Source: Rhodoglobus sp.
GTDB taxonomy: Bacteria > Actinomycetota > Actinomycetes > Actinomycetales > Microbacteriaceae
Direction of reading: 5' to 3'
DNA: 53,887 nt
NCBI GenBank assembly: GCA_025464445.1
Contig: JAODLY010000031.1
Span: 1-53,887 of the forward strand
The translations under genes were made by a program, and so were the position numbers. Of the stretch, positions 1 through 53,887 are shown piece by piece. How positions within the stretch are numbered: position 1 is the first letter of the stretch; each line of letters opens with the position of its first letter. The notes under the pieces were generated by a model. The model did no database searches and was not told where the DNA came from. It saw only the letters and a program-made list of their open reading frames with translations.

Positions 1-1097
1 GGGCGACCGGCACGGATGCCGGGGATGAACCCGCCGTACTTCTTCATGTTGTCGGCGACTTCCTCCGGGTTGAAGGTGATCGCGACATAGAAGTAGGTGA
101 AGCCGACTATGAGCAGGAAGTAGAGCAGCATGTACAGCGGCTCGTCACCCGAACGCAGGTTGTTGGTGATCCAGGTCACCCAGTCCGCCGGCGCCTTACC
201 GGCTGCCGGCTGGTTGAACTGCGCGATGAGCGCAGGCAGGTACAGCAGCGACGAGGCGAAGATCACGGGCACGACGCCCGCCATATTCACCTTGATCGGT
301 ATGTAGGTGTTGTTTCCGCCGTACGTTCGCCTGCCGACCATGCGTTTGGCGTATTGCACGGGTATTCGTCTCTGCGATTGTTCGACAAACACCACGAGAG
401 CCATGATCACGATTCCCATGAGGATCACGAAGAGGAAGGTCTCGAAGCCCTTCGCCTCCTTGATCGCCCAGAGCGAGCCGGGGAAGCGGGCCGCGATCGA
501 GGTGAAGATGAGGATCGACATTCCGTTGCCGATGCCGCGCTCGGTGATGAGCTCACCCATCCACATGATGAGTCCGGTGCCGGCGGTCATCGTGATGACC
601 ATGAGCAGGATCGCGTACCAGGCGGAGTTGGTGATGAGCGCCGAGCACTCGGGGGTGCCGGTCGAGCTCGGGAACAGCGCACCGCTGCGAGCGACCGTGA
701 TGAGCGTGGTCGACTGCAGCACGCCGAGACCGATGGTGAGGTAACGCGTGTACTGCGTGAGGCGGGCCTGGCCGGCCTGGCCCTCCTTGTAGAGGGTCTC
801 GAAGTGTGGGATGACCACGCGCAGCAGCTGCACGATGATCGACGCCGTGATGTACGGCATGATGCCGAGCGCGAAGACGGAGAGCTGCAGCAGCGCACCG
901 CCGCTGAACAGGTTGACGAGCTCGTACAGCCCGGACGTGTTCGAGTTGGCCGCGAGGCAGGTCTGCACGTTGGCGAAGTTCACGAACGGCGCGGGGATGA
1001 ACGACCCCAGCCGGAAGATCGCGATGAGCGCGAGCGTGAAGAGGATCTTCTTTCGAAGATCCGGGGTGCGGAAAATCCGCGCTACGGCTCTGAACAC
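1..1097 (-). CDS. secY: Preprotein translocase subunit SecY (C-terminal end cut by window edge)
   Basis: SecY forms the membrane channel of the Sec translocon with SecE and SecG. Reading leftward from a GTG at 1097 gives a protein beginning VFRAVARIFRTPDLRKK, followed by successive hydrophobic helices and the conserved first-helix residues FRLGSFIPAP; about 365 codons are present of the roughly 440 usual. The GTG is chosen because AGGAGG lies four bases upstream and the family starts here. The gene follows rplO as in most spc operons, but 113 bases with two stem-loops separate them, so it may have partly independent expression. The remaining C-terminal helices lie outside the window. Confidence 0.95.
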   Translation of the reverse strand, partial: MFRAVARIFRTPDLRKKILFTLALIAIFRLGSFIPAPFVNFANVQTCLAANSNTSGLYELVNLFSGGALLQLSVFALGIMPYITASIIVQLLRVVIPHFETLYKEGQAGQARLTQYTRYLTIGLGVLQSTTLITVARSGALFPSSTGTPECSALITNSAWYAILLMVITMTAGTGLIMWMGELITERGIGNGMSILIFTSIAARFPGSLWAIKEAKGFETFLFVILMGIVIMALVVFVEQSQRRIPVQYAKRMVGRRTYGGNNTYIPIKVNMAGVVPVIFASSLLYLPALIAQFNQPAAGKAPADWVTWITNNLRSGDEPLYMLLYFLLIVGFTYFYVAITFNPEEVADNMKKYGGFIPGIRAGR

Positions 1098-1131
1098 GAG
1101 GCCTCCTGGCTCAACACTGTGGGACGAAGCA

Positions 1132-1204
1132 GGTGGCCCGGCCTCACGGCTGGGCCACCGGGGTGGTCGATCGGTGGGTCGACCGGGCGGCTTTCACCGC
1201 CCGG
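1132..1204 (-). terminator. Two stem-loops between rplO and secY (terminator or attenuator)
   Basis: Just after the rplO stop codon lies a perfect 8-bp stem, CCGGGCGG (1183-1190) with CCGCCCGG (1197-1204) around a 6-base loop. Further downstream GGTGGCCC (1132-1139) pairs perfectly with GGGCCACC (1152-1159). Neither has a U-tract, which is common in GC-rich actinobacteria. They could reduce read-through from the ribosomal operon into secY; termination itself is inference. Confidence 0.45.
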
Positions 1205-1210
1205 GACGAC

Positions 1211-1879
1211 TCACTTGACGGAACCGCCCGCCGCTACGATCTTCTGCTCGGCAGAGCCGGAGACCTTGTCGACTGCAACGTTCAGCTTAACCGCAATGTC
1301 GCCGGCCCCGAGAACCTTGACCTTCTCGTTCTTGCGCACTGCGCCCTTGGCGACGAGATCGGTGATGGTGACCTCTCCGCCCTTGGGGTAGAGCTCGGCG
1401 AGCTTCTCGAGGTTCACGACCTGGTACTCGACGCGGAACGGGTTCTTGAACCCGCGCAGCTTCGGCGAACGCATGACGAAACCGATGTTTCCGGCCTCGA
1501 AACCGGGGCGCACCGAGTAGCGTGCCTTCGTTCCCTTGGTGCCACGACCGGCGGTCTTGCCCTTCGAACCTTCACCGCGTCCCACGCGGGTCTTGTCCTT
1601 CTTGGCACCGGCCGCTGGGCGGAGGTGATGCATCTTGAGCACCTGCGGGCGCGACGGGACGTCGGCCTTCGGTGCCTTCTTCGCCGGTGCGGCCTTGGCC
1701 GCGGGTGCCTTGGCGGCAGCAGGAGCAACCTTGGGGGCAACCTCAGCCTTCGGGGCAGCCTTGGCTGCCGGGGCCTTGGCGGCCGCCGGCTTCTCGGTGG
1801 CCGCCTTGGGAGCGGCCGCCTTCGCAGGCGCTTTAGCGGCGGCAGCCTTCGGGGCGGCCGCCTTCTTCTCTTCAGCCAT
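1211..1879 (-). CDS. rplO: 50S ribosomal protein L15 with long Ala/Lys/Pro N-terminal extension
   Basis: L15 is a large-subunit protein that binds 23S rRNA late in assembly. The family core starts near residue 82 ([14 protein letters not shown]) and contains the basic glycine-rich segment [18 protein letters not shown]. At 222 residues it is about 75 longer than the usual 145-150, because residues 1-75 are almost entirely Ala, Lys and Pro in short repeats (AAPKA, KAPA). The ATG shares one base with the rpmD stop (TAATG), which supports this distant start. A start at an internal codon near the core cannot be excluded, but no better ribosome-binding site was seen there. Confidence 0.93.
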
Positions 1880-2064
1880 TAGTCAATCTCCTCGACCTTG
1901 ACAAGGTGAGCGACCGTGCGCACGTAGCCACGGTTCTGCGAGTTGTCCTCGCGCACAACCACGTCACCGATGCGGTGCAGCCCGAGGCTGCGCAGGGTAT
2001 CGCGCTGGTTCTGCTTCTCACTGATTTTGGACTTGATCTGGGTCACCTTCAGGCGCGCGGCCAT
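1879..2064 (-). CDS. rpmD: 50S ribosomal protein L30
   Basis: L30 is a small large-subunit protein. The 61-residue product is normal in length and shows the family signature [20 protein letters not shown] followed by [10 protein letters not shown]. It is tightly coupled on both sides: its ATG overlaps the rpsE stop as TGATG and its TAA overlaps the rplO start as TAATG. Order rpsE-rpmD-rplO is the standard spc order. Confidence 0.96.
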
Positions 2065-2786
2065 CAGACACCTGCCTTAGCTTCTGCCTCGACACGCAGC
2101 AGGCGAGCCGGCACGACGTGCTCGACGGGCAGGCCGCGGCGTGCGGCGACTGCCCGCGGCTCCTCGAGCTGCTTGAGGGCAGCGACTGTCGCGTGCACGA
2201 TGTTTATCGTGTTCGATGAGCCGAGCGACTTGCTCAGCACATCGTGGATTCCTGCGCACTCGAGCACCGCGCGCACGGGGCCGCCGGCGATAACACCGGT
2301 ACCGGCGGATGCCGGACGCAGCAGCACGACGCCGGCAGCGGCCTCGCCCTGCACGGGGTGCGGGATGGTCACTCCGACGCGGGGGACGCGGAAGAAGTTC
2401 TTCTTCGCCTCCTCGACGCCTTTGGAGATGGCCGTGGGCACTTCGCGAGCCTTGCCGTAGCCGACGCCGACCAGGCCGTTGCCGTCTCCGACGACCACGA
2501 GCGCGGTGAAGCTGAAGCGACGACCGCCCTTGACGACCTTGGAGACGCGGTTGATGGTCACGACGCGCTCGAGGAACTGGCTCTTCTCGGCGTCGCGGCT
2601 GCTACCACGGTCACGGTTGGGGTTGCGCTCACGACCGCCTCGGCGGGCCTCGCGGGGCTCGTTGGCCAGGTCGGTCGCCGGGGCGTCGTTGACGACCTCC
2701 GGTACCACCACGGCCTCGGCCGCTACGGCCTCGGTTGGCTCAACAGCCACGTCCTGCTCCTTGCTCGTGTTGCTTGTGTCACTCAC
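2064..2786 (-). CDS. rpsE: 30S ribosomal protein S5 with acidic and Arg/Gly-rich N-terminal extension
   Basis: S5 supports decoding accuracy and translocation in the small subunit. The double-stranded RNA-binding core begins near residue 72 ([18 protein letters not shown]) and continues through [18 protein letters not shown]. The first 70 residues are extra: about 45 acidic, Ala/Val/Glu-rich residues, then an Arg/Gly/Asn stretch ([18 protein letters not shown]). The start is a GTG that overlaps the rplR stop by four bases (GTGA), so translation is probably coupled. The loop linked to spectinomycin resistance (VSKVVKGG) looks wild type. Confidence 0.95.
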
Positions 2787-3154
2787 AGGTTCAAACCACC
2801 CTCGCGAGCTCCATCGGCGATAGCCGCGACGCGTCCTGCGTAGCGGCTTCCGCCACGATCGAATACGACGGCGTCGACGCCGGCCTTCTTGGCGCGCTCG
2901 GCAACGAGCTCGCCGACCTTGCGAGCCTTCGCGGTCTTGTCACCGTCGAACGTGCGCATGTCGGCCTCGAGGGTCGATGCGGACGCGAGGGTGTGGCCCT
3001 TGGAGTCATCCACGACCTGCACGAAGACGTGCCGGGCCGAGCGGGTGACGACAAGGCGCGGGCGCGCCTCGGTGCCGACGACCTTCTTGCGGAGGCGTGC
3101 GTGCCTGCGGCCCTTTGCGGCCGACTTGCTCTTACCCCTGGTTCCGAGAGCCAT
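2783..3154 (-). CDS. rplR: 50S ribosomal protein L18
   Basis: L18 binds 5S rRNA and carries it into the large subunit with L5. The 123-residue protein has the basic N-terminus ([19 protein letters not shown]), then [18 protein letters not shown] and the C-terminal [20 protein letters not shown] motif of the family. Length is normal. It sits between rplF and rpsE and overlaps the rpsE GTG start by four bases. Confidence 0.96.
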
Positions 3155-3156
3155 GT

Positions 3157-3693
3157 CTACTTACCACTCTTTCCGGCCTTGCGACGGACGACTTCGCCCG
3201 CGTAGCGCACACCCTTGCCCTTATAGGGCTCCGGCTTGCGCAACTTACGAATGTTGGCCGCGACTTCGCCGACGGCCTGCTTGTCGATCCCGTTCACGGT
3301 GACCTTGTTGTTGCCCTCAACGGTGAAGCTGATGCCCTTCGGCGGGTCGACGGTGATCGAATGCGAATAGCCGAGGGCGAACTCGATCGAGTCACCCTTC
3401 GCTGCTACGCGGTATCCGGTTCCGACGACCTCGAGGCCCTTGGTATACCCGTCAGTGACGCCGATGATCTGGTTGGCGATGAGGGTGCGGGTGAGACCGT
3501 GCAGCGAGCGGGATACACGCTCGTCGTCCGGGCGGGTGACAAGCACCTGCCCGTCTTCGAGGGCGACCTCGATCGGGTTCGCGACGACGAGCGACAGCTC
3601 GCCTCTCGGGCCCTTGACAGCGACGGCCTGGCCGTCGATCTTCACCTCGACGCCCGCAGGGACGTCAATGGGGAGTCTTCCGATACGTGACAT
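3157..3693 (-). CDS. rplF: 50S ribosomal protein L6
   Basis: L6 lies near the factor-binding site of the large subunit. The 178-residue product begins [19 protein letters not shown] and ends with the conserved C-terminal signature [20 protein letters not shown], both diagnostic. Length is that of the family and no insertion is seen. The rplF stop is two bases from the rplR ATG, and rpsH ends six bases upstream, consistent with one polycistronic message. Confidence 0.97.
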
Positions 3694-3699
3694 TGCCGG

Positions 3700-4098
3700 T
3701 TACCACACGTAGGCGGGGACTTCCCCACCCACGCCCTTCGACGAAGCCTCTTTGTCGGTCAGCAGACCGGAGGAAGTTGACAGGATGGCGACGCCGAGCC
3801 CACCGAGAACCTTGGGGATCTCTGTCGACTTCGCATACACGCGAAGGCCGGGCTTCGACACGCGCTTGATGCCCACGATTGAACGCTCGCGGTTCGGGCC
3901 GTACTTGAGGTCGATCGTGAGGGTCTGGCCCACGCGAGCGTCCTCCACCTTCCAGGCGGCGATGTAACCCTCGGTCTTGAGGATCTCCGCGAGGTGCGAC
4001 TTGAGTTTGCTGCTGGGCAGCGAAACCGTGTCGTGGTACGCCGAGTTGGCGTTGCGCAGTCTGGTCAGCAGGTCTGCGACCGGATCTGTCATTGTCAT
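3700..4098 (-). CDS. rpsH: 30S ribosomal protein S8
   Basis: S8 is a primary 16S rRNA-binding protein and in some bacteria the translational repressor of the spc operon. The 132-residue product begins [20 protein letters not shown] and ends with [20 protein letters not shown], matching the family. Two in-frame ATGs (4098 and 4092) are possible and neither has a strong ribosome-binding site; the first is used. Upstream is a 75-base gap where rpsN is normally found. Confidence 0.96.
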
Positions 4099-4123
4099 GA
4101 TGTAGTGCCTATCTCGTCTGGTT

Positions 4124-4148
4124 TCGGCATCCGTTACGCGAATGCCGA
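4124..4148. repeat. Short inverted repeat in the rplE-rpsH gap
   Basis: TCGGCAT (4124-4130) and ATGCCGA (4142-4148) form a 7-bp stem with an 11-base loop in the 75-base gap between rplE and rpsH. This is the usual site of rpsN, so the hairpin may be a scar or a processing/attenuation structure. The role is unknown. Confidence 0.4.
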
Positions 4149-4173
4149 CCTTGTCGATCGGTGATGCCTGGTG

Positions 4174-4788
4174 TTAGGAGTTTTCCGCTGCGCGGAACGG
4201 GAAGCCGAGCGCCTTGAGCAGCGCGCGACCCTCGTCGTCGGTGCGGGCGGTGGTCACGACTGTGATGTCGAACCCACGAACGCGGTCGATGCGGTCCTGG
4301 TCGATCTCGTGGAACATCGACTGCTCGGTGAGGCCGAACGTGTAGTTTCCGTTGCCGTCGAACTGCTTGTCCGACAGGCCACGGAAGTCGCGGATGCGGG
4401 GCAGGGCGAGCGAAACCAGCCGGTCGAGGAACTCCCAGGCCCTGTCGCCCCTGAGGGTGACGTGGGCGCCGATGGGCTGTCCTTCGCGCAGCTTGAACTG
4501 CGCGATCGACTTGCGGGCATTCGTGACCTGAGGCTTCTGGCCGGTGATCGCGGTGAGGTCCTTGACGGCCCCATCGATGATCTTGCCGTCGCGGGCAGCC
4601 TCGCCAACACCCGTGTTGACGACGACCTTGACGAGGCCGGGCACCTGGTGCACGTTCGTGAAGCCGAAGTCCTTCTTGAGCTGGGCAGCGATCTCGTTGC
4701 GATACTTCTGCTTGAGGCGAGGCTGGTATGCGCCAGCCGGCGCAGCCTTGGCTGCGCCCTTTTTCGCGGCAGTAGTGGTGTCAGTCAT
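4174..4788 (-). CDS. rplE: 50S ribosomal protein L5
   Basis: L5 binds 5S rRNA and forms part of the central protuberance. After about 25 Ala/Lys-rich residues the family core begins ([20 protein letters not shown]), followed by the conserved [12 protein letters not shown] and [17 protein letters not shown]. The 204-residue length is slightly above the usual 180-187 because of this N-terminus. The ATG shares one base with the rplX stop (TAATG). It is followed by a 75-base gap instead of rpsN. Confidence 0.96.
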
Positions 4789-5285
4789 TAGTTCGCATCC
4801 TTCTCGGCTGCAGCAGCGACGTCATCAGAAACTGCGGCATCCTTCTTGGCCTTCGGAGTGGCTTTCGCCGGCTTCTCGGCGGCCTGCTTGTCCGCGGCGG
4901 CAGCCTCTGCGGCGCGAGCCGCCTTCGACTTCTTGGTCTCGACGCGACGGGACTTCTTGAAGAAGCGCACGCGCGTGGTCTTGCCGCGGTCGTCTGTCTC
5001 GATCTTGAAGCCGACGCGAGCCGGCAGCTTGGTGTCGGGGTCGACGAGCGCGATGTTCGACACGTGGATCGGGGCCTCGACGGTCTCGATACCACCGGTT
5101 TTCGTGCCGCGCTGGGTCTGGCCGACGCGATTGTGCTTGGTGACGAAGTTGATCCCCTGCACGATCACGCGGTTCTTGTCGGCCTGCACGCCGATGACAC
5201 GACCCTGCTTGCCGCGGTCTCCACCGCGCTCAGGGGTCGGTCCGCTGATGACCTGTACCAGGTCGCCCTTGCGAATGTTTGCCAT
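4788..5285 (-). CDS. rplX: 50S ribosomal protein L24 with Ala/Lys-rich C-terminal tail
   Basis: L24 is an assembly initiator for the large subunit. The KOW-type core runs from [15 protein letters not shown] through [20 protein letters not shown] to about residue 113. Residues 115-165 form an extra tail of Ala, Lys and a few acidic residues, so the protein is about 60 residues longer than the usual 104. No frameshift is needed to explain it: the reading frame runs smoothly to the TAATG junction with rplE. Confidence 0.95.
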
Positions 5286-5288
5286 GGC

Positions 5289-5657
5289 TTACAACACCTC
5301 CGGTGCGAGCGAGATGATCTTCATGAACTTCTTGTCACGAAGCTCACGACCGACGGGTCCGAAGATGCGGGTACCGCGAGGGTCACCGTCTGCCTTCAGG
5401 ATCACCGCGGCGTTCTCGTCGAACTTGATGTACGAGCCGTCTGCACGACGGGTCTGCTTGATGACGCGAACGATGACGGCCTTGACCACATCGCCCTTCT
5501 TGACGTTGCCGCCCGGAATCGCGTCTTTGACTGTGGCGACGATGACGTCACCGAGGCCCGCGTAACGGCGGCCTGAGCCACCGAGCACACGGATCGTGAG
5601 GAGTTCCTTGGCGCCGGTGTTGTCGGCGACCTTGACTCGTGATTCCTGCTGAAGCAT
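5289..5657 (-). CDS. rplN: 50S ribosomal protein L14
   Basis: L14 forms an intersubunit bridge. The 122-residue protein is of standard length and shows [20 protein letters not shown] at the start and the family signature [15 protein letters not shown] in the middle. The end, [15 protein letters not shown], is also typical. It lies between rpsQ and rplX with only three intervening bases on each side, as expected in this operon. Confidence 0.97.
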
Positions 5658-5660
5658 GAG

Positions 5661-5960
5661 TTACTTCGCCTTTTCGAGGATCTCGACCAGGCGCCAGCGC
5701 TTGGATGCGCTGAGCGGACGGGTCTCGCTGATGAGGACGAGGTCACCGACGCCGGCACCATTGGCCTCGTCGTGCACCTTGACCTTGGACGTGCGGCGGA
5801 TGACCTTGCCGTACAGGGGGTGCTTCACGCGGTCCTCGACCTCGACGACGATGGTCTTGTCCATCTTGTCGCTGGTCACGAGACCACGACGGGTCTTGCG
5901 GTATCCGCGGGCGAGCTCGGCAGTCGTGGCCGCCGGGGTTGCTGAATCGACTTTCGCCAT
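5661..5960 (-). CDS. rpsQ: 30S ribosomal protein S17
   Basis: S17 is a primary 16S rRNA-binding protein of the OB-fold type. The core shows [20 protein letters not shown] and the signature [20 protein letters not shown]. The 99-residue length is a little above the E. coli protein because of a short N-terminal segment ([20 protein letters not shown]). Two bases separate it from the rpmC stop. Confidence 0.96.
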
Positions 5961-5962
5961 GA

Positions 5963-6325
5963 CTATGCCTCCTTCGTTTCTGTAGCGGCGTCGGTCGCGG
6001 CATCAGCCACGTCATCCGCCTTCGCTGTGTCTTTCTCAGGCTTGGCCGCCTTGGGCGCAGCCGCCTTTTTGGCAGCCTTCGCAGGTGCCTCGACGACGGC
6101 CGGGGTCGCCCGCAGGCCAAGCTCGCGCTCACGGATGACCGTGTAGATGCGGGCGATGTCGCGCTTGACAGCGCGAATGCGTCCATGACTTTCGAGCTGG
6201 CCGGTCGCGGACTGGAAACGAAGGTTGAAGAGTTCTTCCTTCGCCTTCTTCAGTTCATCGACGAGACGCTCGTCTTCAAATGTGTCGAGCTCGACCGGTG
6301 CGAGCTCCTTGGATCCGATCGCCAT
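5963..6325 (-). CDS. rpmC: 50S ribosomal protein L29 with Ala/Lys/Asp-rich C-terminal tail
   Basis: L29 lies at the polypeptide exit tunnel and contacts trigger factor and SRP. The family core is residues 1-72, including [20 protein letters not shown] and [20 protein letters not shown]. The remaining 48 residues are an Ala/Lys then Ala/Asp/Thr-rich tail, almost doubling the usual 60-70 residue length. The start at 6325 is chosen because the family begins with this Met and it shares a base with the rplP stop (TAATG); the reading frame continues open upstream but that part is a shadow of rplP. Confidence 0.94.
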
Positions 6326-6744
6326 TATGCGTCGCCCTCCTCGCGCTTGATGATGCGTGCCTTGAGCGGCAGCTTGTGAATTGCACGGGTCAGCGCCTCG
6401 CGGGCAACCTTCTCGTCGACGCCGGCGAGCTCGAAGAGCACGCGACCCGGCTTGATGTTCGCGATCCACCACTCCGGCGAACCCTTACCGGAACCCATGC
6501 GGGTTTCGGCCGGCTTCTTCGTCAGCGGGCGGTCGGGGTAGACGTTGATCCACACCTTTCCACCACGCTTGATGTGACGGGTCATCGCGATACGCGCCGC
6601 CTCGATCTGGCGGTTCGTGACATACGCGGGCGTGAGCGCCTGGATGCCGTACTCGCCGAACGAGATGACCGTGCCACCGGTGGCCTGGCCGCTACGGCCC
6701 GGGTGATGCTGCTTACGGTGCTTGACCTTGCGTGGAATCAACAT
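6325..6744 (-). CDS. rplP: 50S ribosomal protein L16
   Basis: L16 binds near the A-site of the peptidyl transferase centre and the 5S RNP. The 139-residue protein shows [20 protein letters not shown] at the start and the family signatures [20 protein letters not shown] and [19 protein letters not shown]. Length is standard. Its TAA overlaps the rpmC start and its ATG is two bases from the rpsC stop. Confidence 0.97.
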
Positions 6745-6746
6745 GG

Positions 6747-7541
6747 TTACGCCTCAACTCCTGCTGCGACCGGTGCGTCTGCCTTGGGGGCGGCGCTGCG
6801 CGGTGCGCGGCTGTCGCGACGGTCTCCACCGTCACGGCGGTCGTCACGGCGCTCCGGGCGGGTCGACTTCTGGTTTGCCTGCTCGCGGGCGAGCTCCTTG
6901 TTCGTGATGTCGCCCTTGTAGATCCACACCTTCACACCGATGCGGCCGAACGTCGTCTTGGCCTCGTAGAAGCCGTAGTCGATGTTGGCGCGCAGGGTGT
7001 GCAGCGGAACGCGACCCTCGCGATAGAACTCGGAGCGGCTCATCTCCGCGCCGCCGAGGCGGCCGGAGACCTGGATGCGAACACCCTTGACCGACGGAAC
7101 ACGCTGGGCGCCTTGCAGTCCCTTGCGCATCGCGCGGCGGAACGCCACACGAGCAGAGAGCTGCTCCGCGATGCCCTGCGCGACAAGCTGTGCCTCCGCC
7201 TCCGGGTTCTTCACCTCGAGGATGTTGAGCTGGATCTGCTTGCCCGAGAGCTTCTCGAGGTCGGCGCGAATACGCTCGGCCTCAGCACCGCGACGACCGA
7301 TGACGATGCCGGGGCGGGCGGTGTGGATGTCGACGCGGACCCGGTCGCGGGTGCGCTCGATCTCGATGCGTGCAACGCCGGCGCGGTCAAGCGACGTGCG
7401 CAGCAGGCTGCGGATCTTGATGTCCTCGGCGACGTAGTCGCTGTAACGCTGCCCGGCCTTGGTGCTGTCTGAGAACCAGCGCGACACATGGTCGGTGGTG
7501 ATTCCGAGACGGAAACCGTAGGGGTTTACCTTCTGTCCCAT
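6747..7541 (-). CDS. rpsC: 30S ribosomal protein S3 with Arg/Asp-rich C-terminal tail
   Basis: S3 shapes the mRNA entry channel. It begins [18 protein letters not shown], has a KH domain with the GxxG-like loop in [14 protein letters not shown] (around residue 82), and the conserved [20 protein letters not shown]. From about residue 217 a low-complexity tail rich in Arg and Asp ([20 protein letters not shown]), ending in Ala, extends the protein to 264 residues against about 233 in E. coli. The ATG shares one base with the rplV TAA. Confidence 0.96.
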
Positions 7542-7951
7542 TACTTCTTCCCTGCCTTTGCGGCCGTTGACTTGCCGCTGGCCTTCTGTACGTCTTCCTC
7601 GGCCGGCGTGGCCAGGACGATCGTGATGTGGCTCGTGCGCTTGAGGATCTGGAATGCGCGACCCTGTGCACGCGGCTGGAACCGCTTCAGGGTCGTTCCC
7701 TCATCCACGAATGCGGCCGTGACGAACAGGTCCTGTTCGTCGAGGTAGCTGTTCTCGGCGTCGGCCTTGACCCGCGCGTTGGCGATTGCGGACGCGACGA
7801 GCTTGTAGACGGGCTCGCTCGCGGCCTGGGGCGCGAACTTCAGGATCGCGAGTGCTTCCATTGCCTGCTTGCCGCGGATCAGGTTAACGACACGGCGGGC
7901 CTTGGTGGCGGTGACGCGGATGTGCTTCACGCGTGCGATCGACTCAACCAT
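7541..7951 (-). CDS. rplV: 50S ribosomal protein L22
   Basis: L22 lines the polypeptide exit tunnel. The core shows [20 protein letters not shown] and the tunnel hairpin region [20 protein letters not shown]. At 136 residues it is about 25 longer than the E. coli protein, from a short C-terminal segment ([19 protein letters not shown]). No insertion or duplication of the macrolide-resistance type is apparent in the hairpin, although this was judged by eye. Confidence 0.96.
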
Positions 7952-7975
7952 TTCTCTCCTCCTACCGTCACCGCG

Positions 7976-8257
7976 TTAGCGGCGACGACCCTTCTTGTCG
8001 TCCTTCTCGTGCCCACGGAAGGTGCGGGTGGGCGAGAACTCTCCGAGCTTGTGCCCAACCATGGTCTCGGTGACGAACACCGGGATGTGCTTGCGACCGT
8101 CGTGCACCGCGATGGTGTGCCCCAGCATCGCCGGGATGATCATCGAGCGGCGCGACCAGGTCTTGATCACGTTCTTGTTGTTGGCTTCATTCGCCTTGAC
8201 GACCTTCTGCAGCAGGTGGTCGTCGACGAAGGGGCCCTTCTTCAGACTGCGTGGCAT
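7976..8257 (-). CDS. rpsS: 30S ribosomal protein S19
   Basis: S19 sits in the head of the small subunit near the decoding site and bridges to the large subunit with S13. The 93-residue product has [19 protein letters not shown] at the start and the signature [20 protein letters not shown], with standard length. It precedes rplV by 24 bases and follows rplB by 11. Confidence 0.97.
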
Positions 8258-8268
8258 CTTCTTGACTC

Positions 8269-9108
8269 CTACTTGCGCTTCTTGCCGACATTGCGGCGGC
8301 GAACGATGAGCTGGTCACTGGGAAGGTTGCGCTTGCGCGTTCGGCCTTCCTTCTGGCCCCAGGGGGTAACCGGGTGACGTCCACCTGACGTCTTGCCCTC
8401 ACCACCACCGTGGGGGTGGTCGACCGGGTTCATGGCGACACCGCGGACTGTCGGGCGCACGCCCTTCCAGCGCATGCGGCCGGCCTTGCCCCAGTTGATG
8501 TTCGACTGCTCGGCGTTGCCGACCTCGCCGATGGTGGCGCGGCAGCGTACATCCACGTTCCGGATCTCACCGGAGGGCAGGCGCAGCTGGGCGTATGGGC
8601 CGTCCTTGGCCACGAGTCGAACCGAAGCACCCGCGGAGCGGGCCATCTTGGCGCCACCACCCGGACGCAGCTCGATCATGTGGATGACCGTACCGACAGG
8701 GATATTGCGCAGCGGCAGGTTGTTGCCCGGCTTGATGTCCGCGGCCGGACCCGACTCGACGATGTCGCCCTGGTTGAGCTTGTTCGGGGCGATGATGTAG
8801 CGCTTCGAGCCATCGACGAAGTGCAGCAGCGCAATGCGCGCCGTGCGGTTCGGGTCGTACTCGATCTCGGCGACGCGGGCGTTGACTCCGTCTTTGTCGT
8901 TGCGCTTGAAATCGATCACGCGGTACTGGCGCTTGTGGCCACCACCGATGTGGCGCGTCGTGATGCGGCCGGCGTTGTTACGCCCTCCGGTCTTCGGCAG
9001 CGGGCGCAGCAGGGACTTCTCCGGGGTCGAACGGGTGATCTCGGCGAAATCTGCCACCGAGGAACCGCGACGACCTGGGGTCGTGGGCTTGTACTTGCGA
9101 ATAGCCAT
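8269..9108 (-). CDS. rplB: 50S ribosomal protein L2
   Basis: L2 is required for subunit joining and peptidyl transferase activity. The 279-residue protein shows [40 protein letters not shown] and the highly conserved C-terminal [20 protein letters not shown], which includes the histidine thought to approach the catalytic centre. Length is normal for bacteria. It lies between rplW and rpsS in the usual S10 operon order. Confidence 0.98.
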
Positions 9109-9127
9109 TGTTATCTCTCCTTAGTCC

Positions 9128-9430
9128 CTAGCCGACAGCCGTGAAGATGTCGATGGAACCGGACTTGAGCGTGACGATCGCGCGCTTCGTGTCCTTGCGC
9201 TTGCCGAGTCCGAACTTGGTGCGGCGGGTCTTGCCGGTGCGGTTCAGGGTGTTGACCGAGTCGACCTTCACGTCGAAGATCTTCTCGATCGCGAGCTTGA
9301 TCTCCGTCTTGTTAGCACGGGGGTCAACCACGAACGTGTACTTGCCGTCATCGATGAGGCTGTAGCTCTTCTCCGAGACGACGGGCGCGATGATGATGTC
9401 GCGCGGATCCTTGTACGTGAGGGTGGTCAT
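9128..9430 (-). CDS. rplW: 50S ribosomal protein L23
   Basis: L23 stands at the tunnel exit and docks SRP and trigger factor. The 100-residue protein shows [20 protein letters not shown] and the signature [20 protein letters not shown]. Length is normal. Its ATG overlaps the rplD stop by four bases (ATGA), indicating coupled translation. Confidence 0.97.
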
Positions 9431-10128
9431 GCGCTGACCTCTTCCTTGCTCGGCGTGTCAGAAGACTTCTTGTCAGAGGAGACTGCTGTGCTCTCCTGCT
9501 TCGTGTTCCAGGTGACGAACTCGTCGAAGGCGCCCTTGGTGAAGACGATGTCGTCGCTCACCAGTACGTCGTAGGCGTTCAGCTGGTCGAACGGCAGCAC
9601 GTGCACTGTCGAGAGGTTGCGCACGCTCTTGTAGCTGGTCTCGTCGTCGCGCTGCAGAACGATGAGCACGTTCTTCGAAGGCGCGATGTCGAGGAGCAGG
9701 GCCGCGATCGCTTTCGTCGACGGCAGGTTGCCGACCGAGAGGGAGTCGATCACGTGGAGACGCTCGCCGCGGGCGCGGTCGGAGAGTGCACCTCGCAGTG
9801 CCGCCGCGATCATCTTCTTGGGGGTGCGCTGCGAGTAGTCACGCGGGTGCGGACCGTGCACGATGCCACCGCCCTTCATCTGGGGAGCGCGGATCGATCC
9901 CTGGCGGGCGCGGCCGGTTCCCTTCTGCTTGAAGGGCTTGCGGCCGGCACCGGACACCTCGCCGCGACGCAGGGTGTTGTGCGTTCCCTGGCGGGCGGCG
10001 GCGCGCTGGGCGACGACCACCTGGTGGATGAGCGGGACGTTGGTCTGCACGTCGAACACCTCGGCGGGAAGGTCGACCTGGCCGACCTTCTTGCCTTTGG
10101 CATCGGTGACGTCGATGGAGGTAGCCAT
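9427..10128 (-). CDS. rplD: 50S ribosomal protein L4
   Basis: L4 reaches into the exit tunnel and in E. coli also represses the S10 operon. The product has the conserved loop region [20 protein letters not shown] and [16 protein letters not shown]. It is 233 residues long, about 30 above E. coli, with a Ser/Lys-rich C-terminus ([20 protein letters not shown]). Whether it acts as a repressor here cannot be judged from the leader sequence. Confidence 0.96.
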
Positions 10129-10133
10129 GTGAA

Positions 10134-10784
10134 CTACGCCCCCTTCACTGCGTTGCGGACGAAAACGATACGGCCACGAGCACCGGGCACGGCGCCCTTG
10201 ATCAGGACGATGCCCTTCTCGAGGTCGACCGAGTGGACGATGAGGTTCAGCACTGTGACGCGGTCGCCACCCATACGACCCGCCATGCGCATGCCCTTGA
10301 AGACACGGCTGGGGGTCGAGGATGCACCGATCGAGCCGGGCTTGCGGTGGTTGCGGTGCGAACCGTGGCTGGAGGAGACACCCTTGAAGTTGTGGCGCTT
10401 CATGACACCGGCGAATCCCTTGCCTTTGCTGGTGCCCATGACGTCCACCTTCTTGCCCGCCTCGAACATGTCGACGGTGAGCTCCTGGCCGACGCTGTAC
10501 CCGGACGTGTCGTCCGTGCGCAGTTCGGTGAGGTGGCGGCGCGGCGTGACGCCGGCCTTGTCGAAGTGGCCGGTGAGTGGCTTGGTGACCTTGCGCGGGT
10601 CGATCTGGCCGTAGGCGATCTGCACGGCGGTGTAGCCGTCGATCTCCTGCGTGCGCAGCTGCGTCACGACGTTCGGCGTGATCTCGACAACGGTCACGGG
10701 CACGAGCTTGTTGTTCGCATCCCAGACCTGCGTCATGCCGAGCTTCTTGCCCAGCAGACCCTTGATCGTCTTGGTGTTAGACAT
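10134..10784 (-). CDS. rplC: 50S ribosomal protein L3
   Basis: L3 is an assembly initiator whose extension reaches the peptidyl transferase centre. The 216-residue protein shows [20 protein letters not shown] at the start and the signature [20 protein letters not shown]. Length is standard for bacteria. It lies five bases from rplD and 37 bases downstream of rpsJ. Confidence 0.97.
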
Positions 10785-10821
10785 TGTGGTTTCCTATTCG
10801 GCTCTCGAGGCTGCTAGAGGG

Positions 10822-11130
10822 CTAGAGCTTGATCTCGATGTTGACGTCGGCCGGCAGGTCGAGACGCATGAGCGAGTCGACGGCCTTGGGCGTCGGGTCG
10901 ATGATGTCGATGAGCCGCTTGTGGGTGCGCTTCTCGAAGTGCTCGCGGCTGTCCTTGTACTTGTGGGGAGAGCGAATCACGGCGATCACGTTCTTCTCGG
11001 TCGGAAGCGGCACGGGGCCGACAACCGTTGCACCCGCGCGGGTGACAGTGTCGACGATCTTGCGTGCCGAAGAGTCGATGACCTCGTGGTCGTACGACTT
11101 AAGTCGAATGCGGATCTTCTGTCCCGCCAT
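10822..11130 (-). CDS. rpsJ: 30S ribosomal protein S10
   Basis: S10 is in the small-subunit head and also serves as the NusE transcription antitermination factor. The 102-residue protein begins [20 protein letters not shown] and contains the signature [20 protein letters not shown]. The start at 11130 is chosen because it matches the family exactly; the frame stays open upstream, but those residues are not ribosomal. It is the first gene of the S10-spc block. Confidence 0.97.
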
Positions 11131-11631
11131 GGCTGACTCTCTCTCTTTGGTACTTCTGGACTGCTGCGTTTCCCGTGCCACGTGGTTCGGCCCGGGACGC
11201 CGGCATGCTTCAGCACTTCTGCTTTCGCACCACTGTTTATCTGTCAATTGCTTGCTGTGTTCATCGACTCCGCGCGCAGCGAGGCGGCGCTCGGCTAGCC
11301 GGGCAAACCACACCCGGAACGAGCAGGGAGTCGATTGAGCTTTTGGTTCTGCTTCCCGCGGCCTAATCTCTTGCTCTCGGAGCCGGACTATGCACTGCCT
11401 GGAAGTGATTCACGCGCCGTGGCACGGAAGTGTTGAACTAGACGAGTTTGCCACATGCGCGCATTTGCTGCAACCCGGGCGTGTCGCCGGTGCTCCCAGC
11501 TAACGCACATTGTTCCCATATCGAACGCAATGCCCCGGTCCGTATGGTCAGACGGCTGGTAACGGACGCTTTCCGTGAACACAATGGAAGGTATCCCGAA
11601 GCGTTGAACTGAGCGCGGAAAGGAATTCGCC
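11131..11631. other. Divergent intergenic region between rpsJ and the MurE-like gene
   Basis: About 500 bases hold no convincing gene. They must contain the promoter of the S10 operon (minus strand) and of the Mur ligase gene (plus strand). On the minus strand a perfect TTGACA box is present (11247-11242), but no good -10 hexamer follows at 16-18 bases, so the promoter was not assigned. The region between rpsJ and this box would be a leader of about 90 bases. Nothing resembling a tRNA or a repeat was seen. Confidence 0.6.
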
Positions 11632-13239
11632 TTGACTGATCAGATGCCGCGGGCGCTACGCCCACAGGGGACTCCCCCGAAGACCCTCGACCAGTTCGCC
11701 CGCCGGTTCGGGTTCACCGGCCCAGCCACGGATGCGGACGTGGCCGTGCACGGTGTGACCCTCAGCACCGGAGACATCCGGCAAGGCGACCTGTTCGTCG
11801 GTGCGGCCGGTAACCGCCAGCATGGCGCTGTGTTCGCGGCGAAGGCGCGCTCAGGGGGTGCCGTCGCGGTTCTCACCGACAAGGCCGGTGCGCGATTGGC
11901 CCAACCGAGCGGATTGCCTGTGCTCGTTGCCGATGACCCGCGCAGCACGCTCGGCCAGCTGTCGGCATGGCTGTACGGCACGGAATCGCGGGCCCCGCGG
12001 CTCTTCGGCGTGACGGGGACGAACGGCAAGACCTCGACAGTGCACCTCCTCGAGGCGATCCTCGTGCAACTGGGAGTGCGCGCCGGGCTGAGTTCGACCG
12101 CCGAACGCCACGTGGCGGGCACGTCGATCGTGAGCGGGCTCACGACGCCGGAGGCGACCGAGTTGCACGGGCTCCTGGCCCGAATGGTCGAGGAGCAGGT
12201 CGAAGCAGCGGCCATCGAGGTGAGCGCCCAGGGCCTCACCAAAGGTCGGGTTGAGGGTATCGACTTCGACGTTGCCGGCTTCACGAACCTCAGCCACGAT
12301 CACCTTGACGACTACGGCGACATGCGCAACTACCTGCTGGCCAAAGCCACCCTCTTCCAGCCCGGTCGGGCCCGTTCGGCAGTCGTGTCCCTCGACAGCG
12401 GCTGGGGCACCGAGATCCACCGCCTGGCCGGGGTGCCCGTGACGACGATCTCCTCGCGGCCGGATGTAGCCGCTGACTGGCACGTGGAGATCACCGCGGC
12501 GGAACCGCGTGGTGTCGCCTTCACGCTGAACTCGGCGGGCGGGGAGACCCTTTCCACCCGCCTTCCGGTCATCGGCGGCCACATGGCAGCGAACGCCGGA
12601 CTCGCGATCGCGATGCTTGTCGAGGGTGGCTACGAATTGTCACGGATTGCGACAGCGCTCGAAGAGGGAATCGACGTGTACATCCCCGGCAGAAGCGAGC
12701 GGATCTCGGGCCCGAGCGGGCCTGCGGTATTCGTGGACTTCGGTCACAGCCCGGACGCATTCGCGAATACTCTCGATGCCGTGCGGCAGGTCACGGAAGG
12801 CAAAGTCATCATGGTGTTCGGCGCTGACGGCGACCGCGATGCGACGAAGCGGTCCGCGATGGCCGAAGCTGCGGTGCTCGGAAGTGACGTGCTCATCGTC
12901 ACGGATCATCATCCGCGCTTCGAGGATCCCACGAGCATCCGGGCGGTTCTCATCGAGGCGGCGCTCGAGGCCGACCCCAATCACGAAACGATCGAGGTAC
13001 CCAACCCGAAGCTCGCGATCCGCGCCGCGGTACGGCTCGCCGCGGAGGGCGACTCGATTCTCTGGGCCGGCCCCGGGCACCAGGACTATCGGGACATCGA
13101 GGGCGTGCACGTTCCCTACTCGGCCCGGTACGAGGCCCGCAGTGCGCTGCAGGAGGCCGGCTGGTATCCTGGCGCCGAAACCGACCTAAGGAGTGACCTT
13201 CGGGCGCAGAATCACGCGGTGCACGAGGCTCACGGCTAA
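11632..13239 (+). CDS. MurE-like Mur ligase paralogue (ATP-dependent amide-bond ligase)
   Basis: The 535-residue protein has all three Mur ligase domains: an N-terminal MurE/F-like domain, a central ATPase domain with the P-loop GTNGKTS (residues 129-135), TTPEATE (171-177), EVSAQGL and TNLSHDHLDDYGDM with the following AK pair where the carbamylated lysine lies, and a C-terminal ligase domain (VDFGHSPDAF, GADGDRDATKR). The usual MurE motif DNPR, which recognises the side chain of the incoming diamino acid, is replaced by DHHPR (425-429), so the substrate may differ from canonical MurE. The start is a TTG preceded by GGAAAGGA seven bases away. It stands alone on the plus strand, away from the dcw cluster, so it is probably a second copy. 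Confidence 0.85.
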   Translation: MTDQMPRALRPQGTPPKTLDQFARRFGFTGPATDADVAVHGVTLSTGDIRQGDLFVGAAGNRQHGAVFAAKARSGGAVAVLTDKAGARLAQPSGLPVLVADDPRSTLGQLSAWLYGTESRAPRLFGVTGTNGKTSTVHLLEAILVQLGVRAGLSSTAERHVAGTSIVSGLTTPEATELHGLLARMVEEQVEAAAIEVSAQGLTKGRVEGIDFDVAGFTNLSHDHLDDYGDMRNYLLAKATLFQPGRARSAVVSLDSGWGTEIHRLAGVPVTTISSRPDVAADWHVEITAAEPRGVAFTLNSAGGETLSTRLPVIGGHMAANAGLAIAMLVEGGYELSRIATALEEGIDVYIPGRSERISGPSGPAVFVDFGHSPDAFANTLDAVRQVTEGKVIMVFGADGDRDATKRSAMAEAAVLGSDVLIVTDHHPRFEDPTSIRAVLIEAALEADPNHETIEVPNPKLAIRAAVRLAAEGDSILWAGPGHQDYRDIEGVHVPYSARYEARSALQEAGWYPGAETDLRSDLRAQNHAVHEAHG

Positions 13240-13599
13240 CGCCGCGGCGACGAGGAACGCCACGCCGGCCTCTACGGCGAACAGGATGAACAGCGGCGCC
13301 CAGCCCTGTTGGATCATGCCCACCACGATCACCGTCAGCAGGTTCGCCAGGGCGCCGATCGCGGCGAACAGCAGGGTGCTGGCGATACCGAGCGAACTAC
13401 GTCGCACCGCGAAGATCACCAGCAGGATGACCCAGACCGCCAGTCCGACATCCATGAAGAGGAAGAGCAGCCTGGCTCCCTCACCGAAGCCGTCAGCGAG
13501 CGAACCGCCGAGGAATGCCTGCCACAGGGCGAGGATGAGCAGTGACACGACGATCGTGAGGGCTACATCGAGGATGATGCGGGCGGGGGCGGGGCTCAT
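13186..13599 (-). CDS. Small membrane protein of unknown function, four predicted helices
   Basis: The 137-residue product is strongly hydrophobic with about four membrane segments (for example ALTIVVSLLILALWQAFL, then a central pair, and a C-terminal helix ending in VSLVHRVILRPK). No family was recognised. The gene converges with the Mur ligase gene and their coding ends overlap by 54 bases. Codon use and GC content look like the neighbourhood. Its partner gene and function are unknown. Confidence 0.7.
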   Translation of the reverse strand: MSPAPARIILDVALTIVVSLLILALWQAFLGGSLADGFGEGARLLFLFMDVGLAVWVILLVIFAVRRSSLGIASTLLFAAIGALANLLTVIVVGMIQQGWAPLFILFAVEAGVAFLVAAALAVSLVHRVILRPKVTP

Positions 13600-13654
13600 C
13601 CCGCCAGATTAGCGGTCGAGGCGATGGGGCCGTCGCTGGGTGGCCCGGAACGCC

Positions 13655-13688
13655 GAACAGGGCCGGACCCTGAGGTCCGACCCTGTTC
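13655..13688 (-). terminator. Terminator hairpin after tuf
   Basis: GAACAGGG (13655-13662) and CGGACC (13664-13669) pair with GGTCCG (13674-13679) and CCCTGTTC (13681-13688), giving a 14-bp stem with one mismatch and a four-base loop, starting 18 bases after the tuf stop. There is no U-tract, as is common in this group. It sits where the str operon should end. Confidence 0.8.
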
Positions 13689-13705
13689 GTGAATCGCGAA
13701 GTGAG

Positions 13706-14899
13706 TTACTTCAGGATCTTGGTGACAGTTCCTGCACCGACCGTGCGACCACCCTCACGGATGGCGAAACGCAGGCCGTCCTCCATGGCGATCGGCTGGA
13801 TCAGCGCGACGGTCATGTCGGTGGTGTCGCCGGGCATGACCATCTCGGTGCCTTCAGGCAGCGAGATGACGCCGGTGACGTCCGTGGTGCGGAAGTAGAA
13901 CTGCGGACGGTAGTTCGCATAGAACGGGTTGTGACGGCCACCCTCATCCTTGGACAGGATGTAGGCGGTGCCCTCGAAGTCCGTGTGCGGCGTAACCGAA
14001 CCCGGCTTCACGACGACCTGGCCGCGCTCCACGTCTTCACGCTTCGTGCCACGCAGCAGCAGACCACAGTTCTCGCCGGCCCACGCCTCGTCGAGCTGCT
14101 TGTGGAACATCTCGATACCGGTGACCGTCGTCTTCTGGATCGGACGGATGCCGACGATCTCGACGTCGGAGTTGATCGCCAGGGTGCCACGCTCTGCGCG
14201 GCCCGTGACGACGGTTCCACGACCGGTGATCGTGAAGACGTCCTCGATCGGCATGAGGAACGGCTTGTCCTTGTCGCGGATCGGGTCCGGAACGGACTCG
14301 TCGACGGCATCCATGAGGTCGAGGATGGACTGGGTCCACTTCTCGTCACCCTCGAGGGCCTTCAGGCCGGAGACGCGCACGACAGGTGCGTTGTCGCCGT
14401 CGAAGCCCTGGCTCGAGAGCAGCTCGCGAACCTCGAGCTCGACGAGCTCCAGGATCTCCTCGTCGTCGACCATGTCCGACTTGTTGAGGGCGACCAGCAG
14501 GTACGGCACGCCGACCTGCTTGGCGAGCAGCACGTGCTCGCGCGTCTGGGCCATCGGGCCGTCAGTCGCGGCGACCACGAGGATCGCGCCGTCCATCTGG
14601 GCTGCACCGGTGATCATGTTCTTGATGTAGTCGGCGTGGCCGGGGGCGTCGACGTGAGCGTAGTGACGCTTGGGCGTCTCGTACTCGACGTGCGAGATGT
14701 TGATCGTGATACCACGCTGGCGCTCTTCCGGCGCCGAGTCGATGGACGCGAAGTCGCGCTGCACGTTGGTGGGCGACGGGTACTTGTCTGCAAGAACCTT
14801 GGAGATCGCCGCGGTCAGCGTCGTCTTTCCGTGGTCAACGTGACCGATGGTTCCGATGTTTACGTGCGGCTTGTTCCGCTCGAACTTGGCCTTAGCCAC
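13706..14899 (-). CDS. tuf: Elongation factor Tu
   Basis: EF-Tu delivers aminoacyl-tRNA to the ribosome in a GTP-dependent way. The protein shows the G1 motif GHVDHGKT, the switch II region [16 protein letters not shown] (G4), and the domain II/III signatures of the family; the end is [12 protein letters not shown]. The start is a GTG at 14899 with GAGGAGG five bases upstream, giving [16 protein letters not shown] and the normal length of 397 residues; an upstream in-frame codon would add nine non-family residues. It follows fusA by 141 bases. Confidence 0.98.
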
Positions 14900-14989
14900 T
14901 GGGTCCTCCTCAGGACTCGGTAGCACCGCACCCGGATGGATTCCGGCTGCTGTGCGATTTGGTGTGTTGTTATGTTACTCGCTGGGAAT

Positions 14990-15049
14990 CCGAGGGGGCT
15001 TCGGCGCGAACGCCGGTTGCTCCCTCGGCGAATAGCGAAGCTATTCGCC
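14990..15049 (-). repeat. Nested inverted repeats at the fusA stop and in the fusA-tuf gap
   Basis: A perfect 10-bp stem, GGCGAATAGC (15027-15036) with GCTATTCGCC (15040-15049), spans the fusA stop codon. Downstream on the minus strand CCGAGGG (14990-14996) pairs with CCCTCGG (15022-15028) and encloses CGGCG (15002-15006) with CGCCG (15011-15015). The two outer structures share bases at 15027-15028, so they could be alternative folds that adjust tuf expression relative to fusA; that is inference. Confidence 0.55.
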
Positions 15050-17158
15050 CTTGTTCTTCTGGATGATCTCGTCAGCTACCGCGCGGGGAACCTCAGAGTA
15101 GCTGTCGAAAGTCATCGAATACACGGCGCGGCCGGAGGTCTTGGACCTCAGGTCACCCACGTAGCCGAACATCTCGGACAGGGGTACGTTGGCGCGAATT
15201 ACCTTCACGCCGGTCGCGTCCTCCATGGACAGGATCTGTCCACGGCGGGAGTTCAGGTCGCCGATGACGTCGCCCATGTACTCCTCGGGAGTACGCACCT
15301 CTACCGCCATGAGCGGCTCGAGGAGCACGGGGTTCGCCTTGCGGGCGGCTTCCTTGAACGCCATGGAGCCGGCGATCTTGAACGCCATCTCCGAGGAGTC
15401 CACATCGTGGGCTGCACCATCGAGGATGATTCCGCGCACGCCGACCATCGGGTAGCCGGCGAGCACGCCGACCGCCATCGACGCCTGGAATCCCGCATCG
15501 ATGGAGCTGATGTACTCGCGCGGGATGCGCCCGCCGGTGACCTTGTTCTCGAACTCGTAGATCTTCTCGGGAGTGACTTCCATCGGCTCCAGCGAGATCT
15601 GCACCTTCGCGAACTGGCCGGAACCACCGGTCTGCTTCTTGTGGGTGTAGTCGTGCTTGTCAACGATCTTGCGGATCGTCTCGCGGTACGCAACCTGGGG
15701 CTTGCCGACGTTGGCCTCGACGTTGAACTCACGACGCATCCTGTCGACAAGGATGTCGAGGTGAAGCTCGCCCATTCCCTTGATGATCGTCTGGCCGGTG
15801 TCCTGGTTCTGCTCCGTGCGGAATGTCGGGTCTTCTTCGGCCAGCTTCTGGATCGCGAGACCCAGCTTCTCCTGGTCGGCCTTCGTCTTCGGCTCGATCG
15901 CGACCTCGATCACGGGCTCCGGGAACGTCATCGACTCGAGCACGACCTGGTTGTTCGGGTCGGACAGCGTGTCGCCGGTCGTGGTGTCCTTGAGGCCGAT
16001 GACCGCGTAGATATGGCCGGCAGCCATCGAGTCGACGGGGTTCTCCTTGTTGGCGTGCATCTGGAAGATCTTGCCGATGCGCTCCTTCTTGCCCTTTGTC
16101 GAGTTGACAAGCTGGGCACCGGAGTCGGCGTGGCCAGAGTAGACACGCACGTAGGTGAGGCGACCGAAGAAGGGGTGCGTCATGATCTTGAACGCGAGCG
16201 CAGCGAAGGGCTCTGTCGAGTCCGGGTGGCGCTCGATGATCTTCTCTTCGTCACGCACGTCGCGGCCCTCGATAGCCGGCACGTCGAGCGGGCTGGGGAG
16301 ATAGTCGACGACGGCATCCAGCATCGGCTGCACGCCACGGTTCTTGAATGCAGAACCACAGAGCACCGGATAGATCTGGCTGGAGATCGTGAGCTTGCGG
16401 ATTGCTGCCTTGATCTCGGCAACCGAGAAGTCGGTGTCGCCCTCGAGGTAACGCTCGAGCAGGTGGTCGTCTGCCTCGGCGATCGCCTCGATGAGCGCTG
16501 CCCGATACTCGTTGGCCTTGTCGACCAGGTCGGCCGGGATCTCTTCGATCGCGTACTTCGCGCCGAGCTCGACGTCACCCTTGGAGTCGCCGCGCCAGGT
16601 CAGCGCGCGCATCTCGACAAGGTCGACGACACCCTCGAAGGTGTTCTCGAAACCGATCGGGAGCTGGATGACCAGCGGGCGCGCGCCGAGGCGCTTGATG
16701 ATCGTGTCGACCGTGTAATAGAAGTCGGCGCCGAGCTTGTCCATCTTGTTGACGAAGCAGATGCGCGGCACGTCGTACTTGTCGGCCTGGCGCCAGACGG
16801 TCTCCGACTGGGGCTCAACGCCCTCTTTGCCGTCGAAGACTGCGACTGCACCATCGAGGATGCGGAGGTTGCGCTCCACCTCGACAGTGAAGTCGACGTG
16901 GCCGGGGGTGTCGATGATGTTCAGCTGGTGGTTGTCCCAGAAACACGTCGTAGCCGCCGAAGTGATGGTGATGCCGCGTTCCTGCTCCTGCGCCATCCAG
17001 TCCATGACCGCTGCACCGTCGTGCACCTCGCCGATCTTGTGGGTGATGCCCGTGTAGAAGAGGATGCGCTCGGTTGTTGTTGTCTTGCCGGCATCGATGT
17101 GAGCCATGATGCCGAAGTTGCGGACCTTGTTCAGGTCGGTGAGCACGTCCTGTGCCAC
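15041..17158 (-). CDS. fusA: Elongation factor G
   Basis: EF-G drives translocation and, with RRF, ribosome recycling. The protein shows [15 protein letters not shown] (G1), DTPGHVDF (G3), [10 protein letters not shown] (G4) and the conserved C-terminal domains, ending with QKNKGE. The GTG at 17158, with GGAGGA just upstream, gives [20 protein letters not shown] and 705 residues, the normal length; the longer open frame upstream covers the inverted repeat between rpsG and fusA and is not coding. It is the third gene of the str cluster. Confidence 0.97.
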
Positions 17159-17197
17159 GGGTTCCTCCGAAAGATTGAAATGTGAAAGTTGGCTGAT

Positions 17198-17275
17198 GGC
17201 TGGTTGAGTAGCGCGCCAGCGCGTATCGAAACCGAGAGGCTTCGATACGGCCGCAGGCGGCCTACTCAACCAGCC
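17198..17275. repeat. Branched intergenic inverted repeat between rpsG and fusA
   Basis: A 78-base element is bounded by perfect 14-base arms, GGCTGGTTGAGTAG (17198-17211) and CTACTCAACCAGCC (17262-17275). Inside are GTATCGAA (17223-17230) pairing with TTCGATAC (17241-17248), plus side hairpins GCGC/GCGC and GGCCGC/GCGGC, so the whole can fold as a branched cruciform. From memory, elements with GGTTGAGTAG and TATCGAAACC are scattered between genes in Microbacteriaceae genomes. It could attenuate or process the message between rpsG and fusA. Confidence 0.75.
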
Positions 17276-17282
17276 GAAGCGA

Positions 17283-17753
17283 TTACCAGCGGTAGTGCGC
17301 GAATGCCTTGTTGGCGTCAGCCATCTTGTGCGTGTCCTCACGGCGCTTGACCGCGGCACCGAGGCCGTTCGACGCATCGAGGATCTCGTTGGTGAGACGC
17401 TCGGTCATCGTCTTCTCGCGACGGCCCTTGGCATAGCTGGTGAGCCAGCGCAGTGCGAGGGTGTTTGCGCGGTGCGACTTGACCTCGACAGGCACCTGGT
17501 ACGTCGAACCGCCGACGCGACGCGACTTGACCTCGATTGTCGGGCGCACGTTGTCGAGCGCCTTCTTGAGGGTGACGACGGCGTCCTGGCCGTTCTTCGC
17601 AGAGACGCCCTCGAGTGCACCGTAGACGATGCGCTCAGCGAGCCCCTTCTTGCCGTCGAGCAGGATCTTGTTGACGAGCTGGCTCACAATGGGAGCGCCG
17701 TAGACCGGGTCCGCAACAACTGGACGCTTCGGTGCTGGTCCTTTACGTGGCAT
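17283..17753 (-). CDS. rpsG: 30S ribosomal protein S7
   Basis: S7 nucleates assembly of the small-subunit head. The 156-residue protein starts [19 protein letters not shown] and shows the family signature region [20 protein letters not shown]; length is standard. The start at 17753 is chosen because it shares one base with the rpsL TAA (TAATG) and matches the family; the frame is open further upstream inside rpsL but that part is not real. It is followed by the branched inverted repeat. Confidence 0.97.
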
Positions 17754-18127
17754 TACTTCTTGTCCATCTTCGCGCCGTAGCGGCTGCGAGCCTGCTTGCG
17801 GTTCTTGACCGCCTGGGTGTCGAGGGCGCCGCGGATGATCTTGTAGCGGACGCCGGGGAGGTCTTTCACACGACCGCCGCGCACGAGCACCATCGAGTGC
17901 TCCTGCAGGTTGTGACCCTCGCCCGGGATGTAGGCCGTGGCCGCGGTACCGTTGGAAAGCTTGACGCGAGCGACCTTGCGCAGAGCCGAGTTCGGCTTCT
18001 TCGGGGTCGTCGTGTAGACGCGGGTGCAAACGCCGCGCTGTTGCGGGTTGGACTTCAGGGCGGGAGCCTTGGTCTTGACGACCTTCGGCGAACGGCCCTT
18101 CCGCACCAACTGCTGAATGGTGGGCAC
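17753..18127 (-). CDS. rpsL: 30S ribosomal protein S12
   Basis: S12 lies at the decoding centre. The 124-residue product shows [20 protein letters not shown] and [20 protein letters not shown]; the lysines in PKKPNS and RVKDLP that change in streptomycin-resistant mutants are wild type. The start is a GTG at 18127 with AAGGAG seven bases upstream. It is the first gene of the str cluster and is preceded by a 236-base region with a good promoter. Confidence 0.97.
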
Positions 18128-18307
18128 TCAATTACTCCTTGTTGTTGCTGCACGGTGACAGCGTGGTGATGGTGACATCAAACCCAGCGCACAACAGAAT
18201 TGCTTCGACTTGTGGATGGGTATGCCGTGGGGGGCGTTCGATGAACGAACCCTGTGTTGTGAAATGTCGGCACGCCTAAGGCGCACGACAAAGCGCACAC
18301 CCGCTAA

Positions 18308-18336
18308 ACGATAGTCTCCCCAAAGCGGGCGGTCAA
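18308..18336 (-). promoter_or_regulatory. Housekeeping promoter of the str operon (rpsL)
   Basis: On the minus strand TTGACC (18336-18331) is followed after exactly 17 bases by TATCGT (18313-18308), a good match to the principal actinobacterial sigma factor consensus. Transcription should start near 18301, leaving a leader of about 170 bases before the rpsL GTG. The long leader leaves room for control, but no known structure was recognised in it. Confidence 0.7.
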
Positions 18337-18363
18337 ATGATTGAGCCCACGGCTTAACGGATC

Positions 18364-18795
18364 TCAGCGCCTGCTTGCCCTCAGGATAAGCGCGGTAGCG
18401 CCGGATAGCACCGCCCCGCCCACGACGAACGGGCTCGGCGCGAGGCTGCCGGCGGCGAGAATGAGCCACGACAGGCTTCCGCGGGTGAGTGCGTAGCCGG
18501 CCGCACCGACGATGACCATCGCCCCGAAGGTGCCGGCGAGCGCGGCCGCTACCAGGCTCCACGGGCCACCACGGGTGATCCGCCACAGGGATGCCCAGGT
18601 CACCGCGCACCCGGCGGCGGCCATTGCGGGGCCGAGCAGCGGGCCGGCATCCGGATAGTCGACGACGTCGCGGTTGAACACGAGGCTCGTCACCCCCCAC
18701 AGCGCGACGAGGGCTGCAAGATAGGTTGCCGTTCCGAGGATCGGCAGCAACGCCGGGTTAGACGGCGGCGGCAGGTGCTTCGGGACCTCGCTCAT
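18364..18795 (-). CDS. Membrane protein of unknown function, about four helices
   Basis: The 143-residue product begins MSEVPKHLPPPSNPALLPIL and contains about four hydrophobic helices separated by short loops (for example TYLAALVALWGVTSLVF and GTFGAMVIVGAAGYAL). The start at 18795 is chosen because AGAGGG lies six bases upstream. Its first 38 bases overlap the end of the neighbouring membrane protein gene, suggesting that the two are made together. No family was recognised; the final residues are basic (LRASRR). Confidence 0.7.
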   Translation of the reverse strand: MSEVPKHLPPPSNPALLPILGTATYLAALVALWGVTSLVFNRDVVDYPDAGPLLGPAMAAAGCAVTWASLWRITRGGPWSLVAAALAGTFGAMVIVGAAGYALTRGSLSWLILAAGSLAPSPFVVGGAVLSGATALILRASRR

Positions 18796-19486
18796 GCTCA
18801 GCCCTCTTGTCTGCGAGCTCCTGCTCGTACGCGGCGCGCGCCTCGACATTGCGCACCTTGACCCGGCGACCGCGCGAAGCGATCGCCGCGCCGACCCAGA
18901 TCGACACTTCCCGCGCGAGCAGCGCCGAGACGATCACGAAGGGATCGCGGAGCGCGGCCCCGTACATCGCGCCGGCCTCCGCGGGGGTGTGCGAGATGAT
19001 GCCCTGGCCGAGCAGCCCCGCCCCGACGGTGCCGAAGTAGACGAACACGGCCAGCACGAGGCTGCCCAGGATGTACGCCCACCAGCTCGCGCGATTGAGC
19101 ACGAGCACAAGCAACACGAAGCCGATGATGAAGAAGAGGACGGGGATGTAGAAAAGCGCGTTGCTGAGGAACGAGAACGTGAATCCACCGCCCGATCCCA
19201 CGCCGATGATCGCCGTGGCGACAGCGAGCAGCGCCGCGAAAACGATGCCGGATACGAGAGCGAACAGCGCGCCAATGCCGCGGTTGCCCCTGTTGCGGGG
19301 AGCAGCTGGGGCGTGGATGTACACGATCTGGTGCTGCGCGGGCGTCTCGTCCGCCGCTGCGGGGTCAGGGGTGACCACAGGCTCCACGGTGTCGGCCAGA
19401 GGCTCGTCCACGACCTCGGCATCCACGATGTCGTCTTTGGAGCGGCGCCCCGATCGCGGCTCCGGCGTTACAGTCTCGTCCGTCAT
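18758..19486 (-). CDS. Membrane protein of unknown function with acidic N-terminus and charged C-terminus
   Basis: The 242-residue product has a hydrophilic acidic N-terminal region of about 65 residues, then about four or five hydrophobic segments (first near GIGALFALVSGIVFAALLAV), and a C-terminal charged stretch (ARAAYEQELADKRAEHERG) that could form a short coiled coil. The ATG at 19486 is preferred over an upstream TTG because GGAGGA lies nine bases before it. The gene overlaps the next one by 38 bases. No family was recognised. Confidence 0.7.
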   Translation of the reverse strand: MTDETVTPEPRSGRRSKDDIVDAEVVDEPLADTVEPVVTPDPAAADETPAQHQIVYIHAPAAPRNRGNRGIGALFALVSGIVFAALLAVATAIIGVGSGGGFTFSFLSNALFYIPVLFFIIGFVLLVLVLNRASWWAYILGSLVLAVFVYFGTVGAGLLGQGIISHTPAEAGAMYGAALRDPFVIVSALLAREVSIWVGAAIASRGRRVKVRNVEARAAYEQELADKRAEHERGPEAPAAAV

Positions 19487-19563
19487 GATCGCATCTCCTC
19501 CGTCGGCCAATACGCAGTCATAGTCTAGCGAAGCGGGTGCGGCCGTAGGCAGAGGCTCTGCGG

Positions 19564-20277
19564 TCAGCCCTCGTTCTTGATCACGTAGATATATCCGGTC
19601 ACATGGGTTGTTACGGCGTTTGGATCAGCCGCCACTGCCTGCCCGTCTGGATTCGTGCCGACCGCCAGGGCCACATCTCTTGTACTTGTGATCGCAGTCA
19701 CAAGGTAGAGCCGCGTGCCCGACTGCAGGCCATTGAGAAAGTTGAGGACGTTCGCATTCGGGCCCGCAACGTCAATGACCACCTGGATGCCCACAAAGTT
19801 GTCCGGGGTGATGAGCGGGTTGGTTGCGACTGCAGGGGCAGTAGACACCACAACGGGTGGTGCCGGGGTCGGTGTCGCGGACGGTGCTGGTGACGCTGCC
19901 GGAGCAGCGACCGCAGCCGAGGCCGGAATCGTGTACGCAAGTGGATCTCCCACGGTGAACCCGACGATCTGCACTCCTGCCGCAGTCGCGAGCGCGTCCA
20001 ACCCCTTGATGAAGTCTGCCGTGTTCGATGTGGCTGGAATGGACGCCTGGAGAGTCTTGTAATCCTTCTCTAGTTGCGGCAGTTGCTTCATCTCAGTGGT
20101 GAGCTGGGCGATCTCGGCGGTCTGTGCGGCATTCTGCGCTGTCACGTCGGCAGTTTGCTGGTCAGCTGCGGCCGCTGCGGCAATGAAGGGCTGTGCGCCC
20201 AGGAACCAGCCGGCCACGACGATAACCAGCATGACCGTGATCGTTCCGATCATCCAGATGCGGTTGTTCTGTGTCAT
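19564..20277 (-). CDS. pilO: Type IV pilus inner-membrane alignment protein PilO
   Basis: PilO and PilN form an inner-membrane platform that links PilM to the pilus motor. This 237-residue protein has one N-terminal helix (IWMIGTITVMLVIVVAGWFL), a coiled-coil-like region (residues 38-75, with LTTEMKQLPQLEKDYKTLQA), a Pro/Ala/Ser-rich linker around residues 122-150 and a C-terminal ferredoxin-like domain. The linker is longer than in classic PilO. Its ATG overlaps the pilN stop by four bases. Assignment rests on topology and position more than on sequence identity. Confidence 0.82.
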   Translation of the reverse strand: MTQNNRIWMIGTITVMLVIVVAGWFLGAQPFIAAAAAADQQTADVTAQNAAQTAEIAQLTTEMKQLPQLEKDYKTLQASIPATSNTADFIKGLDALATAAGVQIVGFTVGDPLAYTIPASAAVAAPAASPAPSATPTPAPPVVVSTAPAVATNPLITPDNFVGIQVVIDVAGPNANVLNFLNGLQSGTRLYLVTAITSTRDVALAVGTNPDGQAVAADPNAVTTHVTGYIYVIKNEG

Positions 20278-21026
20278 TTCTTCTCCTCCGCATACCTATG
20301 CGAAAACGCATCCGCGTTGATGTGCATGGTGATGTTCACCTGGTACGACCCGTCAGCCTGAATTGTCACGCTGCCCGGCACAGCATCGGCAAAGCCAGGA
20401 AGCTTGGCCAGACCATCGAGCCACGCGGGGATCGAGGGGATCGTTGGGCTCGTCGCAGTAAAGGAAAGCGTCGCGACGCGGCTGCCCTCGAGGGGGATTG
20501 TCGACTGCACGAAATCCACGAACGGTGATGAGGAGTCGATCACGACGCCATTGATGGCCACGCCGGCCGGCAATGTGACCTGCAGCTTCTCGAGGTAGGA
20601 CTTCCAGTCGATGTCTGTTGAGCCGCCCACTGCCTGGCCGGCCTGAACGAGTGCCATGCCGGACTGCACCTTGCGGAGGTCGACGAACTGTGCCTCCTGT
20701 GCGATGAGGTCCTGGCTTGTCGCGCGCGCAGCGTCGAGCGACACCTGCGCCTGCACCGACTGTAAATATGCCGCGGCGACGCCGGCGACTACCACCAGAA
20801 GCACCATGACAACGCCCAGGCCCAGACGTCGCCGAACTGTTTTCGCTCGGTGATAATCGTTGACCTCGGCGGGGAGCAGGGAGACCCGCGGTTCACCACC
20901 CAACGCCTCCACGGCCGCTTTCCTTGGAACCAACGAAACCACCGGGCGTGAACGGCGGGAGGACCCGGCTTCCCGACGCTCCTCCTTCTGCGCCTTGTGA
21001 TCGACGACGAGTGCGTGGCTGCTCAT
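20274..21026 (-). CDS. pilN: Type IV pilus inner-membrane protein PilN
   Basis: PilN carries a short cytoplasmic N-terminus that PilM binds, one membrane helix, a coiled coil and a periplasm-equivalent domain. Here the PilM-binding motif is visible as RVSLLPAEVNDY (near residues 47-58, compare INLLP in classic PilN), followed by a helix (LGVVMVLLVVVAGVAAAYL) and a coiled-coil region. The 250-residue length exceeds the usual 180-200 because of a basic N-terminal extension. It overlaps pilM and pilO by four bases each. Confidence 0.87.
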   Translation of the reverse strand: MSSHALVVDHKAQKEERREAGSSRRSRPVVSLVPRKAAVEALGGEPRVSLLPAEVNDYHRAKTVRRRLGLGVVMVLLVVVAGVAAAYLQSVQAQVSLDAARATSQDLIAQEAQFVDLRKVQSGMALVQAGQAVGGSTDIDWKSYLEKLQVTLPAGVAINGVVIDSSSPFVDFVQSTIPLEGSRVATLSFTATSPTIPSIPAWLDGLAKLPGFADAVPGSVTIQADGSYQVNITMHINADAFSHRYAEEKK

Positions 21027-22069
21027 GATGCGCTCCTCAAGGTAAGGCCGAGCGCCACCGACATCGCCGGCAGAGCGGTGGGCAGGCGGAGTTCGTCAAA
21101 GCCCTTTGCGACGGCAAAACGCTCTGTCGGATCACCCAACTCGACTTGCAGGCGAGTGAACTCTTCGAGGGCCGCGGGGAACCCGCGCAATCGCGAACCG
21201 CCGCCGCTCAGGATGATCCTTCCGATGGGATCGGTCGGGCGCGTGTTCGTGTAGAAAGTCAGGGTGTTGCGCACAGTCGTGAGCAGTTCTTCGGTGATCT
21301 TGATCACTGTCTCTGCGGCCGCGACTGATTCGGAGACGTACGCGTCACGCAGGAGCCCAAGAGTCCCTTTGATGCTCTCGACTTTGGCGACGTCAAGCCC
21401 AAGGGCGGCAAGGGCACTCGATACTTCATCGCCGCCAGAGGGGATGATGCGGACGAACTGGGGAACTCCGTCAGTTGCGACGACCACGCAGCTCGTCACC
21501 GCCCCGATGTGCACCAGAGCGACGGTGCCGCCGCCGGCCCTGCCCTTCATGAGTGCCCTGGTGAGCGCGAAAGGGACCAGGTCGACATCGACGGGGTTGA
21601 GCCCTGCCTGCTGCACGACCTTCACGTTCGCGAGCACCGCTGCCTTGGCGGCGGCCACCAACAGCCCGTGGATGACCGGGCCCGTGTCGTTCACGCCTTC
21701 GGAGATCGGATAGAAGTCGAGGACGGCATCCGCTACCGGAATCGGCAACAGGTCCTGTACGAGGAAGGGAAGCGTCTCCTTGATGCGGGCGAGGGGCACC
21801 TTCGGCACGGCCAGGTCACGCGTGAGCACACGCTGGTTGCCGACGCCGAGCACGACATCCTTGCTCTTGAACTTGCCGGCGGTCCACAGCTGCTTGATCG
21901 CGCGCACGAGCACGTCAGGCTCGAGGATCTCTCCCTCGCGGGTGGCGTCCGCGGGGAACGTCACCTCGTGATAGCGCAGCAGCTTCGGCTTCGATCGGCC
22001 TCCCTGGCTCACCTCGGCTGCACGAAGCACACCGTGCCCGATGTCGAGTCCTACGATGCTTGCAGCCAT
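21023..22069 (-). CDS. pilM: Type IV pilus assembly protein PilM (actin-like)
   Basis: PilM is a cytoplasmic actin-fold ATP-binding protein that recruits PilN and connects the motor ATPases. The 348-residue product begins MAASIVGLDIGHGVLRAAEV, which is the phosphate-1 loop, and contains GTVALVHIGAVTSCVVVATD (phosphate 2) and the adenosine motif IILSGGGSRLRGFPAALEEF. Length is normal. GGGGGG lies five bases upstream of the ATG, and pilD ends 22 bases before. Confidence 0.93.
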   Translation of the reverse strand: MAASIVGLDIGHGVLRAAEVSQGGRSKPKLLRYHEVTFPADATREGEILEPDVLVRAIKQLWTAGKFKSKDVVLGVGNQRVLTRDLAVPKVPLARIKETLPFLVQDLLPIPVADAVLDFYPISEGVNDTGPVIHGLLVAAAKAAVLANVKVVQQAGLNPVDVDLVPFALTRALMKGRAGGGTVALVHIGAVTSCVVVATDGVPQFVRIIPSGGDEVSSALAALGLDVAKVESIKGTLGLLRDAYVSESVAAAETVIKITEELLTTVRNTLTFYTNTRPTDPIGRIILSGGGSRLRGFPAALEEFTRLQVELGDPTERFAVAKGFDELRLPTALPAMSVALGLTLRSAS

Positions 22070-22091
22070 GATGGCCCCCCTGTCATGTCGG

Positions 22092-22934
22092 TCATGTCAA
22101 CCCCACCAGCGTGAGATAAGAATTGGCGATCGGTGCGCCCGCAAAAATCCCAAGCCAGGCACCCGCGAACATCCACGGTCCAAACGGGATCGCGCTTCGC
22201 CGTTTGGCGCGGCCGCCGATCATGAGTACGACGCCGAAGATCCCGCCGAGAAGGAAAGCACCCGCCGCGCCCACGGCGAGCTCGGCCCAGCCGAGCTGGC
22301 CAAGAAAGAGCCCCAGGACCCCGGCGAGCTTGACGTCGCCCATGCCCATGCCCCCGGGCTTGATGAGCGCGAGCAAGAAGTAGAAGACGAAAAGGATGGC
22401 AGCGCCGGCCAGCGCCCGCAGGAACGACGTGAAATCCCCGCCGACGATCGCTGCGGCGCCCAGCAGGACGACTCCGACGCCGTATGACGGAAGCACTATG
22501 CGGTCCGGCAGCCGGCGCACGTCGATGTCGATGGCGGTGAGCGCGACACTAACCGCGGCGAGGTAGAGGAAGGCCACCAGCACGAGTACGCGAGAGACGA
22601 GCGACGGGCCGGATGCCGCAGCCAGAATCCCCGGCAGGAATAGCAGCGCGACCCCGACGAACGCCACGCCTGTGATCGTCTCGACGACGATATAGCGCGC
22701 CGAGATCGGCTCGGCGCAGTGCCTGCATTTGCCGCGCAGCAGGATCCAGGACAGCAGCGGGATGTTGTCCCTCGCCTCGATCGGCGCACCACAGCCGGGA
22801 CAGGCAGACGGCGGGCTGACGACGGACAGGCCGAGCGGAACGCGATACGCGACCACGTTGAGGAATGACCCGATCGCGAGGCCGAACAAGGCGATGGTCA
22901 CCGAACCGAGGGCGGCGAGGTCTAGAGGACTCAT
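22092..22934 (-). CDS. pilD: Prepilin peptidase / N-methyltransferase PilD
   Basis: PilD cleaves prepilin leaders and methylates the new N-terminus. The 280-residue membrane protein has the N-terminal GSFLNVVAYRVP motif, four zinc-binding cysteines in two pairs (C45/C48, C70/C73) and the aspartate motifs AIDIDVRRLPD (around residue 136) and GMGMGDVKL (D200). Both catalytic and methylase halves are therefore present. It overlaps the preceding minor pilin gene by four bases (ATGA) and should process all the pilins of this locus. Confidence 0.95.
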   Translation of the reverse strand: MSPLDLAALGSVTIALFGLAIGSFLNVVAYRVPLGLSVVSPPSACPGCGAPIEARDNIPLLSWILLRGKCRHCAEPISARYIVVETITGVAFVGVALLFLPGILAAASGPSLVSRVLVLVAFLYLAAVSVALTAIDIDVRRLPDRIVLPSYGVGVVLLGAAAIVGGDFTSFLRALAGAAILFVFYFLLALIKPGGMGMGDVKLAGVLGLFLGQLGWAELAVGAAGAFLLGGIFGVVLMIGGRAKRRSAIPFGPWMFAGAWLGIFAGAPIANSYLTLVGLT

Positions 22935-24712
22935 GGCGCGGTCGCCCCTGTAGCCAGGAACGCCGCGGGAACGTCCGCGAACTGCGAGACCCCGTACGAA
23001 CTCGAGACCGGCGAGAGGAACTTCGGCGGCGCGAGGTAGGCCAACCGGGAATCGTACTTGTAGGCCTTGACGTAGCCGGTCGCACCTACCGTTCCGACGG
23101 GTCCGCGGAACTCCTGGGCGATCGAGCCCTTGATCGTCAGGGTTCCGCGCAGGCTCCCCTGATCGTAGTTCTGCACCTGGAAGGTGTGTAGGACCGAGAT
23201 GATCGCGGCCTGGATGGTGCGCCCGCTGTCGGTGAGCAGAGGACTAATCGTCGGGTTGGATCCGCCAGAGGACTTCATGGGATTCCACACCCACACCGCG
23301 CCGTTGCCAACCAGACCCAGGATGTCCTTGGAGGCATCCGAGTAGGTCAGGTCACCGGTGACGTAGATGTAATTCTCGGCACCGATGGTCATGGCACCCT
23401 TGAACGTGCCCTTGACGAACACATCGCCGTTCTTGCATCCGTAGGCGGGCTTCGTTGAAGTGGAGCCCGACGGCGTGATCTCGTTCGCCGCTGGGTATTG
23501 GGTGAGAGTGGTTGAGGAACTGCCGAAGGTCCAACCAGCGTTTGAGTTCACACAGCTGAAGTTCGCGGGGGTCGTCGAACGGTAGTTGGGATCGGTGGCG
23601 ACCGTGGGCACATTCTGCACATAGACCACGTTCGACGGGATGGTGTCGATCGTCGCACCATCCACCGAGCCGAGGGCACCGGTGGCTGTACCAGGCGTGC
23701 CGCACGCCGCCGGCGATGAGCTGGCAACGCCGCTCGTCTCCGAGTAGTTGGTCACAAGGGTCCACGGCGACTTCACGTTCATCTTGCCGTCCGAGGTGAA
23801 CGTGATCACGGTGGGGCCCGTATAGAGGCAACCCGGAAGGGGCACTTCACTGCCGGTGAGGTCGTTGCGAGTCTCCTTCTTGAGCTGCGCGTTCGTCGCC
23901 GGCATCGTGATCTCGGGCTGGTAGAGCGGCCCGGTGCCCACCGCATAGGTAGCAGCGCTGCAGCCACTCGGCGTGATCACCATCGGCAAGCCGGGGTTGG
24001 AGGAGGTGACCTTGCCGTTGAATGTCGTCTGGCAGATCGTCAGGGTGTCGTTGGAATGGACCGGTCCGTCGATCACGTCGGTCGAGCCGAAGCGGATCGC
24101 GGCACAACCGCCCGACCTTCCCTCCCAGATGTGGGTTGCGCACTGCCCCAGGCCGGTCTGGTCGGGGTCCTGCACCTCATAGTCGGTGAAGTAGAGATAG
24201 TCGATAAAGCCGGACTGCTTGAGGTCGGCAACGATCGACCGGGTGACCTGGCCGACGCGTCCGGTCGACCTGATGCGGATTCCGCCGGTCGTCGTGTAAT
24301 CGGAGTTGTCGACCTCGTAACGGAAGTTCGCCACCGGCGTGCTGCCCGGCACGCTCGCCCAGGTGCCGCTCACGCCGAGCCCGAAGGCCGGATTGGCCGT
24401 CGCACCGGTCGGCAGCGTGAGCTTGGTCGAGCCGGTGAGCACGCTGAACGGGGCGGTTTTGTCGCCGTAGGTGTAGTAGGAACTGTCGGTCGCGAGGCGG
24501 CTCTGATACTCCTCGACGCCGGCGAACGCCGCATCCAGTGCGCCGTTCCAGTCCTGGTCGGTGTCGGTCTTTCGGAGGCCGCCCATGGCGACCGTCATGC
24601 CTGTCGCTACGAGGATGAGCATGACCATGCCGACACTGATGACGATGAGCAGGGCGACGCCGCGATCCCCGTCGTGTCCGCTCGGGGTGAGACGGTTGGC
24701 CAGGGCACGCAT
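22931..24712 (-). CDS. PilX/GspK-like large minor pilin-associated protein
   Basis: The 593-residue protein has a PilX-type N-terminus: a short basic segment, then G-VALLIVISVGMVMLILVATG starting after residue 18. It lacks the glutamate at mature position 5, as in GspK-type tip pseudopilins. The rest is a large Thr/Ser/Gly-rich extracytoplasmic region with several cysteines, resembling pilus-associated proteins with a surface beta-structure. It is the third of three minor pilin genes between pilA and pilD. A role in priming the pilus or at its tip is inference. Confidence 0.75.
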   Translation of the reverse strand: MRALANRLTPSGHDGDRGVALLIVISVGMVMLILVATGMTVAMGGLRKTDTDQDWNGALDAAFAGVEEYQSRLATDSSYYTYGDKTAPFSVLTGSTKLTLPTGATANPAFGLGVSGTWASVPGSTPVANFRYEVDNSDYTTTGGIRIRSTGRVGQVTRSIVADLKQSGFIDYLYFTDYEVQDPDQTGLGQCATHIWEGRSGGCAAIRFGSTDVIDGPVHSNDTLTICQTTFNGKVTSSNPGLPMVITPSGCSAATYAVGTGPLYQPEITMPATNAQLKKETRNDLTGSEVPLPGCLYTGPTVITFTSDGKMNVKSPWTLVTNYSETSGVASSSPAACGTPGTATGALGSVDGATIDTIPSNVVYVQNVPTVATDPNYRSTTPANFSCVNSNAGWTFGSSSTTLTQYPAANEITPSGSTSTKPAYGCKNGDVFVKGTFKGAMTIGAENYIYVTGDLTYSDASKDILGLVGNGAVWVWNPMKSSGGSNPTISPLLTDSGRTIQAAIISVLHTFQVQNYDQGSLRGTLTIKGSIAQEFRGPVGTVGATGYVKAYKYDSRLAYLAPPKFLSPVSSSYGVSQFADVPAAFLATGATAP

Positions 24713-25392
24713 CAGCCACTCCCGGTGATCTTGAGGTTCGGCATCCCGAAGGTGTCGATGATCGTGATCGGGTCGTTGCCGGTGGTCGGCTGGTTTGCGA
24801 TCGACACCGTGACCTTGATCGAGGTGATCGAGGCGCGCTGCGCGAGAGTCAGGCCGGTGGAACCCGGAGTGACTACGGCGTTGGCGGAGTCGAGGTAGAC
24901 GAACAGCGCGTTAGTGCCGGTGAGGCTCTGCACGGGCCCGGGAAGACTTCGAGTCGTCGCGGCGGCGCTGAAGACCCAGTAGCCGGAGCTGAGCGTGCCC
25001 AGAACCCGTGATTCGGCGACGTTGCCTGACCCGTCGATGCTGAAGCTGACCTTGCTCGGTGCCGGTCCATCCGGAGCGGTATCCACAAGAGAGTAGATCG
25101 TCAACGAAAGTGGAGTGCCTGCGACTATGGCCGGGTCTGCTGTGTCGCTGTTAGCGATCGCATTCTTGGTCGCCGGCCTGATGACCGTGCTGATTTCGTT
25201 CATCACGTTGGCCGCCGTGCTGGATCTGGTCGTAGTCGCGTTCGCGTTGCTCGTGACTCGGACGACGTTGACGAATAACGCACCGACGATAGTGAGCACG
25301 ATCGAGGTGACGAAGATCGAGACGATGAGCTCGGTTATCGACATGCCGTCCTGGGAGCGCAGGCCGCGAACGGTTCGAGTGAACGAGATCAT
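24712..25392 (-). CDS. PilW-like minor pilin with N-methylation signal
   Basis: The 226-residue protein carries a type IV prepilin signal: leader MISFTRTVRGLRSQDG, then MSITELIVSIFVTSIVLTIV with glutamate at mature position 5. The soluble part is Thr/Ser-rich with no cysteines noted. The ATG at 25392 is chosen because it shares a base with the preceding gene's stop (TGATG); the frame is open far upstream but lies inside that gene. Its stop overlaps the next start in the same way. Confidence 0.85.
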   Translation of the reverse strand: MISFTRTVRGLRSQDGMSITELIVSIFVTSIVLTIVGALFVNVVRVTSNANATTTRSSTAANVMNEISTVIRPATKNAIANSDTADPAIVAGTPLSLTIYSLVDTAPDGPAPSKVSFSIDGSGNVAESRVLGTLSSGYWVFSAAATTRSLPGPVQSLTGTNALFVYLDSANAVVTPGSTGLTLAQRASITSIKVTVSIANQPTTGNDPITIIDTFGMPNLKITGSG

Positions 25393-26753
25393 CAGCCGGC
25401 CGCCCTCGGGTCGACCGTGATGACATTGCCGGAAAGATACCCAAGAGTCCCACTGACCAGGCCGAGACTCGAGACAGGGATTGCCGTTTTGGTCGATCCA
25501 GATGAACTGGAGCTCGAGTAGAGGGTCCAGGAACCATAGGGCAACGCGGCGGTGATGGTGCCGTTGACGAGAACGTTGCCATAGGCGTAGGTCATCGACA
25601 CGCCGCATCCCGGGTCGCCGGCCGCCGCGGTAGCCGTCGCGGAGATCGCGAACAGGTATGCGCCGCCGCTGTACTTGACCGTCGCGAGGCCCATCGGGAT
25701 ATTCATGGTCACCTGGCCCTGGGGAGCGGCGGCAACCGGTGGCTGCCTCACTCCGGCTGCCAGGCTGACACCGTTGACCGTCGCCGCGGGCCATGCTGCG
25801 GGATCGACGGAGACGCAGCCGGCAGGGGCGCTCGTCGACGGGGCCACGTACTTGCCCGCGACACCCGCGTACCCGGAGGGGAACGGATGGAGGCTGATCT
25901 GGCTCTTGGTGCCGGAATCGACATAGGTGCCGTAACTGCTGATGTAGGTCGTGTCGAGGTTGGTCGGCACCTTGACGCCCGAGGCGTTGCCGGCGTAGAT
26001 CAGGTTGAACTGGGCAGCGTAGTCGTACTGGAACTGGGTCGCGACTGACCCGCCGGCCGTGACGGTAACGCTCTTGACAGGCGACCCGACTTGAGCGGAG
26101 TCGATCGAGTTCGAACGCGAGAGGGTGACCGAGTAGGTACCCGGGGTGACCTTGAGCGCATAGCTGCAGCCGTCGGTGTCGGTGTTGTCAGGCGGTTCGG
26201 TCAGTGCCGCGCCGGTCGAGGTCGGCACGATGGTCACGTGCACGCCCGACGATCCGGTGCCGGCGACGCTGAGTACCGAGACGCGAATGGTTCCCAGCGT
26301 CGGATCGTTGATCCGGTCGTCCGGCGAGATGAGGGTGTCCGTGCGCACAGGAGGAGTCGTGGACAGGATGCCCGTCCAGGTCACGGTCACATTGACGCGC
26401 TTGGCCTGGAGGGTGCCCGTGCCAGACCCGCAACCCACGTCGGAGCCGGAGGTCGCGACCCACGACGTCGACCGGTTCACTGTGAAAGTCGTGCCGCCGA
26501 CGACGGAAGTGTAGGAGCCGTTGACGATGTCGAACGGGTCCGCCACAGCGCGGGCGCTGTCGATCTCGCTCGTCGCGAGGTTCGTCGCGACCTGGCGGGA
26601 TCGGGTGTCCTCGGTGATCTTGACGATCGTGATCGTTGAGTATCCAACGCCTAGGGCGATGAGGGAGAAGACCATAAGGGCGACCACCACCTCGACGAGA
26701 GAGAGGCCCTCGTCAGACGATGCGCGATTCATCAGCGCACGGATCCTTGCCAT
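25392..26753 (-). CDS. Large PilV-like minor pilin with carboxypeptidase-regulatory-like domain
   Basis: The N-terminus is a type IV prepilin signal: MARIRALMNRASSDEG then LSLVEVVVALMVFSLIALGV, with glutamate at mature position 5. At 453 residues it is much larger than ordinary minor pilins. A central segment (GVHVTIVPTSTG ... KVTPGTYSVTLSR) looks like a beta-sandwich domain of the carboxypeptidase-regulatory or SpaA type, and paired cysteines follow. The start at 26753 is preferred over a GTG nine bases upstream because GGGGGAGG overlaps that GTG but lies eight bases before the ATG. A tip-adhesin role is inference. Confidence 0.82.
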   Translation of the reverse strand: MARIRALMNRASSDEGLSLVEVVVALMVFSLIALGVGYSTITIVKITEDTRSRQVATNLATSEIDSARAVADPFDIVNGSYTSVVGGTTFTVNRSTSWVATSGSDVGCGSGTGTLQAKRVNVTVTWTGILSTTPPVRTDTLISPDDRINDPTLGTIRVSVLSVAGTGSSGVHVTIVPTSTGAALTEPPDNTDTDGCSYALKVTPGTYSVTLSRSNSIDSAQVGSPVKSVTVTAGGSVATQFQYDYAAQFNLIYAGNASGVKVPTNLDTTYISSYGTYVDSGTKSQISLHPFPSGYAGVAGKYVAPSTSAPAGCVSVDPAAWPAATVNGVSLAAGVRQPPVAAAPQGQVTMNIPMGLATVKYSGGAYLFAISATATAAAGDPGCGVSMTYAYGNVLVNGTITAALPYGSWTLYSSSSSSGSTKTAIPVSSLGLVSGTLGYLSGNVITVDPRAAG

Positions 26754-26795
26754 GGTGTTCACCTCCCCCGGTGATTCAGTCCTGCTGCCATGTGG

Positions 26796-26828
26796 CTGGT
26801 GGGGCGCTGACTAGCAGCGCCCCACCAG
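26796..26828 (-). terminator. Terminator hairpin between pilA and the minor pilin genes
   Basis: CTGGTGGGGCGCTG (26796-26809) and CAGCGCCCCACCAG (26815-26828) form a perfect 14-bp stem with a five-base loop, 16 bases after the pilA stop. It should stop or stabilise the abundant pilA message, so that the minor pilins downstream are expressed at a lower level. No U-tract is present. Confidence 0.8.
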
Positions 26829-26843
26829 CTGGTGCACTGTGGA

Positions 26844-27281
26844 TCAGGTGCAGGGCGTCGGCTTTGTGGTGGTAGCCGCGACGCTCGACGTGATGTAGTA
26901 CAGGGTGTTGCTGGCGCTTGTGGCCGTCAGGCAGAATGACGTGACAGTCGGAGTGGTCGAGCCCAGCGCAGGAGCACTACCCCCGCTGGTGGTGTAGCCG
27001 TAGTTGGCCAGAGTCGCGGCGTCATACGTCGCCGGCATGGTGCCCTTGTCGCTGTAGTACGCGACGACGGCGAGCTTGGCGTTGGTCAGGTCCGTGACAG
27101 TTGCGCTGTTCTTGGCGTTGTTCTGGACACCGATGTAGACCGGGATCGCGATCGCGGCAAGGATGCCGATGATGATCACGACGACGAGAAGCTCGATGAG
27201 CGTGAAGCCCTTGTCACTGTTGTTGAATGATGCGCGCTTCTTGTTCAGCGCAGTGATGAAGCGGGTCATGATTTTGTCCAT
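26844..27281 (-). CDS. pilA: Major type IV pilin PilA
   Basis: PilA is the subunit that polymerises into the pilus fibre. A 25-residue leader ending NNSDKG is followed by the canonical FTLIELLVVVIIIGILAAIA with glutamate at mature position 5. The mature part is about 120 residues and has two cysteines 28 residues apart at the end (SFCLT and TPCT), forming the disulfide-bounded D-region of type IV pilins. ATG 27281 is used; a second Met four codons in (27269) is possible because neither has a strong ribosome-binding site. A hairpin on each side isolates it from pilC and the minor pilins. Confidence 0.94.
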   Translation of the reverse strand: MDKIMTRFITALNKKRASFNNSDKGFTLIELLVVVIIIGILAAIAIPVYIGVQNNAKNSATVTDLTNAKLAVVAYYSDKGTMPATYDAATLANYGYTTSGGSAPALGSTTPTVTSFCLTATSASNTLYYITSSVAATTTKPTPCT

Positions 27282-27375
27282 TTCTGATTGAGAGATGAGT
27301 TTTCGAGCCGTCCCCCCAAACCGGCGATGACCCGACAACTCACAAGTTATGCGCCCGTGCGCACCCCCGGGAATC

Positions 27376-27420
27376 CCACGGATGGGGGGTTTTGGCCGGA
27401 TTCGTTACCCCAGTCCGTGG
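27376..27420 (-). repeat. Inverted repeat in the pilC-pilA gap
   Basis: CCACGGA (27376-27382) and TCCGTGG (27414-27420) pair, with TGGGG (27383-27387) and CCCCA (27408-27412) continuing the stem. The structure lies between the pilC stop and the pilA start and could end the pilBTC message or form part of the pilA leader. The remainder of this 162-base gap holds no convincing promoter, although a CATAAC box near 27350 could be a -10. Confidence 0.45.
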
Positions 27421-27443
27421 TACATGACCGGCAACGACACGCG

Positions 27444-28673
27444 CTATTTGACTACGGATGCAATGCTGAAGATCGGCAGGTAGAGCGCGATGATCATGCC
27501 ACCCACGACGACGCCAAGGAAGGCGATAAGAAGTGGCTCAATGAGCGAGGTGAGTGCCTCAGTCGTCGCCTGCACCTCGGAGTCGTAGAAGTCCGAGACC
27601 TTGCTCAGCATGATCTCCAGCGAACCGGAATCCTCGCCCACGGCGATCATCTGGACGACCATGGCCGGGAAGACGGGTTCCTCGGCGAGCGGCCCCGCGA
27701 TCGACTTGCCCTGACGCACCGAGTCGGCCACCCGCTTGGCTGCCTGTCCGATGACCCAGTTGCCCGAAGTCTCCCCCACGATAGCGAGGGCCTGGAGGAT
27801 CGGCACCCCGGCACCGATCATGTTAGAGAGGTTGCGGGTGAAACGGGCGACGGCGATCTTCTTGAGCAGGCCGCCGAAGACCGGGAGCTTGAGCTTGATC
27901 GGGTCGACCACGCGCAGTACCGCGTCGGTGTTCTTGTTCTTGCGCCACCAGATCGAGAAGACGATGAAGACCACAACCCCGATTGGAAGCACGTAGACCA
28001 TTGCCGCGGACATGTTCACGAGCATCTGGGTGGGAAGCGGCAGCTGGCTGCCGAGCCCCTCGAACATGGTCTTGAACACCGGCACGATGAACAGCAGCAT
28101 GAGGATCACGGCGATGACGGAGAGGCCTAGAACCATCATCGGGTAGGCCATTGCCGACTTGATAGTCGAGCGCAGCTTCGCTTCCTTCTCGAAGTTCATT
28201 GCGATCGAGTCGAGGGCGCTGTCAAGGAAACCACCGACCTCACCCGCCCTGACCATGTTGATCATGATCGGCGGAAAGTCGCGCGGGTACTTGGCCATCG
28301 CATCGGACAGCGAGCTTCCGACTTCGACGTCGTGGACCACCTTTGAGAGGACCGCCGCGAGCTTCTTGCTCTGGGTCTGTTCGGCGAGGATCGCCAGGGC
28401 GCGCAGCAGGGTGAGCCCTGCCGAGATCATCGTCGAGAGCTGCCTGGTCATGACCGCAAGGTCCTTGAGGCTGATCTGCTTCTCGAACCCGAACGAGATG
28501 TCCTTGTTCAGGCCGGTGCCCGCTCCCGCCTCCTTCAGTGTCACGGGCGTGAGGCCCATGCCTCCGAGCTTCGCGACGGCTGCGCCCTCGGTGGACGCGT
28601 CGAGCTTGCCCTTGATGATCTTGCCTGCGGCGTTCCTTGACTTGTAGTCGAACGACTTGATCGCTGTGGACAT
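27444..28673 (-). CDS. pilC: Type IV pilus inner-membrane platform protein PilC
   Basis: PilC is the polytopic platform on which the PilB and PilT motors act. The 409-residue protein shows two GspF-type repeats: the first with LAVMTRQLSTMISAGLTLLR and the second with FTRNLSNMIGAGVPILQALA, each followed by membrane helices. The C-terminus (LIEPLLIAFLGVVVGGMIIALYLPIF) is typical of the family. Its ATG lies at the pilT stop, so the two are translationally linked. Confidence 0.96.
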   Translation of the reverse strand: MSTAIKSFDYKSRNAAGKIIKGKLDASTEGAAVAKLGGMGLTPVTLKEAGAGTGLNKDISFGFEKQISLKDLAVMTRQLSTMISAGLTLLRALAILAEQTQSKKLAAVLSKVVHDVEVGSSLSDAMAKYPRDFPPIMINMVRAGEVGGFLDSALDSIAMNFEKEAKLRSTIKSAMAYPMMVLGLSVIAVILMLLFIVPVFKTMFEGLGSQLPLPTQMLVNMSAAMVYVLPIGVVVFIVFSIWWRKNKNTDAVLRVVDPIKLKLPVFGGLLKKIAVARFTRNLSNMIGAGVPILQALAIVGETSGNWVIGQAAKRVADSVRQGKSIAGPLAEEPVFPAMVVQMIAVGEDSGSLEIMLSKVSDFYDSEVQATTEALTSLIEPLLIAFLGVVVGGMIIALYLPIFSIASVVK

Positions 28674-30058
28674 CAGTTCGCGCCTTTCGCGGGCTCTTCC
28701 ATCGTCATGCTGAATGTGCCGAAGTCATCGGGCCTGCGACCCGAGATGTCGACGCGGGTGATCATCCGCTGGAGTGCCTCGACGTCTTGCGCCTTGTCCA
28801 TCGCGGACTGTTGGGAGATGGAGCCGTTGTTGACGAGCTCTGCGAGGTTCTGGTCGAGCGTGATCATGCCCATGCTCCTGCCGGACTGCATGGCCGAGCC
28901 GATCTGGAACGTCTTGCCCTCACGAATGAGGTTTCCGATCGCCGGCGTCATGATGAGCACCTCGGACGCCACGACGCGGCCGACGCCGCCCGCCTTGCGT
29001 ACGAGCGTCTGGCAGACGATCCCCTGCAACGTCGAGGCCAGTTGCGCACGGATCTGGCCCTGCTGGTGCGGCGGGTACACGTCGATGATGCGGTCGATTG
29101 TCTGGGCGGCATCCTGGGTGTGCAGGGTCGCGAAGACGAGGTGCCCGGTCTCGGCGGCGGTGAGGGCTGTCGAAATCGTCTCGAGGTCGCGGAGCTCCCC
29201 GATCAGGATGACATCCGGGTCCTGGCGCAGCACGTGCTTGAGCGCTGCGCTGAAGCTGTGGGTGTCGCGGCCGACCTCGCGCTGGTGCACGAGCGACTTC
29301 TTGTTCTTGTGCAGGAACTCGATGGGGTCTTCGACGGTCATGATGTGGTCGGTGCGCGTCGAGTTCACGATGTCGATGAGGGCTGCGAGGGTTGTCGACT
29401 TGCCCGAGCCGGTGGGTCCGGTCACGAGCACGAGCCCGCGCGGGAGTCCGGCGAATTGTGCGACAGTCTCGGGGATGCCGAGCTGGGCGAGCTGCTTGAC
29501 CTCGTTGGGGATTATGCGGAACGCAGCACTCATCGCCCCGCGGTCCTGGTAGTAGTTGACCCGGAACCGCGCGTTCTGGGTGAGCGTGTACGCGAAGTCC
29601 AGTTCGAGGTTCTCTTCGAAGCGCTCGCGCTCGAGGGGTGAAAGCAGGCTCATGAGCGTGGAGCGCACCGTCTCGCGGCTCCACGGTTCGCCGTTCGAGA
29701 TGGGGCCGAGGGCGCCGTCGATGCGGAGCATTGGCGGAGCGCCCGCGCTGATGTGGAGGTCGGATGCCCCGCGGAACAGCACCTCACGGAGGGCCTCGAG
29801 CAGGTCGCCGTCCACCCCAGCCTCTGCGGCCGCGCGCACGGGCTCGAGGATCGTGATGGGTTCGTAGTTGTCGGGGGCGATCACGGCCGAGGCCGGGTCG
29901 GGTGGACCGAAGGCGAGGGCATCCAGCCGGCGGGCGGGCGCACTGTCTGTGCCCTCGCGGCGCGCACGGAGTGCCGGCGGGTCGACAGGCGTCGGCGCGC
30001 CGGGAAGCGGCTCACCGTCTTTGCCTGTCACCGGTATCGCGTAAATCGGCTGGTTCAT
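28673..30058 (-). CDS. pilT: Type IV pilus retraction ATPase PilT
   Basis: PilT powers pilus retraction and twitching. The 461-residue protein shows GASDLHISAG (near 97), the Walker A GPTGSGKST (near 214), the Asp-box TVEDPIEFLH, Walker B IGELRDLET, HLVFATLHT and a C-terminal AIGNLIREGK (compare AIRNLIRE, which is required for retraction). The start at 30058 is chosen because AGGGGG lies four bases before it; it gives about 85 extra N-terminal residues over classic PilT, rich in Pro/Ala, whose role is unknown. It follows pilB by 23 bases. Confidence 0.95.
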   Translation of the reverse strand: MNQPIYAIPVTGKDGEPLPGAPTPVDPPALRARREGTDSAPARRLDALAFGPPDPASAVIAPDNYEPITILEPVRAAAEAGVDGDLLEALREVLFRGASDLHISAGAPPMLRIDGALGPISNGEPWSRETVRSTLMSLLSPLERERFEENLELDFAYTLTQNARFRVNYYQDRGAMSAAFRIIPNEVKQLAQLGIPETVAQFAGLPRGLVLVTGPTGSGKSTTLAALIDIVNSTRTDHIMTVEDPIEFLHKNKKSLVHQREVGRDTHSFSAALKHVLRQDPDVILIGELRDLETISTALTAAETGHLVFATLHTQDAAQTIDRIIDVYPPHQQGQIRAQLASTLQGIVCQTLVRKAGGVGRVVASEVLIMTPAIGNLIREGKTFQIGSAMQSGRSMGMITLDQNLAELVNNGSISQQSAMDKAQDVEALQRMITRVDISGRRPDDFGTFSMTMEEPAKGAN

Positions 30059-30081
30059 GTTTCCCCCTTGTGGCGTGTCCA

Positions 30082-31749
30082 TCACGCCACCACTCGCAGT
30101 ACTTCTTCGATCGACGTGAGGCCCAGTCGGGCCTTCTCCCACCCGTCGACGCGCAGCGTCGACATCCCCTGGGCCACGGCGACCTGTGTGATCTCGAGGC
30201 TCGATGCTCGCGAAACACTCAGACGTTCGATCTCCTCTGTCACCGGCATGATCTCGTGCAACGCGATGCGCCCGCGATAGCCGGTGTTCGAGCAGTTTGA
30301 GCACCCGACAGGGTTGTACAGCGTCGGCGGCGCCACCGACGGGTCGTACCCCATCCTCAGGTTCACCAGGTCTTCGGGTTTCGGCTCGTAGCCGGCCTTG
30401 CACCTGTCACACAACCGGCGGGCCAGGCGCTGGGCCATGACCGAATCGAGCGCGGATCCCACGAGGAACGGCTCGATGTCCATCTCGATGAGACGGGTGA
30501 TGGCGCTGGGCGCGTCGTTCGTGTGAAGCGTGGAGAGCACGAGGTGGCCCGTGAGCGAGGCTTCGATGGCGATCTGGGCGGTCTCGTGGTCGCGGATCTC
30601 GCCGAGCAGCACCACGTCCGGGTCGGATCGCAGGATCGAGCGCAGGGCGCTGGCGAAAGTGAGGCCGGCTTTCGGGTTCACCTGCACCTGGTTGATGCCG
30701 GGCATCCTGTACTCCACGGGGTCTTCGACTGTGATGACGTTGATCTCGGGGCGCGCCACTGCCTTCAGCGTCGTATAGAGCGTCGTCGACTTGCCGGACC
30801 CGGTAGGGCCGGTGACCAGGATCATGCCGTTGGGCTTGGTGTAAGACTCCTTGAACACCACCGCGTTGCGACCGAGAAGGCCGAGTTCCTCGATATTCAT
30901 CGCGGTGTTGGTGTTGTCGAGGATTCGCATGACGACCTTCTCGCCCCACACAGTAGGCAGGGTCGCGACGCGAAGATCGATCTGGCGCTCGCCATGACGC
31001 ACCGACATGCGGCCGTCCTGCGGCCGGCGGCGCTCGGCGATGTCGATGTCCGACATGATTTTCAGCCGGGAGATCACGCCGTTCTGGATGTTCTTGGGCG
31101 CGCGCTGCATCACATGAAGCACGCCGTCGATGCGGTAGCGCACCATGAGCTCGAATTCGCCGGGCTCGATGTGGATGTCCGAGGCATGATCCTGGATGCC
31201 CTGGCTGATGAGCAGGTTGACGAATCGTACGACGGGGGCATCGTCGTCGGATGCCTCGGCCACCTGCGACGCTGACACATCGAGGGCGGCGGCCTCATCG
31301 ACGATTGCCGTGGTGAGATCGCTCAGTTCCCCGTCGGAGCGCACGAAGCGGGCGAGGGCCGCTCGCAGGTCGGCATGCTCTGCGAGCACGGGCCGGACCA
31401 TGAGTTGCACGCTGGCGCGCACATCGTCGAGTGCGATCACGTCGCCGGGGTCTGCCATGGCAACGAGTAGCCTGTTGCCCTCGATGGCGATGGGAAGTAC
31501 TTCATGCCGTCGCAACAAGGCGACCGGGACGAGTTCGACAGCCGCTCGATCGACGGGATAGTCGGCGAGTTCGACGAACGGGATGCCGAGCTGCGCCGCG
31601 CGCGCCGAAGCTACCTGCGTGTCGGTCACCCGGCCCTCTGAGGTGAGTTCGCTGATGAGGAACTCGTCGCTCGCGGTGGCGCCAAGGGAGTCCAGGCTCT
31701 CGATGGGCATGAGGCCACGCAAAACAAGAATCTCGGCAAGTGAGATCAC
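30082..31749 (-). CDS. pilB: Type IV pilus extension ATPase PilB
   Basis: PilB drives pilus polymerisation. The 555-residue protein has an N-terminal MshEN/T2SSE-type domain (residues 40-130), then GPTGSGKST (314-322), TVEDPVEYR, Walker B VVLLGEIRDHET and HLVLSTLHTNDAP, and the four zinc-binding cysteines (C447, C450, C483, C486) in CDRCKAGY and CSNCSNTGYRGR that mark PilB rather than PilT. The start is a GTG at 31749 with AAGGAG six bases upstream. It opens the pilus locus, 140 bases after csrA. Confidence 0.95.
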   Translation of the reverse strand: MISLAEILVLRGLMPIESLDSLGATASDEFLISELTSEGRVTDTQVASARAAQLGIPFVELADYPVDRAAVELVPVALLRRHEVLPIAIEGNRLLVAMADPGDVIALDDVRASVQLMVRPVLAEHADLRAALARFVRSDGELSDLTTAIVDEAAALDVSASQVAEASDDDAPVVRFVNLLISQGIQDHASDIHIEPGEFELMVRYRIDGVLHVMQRAPKNIQNGVISRLKIMSDIDIAERRRPQDGRMSVRHGERQIDLRVATLPTVWGEKVVMRILDNTNTAMNIEELGLLGRNAVVFKESYTKPNGMILVTGPTGSGKSTTLYTTLKAVARPEINVITVEDPVEYRMPGINQVQVNPKAGLTFASALRSILRSDPDVVLLGEIRDHETAQIAIEASLTGHLVLSTLHTNDAPSAITRLIEMDIEPFLVGSALDSVMAQRLARRLCDRCKAGYEPKPEDLVNLRMGYDPSVAPPTLYNPVGCSNCSNTGYRGRIALHEIMPVTEEIERLSVSRASSLEITQVAVAQGMSTLRVDGWEKARLGLTSIEEVLRVVA

Positions 31750-31775
31750 GGTGGCTCCTTCCCCCTCGTTACTGG

Positions 31776-31788
31776 CGCGATCATCGCG
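31776..31788. promoter_or_regulatory. 13-base palindrome upstream of pilB
   Basis: CGCGATcATCGCG is a perfect palindrome around a central base, 27 bases before the pilB GTG, in the 140-base gap between csrA and pilB. Symmetry of this kind suits a dimeric repressor or activator; the protein and function are unknown. No clear -35/-10 pair was found in the gap. Confidence 0.35.
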
Positions 31789-31889
31789 AACGCGACGACG
31801 CACTCCTGCCCCTGGCTTGAACGCTAACCCGGCAGCGGGTGGCGGCACAGTCCCGCAATAGAGTGCCCCGCGATCAGGGGACAGCCGAT

Positions 31890-32156
31890 TCAGGCTGGCG
31901 GGAGCTGCTCGTCTTCGGCGTGGTGTACGCGCCCCGCAAGCAGGCCGGCGAGCGCAGCGCCATCTTCAGCGCCAGCCCGGGATGCCTCGATATTGGCCTC
32001 GGTGACAGCCTGCATGACCTCGACCCGGTGGATGACGACCCCCTTCGGGGCGTCGATTCCGACGCGGATGCTGTCGCCCCTGGCGTCGAGGATGGTGATG
32101 ACGATGTCGTCCCCGATGAGGATCTGTTCTCCGCGCTTGCGGGTCAGGACGAGCAT
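31890..32156 (-). CDS. csrA: Carbon storage / translational regulator CsrA
   Basis: CsrA is a dimeric RNA-binding protein that represses or stabilises messages by binding GGA in hairpin loops. The first 60 residues match the family: MLVLTRKRGEQILIGDDIVI, RVGIDAPKGVVIHRVEV with the critical arginine in HR. The C-terminal 25 residues (after EASRAG) are an extension with AEDGAALAGLLAGRVHHAED. It is the last gene of the flagellar locus, nine bases after the FlhF-like gene. Two GGA-loop hairpins in the flgB leader are plausible targets. Confidence 0.94.
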   Translation of the reverse strand: MLVLTRKRGEQILIGDDIVITILDARGDSIRVGIDAPKGVVIHRVEVMQAVTEANIEASRAGAEDGAALAGLLAGRVHHAEDEQLPPA

Positions 32157-32165
32157 TGCGCCAGC

Positions 32166-33065
32166 CTATCCGACGGCATCCGACCAGCCTTCGGGCAGGC
32201 CGAGGGAGCGCACAGAGTCAGGGGTTGACGTCCAGGCTGTGCGCACGACGGCTATCGCCTGCACGGGAAGTGCCGTCGCGAGCGCCATTACCCAGCGGTG
32301 GGTGTCTTCGGGTTTGCGCGACGCGTCGACGGCGAGCCAGAGCTGGTCTGGCCGGATGCCGGACAGCGAGGCCATGTCGGCACCGAACTCGGCGTCCCCC
32401 GGGTCGATGCCGTATGCGACGATCGTGGCGCGCCCGTTCTCCACTCCCCGTGCTCTCGCGGCGAATGCCGTGCGCCGGTCGCCGACCCGTGCGGTTCCGA
32501 CCTCGAGGATCGCGCCACCCACCGCCACCTGGGCGATGGGGCTTTCGGCGGCGAGCGCCGTCGCAACGATGAGCGGGTCGTCGCCGATCCCGGCGATGAC
32601 CACGAGGTCGCCCGGCGCCCTCAAGAGCACGACCGGGCGTTTCGACCTGCGCTGGCCCTGCCCCACGGGCCCTGTGGCTGCGGCATACCTGCGGAGGTCG
32701 GCGAGCACGTCGGTGAACGCATCCGACTCTGTCGACAGCGGCGGCACCGCTGCGGCGGTGATCGGCGAGTCGTTGTTGTCCGCGCGCTCGATGAGGTCGT
32801 CGATAGCGCTGCGCCGGGGCGTGGCGCGCGACCTGGGCTGGCGTGCGTCGGGCTGGCGAAGCGCCGTCCAGTGCTGGGCGGGCGCCGCGGCATCCGGAAT
32901 GTCGACTATCACGTCGATGAAGCGCCGGGCGAAGAAGCCGCCGATACCGCCGACCCGCACCTCCTCTGCCGAAAGCACTCGTGCAGTTGCGCCGTACTTC
33001 TCCCTGGCCTTCGCCTCGACGCCGTCGAGGGACATCGAGTCAAGCCGGAATCGAATCGAAGGCAC
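32166..33065 (-). CDS. FlhF-like protein with degenerate GTP-binding motifs
   Basis: The 299-residue protein occupies the flhF position between flhA and csrA. Its N-terminus (EAKAREKYGATARVLSAEEV, then GGIGGFFARR) resembles the FlhF/B domain. The C-terminal part follows the SRP-GTPase pattern, but VVIAGIGDDPLIVATALA stands where the P-loop GPTGVGKTTT should be, and AVVRTAW where TKLDE should be; the LAVDASRKPEDTHRW segment matches the family's S/T-T-K-x-E-D region. GTP binding is therefore probably lost. The start is a GTG overlapping the flhA end by 26 bases; ATG at 33035 is an alternative. Confidence 0.65.
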   Translation of the reverse strand: MPSIRFRLDSMSLDGVEAKAREKYGATARVLSAEEVRVGGIGGFFARRFIDVIVDIPDAAAPAQHWTALRQPDARQPRSRATPRRSAIDDLIERADNNDSPITAAAVPPLSTESDAFTDVLADLRRYAAATGPVGQGQRRSKRPVVLLRAPGDLVVIAGIGDDPLIVATALAAESPIAQVAVGGAILEVGTARVGDRRTAFAARARGVENGRATIVAYGIDPGDAEFGADMASLSGIRPDQLWLAVDASRKPEDTHRWVMALATALPVQAIAVVRTAWTSTPDSVRSLGLPEGWSDAVG

Positions 33066-35088
33066 GCACCACCCCGATCGTCTCGATGCCGACCTGGGCC
33101 GACGTCACCTCCTGGTAGGAGAGCACGGGAAGGCCGCCAATCTGTGGCGCTACGAGCCTCCTGATGGCCGGGCGCAGCGCGGGCGCGCAGACCAGCACCG
33201 CTGACTGTCCCTTGCCCGCCGCCTCGTCGACGACCGTGCGCAGCGAGGCGATGATGTGCTCGAGCCGCGACTGGTCGAGGATGATCTGGGTGCCCAGCTC
33301 AGAGGGCCGCAGTGCCTCGAGCATCGACTGCTCGAGTGTCGGGTCGATCATGATGATGCGCAGCACACCCGCGTCGAGCTGCGGGGCGACGATGACAGGG
33401 CCGAGGGCGAGCCGTGCGGCCTCGATAAGGCCCTCCGGCTCCGGTGAGACTTTCGCCCGCAGCGTGAGCGCCTCGTAGACGCGCGGCAGATCGTTGATGG
33501 GAACCTGCTCGCCGAGCAGGCCCTGCAGCACGCGCTGTACCTCCCCGAGCGAGAGCAGCCCAGGAATGAGTTCGTCGACGGCGGCGGGGTTGACCTGTTT
33601 GACGCCGTCGGTGAGCAGGCGCACGTCTTCGCGGGTGAGCAGGCGCGCGGCGTTGGCGGTGATGATCGATGACAGGTGCGTGACGATCACGGAGCCGCGG
33701 TCGATCACCGTCGCCCCCGCCAGCTCGGCCGAGTGCCTCATCTCGATGGGCACCCACTTGCCGGCAAGCCCGAACACCGGGTCGACGGTCGCGGTGCCCG
33801 GAAGCGACTCGAGGTTCTCGCCGAGGGCGAGCACCCGGCCGGGGGGAGCCATGCCGCGGCCGGCCTCCACCCCCGCGACGCGGATGGCGTATGTAGATGT
33901 CGGCAGCTCGAGGCTGTCGCGGGTGCGCACAGGGGGAACGACGATGCCCAGTTCGAGCGCGAGCCGGCGCCGCAGTCCGCGCACCCTGGCCAGCAGGTCA
34001 TCGCTCGAGCCCGACGCCAGTTCGACGAGGTCGGGCGCGAGCTGCACCTCGAGCGCGTGCACGCGCATCTGCTCGATGAGCTCTTCCGTCGTCTCGCCCG
34101 GCTTCGCGGCCTCGACTGCGCTTGCCGCGGCGTCGGCGACGAGCTTTGCCTTCTCGCGCGAGGCGATGCGCTGGCCGAAGACGATGAGGGTGACGCCGAT
34201 GATGAAGAACGTGAACATCGGCATGTCGGGCACGAGCCCGAGCACGATGGCCGCCACACCAGCGATCGTGAGGGCTGTGCGCGACTGGGAGAGCTGGGAT
34301 GAGGTGAGTGAGCCCATGTCGGACTCGACGTTCGAGCGGGTCACGATCATGCCGGTGGACACCGCCATGAGCAGTGCGGGGATCTGGGTGACGAGGCCGT
34401 CACCGATGGTGAGCAGACTGTAGGTGTTCACGGCCTGGGTGATATCGAGACCGCGCTGCACCATCCCGATCGCGATCCCGCCGACGATGTTGATGACGAT
34501 GATGACGATGCCGGCGATCGCATCACCTTTGACGAACTTCGATGCGCCGTCCATGGCACCGTAGAAGTCGGCCTCTGCCGCCACATCGGCGCGGCGCTTT
34601 CGGGCCTGCTCCTCGGTGATCGCGCCGGTGTTGAGGTCGGCGTCGATGGCCATCTGCTTGCCCGGCATCGCGTCGAGGGTGAAGCGCGCGCCCACCTCGG
34701 CGACCCGCTCTGCACCCTTCGTCACGACGACGAACTGGATGACGACGAGGATGAGGAAGATCACGGCGCCGATGATGAGCGAGCCGTTGACTGCGACCTG
34801 CCCGAGAGCGCCGATCACCTGGCCCGCGTAGCCCTCGCCGAGTACGAGCCGGGTGGATGCCACATTCAGGCCCAGTCGGAACAGCGTCGCCACGAGCAGG
34901 AGCGACGGGAAGACGGAGAAGTCAAGCGGCCGCTTCACGAACATCGTCGTGAGCAGGATGACGAGCGCGAACAGGATGTTGACGATGATCAGGATGTCGA
35001 GCAACCAGGCGGGGATCGGTACCACCAACAGCAGCACGATCCCGACAACGCCGACCGGGATCGCGAACGTGGACAGTGACTTCTTCAT
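33040..35088 (-). CDS. flhA: Flagellar export gate protein FlhA
   Basis: FlhA forms the nonameric export gate of the flagellar type III system. The 682-residue protein has about eight N-terminal helices with the FHIPEP signature region DFSVFPSLLLVATLFRLGLN and a soluble C-terminal domain (from about residue 340). The ATG at 35088 has AGGGA eight bases upstream; the frame is open further upstream in flhB but unrelated. It follows flhB by 17 bases. Confidence 0.96.
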   Translation of the reverse strand: MKKSLSTFAIPVGVVGIVLLLVVPIPAWLLDILIIVNILFALVILLTTMFVKRPLDFSVFPSLLLVATLFRLGLNVASTRLVLGEGYAGQVIGALGQVAVNGSLIIGAVIFLILVVIQFVVVTKGAERVAEVGARFTLDAMPGKQMAIDADLNTGAITEEQARKRRADVAAEADFYGAMDGASKFVKGDAIAGIVIIVINIVGGIAIGMVQRGLDITQAVNTYSLLTIGDGLVTQIPALLMAVSTGMIVTRSNVESDMGSLTSSQLSQSRTALTIAGVAAIVLGLVPDMPMFTFFIIGVTLIVFGQRIASREKAKLVADAAASAVEAAKPGETTEELIEQMRVHALEVQLAPDLVELASGSSDDLLARVRGLRRRLALELGIVVPPVRTRDSLELPTSTYAIRVAGVEAGRGMAPPGRVLALGENLESLPGTATVDPVFGLAGKWVPIEMRHSAELAGATVIDRGSVIVTHLSSIITANAARLLTREDVRLLTDGVKQVNPAAVDELIPGLLSLGEVQRVLQGLLGEQVPINDLPRVYEALTLRAKVSPEPEGLIEAARLALGPVIVAPQLDAGVLRIIMIDPTLEQSMLEALRPSELGTQIILDQSRLEHIIASLRTVVDEAAGKGQSAVLVCAPALRPAIRRLVAPQIGGLPVLSYQEVTSAQVGIETIGVVRAFDSIPA

Positions 35089-35105
35089 GACGTGGTCCCT
35101 ACTTC

Positions 35106-36188
35106 TCAGGCTGTCTGCGGGGCGAGGCGGTGGGTGCCGTGCGCGGCACCCCTGGTCTTGAGCGACATGACGAACGCGAGCACCCGCGCGACCGCCGAGT
35201 AGAGATCCGCCGGGATCTCCTGGCCGACTTCGCACGCAGCATGCAGGGCGCGGGCCAGGGGAATGTCCTCCACCATCGGGATGCCAGCTTCCGTGGCTTT
35301 CTCGCGGATGCGCAGGGCTATCGCGTCGGCCCCCTTGGCGATCACCCGCGGGGCCGATTTTCCCGGCTCGTACTTGAGCGCGACGGCGATGTGGGTCGGG
35401 TTCAGCAGCACGACGTCCGCACCGGAAACGGCTGCGAGCATCCTGCTGCGGCCCAGCGCGAGCTGTCGCGATCGGCGCTGCGCGCGGATCATCGGGTCGC
35501 CCTCTGCGCTCTTGTTCTCGTCTGACACTTCGCGTTTTGTCATTCGGGTGCTTTTGCGGTTGCGGCGGATGACGACGAACACGTCGGCGACAGCGAGCGC
35601 GAGCCCCGCGCCGATCGCCGACTGGACGAGCGAGCCGATGCCACCCGAGGTCGCGGTGACCAGGTTCGAGACGGGGAGGCCGCCAGCGACCATGAGCACC
35701 GGCATCATGCCCTGGATCACGGACACCAGCACGAGCCCGACGACCACTGTCTTCAGCACGGCTTTTGCGCCCTCCCACAGCGCCTGCATGCCGAACACCC
35801 GCTTGACCCCGCTGAGCAGGTTGAACTGCTCGAACTTGGGCACCGGCGCCTTGAGATGAACGCCGCCCTGCACCACTGTCGCGACGACGACGGTGATGAC
35901 CACGACAATGAACATCGGGGTCAAGGCCGGGATGATGCCGCCGAGTCCGGTTTGCAGGGCGGCCAGGGCGCGGGCCGGCTCCGGGTCGGCGATCACCGTG
36001 CGGAAAGCGAGGACGGCTGAGGCCGCTGCATCCTTCGTGGCGGAGATGGTGCTCGGGATCATCACGACACCGGCGCCGACCCCGAGCCAGGCGACGAGAT
36101 CTTTCGAGGTGGAGAGCTGGCCTTTGGCCCGCACCTCCTTCATGCGCTTTGGCGTCGCCTTCTCGGTGCGCTCCTGGGCGTCAGACAC
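35106..36188 (-). CDS. flhB: Flagellar export switch protein FlhB
   Basis: FlhB switches the export apparatus from rod/hook to filament substrates by autocleavage. The 360-residue protein starts with ERTEKATPKRMKEVRAKGQL, has four membrane helices and carries the cleavage motif NPTH at residues 263-266 within VVLLNPTHIAVALKY. It is therefore likely competent for switching. The GTG start at 36188 has GGGGGAG just upstream. Confidence 0.96.
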   Translation of the reverse strand: MSDAQERTEKATPKRMKEVRAKGQLSTSKDLVAWLGVGAGVVMIPSTISATKDAAASAVLAFRTVIADPEPARALAALQTGLGGIIPALTPMFIVVVITVVVATVVQGGVHLKAPVPKFEQFNLLSGVKRVFGMQALWEGAKAVLKTVVVGLVLVSVIQGMMPVLMVAGGLPVSNLVTATSGGIGSLVQSAIGAGLALAVADVFVVIRRNRKSTRMTKREVSDENKSAEGDPMIRAQRRSRQLALGRSRMLAAVSGADVVLLNPTHIAVALKYEPGKSAPRVIAKGADAIALRIREKATEAGIPMVEDIPLARALHAACEVGQEIPADLYSAVARVLAFVMSLKTRGAAHGTHRLAPQTA

Positions 36189-36200
36189 TCGTCTCCCCCA

Positions 36201-36956
36201 TCAGAAGGTGCCCATCATCGCGCCGACCGCACCTTCGGTGAGCGAGGCGACGACCCTCGGCAGTGCCAGGAATACCACTCCGCCGAACATCACTGTGATG
36301 AGGATCTTGAGCGGGAAGCCGAGGGCGAAGGCATTTATCGCGGGCGCGACCCGGGTCAGGAGGCCGAGGCCGACATCCGCGAGGAAGAGCACAACGATCA
36401 TCGGGCCCGCGATCTGCACGGAGGCGAGGAAGAGCTGGGAGAACCCGCCGACGAGCGCGTCGGCGGATGGCGCGCGGTCGAGCACGACGTCCACGGGCAC
36501 CGCCGTGAATGTGCGCATGAGCCCGCCGAGCACGAGCTGGTAGCCGTCGGTCGAGAACAGCAGCGCGAGCGCCGCCATGTGGAACAGGCGCGTGAACTGC
36601 GCGCCGTTCACCATCGCCTGCGGGTCGAAAGCCTGGGCGAGCTGGAAGCCGCCGAACAGATCGATGAGATTGCCAGCCGACTGCACGGCAGCGAAGGTGA
36701 TGAAGACGAGAAAGCCCATGAACAGCCCGATGATGAGCTGCATCACGATTGCCACGAGGAACTGACCGGTGTCGAGGGCGGTGTAGCCCTGCGTGACGAG
36801 GGGAGAGATCGCGATGGCCAGCGCGACCCCGAGCATCGCCTTGATGCGGGCGGGGAATCCGGCGTAGGAGAAGGGCGGGGCGATGATGAGGAACGCCGTG
36901 ACCCTGACGCCCGCGAGCATCACCGCCTCGAGCCATCCCGCGTCGAGCCCGAACAC
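36201..36956 (-). CDS. fliR: Flagellar export protein FliR
   Basis: FliR is part of the FliPQR export core. The 251-residue protein is largely hydrophobic with six helices, and shows RVTAFLIIAPPFSYAGFPAR at the start and the conserved GGFQLAQAFDPQ region in the middle. The GTG start lies one base after the fliQ stop. Order fliO-fliP-fliQ-fliR-flhB-flhA is the conserved one. Confidence 0.94.
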   Translation of the reverse strand: MFGLDAGWLEAVMLAGVRVTAFLIIAPPFSYAGFPARIKAMLGVALAIAISPLVTQGYTALDTGQFLVAIVMQLIIGLFMGFLVFITFAAVQSAGNLIDLFGGFQLAQAFDPQAMVNGAQFTRLFHMAALALLFSTDGYQLVLGGLMRTFTAVPVDVVLDRAPSADALVGGFSQLFLASVQIAGPMIVVLFLADVGLGLLTRVAPAINAFALGFPLKILITVMFGGVVFLALPRVVASLTEGAVGAMMGTF

Positions 36957-36957
36957 C

Positions 36958-37230
36958 TCACGTTCCGATCAGCTGTGGGATGAGGGTGAACAGCGACTGG
37001 GTGAAGGTGATCATCTCGGCGATCATCCACTGGCCGCTGATGACGAGGGCTGCGGCCACGGCGACGACCTTGGGCACGAACGAGAGGGTGACCTCCTGGA
37101 TCTGGGTTATCGACTGGAACACGGAGATCGCGAAGCCGACAACCAGCGCGGTCACGAGCATGGGCGCGCCGAGCTTGGCGGCCACCACGAGCGCGCGCAC
37201 TCCGATATCGATGACGAGAGCGGGATTCAT
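36958..37230 (-). CDS. fliQ: Flagellar export protein FliQ
   Basis: FliQ has two membrane helices and joins FliP and FliR in the export gate. The 90-residue product shows KLGAPMLVTALVVGFAISVF and the signature SITQIQEVTLSFVPKVV, both diagnostic. Length is normal. It lies four bases after fliP and overlaps nothing. Confidence 0.95.
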   Translation of the reverse strand: MNPALVIDIGVRALVVAAKLGAPMLVTALVVGFAISVFQSITQIQEVTLSFVPKVVAVAAALVISGQWMIAEMITFTQSLFTLIPQLIGT

Positions 37231-37234
37231 CGCC

Positions 37235-38041
37235 TCACCCCGATCCGTAGCTGCCGACGAGGGCGGTGATGATGAGCCCCCACCCGTCGACGAGGATGAA
37301 CAGCAGGATCTTGAACGGCAGCGAGATCATCACCGGCGGCAGCATCATCATTCCGAGCGCCATGAGCCCGGCGGAAACGACGAGGTCGATCACCAGGACC
37401 GGCACGAAGATCACGAAGCCGATGATGAAGCCGGCCCGGAGCTCGGAGATCATGAATGCGGGGATGAGCGTCTGGATCTGCACATCGCTCGGCGACGCCG
37501 GGTTCGGGAGGTTCGCCGCCCTGGTCATGAGTCCGAGGTCTTCTTCGCGGGTGTGGGCGAGCATGAACTCCCGCAGTGGCCCGAGTGCCGCGTGCATGGC
37601 GGCGGTGAAGTCGATGTCACCGGCGAGGTATGGCTGCACCGCGAGGGTGTTCACGTCGGTGATCACCGGCCACATGATGAATATCGACAGGAACAGCGCA
37701 AGGCCGGCAAGCACCTGCGTCGGCGGGATCGTGGTGAGCCCGATCGCGTTGCGGGTCATCGCGAGCACGATGAAGATCTTGGTGAACGACGTCATCATGA
37801 GCAGCACCGCCGGCGCGACCGAAAGCACCGTAATACCCAACAGCACGAGCACGGATGACGCTGGCGAGCCATCCGGGCCGTTGATGCCCACGTTCACTAT
37901 GCCGTCGACGACGGGCGTGATCGGGTCTACCGGGGGGTCGTCCGCCGGCAGTGCAGCACCTGCCGTGAGGACCGTCACAGCTGCGATCGACGCGAAGACG
38001 ACCGCGCTGACTCGGCCGACGATCTTCGAGCGCCGCGTCAC
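37235..38041 (-). CDS. fliP: Flagellar export protein FliP
   Basis: FliP assembles the central pore of the export gate. The 268-residue protein starts with a signal-peptide-like helix, then has the family signatures MMTSFTKIFIVLAMTRNAIG and IPAFMISELRAGFIIGFVIF, and ends with LPFKILLFILVDGW. The GTG start overlaps the fliO stop by four bases. Confidence 0.96.
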   Translation of the reverse strand: MTRRSKIVGRVSAVVFASIAAVTVLTAGAALPADDPPVDPITPVVDGIVNVGINGPDGSPASSVLVLLGITVLSVAPAVLLMMTSFTKIFIVLAMTRNAIGLTTIPPTQVLAGLALFLSIFIMWPVITDVNTLAVQPYLAGDIDFTAAMHAALGPLREFMLAHTREEDLGLMTRAANLPNPASPSDVQIQTLIPAFMISELRAGFIIGFVIFVPVLVIDLVVSAGLMALGMMMLPPVMISLPFKILLFILVDGWGLIITALVGSYGSG

Positions 38042-38430
38042 GGGCGCAGGCTGGCGAACGCGCGACGCCAGGTGTCCGCGGAGAGTATCGACCCGGCGAG
38101 GGGGCCTTTCGCGGCCGCGATGGCGACAACCTTCTCCCCGGTCTCCGCTTCGAGTGCCTGGGAGAATGCTTCGGCAGGGGCGACCGGCGCGTCGGACGTG
38201 TGGAGGATCGTGACCGCATGCTCGGTCACGCCGAGAAGGAATCGCTTGCCGTCGACATCGATGACAGCCACCGACGCCTTGGCTCCAACCCCCTGCCGGC
38301 CGACCACGTTTATCGTCTTACCCGCCTTCGTGCGCACGCCTTTGCTGAGGCGGCGCTGGGCGAACCAGATGACCCCGAGCACAGCCGCGAGTGACAGCAG
38401 CACGCGAAGGGCGAGGAACAGGGTGTCCAT
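38038..38430 (-). CDS. fliO: Flagellar assembly protein FliO
   Basis: FliO helps FliP assemble. The 130-residue protein has one N-terminal helix (ALRVLLSLAAVLGVIWFA), a basic stretch (QRRLSKGVRTKAGKTINVV) and a small soluble domain with KRFLLGVTEHAVTILH, as is normal for FliO. Its ATG directly follows the fliN TAG without a base between. Sequence conservation of this family is low, so the call relies partly on position. Confidence 0.9.
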   Translation of the reverse strand: MDTLFLALRVLLSLAAVLGVIWFAQRRLSKGVRTKAGKTINVVGRQGVGAKASVAVIDVDGKRFLLGVTEHAVTILHTSDAPVAPAEAFSQALEAETGEKVVAIAAAKGPLAGSILSADTWRRAFASLRP

Positions 38431-39156
38431 CTAGAGGGCGGCCTCTGGGCTGTCGAGGATCCTGGTGATGCGAACCGCATAGTCCTGGTCGATCACGACG
38501 ATGTCGCCGTGGGCGATGAGCCTGCCGTTGAGCAGGATGTCGGCCGGCGTTCCCGCTGACCTGTCAAGTTCGACGACGGCGCCGGGCTCGAGTGCGAGAA
38601 GGTCGCGCACGGCCATGCGGGTGCGGCCGATCTCCACGGTGAGCGCCATCTCGACGTTGCTGATGCGGGACATGTTGCTCGGGGTGGCGATTACCGGTCT
38701 CTGCATGGCGCCCGCGTGCAGCCGGATGGCGAACCAGCCGATCGAGCCTGCCTGGGTGGTGAGCTCGAAGACGGCGGTGCCGGTCGCCACGACGAGCGCT
38801 GAGGCATCCGATTCCCGCACCTCGCCGAGCACGCCGACCCCGAGCGTGGCTGTCGCCGCCTCGAGGGCGGGCCGCACCATCTCCCCCGGCTCTGCAAGAG
38901 CCTCGTCGACGCCGGCAGCTTCGGCGAGCACCGAACGGTCGCTGAGTACGAGGGCCACATCGGCCGCACGCGCCCCGACGAATTCGGCGGCGAGTGCGAC
39001 GGTGAACGGGCCGGAGAGCACCTCGGGGGATGGATGGTGCACGACTGTGGGCCGCTCGGCACCTGGCAAGCTGTCAGCGAGTGCCTCGGCGGCGGCCACC
39101 TGCGCCGCGTAGTCGGTAGTCGTGCTCGCTGACGCCGTCGCTGTGGTGCTCGTCAT
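38431..39156 (-). CDS. fliN: Flagellar switch protein FliN with extra N-terminal domain (FliY-like size)
   Basis: FliN is part of the C-ring and sets rotation direction. The SpoA domain is residues 165-235 (NVEMALTVEIGRTRMAVRDL ... LNGRLIAHGDIVVID). At 241 residues it is twice the usual size: residues 45-155 form an extra domain (GPFTVALAAEFVGARAADVA ... GSIGWFAIRLHAG) comparable in size to the CheC-like part of FliY, though CheC active-site motifs were not recognised. The ATG at 39156 has AGAGG upstream; a 15-bp tandem repeat lies in front. Confidence 0.9.
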   Translation of the reverse strand: MTSTTATASASTTTDYAAQVAAAEALADSLPGAERPTVVHHPSPEVLSGPFTVALAAEFVGARAADVALVLSDRSVLAEAAGVDEALAEPGEMVRPALEAATATLGVGVLGEVRESDASALVVATGTAVFELTTQAGSIGWFAIRLHAGAMQRPVIATPSNMSRISNVEMALTVEIGRTRMAVRDLLALEPGAVVELDRSAGTPADILLNGRLIAHGDIVVIDQDYAVRITRILDSPEAAL

Positions 39157-39165
39157 GATGCCTCT

Positions 39166-39195
39166 GTGCCTGTCATAGTCGTGCCTGTCATTGTC
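39166..39195. repeat. 15-bp tandem repeat in the fliM-fliN gap
   Basis: GTGCCTGTCATAGTC (39166-39180) is followed directly by GTGCCTGTCATTGTC (39181-39195), two copies with one mismatch, between the fliM stop and the fliN start. It could shift the spacing and so the strength of fliN translation if copy number changes. No function is known. Confidence 0.6.
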
Positions 39196-39202
39196 GTGAT
39201 TC

Positions 39203-40117
39203 TCATAGTGATTCGTGGGTGTCGACGATGACGCAGGCAAGCTGCGACCCGCTCGCGCCCACTGCGGCGCGCGCCATCACCTGGCCTTCCACGGTGAAGT
39301 CGAGCGGGCGGTTCTTTGAGTGCGCGATGCGGATGACGTCGCCTTCCGCGAGCGCGAGTACGACATCCGGCCGCACACTCGTGGGCTGGAACTGCAGCGC
39401 CACACGCACCGGAACGCCATCGAGCTGCGCCCTCATGAGGTCGGCGGGCGATGTGTGGTCATTGCCCGTTGAGACGCCATCCGCCCTGTGCGTGAGGGCG
39501 ACTGCCGGAATGGCAAATGTCAGGCGCGACGCCTCTTCGCCGACAGTGAGCTCGAAGCTCGCGACGATCATCGCGTCGTGGGTGGCCGCGGCCTGCGCCG
39601 TCTGCGAGACATAGTGGATCGACTCGACACGGGTCGACTGCGGAAAGAGGTCTGCGAACGAGTAGCGCAGAATCTCCAGCGCGTCATCGACCAGGCGGGC
39701 GATGACCGCCTGCTCGACCGGCGAGAACTGACGTTCGGGGATGTCGCGCGCGCCGGCACCGCCGAGCATCCTGGCTGTCCACGCCAATGCCGGCCCGAGC
39801 GGCAGTTGGAACACGGCGCGCGCCTGCATCCCGTCGATCGAGCACAGCACCATCGCCGTGGTCGTCGGCAGGGACGACGCGTAGTCGTCATAGGTAGTCA
39901 TCGTCACGTCGATGACGGTCACGCGGCATCCGGTGCGAAGCCGTGACGCTAGCTCGGTGTTCCACTGGCGCGCGAACGATTCGAGCCCGGCGAACAGGGA
40001 CCTGGCCTGCTCGCGCGGGAGATTCATGGGGCGGGCGAAGTCGTATGGCTCGAGATCGAGCGGCTCGTGGGGTTCGCGGGCGCGCGCGTCAACCGCAGAC
40101 ACCATCTGAACCGTCAT
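39203..40117 (-). CDS. fliM: Flagellar switch protein FliM
   Basis: FliM is the middle C-ring protein that binds CheY-P in most bacteria. The 304-residue protein contains the CheC-like middle domain (AVLCSIDG ... LGGAGARDIPERQFSPVEQA) and the C-terminal SpoA domain (VRVALQFQPTSVRPDVVLAL). The N-terminus (MTVQMVSAVDARAREPHEPL) lacks the LSQDEIDALL-type peptide used for CheY-P binding. No ribosome-binding site precedes the ATG, and the upstream promoter places transcription within about 3 bases of it, suggesting a leaderless message. Confidence 0.92.
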   Translation of the reverse strand: MTVQMVSAVDARAREPHEPLDLEPYDFARPMNLPREQARSLFAGLESFARQWNTELASRLRTGCRVTVIDVTMTTYDDYASSLPTTTAMVLCSIDGMQARAVFQLPLGPALAWTARMLGGAGARDIPERQFSPVEQAVIARLVDDALEILRYSFADLFPQSTRVESIHYVSQTAQAAATHDAMIVASFELTVGEEASRLTFAIPAVALTHRADGVSTGNDHTSPADLMRAQLDGVPVRVALQFQPTSVRPDVVLALAEGDVIRIAHSKNRPLDFTVEGQVMARAAVGASGSQLACVIVDTHESL

Positions 40118-40125
40118 ACGCCGAA

Positions 40126-40152
40126 CTATCGGACGATGTTGTGCCCGCGTTA
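40126..40152 (-). promoter_or_regulatory. FliA/WhiG-type (sigma-28) promoter of the fliM block
   Basis: On the minus strand TAAC (40152-40149), a 15-base spacer and TCCGATAG (40133-40126) match the TAAA-N15-GCCGATAA class in 3 of 4 and 6 of 8 positions. Transcription should start about 40119, almost at the fliM ATG (40117). The element shares CTAACGCGGG at its -35 end with the flgB promoter. Confidence 0.75.
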
Positions 40153-40175
40153 GCAGCGCGACCCCAGATATTGGG

Positions 40176-40991
40176 CTATCCCGAGGGGGCGTTCACGACC
40201 GTGGGGATGAGGGCGGCCGCGGCAGGCGGGAGATTCGTCTGCAACACGATGTCGACGCGGCGGTTCAGCGCCGCATCCCCTGCGGAGGGTCGTGCCGAAC
40301 CGAAACTCACCGAGGAGATCCTCGCCGGGTTGATGCCGTCGGTCTCGACGAGGTACCGCAACACGGCGGTGCTCCTGGCGCCCGCCAGCTCCCAGTTTGT
40401 CGCGTACGGTGCACCAGCCGGAGTCGTGTCGGCGTGGCCTTCAACACTGATGTCGTTCGGTTGTGCGGCGAGCACGGGGCCGATGGTCTCGATCGTCGCG
40501 AGCGCTGCAGGAAGCAGCTCGGCCCGATTGAGGTCGAAGAAGGTCTGGCCGCCCGACAGTTTTATGGTGAGCCCGCGCTCATCGATAGTGAAGGCGACCT
40601 GGTCGCCGAGGCCCTGCGCATCGAGCCCTGCGGTGATCTGGGCCGCGACCGCCTTGAACGTTGCCACCTCGTCTTTTGCGAGCTCGAGGCTCGACTGGTC
40701 CGTGACATCGGAGGTGAAGCCGATGCCCTCCTTGTTGACGTATTGCGGCTCGACTATCACGCCGACAGCGGAGTCGACATTCGTGCTCGGGGTCGTGCCG
40801 AAGCCGGTGGCGAGGGAATCCCTGAGCTGTGCGTACTTGTCGGCGTCGATGCTCGACATCGCGAAGAGCACAAGGAACAGGCACATCAGCACTGTGATCA
40901 TGTCGGCGTACGAAACGAGCCACCGATCGTCGGCGTGGCCCTGCTCGTGATGGGCGCCGCCTCGCTGGCTGCGGCCCCTCCGCCCGCTCAT
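40176..40991 (-). CDS. motB: Flagellar motor stator protein MotB
   Basis: MotB anchors the stator to peptidoglycan and forms the ion channel with MotA. The 271-residue protein has the helix WLVSYADMITVLMCLFLVLF with the essential aspartate at residue 30, and a C-terminal OmpA-like peptidoglycan-binding domain (VEGHADTTPAGAPYATNWEL, GARSTAVLRYL). The plug region follows the helix. It overlaps motA by four bases (ATGA). Ion specificity (H+ is usual) cannot be decided by eye. Confidence 0.95.
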   Translation of the reverse strand: MSGRRGRSQRGGAHHEQGHADDRWLVSYADMITVLMCLFLVLFAMSSIDADKYAQLRDSLATGFGTTPSTNVDSAVGVIVEPQYVNKEGIGFTSDVTDQSSLELAKDEVATFKAVAAQITAGLDAQGLGDQVAFTIDERGLTIKLSGGQTFFDLNRAELLPAALATIETIGPVLAAQPNDISVEGHADTTPAGAPYATNWELAGARSTAVLRYLVETDGINPARISSVSFGSARPSAGDAALNRRVDIVLQTNLPPAAAALIPTVVNAPSG

Positions 40992-41770
40992 GCAGCCTTC
41001 GGAAGGGATGCTGCCTTCGGAAGGGCATGCTCGGGAACGAGGGCACGCAGGCGCTCACCCAGCACCCGCGGCTGGCTGCCGGCCTGGAGGGCGAGCACCC
41101 CTTCCACGAGCAGGGTCATGCGCTGCAGGTCGAGTTCGGCGAGCCTGGTGAGCCTGGTGCCGATCGGCAGCCAAAGGAAGTTGGCGGAGAGCACACCCCA
41201 CAGCGTCGCGACGAACGCAGCGGCGATCGAATGGCCGAGCTCGCCCGGACTGGAGAGGTTCTCGAGCACATGGGTGAGGGAGACGACGGTGCCGATGATG
41301 CCGATGGTGGGCGCGTAACCACCCATGGTGGTGAAGAACTTGGCGGAGGATCGCAGCGTTCGCTCGTGGGTGGCGACCTTGTCCTCGAGCATGATCGCGA
41401 GATCCTCGGCATCGAGCCCGTCGGCCACGCCCTGGAGCGCCGACTTCAGGAACGGGTCATCGAGCTTCTCCGCCTCCTGCTCGAGTGCGAGGAGCCCCTG
41501 ACGCCTGGCGACCTCCGCGAGTGCGACGACCTGGTCGATGGTCTCCTGGGGTTTGACCCTGACCCCTTTGAACGCGCGCGGGATCGACTTGACGGCGAGG
41601 ATGGCATCCGGGATCGTCGCGCTCGCTATGCCGACGGCGATCGTAGCTCCGAACACGAGCACCATCGGGCCGGGAAGCAGCAGCGCCGTGAGGCTCGCCC
41701 CTTCTATTGTCATCATGCCGAACAGCGCCCCGAAGGCGATGAGCATGCCGATTATTGTCGCGGGATCCAT
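40988..41770 (-). CDS. motA: Flagellar motor stator protein MotA
   Basis: MotA surrounds the MotB dimer and contacts FliG. The 260-residue protein has four membrane helices, a large cytoplasmic loop between helices 2 and 3 (VKPQETIDQVVALAEVARRQ ... HERTLRSSAKFFTTMG) and GGYAPTIGIIGTVVSLTHVL. The family proline in helix 3 (APTIG) is present. The C-terminus duplicates a short unit (LPKAASLPKAA). Its ATG shares a base with the flbD stop. Confidence 0.95.
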   Translation of the reverse strand: MDPATIIGMLIAFGALFGMMTIEGASLTALLLPGPMVLVFGATIAVGIASATIPDAILAVKSIPRAFKGVRVKPQETIDQVVALAEVARRQGLLALEQEAEKLDDPFLKSALQGVADGLDAEDLAIMLEDKVATHERTLRSSAKFFTTMGGYAPTIGIIGTVVSLTHVLENLSSPGELGHSIAAAFVATLWGVLSANFLWLPIGTRLTRLAELDLQRMTLLVEGVLALQAGSQPRVLGERLRALVPEHALPKAASLPKAA

Positions 41771-42060
41771 CAGCGCACCCCGCTGGAGGCCCCGACGGGC
41801 TTCTTGCGCTCTGAGGTGAGCGGCACGACACCGCGCAGCGGCGAGGCCGGGCCCTCGAACACGGGCATGGCGCGAGCCCTGGCTATGACGGCGGCCCGGT
41901 AGCCAGCGATCATCTCGATGACCTGGTCCATGCTCTCGGTCACGATGTAGCTTGTGCCGCTGACGAGCGTCAGTGTCGTGTCAGGGCTCGACTGGATGCG
42001 CTCGATGAGGTCAGGGTTGACCGCAAAGCGCGTGTTGTTGAGTCGCGTGACCACGATCAT
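41770..42060 (-). CDS. flbD: Flagellar protein FlbD
   Basis: FlbD-family proteins are small proteins of unclear role found between flgE and motA in many flagellar operons. The 96-residue product starts MIVVTRLNNTRFAVNPDLIE, followed by IQSSPDTTLTLVSGTSYIV and MDQVIEMIAGYRAAV, all typical. The ATG at 42060 has GGGGGA seven bases upstream and is chosen over the longer open frame. The C-terminus has about 30 extra residues. Confidence 0.93.
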   Translation of the reverse strand: MIVVTRLNNTRFAVNPDLIERIQSSPDTTLTLVSGTSYIVTESMDQVIEMIAGYRAAVIARARAMPVFEGPASPLRGVVPLTSERKKPVGASSGVR

Positions 42061-42077
42061 GGTGAATCCCCCGTCCG

Positions 42078-42093
42078 GCCGCGAACACGCGGC
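42078..42093 (-). repeat. Hairpin in the flbD leader
   Basis: GCCGCG (42078-42083) and CGCGGC (42088-42093) form a perfect 6-bp stem with a four-base loop immediately upstream of the GGA-containing ribosome-binding site of flbD. It lies inside the predicted leader downstream of the sigma-28-type promoter and may influence translation. Confidence 0.45.
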
Positions 42094-42104
42094 GTTAGTC
42101 TCAA

Positions 42105-42131
42105 CTGTCGGTTGAGGGATCATTCGTGTTA
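42105..42131 (-). promoter_or_regulatory. Candidate FliA/WhiG-type promoter of flbD-motAB
   Basis: TAAC (42131-42128), a 15-base spacer and ACCGACAG (42112-42105) share geometry and core CCGA-AG with the fliM and flgB elements, but match the consensus less well (5 of 8 in the -10). Transcription would begin near 42098, leaving a leader of about 38 bases. It lies in the 114-base gap after flgE. Confidence 0.55.
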
Positions 42132-42174
42132 GCCATCTGGCGTACCCCATTCGGGGCTTTTCTCTGTACCCCGA

Positions 42175-43350
42175 TTAGCGTTTCAGGTTGGTCAGCTCCT
42201 GCAGCACCTCGTCTGATGTGGTGATGATGCGGGCATTCGCCTGGAACCCGCGCTGGGCGACGATCAGGTTGGTGAACTCCTGCGAGAGGTCGACGTTGGA
42301 CATCTCGAGTGCGCCCGCGGCGAGCGATCCGATGCCGGCAGTGCCTGCTGTGCCGACGCTGGCCGACCCCGAGTTGATGGAGGTGCGGTAGGTGGATCCG
42401 CCCGCCTTCTCCAGGCCACCGGGGTTGACGAAGGTCGCGAGCGCGATCCGGGCGATCGGGTCGGTAGCACCGTTGCTGAACGATCCGACGAGCGTTCCGT
42501 CCTTCGAGAGGGAGAATGACTGCAGTGTTCCCGGTTCCCGGCCGTTCTGGCTGTCCAGCTTGACGGTGTTGAGTCCCGCGTATCCGGTGATGGTGGTGAA
42601 GTCCACAGTGACGCCGTTGACAGTCATCGTCGAACCCGTGGCGTTGATAACACCGCTCGTGAACGTGATGGCGCCGTTGACTGTCGTGGTGCCGTCCGCG
42701 GCCGCCACGTCCCATCCGGCGGCGGTGCGCGTGAATTTCATCGAGACGGTGCGGAGATCGCCGACCGCGCCGTAGACGTCGATGTCGCGTGTGACGATAT
42801 CGCCGGTCGCCGCGCCGGCCGGCAGGTTGCCGGAGAGCTTGGCGATGGTCGTCTGCACCGCAGGGGCGACGGCGTTCTCCGGCAGCACGATGTTGCCGAT
42901 CCCGCCAGGAGTCGGGTTGATGACGCCGGCGATCGCGGTCCAGCCCTGCACCACCGAACCGTCAGGGGTGACGAGTTGCCCCGATGCGTCGAAGGAGAAC
43001 GATCCAGCGCGGGTGTAGAGGTTCTCGCCGGCCGACTGCACCATGAAGAACCCGTTGCCGGAAATCATCATGTCGGTCGAACGTCCCGTCGCCTGCGAGG
43101 AGCCCTGCGCGAAGTTCGTTGAGATGGCTGCGACCCGCACACCGAGGCCGATCTGGGCGGGGTTGCTGCCGCCGGTCTCGGCCTGGGGTCCGCTCGCGCC
43201 CTGGGTGAGCTGCGAGAGCGTGTCCTGGAACTGGGTCGCCGACGCCTTGAACCCCGTGGTGTTGACGTTGGCGATGTTGTTGCCTGTCACGTCGAGCATC
43301 GTCTGGTGGGATCTCAGTCCCGAGATTGCCGAATAGAGAGCGCGGAGCAT
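42175..43350 (-). CDS. flgE: Flagellar hook protein FlgE
   Basis: FlgE builds the hook. The 391-residue protein has the N-terminal rod/hook signature LYSAISGLRSHQTMLDVTGN followed by NIANVNTTGFK, and the C-terminal SNVDLSQEFTNLIVAQRGFQ, which form the two coiled-coil ends. The middle D1/D2 region is Thr/Gly/Ala-rich. AAAGG lies eight bases before the ATG. It follows flgD by 15 bases. Confidence 0.95.
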   Translation of the reverse strand: MLRALYSAISGLRSHQTMLDVTGNNIANVNTTGFKASATQFQDTLSQLTQGASGPQAETGGSNPAQIGLGVRVAAISTNFAQGSSQATGRSTDMMISGNGFFMVQSAGENLYTRAGSFSFDASGQLVTPDGSVVQGWTAIAGVINPTPGGIGNIVLPENAVAPAVQTTIAKLSGNLPAGAATGDIVTRDIDVYGAVGDLRTVSMKFTRTAAGWDVAAADGTTTVNGAITFTSGVINATGSTMTVNGVTVDFTTITGYAGLNTVKLDSQNGREPGTLQSFSLSKDGTLVGSFSNGATDPIARIALATFVNPGGLEKAGGSTYRTSINSGSASVGTAGTAGIGSLAAGALEMSNVDLSQEFTNLIVAQRGFQANARIITTSDEVLQELTNLKR

Positions 43351-43365
43351 GTGATGTGCCTTTCT

Positions 43366-43800
43366 TTAGGAAACTGGGGAGACTGATGCGACACCGGAGA
43401 TGGCGTCGAGGCGGATGCTTTGGTCACCGACGGTCACCATGGGGATGGAGTCCGCGAACGACACGGAGGTGGCCGCGCCGGTGTGGGCAACCCCGTCCGC
43501 GCCGGTGTAACTGACCTGCTTGCCGATGAGGCCGGAGGCCGCCATCCGCATCTGCAGCGAGAAGTTCTCCTGGTTCACCGAGGTCAACGAGGTCAGTTGC
43601 TCCATGCTGGCCAGCTGGGTGGTCTGGGCCATCATGTCGTTTGTGCTCATGGGGGAGCTCGGATCCTGGGCGCGCAGCTGAGCGACGAGAAGCTGCAGGA
43701 ACATCTCGCCATCGAGTTTCTGCGTGCCATTCGTCGTCGTGCTGCCCGTGACAGGCGGCGTGGTGCTGCTTGCCCCGACTATCGCGTCGATCGATGTCAT
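43366..43800 (-). CDS. flgD: Flagellar hook-capping protein FlgD
   Basis: FlgD caps the growing hook. The 144-residue protein has the conserved KLDGEMFLQLLVAQLRAQDP and DMMAQTTQLASMEQLTSL; the C-terminal Tudor/FnIII-like part is short (about 55 residues), so the protein is at the small end of the family (usually 140-230). The ATG at 43800 has GAGGA eight bases upstream. Confidence 0.94.
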   Translation of the reverse strand: MTSIDAIVGASSTTPPVTGSTTTNGTQKLDGEMFLQLLVAQLRAQDPSSPMSTNDMMAQTTQLASMEQLTSLTSVNQENFSLQMRMAASGLIGKQVSYTGADGVAHTGAATSVSFADSIPMVTVGDQSIRLDAISGVASVSPVS

Positions 43801-43831
43801 TTGGCGTGTCCTCTTTTCGTGGTGTCGTGGC

Positions 43832-45103
43832 TCAGGCGAGAACGTCGAGCAGCGAGTCGGTGGCGCGCTGGCGCTGTGTGGTGGCCTGTCCGGCAGGCTG
43901 GCGGAACTGTTCGGGCTGGCGGGGCGCGGAATCCGACTCCCTGAAGGTGCCGTCCCCGCCCCGGCCGCCGGACGACGAGAGGTCGAGGCTCGTTTGGCCC
44001 CCGGCCTGGAACAGGTCACGCCTGAGCTCGGGCATGATCGCCTTGATCGCCTCGCGCGCCTGGTCGGTGGGGGCCACGAGCTCGATGCGCACCGAGTCGC
44101 CGCTCACGTGTGCGCGCACGACGACGGGACCGAGGTTGTCTGGTGTGACGTTGATAGTCATGACGTGGTTGCCGTCGCCGGCAGACCTGAGGCCGAGCAG
44201 CGGGCGCGCCAGCTGCGTGGCGAGCGGCACGACTTCGACAGGCGAGGCGGGGGGGACGCTGGCGACGGGTGCCGGCGCAGAGAGGGGAGCAGCGGCGACA
44301 GGTGTCAACGTCGTCGGTTGCGCTACGGGCGCCTGGGGCTGCTGCACCGGCGCCTCGTCGGTTGGGGCTACGGATGCCGACGTCGCGGCGGCGGGAGAAA
44401 CCGAGCCGACGGTAGCCGTAGCAGCGGCGACAGCACCGGCAGCAGGACTGGCAGCAAGGCCGGCGACGGGCCTGGCGACGGGTGTCGCAACAGGAAGAAT
44501 GCCGCCCGCCAGGGGGGCCGCCGAGGCGGGCGGAGTATCGGGTGCGGGCGGGAGCGCCTGCTGTACAACGAGGGAGAGCATGGGGCTTGTCACGTCCGGC
44601 TGCGGCGCAACCGGGACATCGGCCACGCCCGTCGGGCTGTCGTCCTCGTCGTCCGACGCGGCCGCCCCTGGCGCCGCTTCGGGCACGGCGGCGGCTGCCT
44701 GGACCGCCGCAGCGACAGCGGGCGCCGCGTCCTGCGGCAGCACCGGGGCCGGTGGCGGGGTTGTCGCGACGGCCGCCGGCGGGGCTACCGGGGCCGAGGC
44801 CGGGACGATGGCTGCCGCCGGAGCCGGCGTGGTTGCCTCCGCGACGGGAGGGGCGGGGGCCGGCACTGCCGCTGCCGGCTGCGGGACCGTGGGGAGGGCG
44901 GCGGGAGCCGGGATTGCCGCAGCCACGTCCGTTGTGGGGGGAGCCGCGGCATCCTGAACCGACTGGGTGGCCGACTCGAGCTCGGCCTGGGCGGAGTCGA
45001 GCTCGCTGGAGAAGGCGGCGGCGTCCGCGGGATCGGCGGGGGCGGTCGCCTTGCGTGTGTCGGCGACCGGGGTCACCGTTGGGGCGGTCAGAACGGCATT
45101 CAT
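43832..45103 (-). CDS. fliK: Flagellar hook-length control protein FliK, very Ala/Pro-rich
   Basis: FliK measures hook length and signals FlhB to switch substrates. Residues 1-280 are an extended Ala/Pro/Val-rich region with low complexity, as expected of the molecular ruler; the C-terminal domain (residues 310-390) shows GNHVMTINVTPDNLGPVVVR and the helix AIKAIMPELRRDLFQA of the Flg_hook family. The ATG shares a base with the preceding stop (TAATG). The frame is intact throughout, despite the repetitive DNA. Confidence 0.92.
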   Translation of the reverse strand: MNAVLTAPTVTPVADTRKATAPADPADAAAFSSELDSAQAELESATQSVQDAAAPPTTDVAAAIPAPAALPTVPQPAAAVPAPAPPVAEATTPAPAAAIVPASAPVAPPAAVATTPPPAPVLPQDAAPAVAAAVQAAAAVPEAAPGAAASDDEDDSPTGVADVPVAPQPDVTSPMLSLVVQQALPPAPDTPPASAAPLAGGILPVATPVARPVAGLAASPAAGAVAAATATVGSVSPAAATSASVAPTDEAPVQQPQAPVAQPTTLTPVAAAPLSAPAPVASVPPASPVEVVPLATQLARPLLGLRSAGDGNHVMTINVTPDNLGPVVVRAHVSGDSVRIELVAPTDQAREAIKAIMPELRRDLFQAGGQTSLDLSSSGGRGGDGTFRESDSAPRQPEQFRQPAGQATTQRQRATDSLLDVLA

Positions 45104-45747
45104 TACACGCTCCCTGCGAGCATCGCGGACTGCGCGGCGATGAGCGCCTGCAGCGAATTTGCCGACGCCGTTTGGGCGTCGATGAGGGCCTGCACGGACG
45201 ATGCCGCCGAACCCGGGGTTGCCGTCGTCGCGGCATCGGGTGCCACGCGCCTGATGGTCACGATGTCGGCGTCGGTGAACCAGACGGGAGCGAGCGTGAC
45301 GTTGCGCCCGACGTCGGGAGCGTGGATGACCTTGCCGTCGCCCGCGTAGATGGCGATGTGCTCCCCGCCGTCGAGCACGATGAGGTCACCCGGCTTCGCC
45401 TGGGCGAGGGAGCCGACAGGGGTACCGGCCTGCGCCTGGTCGTGCACGAGGCGGCCGACGGTGATGCCGGCGTCAGCAAGCGCAGACTGCACGAGCCCAG
45501 AGCAGTCGATGCCGCTCGAATCGGTGCCGCCGAGCTCGTACGGCACGCCCTCGTACTTCGCCGCGGCGGCGACGATTGCCGCCCCTGTCGTGTCTTCGCC
45601 CCCCTGACCCGGGGATGCCGGATTCATCGACGCGACGAGACGCGCGAACAACTCGGCGGAAGAGGTAGTGCCCGCGGCACCCGGCGTGACGAGTTGCTCG
45701 AACGTCGAGCGGATCTGCTGCACAGTGCCCACGGCGTCGGTGATCAT
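45103..45747 (-). CDS. NlpC/P60 (C40) peptidoglycan hydrolase in the flagellar operon
   Basis: The 214-residue protein contains a C40 peptidase domain (about residues 55-155): catalytic Cys82 in GIDCSGLVQ, His130 in GEHIAIYAG and a polar third residue His142 in VIHAPD. Such enzymes cut D-Glu to diamino-acid bonds of stem peptides. There is no signal peptide; the N-terminus (MITDAVGTVQQIRSTFEQLV) resembles those of flagellar rod proteins, so export by the flagellar machine is possible. It lies between fliJ and fliK, in one overlapping block (ATGA at the start, TAATG at the end), and probably opens the wall for the rod, as FlgJ does elsewhere. Confidence 0.87.
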   Translation of the reverse strand: MITDAVGTVQQIRSTFEQLVTPGAAGTTSSAELFARLVASMNPASPGQGGEDTTGAAIVAAAAKYEGVPYELGGTDSSGIDCSGLVQSALADAGITVGRLVHDQAQAGTPVGSLAQAKPGDLIVLDGGEHIAIYAGDGKVIHAPDVGRNVTLAPVWFTDADIVTIRRVAPDAATTATPGSAASSVQALIDAQTASANSLQALIAAQSAMLAGSV

Positions 45748-46178
45748 GCCCGCGCCTCCGGGTTGGCGAGGTGCCAGGCACGCGCGGAGAGATCGTCGAG
45801 CACGAGCTGCTCGGCCCGCAGCTCCTCCGCCATGCGCGCCTCCTCGAACCTGGTCTCGAGCTTCTCGAGACCCTTTGTGCGCCGGTGCGCGTCGGCATGG
45901 GCGAGACGCGCGGCCTCGACCTCGGCGGCGGCCGCACGATCGGCTTCGCCGAGCTCGGCGAGCATCGTCGCGGTCGTCGCCCTTGTCGCTGCGACCGAGA
46001 CGAGCGAGACATAGGAGAGTGGGTCGACCTGTGAATCCGCGAGCGAATTGCGGATGCGCCGTGTGCGGGCCACACCGATCGACTCCCGGTCACGCGCCGA
46101 ATTGAGGGCGATTGCGCGCTCGTCCTCCTCGAGTTTGCGCAGCCGCAGCAGGCCGGCGAGGCTGAAGCCGCGGCTCAT
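45744..46178 (-). CDS. fliJ: Flagellar export chaperone FliJ
   Basis: FliJ is a coiled-coil protein that acts in the FliI ATPase ring. The 144-residue product is nearly all helical with heptad-like charge (LAGLLRLRKLEEDERAIALN, then EKLETRFEEARMAEELRAEQ). Sequence identity across the family is low, so the call relies on length, coiled-coil nature and its place right after fliI. It overlaps fliI and the NlpC/P60 gene by four bases each. Confidence 0.85.
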   Translation of the reverse strand: MSRGFSLAGLLRLRKLEEDERAIALNSARDRESIGVARTRRIRNSLADSQVDPLSYVSLVSVAATRATTATMLAELGEADRAAAAEVEAARLAHADAHRRTKGLEKLETRFEEARMAEELRAEQLVLDDLSARAWHLANPEARA

Positions 46179-47503
46179 GCCGGCACTCCCAGCGCCCCGA
46201 CGAGGCGGGACAGCCGCTCCCAGGCTTCGGCCTGCGGGGTGAGATCGGCGAGATCCTGCTGCAGGAACCGGTTGATCTCCACCTGGTTGTCGACGGCGGC
46301 GTCGACGAGCTGGTTCGATCCCGGCTGGTAGGCGCCGACGTCCAACAGGTCCTGCGCATTTGCCCTGGCGGCGAGCACCCGGCGCAGCACACCCGCGAGC
46401 GCGCGATGCTCCCGGGATGAGACGCGCGAGGCGACGCGGGATACCGAGGCGAGCACGTCGATCGCGGGGAAGTGCCCGGCGAGGGCGAGCTTGCGGTCGA
46501 GCACGACATGGCCGTCGAGAATAGAGCGGGCGGCATCCGCGATCGGCTCGTTGTGGTCGTCGCCTTCGACGAGCACCGTGTATAGCCCGGTAATGGACCC
46601 CTGTTCCGCGGTACCGGCACGCTCCAGGAGGCGCCCGAGCAGGCCGAACACCGAAGGTGGGTAGCCGCGGGTTGCCGGGGGCTCCCCAACCGAGAGGCCG
46701 ATCTCGCGCTGGGCGAATGCGACACGCGTGAGCGAGTCCATCATGAGCATGACGTGTGAGCCCGTGTCGCGGAACGACTCGGCGATGCGGGTCGCCGTGA
46801 ACGCCGCGCGCACGCGAAGCAGAGCCGGGGCATCCGCCGTCGAGACGACGACTATCGACCGGGCGAGCCCTTCGTCGCCCAGGTCGTCCTCGAGAAACTC
46901 ACGCACCTCCCTGCCCCGCTCGCCGACGAGCGCGATGACCGACACCTCGGCGTCAGACCCGCGCGCGATCATCGACATGAGGGACGACTTGCCGACGCCC
47001 GAGCCGGCGAACAGACCCATGCGCTGGCCTCGACCGACGGTCGCGAGCGTGTCGAGGGAGCGCACCCCGAGTGAGAGGGCGGTGTCGATCCTGGCTCGAT
47101 CGAGGGCGGACGGCACATCGTTGTCGACCGGCAGGTACCCCTCCGTGAGCAGCGGACCCCTGCCATCGATCGGCCGGCCCATGCCGTCGAGGACGCGACC
47201 GAGCAGGCCGCGGCCATAGGGCACGAGCATCCTGCTGCGTTGCGTGCGCACCGGTGTTCCCGCCGAAAGGCCGTCGATGGCCTCGAGCGGCATCGCGGTG
47301 ATGATGCCGGTGGCCACCGCGACGACCTCGGCGCGCGTCGGCGCGTCGCCGCCGATCATCACGATATCGCCGATGCTCGCGTCGAGCCCGCGGATGTCGA
47401 TCCGCAGGCCGGCGACCGACGTTACGCTGCCGACGCGCTCCGGCCTGGCCGCCTCGAGCATCGCGTCGAGTTGGGCGGGCCGGAAGATCGTCGAGGTGCT
47501 CAC
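46175..47503 (-). CDS. fliI: Flagellar export ATPase FliI
   Basis: FliI is the F1-beta-like ATPase that energises export. The 442-residue protein has Walker A GLFAGSGVGKSS (163-174), Walker B VMLMMDSLTRVAFAQREI, and RGYPPSVFGLLGRLLERAGT, all typical. GTG start overlaps the fliH stop by four bases. Length is normal. Confidence 0.97.
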   Translation of the reverse strand: MSTSTIFRPAQLDAMLEAARPERVGSVTSVAGLRIDIRGLDASIGDIVMIGGDAPTRAEVVAVATGIITAMPLEAIDGLSAGTPVRTQRSRMLVPYGRGLLGRVLDGMGRPIDGRGPLLTEGYLPVDNDVPSALDRARIDTALSLGVRSLDTLATVGRGQRMGLFAGSGVGKSSLMSMIARGSDAEVSVIALVGERGREVREFLEDDLGDEGLARSIVVVSTADAPALLRVRAAFTATRIAESFRDTGSHVMLMMDSLTRVAFAQREIGLSVGEPPATRGYPPSVFGLLGRLLERAGTAEQGSITGLYTVLVEGDDHNEPIADAARSILDGHVVLDRKLALAGHFPAIDVLASVSRVASRVSSREHRALAGVLRRVLAARANAQDLLDVGAYQPGSNQLVDAAVDNQVEINRFLQQDLADLTPQAEAWERLSRLVGALGVPA

Positions 47504-48096
47504 GGGGCGCCGTCCTTGAGGGCTGCCCGCACGCGTGCGAGCGAGGTCGAGATCCTCGCGTCTATCGACCCGTTCGCGACATCGATCACCGCATCCCCGC
47601 GCTCGATGGACGCGTCCGGAACGAGGTCGATGCCGGGCTCGAGCCGTGCGCCGGCCGAGATGATCGCGATGTCTTCCGGATTGAGGCGGATCGCGCTACC
47701 GGTAGACCCCGCCTCGTGCACGGCGCGTTCGAGCGCGGCCCGCGCCGAAGCCTCCGATGTCGACAGCTCGCGGCCGATGATCGCTTCGGCGAGTTCGATC
47801 GCCGCATTCGCGATGGCAGACTCCACCGCGCGCAGTACGGGCAGCTCACGCTGCCTGTACTCGGCGGCGGAGCGGGCAAGCGCGTCGAGCGCGAGCTGTA
47901 CCTCTTCGCTGCCCTGCCTGGCGCGACGTGTGCCATCAAGTTCGATGCTCTCGCGCAGTGTCTCGAGTTCCTGCTCGACCTGCCTGCGCCCCGCCGCGTA
48001 GCCGGCGGCATGACCGCGGATGCTCGCCTGCTCGTCCGCGGGCTCTCCCGGCAGCGCCGGGAACGTGTACGGCGAGAAGGCCGCGTCAATCGACAA
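47500..48096 (-). CDS. fliH: Flagellar export regulator FliH
   Basis: FliH links FliI to the C-ring. The 198-residue protein has a helical N-terminal half (EQELETLRESIELDGTRRAR) and a C-terminal domain with LAEAIIGRELS and LNPEDIAIISAG, matching the family. The start is a TTG at 48096, overlapping the fliG end by 11 bases; GAGGA lies about eight bases before it. The TTG is unusual but no other start fits. Confidence 0.88.
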   Translation of the reverse strand: MSIDAAFSPYTFPALPGEPADEQASIRGHAAGYAAGRRQVEQELETLRESIELDGTRRARQGSEEVQLALDALARSAAEYRQRELPVLRAVESAIANAAIELAEAIIGRELSTSEASARAALERAVHEAGSTGSAIRLNPEDIAIISAGARLEPGIDLVPDASIERGDAVIDVANGSIDARISTSLARVRAALKDGAP

Positions 48097-49099
48097 GGTC
48101 GTCGTCCTCGCCTTCTGCGGTTGCCAGGATGAGCGACCCCTGTGCCTCTAGGTCGCGCATCGCCCTGACGATCTCCGCCCTGGCATCCATGACCTGCTGC
48201 TTTCGCACCTTGCCGAGCAGCGAGATCTCGTCGTCGACGAGTTCGCGGTTGCGCTCTGACATGTTCTCCCGCACGAGGGCCACGATCGTCTCGCTCGCGC
48301 CTTTGAGGGCGATCGCGAGCGCAGCGGCGTCGATGCCGCGGATTACTTGCTGCACGTCCCTTGCCTCGAGTTTCACGATGTCGTCGAAGCTGAGCATGCG
48401 CGAGCGCACGTCTTCGGCAAGCGCAGGGTCGCGCCGGTCGAGTTCCTCGAGCAGCTCGTGCTCGGTCGCGATGTCTGAGCGCTGCATGATATCCACGAGC
48501 GGCTGCACACCGCCGACGACCTCGGTAGTCGTCGATGGCGCGGATGCCGAACGCACCCGCGCCTTGAGCGTCTCGGCGACGACCTCGATTATCGGCTGGG
48601 TGGCCGCACCCATCGTCGCGAGCGCCTGGGCGATGTCGACGCGGGTGGCAGTGTCGAAGCGGGTGAGTACGACGGATGCCGCCTCCGGCCGCAAGTGCGC
48701 GAGTACGAGCGCCACGGTCTCCGGCATCTCCCCGTCGAGTACGCGGGATAGCAGGATGGGCTCGACGGCGTCCAGGAACTCGAATGAGCGACCGCCCACT
48801 GTCGAGGCTGCCCGATCGATAAGTCCCGCAGCGCGCTCCTCGCCGAACGATGCCTCGAGCAGGTGCACCGCCGCATCCCGCCCGCCGCGTGCGTCGGTGT
48901 GCCTGCTCTGGGTCTTCGCGTGGAACTCGGTGATCGCGGCATCCGCCTGGGTTGCATCGACCTTGCGCATGCGCATGATGCCTGCGGCGATCTCCTCGGC
49001 CTCGGCCTCCGAGAACTGGCGCATGACTTCTGCTGCCTGCTCCTGCGACATCTGCATGATGACGAGGGCTGCTTTTTCCATGCCCGTCATCGTGCTCAC
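48086..49099 (-). CDS. fliG: Flagellar motor switch protein FliG
   Basis: FliG is the rotor protein that contacts MotA. The 337-residue protein has MEKAALVIMQMSQEQAAEVM at the N-terminus (binds FliF), the middle EHELLEELDRRDPALAEDVR and the C-terminal charged helix region with FDDIVKLEARDVQQVIRGID. The start is a GTG overlapping the fliF stop by four bases; ATG three codons further is an alternative. Confidence 0.96.
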   Translation of the reverse strand: MSTMTGMEKAALVIMQMSQEQAAEVMRQFSEAEAEEIAAGIMRMRKVDATQADAAITEFHAKTQSRHTDARGGRDAAVHLLEASFGEERAAGLIDRAASTVGGRSFEFLDAVEPILLSRVLDGEMPETVALVLAHLRPEAASVVLTRFDTATRVDIAQALATMGAATQPIIEVVAETLKARVRSASAPSTTTEVVGGVQPLVDIMQRSDIATEHELLEELDRRDPALAEDVRSRMLSFDDIVKLEARDVQQVIRGIDAAALAIALKGASETIVALVRENMSERNRELVDDEISLLGKVRKQQVMDARAEIVRAMRDLEAQGSLILATAEGEDDDLVD

Positions 49100-50745
49100 G
49101 CGAGACTCCGGTCATCCATGAGGCTGCGGAGGTATTCCGCGGTGCGCTCCGGACTCGCCGCGGCGAGCCTGTCGATGTCCATGCGCATCCTGTCGATGCC
49201 CACCTCGACCTGGTTTGCGGTGTACTCCGCCTCGCCGAAGCCCGCTGGCACGTGCGGCGCGGGGGCGGCTGGCGCCGGGAAGGCGACAGTGTCGCCGAGA
49301 CCGGCCGGGAGCACGCGTGGGTCGGCCTGCTCGACGGCATCCCTCGCCTGCACCATCTCACCGATATCTTTCGCGTCATTGGTGCCCTGCCTGCGCTTGC
49401 GGGACAGGCGGATCCCGCTGAGCAGGATCACGAGGATGAGCGCCACGCCCACGAACGGCACCGCCGCCGTGACCATCTGCGTGATGTTGCCCTGCTGCTC
49501 CTGCGCGCGCGCCTCGTCGAGGGCGGCGGTGGCCTGGGAGACATCGGCCTTGGTGAATGACACCAATTCGACGCTCACTACGTCGCCTCGGGTGGCGTCG
49601 ATGCCGGCCGCTGCCGCCACCATGCCGGAAAGCGTCGCCGAGTCCATCCCGGTGACGACGTCCGAGTTGACCGCGACGGACACTGTTTGCCTGCGGATCT
49701 CGCCAGCGGGGATGTCCGTGGTCTGGGTCACCTTGTTGATGGCGTTGCTCTTGGTCGACGAGTCCGAACTGTAGCTGCCATCACCGCTGGTGCCGGTGGG
49801 AACCGCGATGCTGTCCGCGCCGAGCACGCCGGTGGCGGCGCCACCCGTGCCGGTGAACGTCTGGTTGGAGGACTGCTCGTTCAGCACTGGAGCATCGGTG
49901 GGCGTGCTGAATGTCTCCTCGACCCGTTGTGCGGATTGCAGGCTCATGTCGGCGGCAACCACGACGGTGGCATTGCCCACGCCGACGACCTGGTCGAGCA
50001 TCTTCTGCACGGCGGCGCGCACCTTGTCTTCGTAGGTGGATGCCTTCTGGTCGGCACCGCCCGTGGTGCCCGAGCCGACTGCAGACAGCACGGTGCCGTC
50101 GGCGGAAACCACCGATACGTTGTCCGGAGTGAGATTGGTGATGGCGGCCGCGGTGAGATGGGTGATCGCCTGCACCTGGTCGGTGGTGAGGGTTTTGCCC
50201 CCCTGCGTCTCGATGAACACCGAGGCTGTCGGGTTCGCTTTTTGCGAGACGAACACCGAGTCCTGCGGGAGGGCGAGTTGCACGGATGCGGTGCGCACCC
50301 CGTCGATCGACTCGATTGTCTTCGCGAGTTCGCCCTCGATCGCGCGCTTGTAGGTGACCGTCTGCTGGAAATCGGAGGCCGTTACGCCCATCGAGTCCAG
50401 CAGGGTGTACCCGCCGCCAGCACCCAGCGAGGGGAGGCCGCTGGCCGCCGCCTTGAGGCGTTCTGCGTTCACGCTCCCGTCCGGCACGAGGATCGTCGCG
50501 CCGCCGTCGGTGAGCTGGTACGACACCCCATCGGTGTTGAGCTGGTCGACGATCGCACTCGCATCGCTGCCGCTCAGGCCCGAGAACAACGGGGAGTACT
50601 GCGGCCGGGTGAACCAGGCGCCGAGCCCGATCGCCCCCACGACCAGCACGGCAACGCCGATGATCGCGATCGTGCGCTGCCCGACGGTGAACTCGCGCAG
50701 GGCGTGGGTAAGCCGGCCGAAGGCAGCGGATATGGAACTGGGCAT
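49096..50745 (-). CDS. fliF: Flagellar MS-ring protein FliF
   Basis: FliF forms the MS ring in the membrane. The 549-residue protein has two membrane helices (TIAIIGVAVLVVGAIGLGAW near the start and AAVPFVGVALILVILLSGI near residue 430), two ring-building domains with YTLLDSMGVTASDFQQTVTY and RAIEGELAKTIESIDGVRTA, and a C-terminal helix (YLRSLMDDRSL) that binds FliG. Its ATG shares a base with the fliE stop. Confidence 0.97.
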   Translation of the reverse strand: MPSSISAAFGRLTHALREFTVGQRTIAIIGVAVLVVGAIGLGAWFTRPQYSPLFSGLSGSDASAIVDQLNTDGVSYQLTDGGATILVPDGSVNAERLKAAASGLPSLGAGGGYTLLDSMGVTASDFQQTVTYKRAIEGELAKTIESIDGVRTASVQLALPQDSVFVSQKANPTASVFIETQGGKTLTTDQVQAITHLTAAAITNLTPDNVSVVSADGTVLSAVGSGTTGGADQKASTYEDKVRAAVQKMLDQVVGVGNATVVVAADMSLQSAQRVEETFSTPTDAPVLNEQSSNQTFTGTGGAATGVLGADSIAVPTGTSGDGSYSSDSSTKSNAINKVTQTTDIPAGEIRRQTVSVAVNSDVVTGMDSATLSGMVAAAAGIDATRGDVVSVELVSFTKADVSQATAALDEARAQEQQGNITQMVTAAVPFVGVALILVILLSGIRLSRKRRQGTNDAKDIGEMVQARDAVEQADPRVLPAGLGDTVAFPAPAAPAPHVPAGFGEAEYTANQVEVGIDRMRMDIDRLAAASPERTAEYLRSLMDDRSLA

Positions 50746-51050
50746 CAGGCCTGCATCCTCATGATTTCGTTGAACGCCTCAACGCCCTTGTTCCGCACGG
50801 CCGCGACGACTTCGAGGGTGACCTGGGCGCGGGTCGCGGCGATCGTCGCCTTGTGGATGTCGGTGAGGTCACCCGTGACCGCAGACACGGCGAGCTGGTT
50901 TGCCGTCGACTGCAGCCCCTGCAGGTTGTCGATCGCGCCCGCAAGTGCCGAGCCGAAACCGGTGCCGTCAGTGCTCGGGGCAATCGATGCCGTGCCGGAG
51001 GCGCCGGTGGTGGGAAGCACAGCCTGCACGGCCGAGACGGGCAGCACCAT
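50745..51050 (-). CDS. fliE: Flagellar hook-basal body protein FliE
   Basis: FliE joins the MS ring to the rod. The 101-residue protein shows FGSALAGAIDNLQGLQSTAN and the C-terminal VTLEVVAAVRNKGVEAFNEI with MRMQ at the end, typical of the family. It overlaps flgC and fliF at single-base stop/start junctions. Confidence 0.95.
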   Translation of the reverse strand: MVLPVSAVQAVLPTTGASGTASIAPSTDGTGFGSALAGAIDNLQGLQSTANQLAVSAVTGDLTDIHKATIAATRAQVTLEVVAAVRNKGVEAFNEIMRMQA

Positions 51051-51442
51051 CAGCTCCTGCCGATCTGCAGGGCCGCCTCATATGTCGACTTCGCGCGATC
51101 CACGACTGCCGCGTTCGCCTCGTAGCCGCGCTGGGCCATTATCAACTGGCCCATCTGGGATGCGAGATCGATGTCCGGATATCGCACGTAACCCTCGGCG
51201 TCGGCGAGCGGATGTGTCGGCTCGTACACGAGGCGACCCTCGGCGGGGCTGAACGCACCGCCCGTCAGGTAGACGCCAGACGTGCCCTGTCCCTCATGGG
51301 CGATGACGTACCTCGCCTGGAATGCGGCCTCACTTGTGGCGTGCACGGTGTTGACGTTGGCGATGTTGTCGGAGATGGCGTCGAGCCACTTGCGGTGCAC
51401 GGTGAGTGCCGTACCGGCGATGGCGATGGCATCGGTGCTCAT
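51050..51442 (-). CDS. flgC: Flagellar rod protein FlgC
   Basis: FlgC is a proximal rod subunit. The 130-residue protein begins with AGTALTVHRKWLDAISDNIA followed by NVNT, and ends with GQLIMAQRGYEANAAVVDRA, the two halves of the rod signature. Length is normal. It overlaps flgB and fliE by one base at each end. Confidence 0.95.
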   Translation of the reverse strand: MSTDAIAIAGTALTVHRKWLDAISDNIANVNTVHATSEAAFQARYVIAHEGQGTSGVYLTGGAFSPAEGRLVYEPTHPLADAEGYVRYPDIDLASQMGQLIMAQRGYEANAAVVDRAKSTYEAALQIGRS

Positions 51443-51792
51443 CAGTTGCCTCCCAGAGCCGAGCGAACGAGGGAGAACTGCGAGCTCGTCGCGTTCGCCG
51501 CGAACTGGAACCGCAGCACGGTGTCGATGTTCGAGAGCGTCTCGGTGTCGAGGTTGACGTTGTTGCCGTCGAGGCGCGTGGGGTCGAGCGAGACCTTGGT
51601 GGTGGGGGCGACGTGGCCGTTGCCCTCTGCGACCGACTTCGCGAGGGCATCCTCGAACGAGACGCGCTGCGCCTGGTAGCCGGGCGTGTTCACGTTGGCG
51701 ACGTTGTTCGCGATCGCGCGCTGGCGCGCGGCAAGACCGTCAAGAGCACTGGAGAGTGCGTTGAAGGTGACCGAATCGAACACGGCATCCAT
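51442..51792 (-). CDS. flgB: Flagellar rod protein FlgB
   Basis: FlgB is a proximal rod subunit. The 116-residue protein has ALSSALDGLAARQRAIANNV and NVNTPGYQAQRVSFEDAL, the family signature. It is the first gene of the long block that runs to flgE. The ATG at 51792 has no strong ribosome-binding site: GGG directly abuts it and two GGA triplets flank the start. The leader upstream holds the sigma-28-type promoter and two GGA-loop hairpins. Confidence 0.95.
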   Translation of the reverse strand: MDAVFDSVTFNALSSALDGLAARQRAIANNVANVNTPGYQAQRVSFEDALAKSVAEGNGHVAPTTKVSLDPTRLDGNNVNLDTETLSNIDTVLRFQFAANATSSQFSLVRSALGGN

Positions 51793-51813
51793 CCCATGGT
51801 TATAGGAAAAGAC

Positions 51814-51828
51814 GGCCTATCCGTGGCC
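51814..51828 (-). promoter_or_regulatory. GGA-loop hairpin 2 in the flgB leader (candidate CsrA site)
   Basis: On the minus strand GGCC-ACGGATA-GGCC forms a 4-bp stem with the loop ACGGATA. It lies 22 bases before the flgB ATG and 24 bases downstream of the identical loop of hairpin 1. Presentation of ANGGA in a hairpin loop is the known CsrA-binding arrangement. Confidence 0.55.
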
Positions 51829-51837
51829 TGGCTGGTT

Positions 51838-51852
51838 GAGCTATCCGTGCTC
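51838..51852 (-). promoter_or_regulatory. GGA-loop hairpin 1 in the flgB leader (candidate CsrA site)
   Basis: On the minus strand GAGC-ACGGATA-GCTC forms a 4-bp stem with the same loop as hairpin 2 but a different stem sequence, so base pairing is kept while the stem differs. It begins within a few bases of the predicted transcription start. The two GGA triplets are 24 bases apart, a spacing a CsrA dimer can bridge. Confidence 0.55.
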
Positions 51853-51860
51853 TGTTGTAC

Positions 51861-51887
51861 CTATCGGCGGTTTCGTCACCCGCGTTA
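51861..51887 (-). promoter_or_regulatory. FliA/WhiG-type (sigma-28) promoter of the flgB operon
   Basis: On the minus strand TAAC (51887-51884), a 15-base spacer and GCCGATAG (51868-51861) match the TAAA-N15-GCCGATAA class in 3 of 4 and 7 of 8 positions. Transcription should start near 51854, giving a 62-base leader that contains both GGA-loop hairpins. Confidence 0.8.
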
Positions 51888-51919
51888 GGAGTTCTGGCAA
51901 AATCGCTTGGGCCTGAGGT

Positions 51920-52237
51920 TTAACCTTCGACGTCGAGATAGGCGGCCTGGTGCCCGCGCGCGGGCTCCGCCCCCTTCACCGCGGCGAGGTGCTCGCCGGT
52001 CCTGCGGCGGGTCTCGTCGAGGGCCTCGATCGCGATGCGCTGCTGCTCGATGAGCTCGCGCACGGCGTGGGCGTACTCGTCGGGGAGGGGCCCGACGATC
52101 GTGGGGGGTGACCAGTCAGCTGATGCTATGCGGCCGCCATCCTCGAGCACCTCCCCCGATTTCAGGCGGGCTAGATCTGCATCGAGCTCGCCGAGGATGA
52201 GGCGCCAGGAGGCGTTGATCGCCTCGCGATCAGGCAA
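51920..52237 (-). CDS. Small helical protein of unknown function between fliS and flgB (possible FliT-like chaperone)
   Basis: The 105-residue product begins (TTG start) inside the end of fliS, overlapping by eight bases. It is helical and charged: WRLILGELDADLARLKSGEV, then a Pro-containing linker (SPPTIVGPLPDEY) and AVRELIEQQRIAIEALDETR. No family was recognised. Place (right after fliD-fliS), size and helical content recall the FliT export chaperone of FliD, but no diagnostic motif was seen. The TTG start is chosen because it is the only start in the frame near the open end. Confidence 0.6.
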   Translation of the reverse strand: MPDREAINASWRLILGELDADLARLKSGEVLEDGGRIASADWSPPTIVGPLPDEYAHAVRELIEQQRIAIEALDETRRRTGEHLAAVKGAEPARGHQAAYLDVEG

Positions 52238-52670
52238 AGCCGAGCTCGCCCGTACCGGAGCTGATGTGCTGGGCGACAGCGTGATCTGCGACTATCGCCG
52301 CGGCCTCGTGCCACGTCTGGCGCAGCGGCTCCATGATCGTGATGACCTCGCGCGTGCGCTCGATCGAGTGCTCGACGTTGGCGCTCACGAGCTTCGTCGA
52401 CGAGAACAGGTAGATCGCGAGCAGGTTCTGCCCGCCATCCCAGCGCTCGACGTCGAGCGTGCCCGCGAGCTCGGCGACGATGTCCTGTGCGTGGATGAGG
52501 TAGCCGGATGCCCGGTTCCAGTCCTGCTCCGACTGAGCAGCCTCTGCGCGCTGCAGGTCGAGCATGAGCCTGTCGAACAGCATAGTGAGCAGCCGGTTCG
52601 GGGAGGCGGAGAGAATCGCGTCCTGGTTGTACTGCGCCCGCGCGAGGCGCGGGTCCTGGGTCATGGTCAT
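52230..52670 (-). CDS. fliS: Flagellin export chaperone FliS
   Basis: FliS binds flagellin and prevents early polymerisation. The 146-residue protein shows YNQDAILSASPNRLLTMLFD at the start, matching the family (Q-x(3,5)-S-P-x-L(I/L)x-LYD region), and helical segments with NRASGYLIHAQDIVAELAGT. Its ATG overlaps the fliD stop by four bases. Length is normal. Confidence 0.93.
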   Translation of the reverse strand: MTMTQDPRLARAQYNQDAILSASPNRLLTMLFDRLMLDLQRAEAAQSEQDWNRASGYLIHAQDIVAELAGTLDVERWDGGQNLLAIYLFSSTKLVSANVEHSIERTREVITIMEPLRQTWHEAAAIVADHAVAQHISSGTGELGFA

Positions 52671-53887
52671 GAGCTGCTCCCCGAACTGAGTGCTGCGAGC
52701 TGTGAGGTAAGCCAGCTCGATTGGGCCTGAAGGTTGCTGAGCGAGACCTCGAGCGCCGAGTAGGTGCGCTCGAGTCCCGTGCGCTGGGAGGCGAGGCGCA
52801 CGTCCCAGCTGTCGATCTGGTCGCCGAGCGACTTGAGCGACGACTGCTGGCCCGTGATCACCTGGGTGAGCGAGCCGGTGTACTGGTTCGACGCCGAGTC
52901 CGCGGCGGTCGCCACGCGGTCGGAGATCGTCTGGAGCATCGCCTGCGTGCCCGCTGGGTCTGCTGCGAGCGCTGCAGCGAACTTCGCGGAGTCGTAGGTG
53001 ATGCCGCCGTCCTTCGTGATCGAGATGCCGATCGACGATGGCGACTTGCCGCCCACGGGCGCCGTGGCCGCGGTCATGATCTTGGAGGTGAGCTCGCGCA
53101 CCGCGGAGTTGCCCGTGAATACACCTGCCGACGTGGTCGGCTTGCCCGCGGAGTCGGTGCCCGGCGTGACTGTCGACTTGCTCGCGATGAAGTTGAATAC
53201 CGAGGTGAGGTTGCCCACGAGGTTCTCGGCGAGCTTGCCGATGGCCGCCGTGTCCTTGGCGACCGTCACGGTGACGGGAGAGGCCTCGACCTTGGAGACC
53301 GTGACGTTCACCCCCGGGAGGATGTCGCTGAACGTGTTAGACGCAGAACTGATTACCTGCTCGGCGCTCGTGCCGGCCCACAGTGTGACCGAGGCGTTGC
53401 TCGCGGACTGCACTGTTGCGGCACCCGTCGCGGTGAGCACGTTGGTGGCGGTGCCGGCAGTCACATCGGCGGCGGTGCCGCGGAACACCTGGAACGCGCC
53501 GTCGGCCCCCGTGGCGGCGGAGCTGAGCTGGAGGCGGTAGAGCGGGTCGGTGCCGTTCGTGCCCGCTGCGACACGGGAGGCCTTCACTCCCGTGGAGGAG
53601 GCGTTGATGGCATCCGCGATATCTGACATCGCCGACGACGCGGCGGTGAGTTCGACCTTGGTGCCGTCGGCCTTGACGATCGTGAAGGTGGCGGGGCTGT
53701 CGGGCCACGACGACATCGCGGCGGTGACCGAGACCTGGGTCTTGGCGACCGAGGTGATGCTCAGGTCGAGCTGGCCGGGAGCTGAGCTCGTACCGGCGGT
53801 GACTGTGACACTCGATGCGCTCGAGGTGGCGGTGAAGAGGCTTGCCGCTGTCGGCAGCGCAGTCGCCTTCGCGTACGACGCGAGCGA
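52667..53887 (-). CDS. fliD: Flagellar filament cap protein FliD (N-terminus cut by window edge)
   Basis: FliD forms the cap at the filament tip and directs flagellin assembly. The visible 406 residues begin in mid-gene (SLASYAKATALPTAASLFTA) and include the FliD_C domain with SSLKSLGDQIDSWDVRLASQ and RLASQRTGLERTYSALEVSL, ending in LTSQLAALSSGSSS. The true start lies beyond 53887. It is followed directly by fliS, as in many flagellar loci. Confidence 0.93.
   Translation of the reverse strand, partial: SLASYAKATALPTAASLFTATSSASSVTVTAGTSSAPGQLDLSITSVAKTQVSVTAAMSSWPDSPATFTIVKADGTKVELTAASSAMSDIADAINASSTGVKASRVAAGTNGTDPLYRLQLSSAATGADGAFQVFRGTAADVTAGTATNVLTATGAATVQSASNASVTLWAGTSAEQVISSASNTFSDILPGVNVTVSKVEASPVTVTVAKDTAAIGKLAENLVGNLTSVFNFIASKSTVTPGTDSAGKPTTSAGVFTGNSAVRELTSKIMTAATAPVGGKSPSSIGISITKDGGITYDSAKFAAALAADPAGTQAMLQTISDRVATAADSASNQYTGSLTQVITGQQSSLKSLGDQIDSWDVRLASQRTGLERTYSALEVSLSNLQAQSSWLTSQLAALSSGSSS

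Follow-up and report, generated by a model that had tools for sequence, protein, structure and literature searches.

Conserved twin GGA-loop hairpins in flgB leaders suggest a CsrA docking site at the 5' end of the rod-operon mRNA in many actinobacteria

The flgB leader studied here carries two closely spaced hairpins that are real and conserved. By their sequence pattern they look like a docking site for the RNA-binding protein CsrA, which suggests a switch helping to order flagellum assembly in many actinobacteria. The leader lies in a 53,887-base stretch of DNA that was analyzed in full (hereafter, the window).

An earlier sequence-only reading had placed both hairpins in the flgB leader, with their GGA triplets 24 nt apart. 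Both are indeed found there on the minus strand, at that spacing: hairpin 1, GAGC-ACGGATA-GCTC, at 51838..51852, and hairpin 2, GGCC-ACGGATA-GGCC, at 51814..51828, on the evidence of the window sequence, of solo folding and of the relatives. Folded on their own, the two adopt the structures as drawn (−3.4 kcal/mol for hairpin 1, −5.5 kcal/mol for hairpin 2), and both form in a 48-nt piece of the leader. The whole window holds 10 hairpins with an ANGGA loop of 6-7 nt on a perfect 4-bp stem, compared with a shuffle mean of 4.6. The flgB-leader pair is the only pair of such hairpins no more than 40 nt apart, and no such pair arose in 60 shuffles. An RNA model derived from the relatives gave two matches in the assembly at E ≤ 0.01, both of them flgB leaders.

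The Rfam 15 covariance models, including TwoAYGGAY, gave no match up to E 10 within window positions 51700-52000, and none at the leaders of 12 other loci (11 of them flgB) up to E 0.5. TwoAYGGAY is an RNA motif of two hairpins with AYGGAY loops, and the window loops (ACGGAU) fit its name. On the other hand, it is listed for the human gut, γ-proteobacteria and Clostridiales, and not as cis-regulatory (PMC2864571).

To follow the pair across relatives, three sets were used. Set A comprises 83 flgB loci, namely the best 80 of 436 confirmed together with the window, L007 and L008 (L004-L006 duplicate L019-L021). Set B comprises the remaining 77 flgB-positive genomes out of the 248 belonging to the same order, and set C 27 phylum-level loci, out of 49 flgB-positive genomes outside sets A and B. 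A twin was scored when two hairpins, each with a stem of at least 4 and a loop of 4-8 containing GGA, had their GGAs 17-34 nt apart. By this rule, twin hairpins precede flgB in 83 of 83 set-A loci (shuffle mean 2.1) and in 67 of 77 set-B genomes (shuffle mean 3.4). In set C, 4 of 27 pass, against 1.3 by shuffle, and are convincing only in L189 and L190. The GGA spacing is 21-28 nt throughout set A and 19-28 nt in the 67 set-B leaders. Both loops read ANGGA in every set-A leader, with C, G or T at the N position, and the CsrA-type recognition pattern that had been noted in the window is therefore borne out in its relatives. Among the ten set-B leaders that fail the rule, those of G235 and G044 are imperfect twins by eye and eight have none; the latter belong to seven genomes of family f15 and to G027, and all eight genomes keep csrA.

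The proposal that selection acts on both hairpins and loops is supported; in distant families, the stems differ yet pair. As to the covariation expected over relatives, pairing is clear, but covariation is only modest. Of the pair cells in the set-A leaders (77 distinct sequences), 98.5% are paired and only one is compensatory; set-A stems are conserved as sequence. Owing to this near-zero covariation in the closest relatives, distant families were needed. Alignment A4 was built from 62 sequences, those of the window and of 61 set-B leaders. Of the other 16 among the 77, 8 have a rule-defined twin but match the model weakly or in part, and 8 have no twin. A further alignment, A3, contained numerous chance matches and did not enter the counts. 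In A4, 96.1% of pair cells pair, compared with 27-50% (maximum 49.9%) when partners are slid. Double-changed cells number 8, column shuffles giving 0.7 ± 0.8 (0 of 500), but they fall in only two pairs, a number reached by 53 of 500 shuffles. Moreover, sliding by +1 yields 11 double-changed cells against the native 8, and sliding by +2 raises the covariation score from the native 0.076 to 0.083. The share of paired cells is the one measure that clearly exceeds the slid control, and the covariation measures are weak; RNAalifold on this mixed alignment recovered hairpin 1 only. A better argument than covariation is the recurrence of the rule-defined pair in families with different stems, which read GAGC/GCTC, GGGCA/TGCCC, GGTGC/GCACC or GGCGC/GCGCC in hairpin 1 and GGCC/GGCC or GCGCC/GGCGC in hairpin 2. 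The loop-closing C-G pair is near-invariant, in agreement with the semi-specific recognition of the stem top described for RsmE (PMC4005645).

Upstream of the pair, a sigma28-type promoter is predicted from the sequence at 51862..51888 on the minus strand (CTAAC as −35, a 15-nt spacer and GCCGATA as −10). It was typed against the sigma28 consensus, and flgB transcription presumably starts about 2-3 nt before hairpin 1. The predicted start lies upstream of position 51838 and of both hairpins, in line with the sequence-only reading. In 81 of 83 set-A leaders, a scripted search places the −10 CGA 19-23 nt upstream of the first GGA; in the two exceptions, L040 and L098, the script picked a second, nearer CGA. 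The same distance is 19-22 nt in 63 of the 64 set-B leaders scored, 3 of the 67 having no CGA. The start codon follows the second GGA at a distance of 32-46 nt in set A and of up to about 98 nt in set B, where the minimum of 9 nt reflects a mis-assigned hairpin in L119 (the L128 pair is also mis-assigned). The hairpin pair appears to track the predicted 5' end and not the start codon.

The start codon of flgB is probably GTG 51783 and not ATG 51792, the earlier ORF start. It was moved, on the alignment of relatives, because the codon aligned with V4 is GTG, ATG or TTG in 81 of 83 set-A relatives, which places flgB at 51442..51783 on the minus strand. In the window sequence, a GGA 4 nt before this GTG (51788..51790, minus strand) is a probable minimal ribosome-binding site. 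The statement that flgB has no ordinary ribosome-binding site consequently needs correction, as a weak one is probably present. The extra GGAs near the start, to which significance had been attached, have little meaning: a GGA occurs no more than 18 nt from the start in 59 of 83 flgB genes and in 69 of 81 copies of the neighboring flgC. A third CsrA site at the start-codon GGA was dropped as a general feature after this flgC control, though the ribosome-binding site may have some involvement, given the 59 flgB leaders with a nearby GGA.

Gene annotation and an assembly search found a single copy of csrA in the assembly (31893..32156, minus strand). It is the last gene of the flagellar run, as the sequence-only reading had it, with FlhA before it and a pilus-type ATPase after it. 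The gene directly following (30085-31848, minus strand) encodes a type II/IV secretion (pilus) ATPase with an MshEN domain. When aligned with RsmE (2jpp), the window CsrA retains L4 and R44, which we take to be RNA-contact residues. Among the 248 genomes of the order, flgB is present in 78, CsrA in 75 and both in 74. The four genomes with flgB only are highly fragmented (at least 570 contigs each), and CsrA occurs in 1 of the 170 flgB-negative genomes. FliW was found in 76 of the 78 flagellated genomes and in neither of the two non-flagellated genomes searched. FlgM was detected in 0 of 80 genomes, with positive controls from E. coli, B. subtilis and T. maritima.

The twin hairpins probably bind CsrA. 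A(N)GGAX hexaloops are a known pattern, and the hcnA loop bound by RsmE reads ACGGAU (PMC4005645). Together they would make up a high-affinity site for CsrA at the very 5' terminus of a flgB-operon mRNA whose synthesis depends on sigma28. The spacing of the two loops matches the two binding pockets of a CsrA dimer, so that a single dimer could hold both: a bridging range of 10-63 nt is given for the sites of a dimer (PMC7652899), and the spacing is 24 nt in the window and 21-28 nt in all 83 set-A leaders. As the position of the pair follows the 5' end and not the ribosome-binding site, our best reading, which we favor by a modest degree, is that a CsrA dimer acts as a clamp on the rod-operon mRNA at that end. 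The bound dimer would keep the early operon on, through mRNA protection, an open start region or both. This positive sign, argued from geometry and physiology only, is put forward tentatively, with somewhat less than even confidence. That the flgB operon is early (rod, ring, export) is suggested by gene order.

The same CsrA would repress flagellin via a leader that combines a hairpin with the ribosome-binding site, and FliW would tie control of both the rod operon and flagellin to hook completion. In the B. subtilis circuit, CsrA is free before hook completion and FliW-bound afterwards (PMC7652899). A CsrA that is positive on the rod operon and repressive on flagellin would give the right assembly order. 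Since FlgM was found in none of the 80 genomes, the element would offer a way to set the order of flagellar genes that act early or late under a common sigma factor. It also provides a sharp, testable prediction across several families, namely that CsrA acts on the rod operon too. Against this reading stand the seven genomes of one family that keep csrA without a detectable twin pair, the weak covariation of the stems, and folds with coding sequence (see below), which disfavor the hairpins.

A parallel is offered by the Escherichia coli flhDC leader: CsrA binds this early flagellar transcript at two sites close to its 5' end and protects it from there, although flhDC encodes a master regulator (PMC7652899). 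In the flgB leaders, a comparable 5'-end position may be reflected in the fixed 19-23 nt between −10 and first GGA, both the −10 and the transcription start being predicted. With respect to actinobacteria, one genome paper reports csrA in the flagellar island, finds FlgM to be missing and points to a possible site for CsrA on the flagellin mRNA (PMC2587704). Beyond this paper we found little in print on CsrA in the group, and among titles and abstract openings no published account of CsrA acting on flgB there.

The sequence-only reading had proposed that CsrA blocks flgB initiation as on hag, and this part is not supported by the position of the pair or by comparison with the flagellin leaders. 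The flagellin leaders (L216-L251) were surveyed in 34 regions with 30 flagellin starts, two non-flagellin pattern matches having been removed. A perfect-stem GGA hairpin, with stems varied but pairing, lies 38-49 nt before the start in 24 of 30 leaders, and ANGGA covers the ribosome-binding site in 28 of 30. As judged from these motifs, the flagellin leaders of the group are hag-like in layout, and they share with Bacillus subtilis hag the circuit of CsrA and FliW. The flgB leaders, in contrast, have no regular ANGGA at the ribosome-binding site: it occurs no more than 18 nt from the start in 16 of 83 flgB genes, and in 1 of 81 flgC genes. Because the two layouts differ, the hag mechanism is not carried over to flgB.

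Repression of flgB translation, with the hairpins recruiting CsrA to the GGA of the ribosome-binding site, is for these reasons an unlikely alternative. It would make use of the CsrA-type loops in both hairpins and of the GGA near the start in 59 of 83 leaders, and recruitment of CsrA by upstream high-affinity sites to a weak site at the ribosome-binding site has been described (PMC4005645). However, that GGA is no commoner in flgB than in flgC, ANGGA at this position is far from the frequency seen in flagellin leaders (though higher than in flgC), the distance between hairpins and start is not kept, and the two loops would already fill both pockets of one dimer.

It is likewise doubtful that the flgB leader is mainly a CsrA sink, an early transcript that would titrate CsrA off flagellin mRNA by analogy with Campylobacter jejuni flaA, whose leader does so for other targets. 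The flaA leader, that of a sigma28-dependent gene in a species with FliW, carries two ANGGA stem-loops separated by 21 nt and acts as a CsrA titrator (PMC4894983); the flgB pair is similarly spaced and clear of the ribosome-binding site. A sink would nevertheless leave the fixed promoter distance unexplained. In flaA, the second loop covers the ribosome-binding site and the gene encodes flagellin, whereas in the flgB leader both loops are upstream of that site, anchored to the 5' end, and belong to a rod operon.

Alternative folds point to another reading. When coding sequence is taken into the fold (103 nt in all), hairpin 2 is kept and hairpin 1 is absent from the minimum-energy structure. 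The stretch CCGUGUUC around the start codon (51778..51785, minus strand) is complementary to the hairpin-1 5' arm GAGCACGG (51852-51845), a possible alternative pairing indicated by the minimum-energy fold and by complementarity in relatives. Over the 83 set-A leaders, the mean probability is 0.89 for hairpin 1 and 0.91 for hairpin 2 when the 5' part is folded alone. These values fall to 0.36 and 0.12, respectively, with 39 nt of coding sequence added, and in folds with about 40 nt of coding both hairpins exceed 0.5 in 0 of 83 leaders. Between the hairpin-1 segment GAGCAN and the start hexamer, 5 or 6 of 6 positions pair in 79 of 83 leaders, and leaders with an altered hairpin-1 arm do not keep this complementarity. 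With the hairpins locked, the start codon is predicted to be freed in 46 of 83 leaders and the reverse in 17 of 83 (L091 being mis-placed).

Codons 3-5 of flgB show a synonymous bias toward GAA (43 of 44, vs. 21% elsewhere), GAT (32 of 35, vs. 13%), TCC (57 of 82, vs. 32%) and GTG (60 of 82, vs. 41%). Within this first part of flgB (window 51769-51783), the third position of codon 3 is A or T in 93% of the 83 genes, compared with 11% in the flgC body and with 1-25% at each of flgC codons 2-13. AUCCGUG is the complement of the loop CACGGAU. The probability of hairpin 2 is 0.12-0.13 with native codons and 0.24-0.27 with synonymous recodings, being lower in 66-67 of 83 leaders by statistics that ignore kinship; for hairpin 1 no clear native-codon effect was seen (51 of 83, p 0.19). 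An antisense sigma28 promoter inside flgB, considered as a cause of the codon bias, was dropped on inspection by eye.

The start complementarity, the bias at codons 3-5 and the recoding effect on hairpin 2 suggest a CsrA-operated, co-transcriptional start-codon switch, in which the GAGCACGGAU arm and loop have two alternatives, the CsrA hairpins or base pairing to the start region of flgB. In the absence of CsrA, the coding start would displace the hairpins as it emerges and hide the start codon; with CsrA, the bound nascent hairpins would be trapped and the start codon opened. If true, CsrA would turn the rod operon on directly and flagellin off, giving the assembly order without FlgM. We keep this as a low-odds reading because the complementarity is lost with arm changes and because codons 4-5 of the window flgB are TCG GTC, unlike TCC GTG. 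In addition, the GAT bias is beyond explanation by this pairing.

Least probable of all is that the inverted repeats serve, without CsrA, as a DNA operator or as plain 5' stabilizing hairpins: the near-invariant stem sequence in the main clade, the weak covariation by slid control and the fixed distance from the promoter would suit this, but distant families have different yet pairing stems on which GGA loops persist, the loop N position varies, the two stems differ from each other, and semi-specific recognition of the stem top by RsmE can explain the conserved closing pairs (PMC4005645).

Beside the preferred reading of a CsrA clamp at the 5' end, several minor observations concern the locus and its relatives. 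Of the f15 members without twin hairpins (L159, L161, L165-L169), 6 of 7 have two FliW genes, and the four tested members that keep the twins have one each; twin-hairpin absence and the second FliW are probably one evolutionary event. Contig C52 of the assembly (1-12735; L218) carries a second flgB, 80% identical and with a twin-hairpin leader of its own, as well as the only FliW match of the assembly and a FliA-like gene. It overlaps the window in gene content and, at 2.58% contamination, may represent a strain mixture, not a second locus. A FliA/WhiG-like sigma gene, scoring below the curated cut-off, lies near flgB and flgK on this contig and in four genomes of the same genus (G007, G016, G020 and G024). 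Two more sigma28-type promoter matches, at window positions 42132 and 40153 on the minus strand of the flagellar locus, are without twin hairpins, and the mRNA from the flgK-side promoter in relatives is apparently nearly leaderless. Finally, in the phylum-level loci L198, L202, L207 and L212 (also L196 and L214), a strong hairpin such as GGAGGAGGC...GCCTCCTCC, seen by eye and followed by a T-rich stretch just before flgB, is a candidate attenuator.
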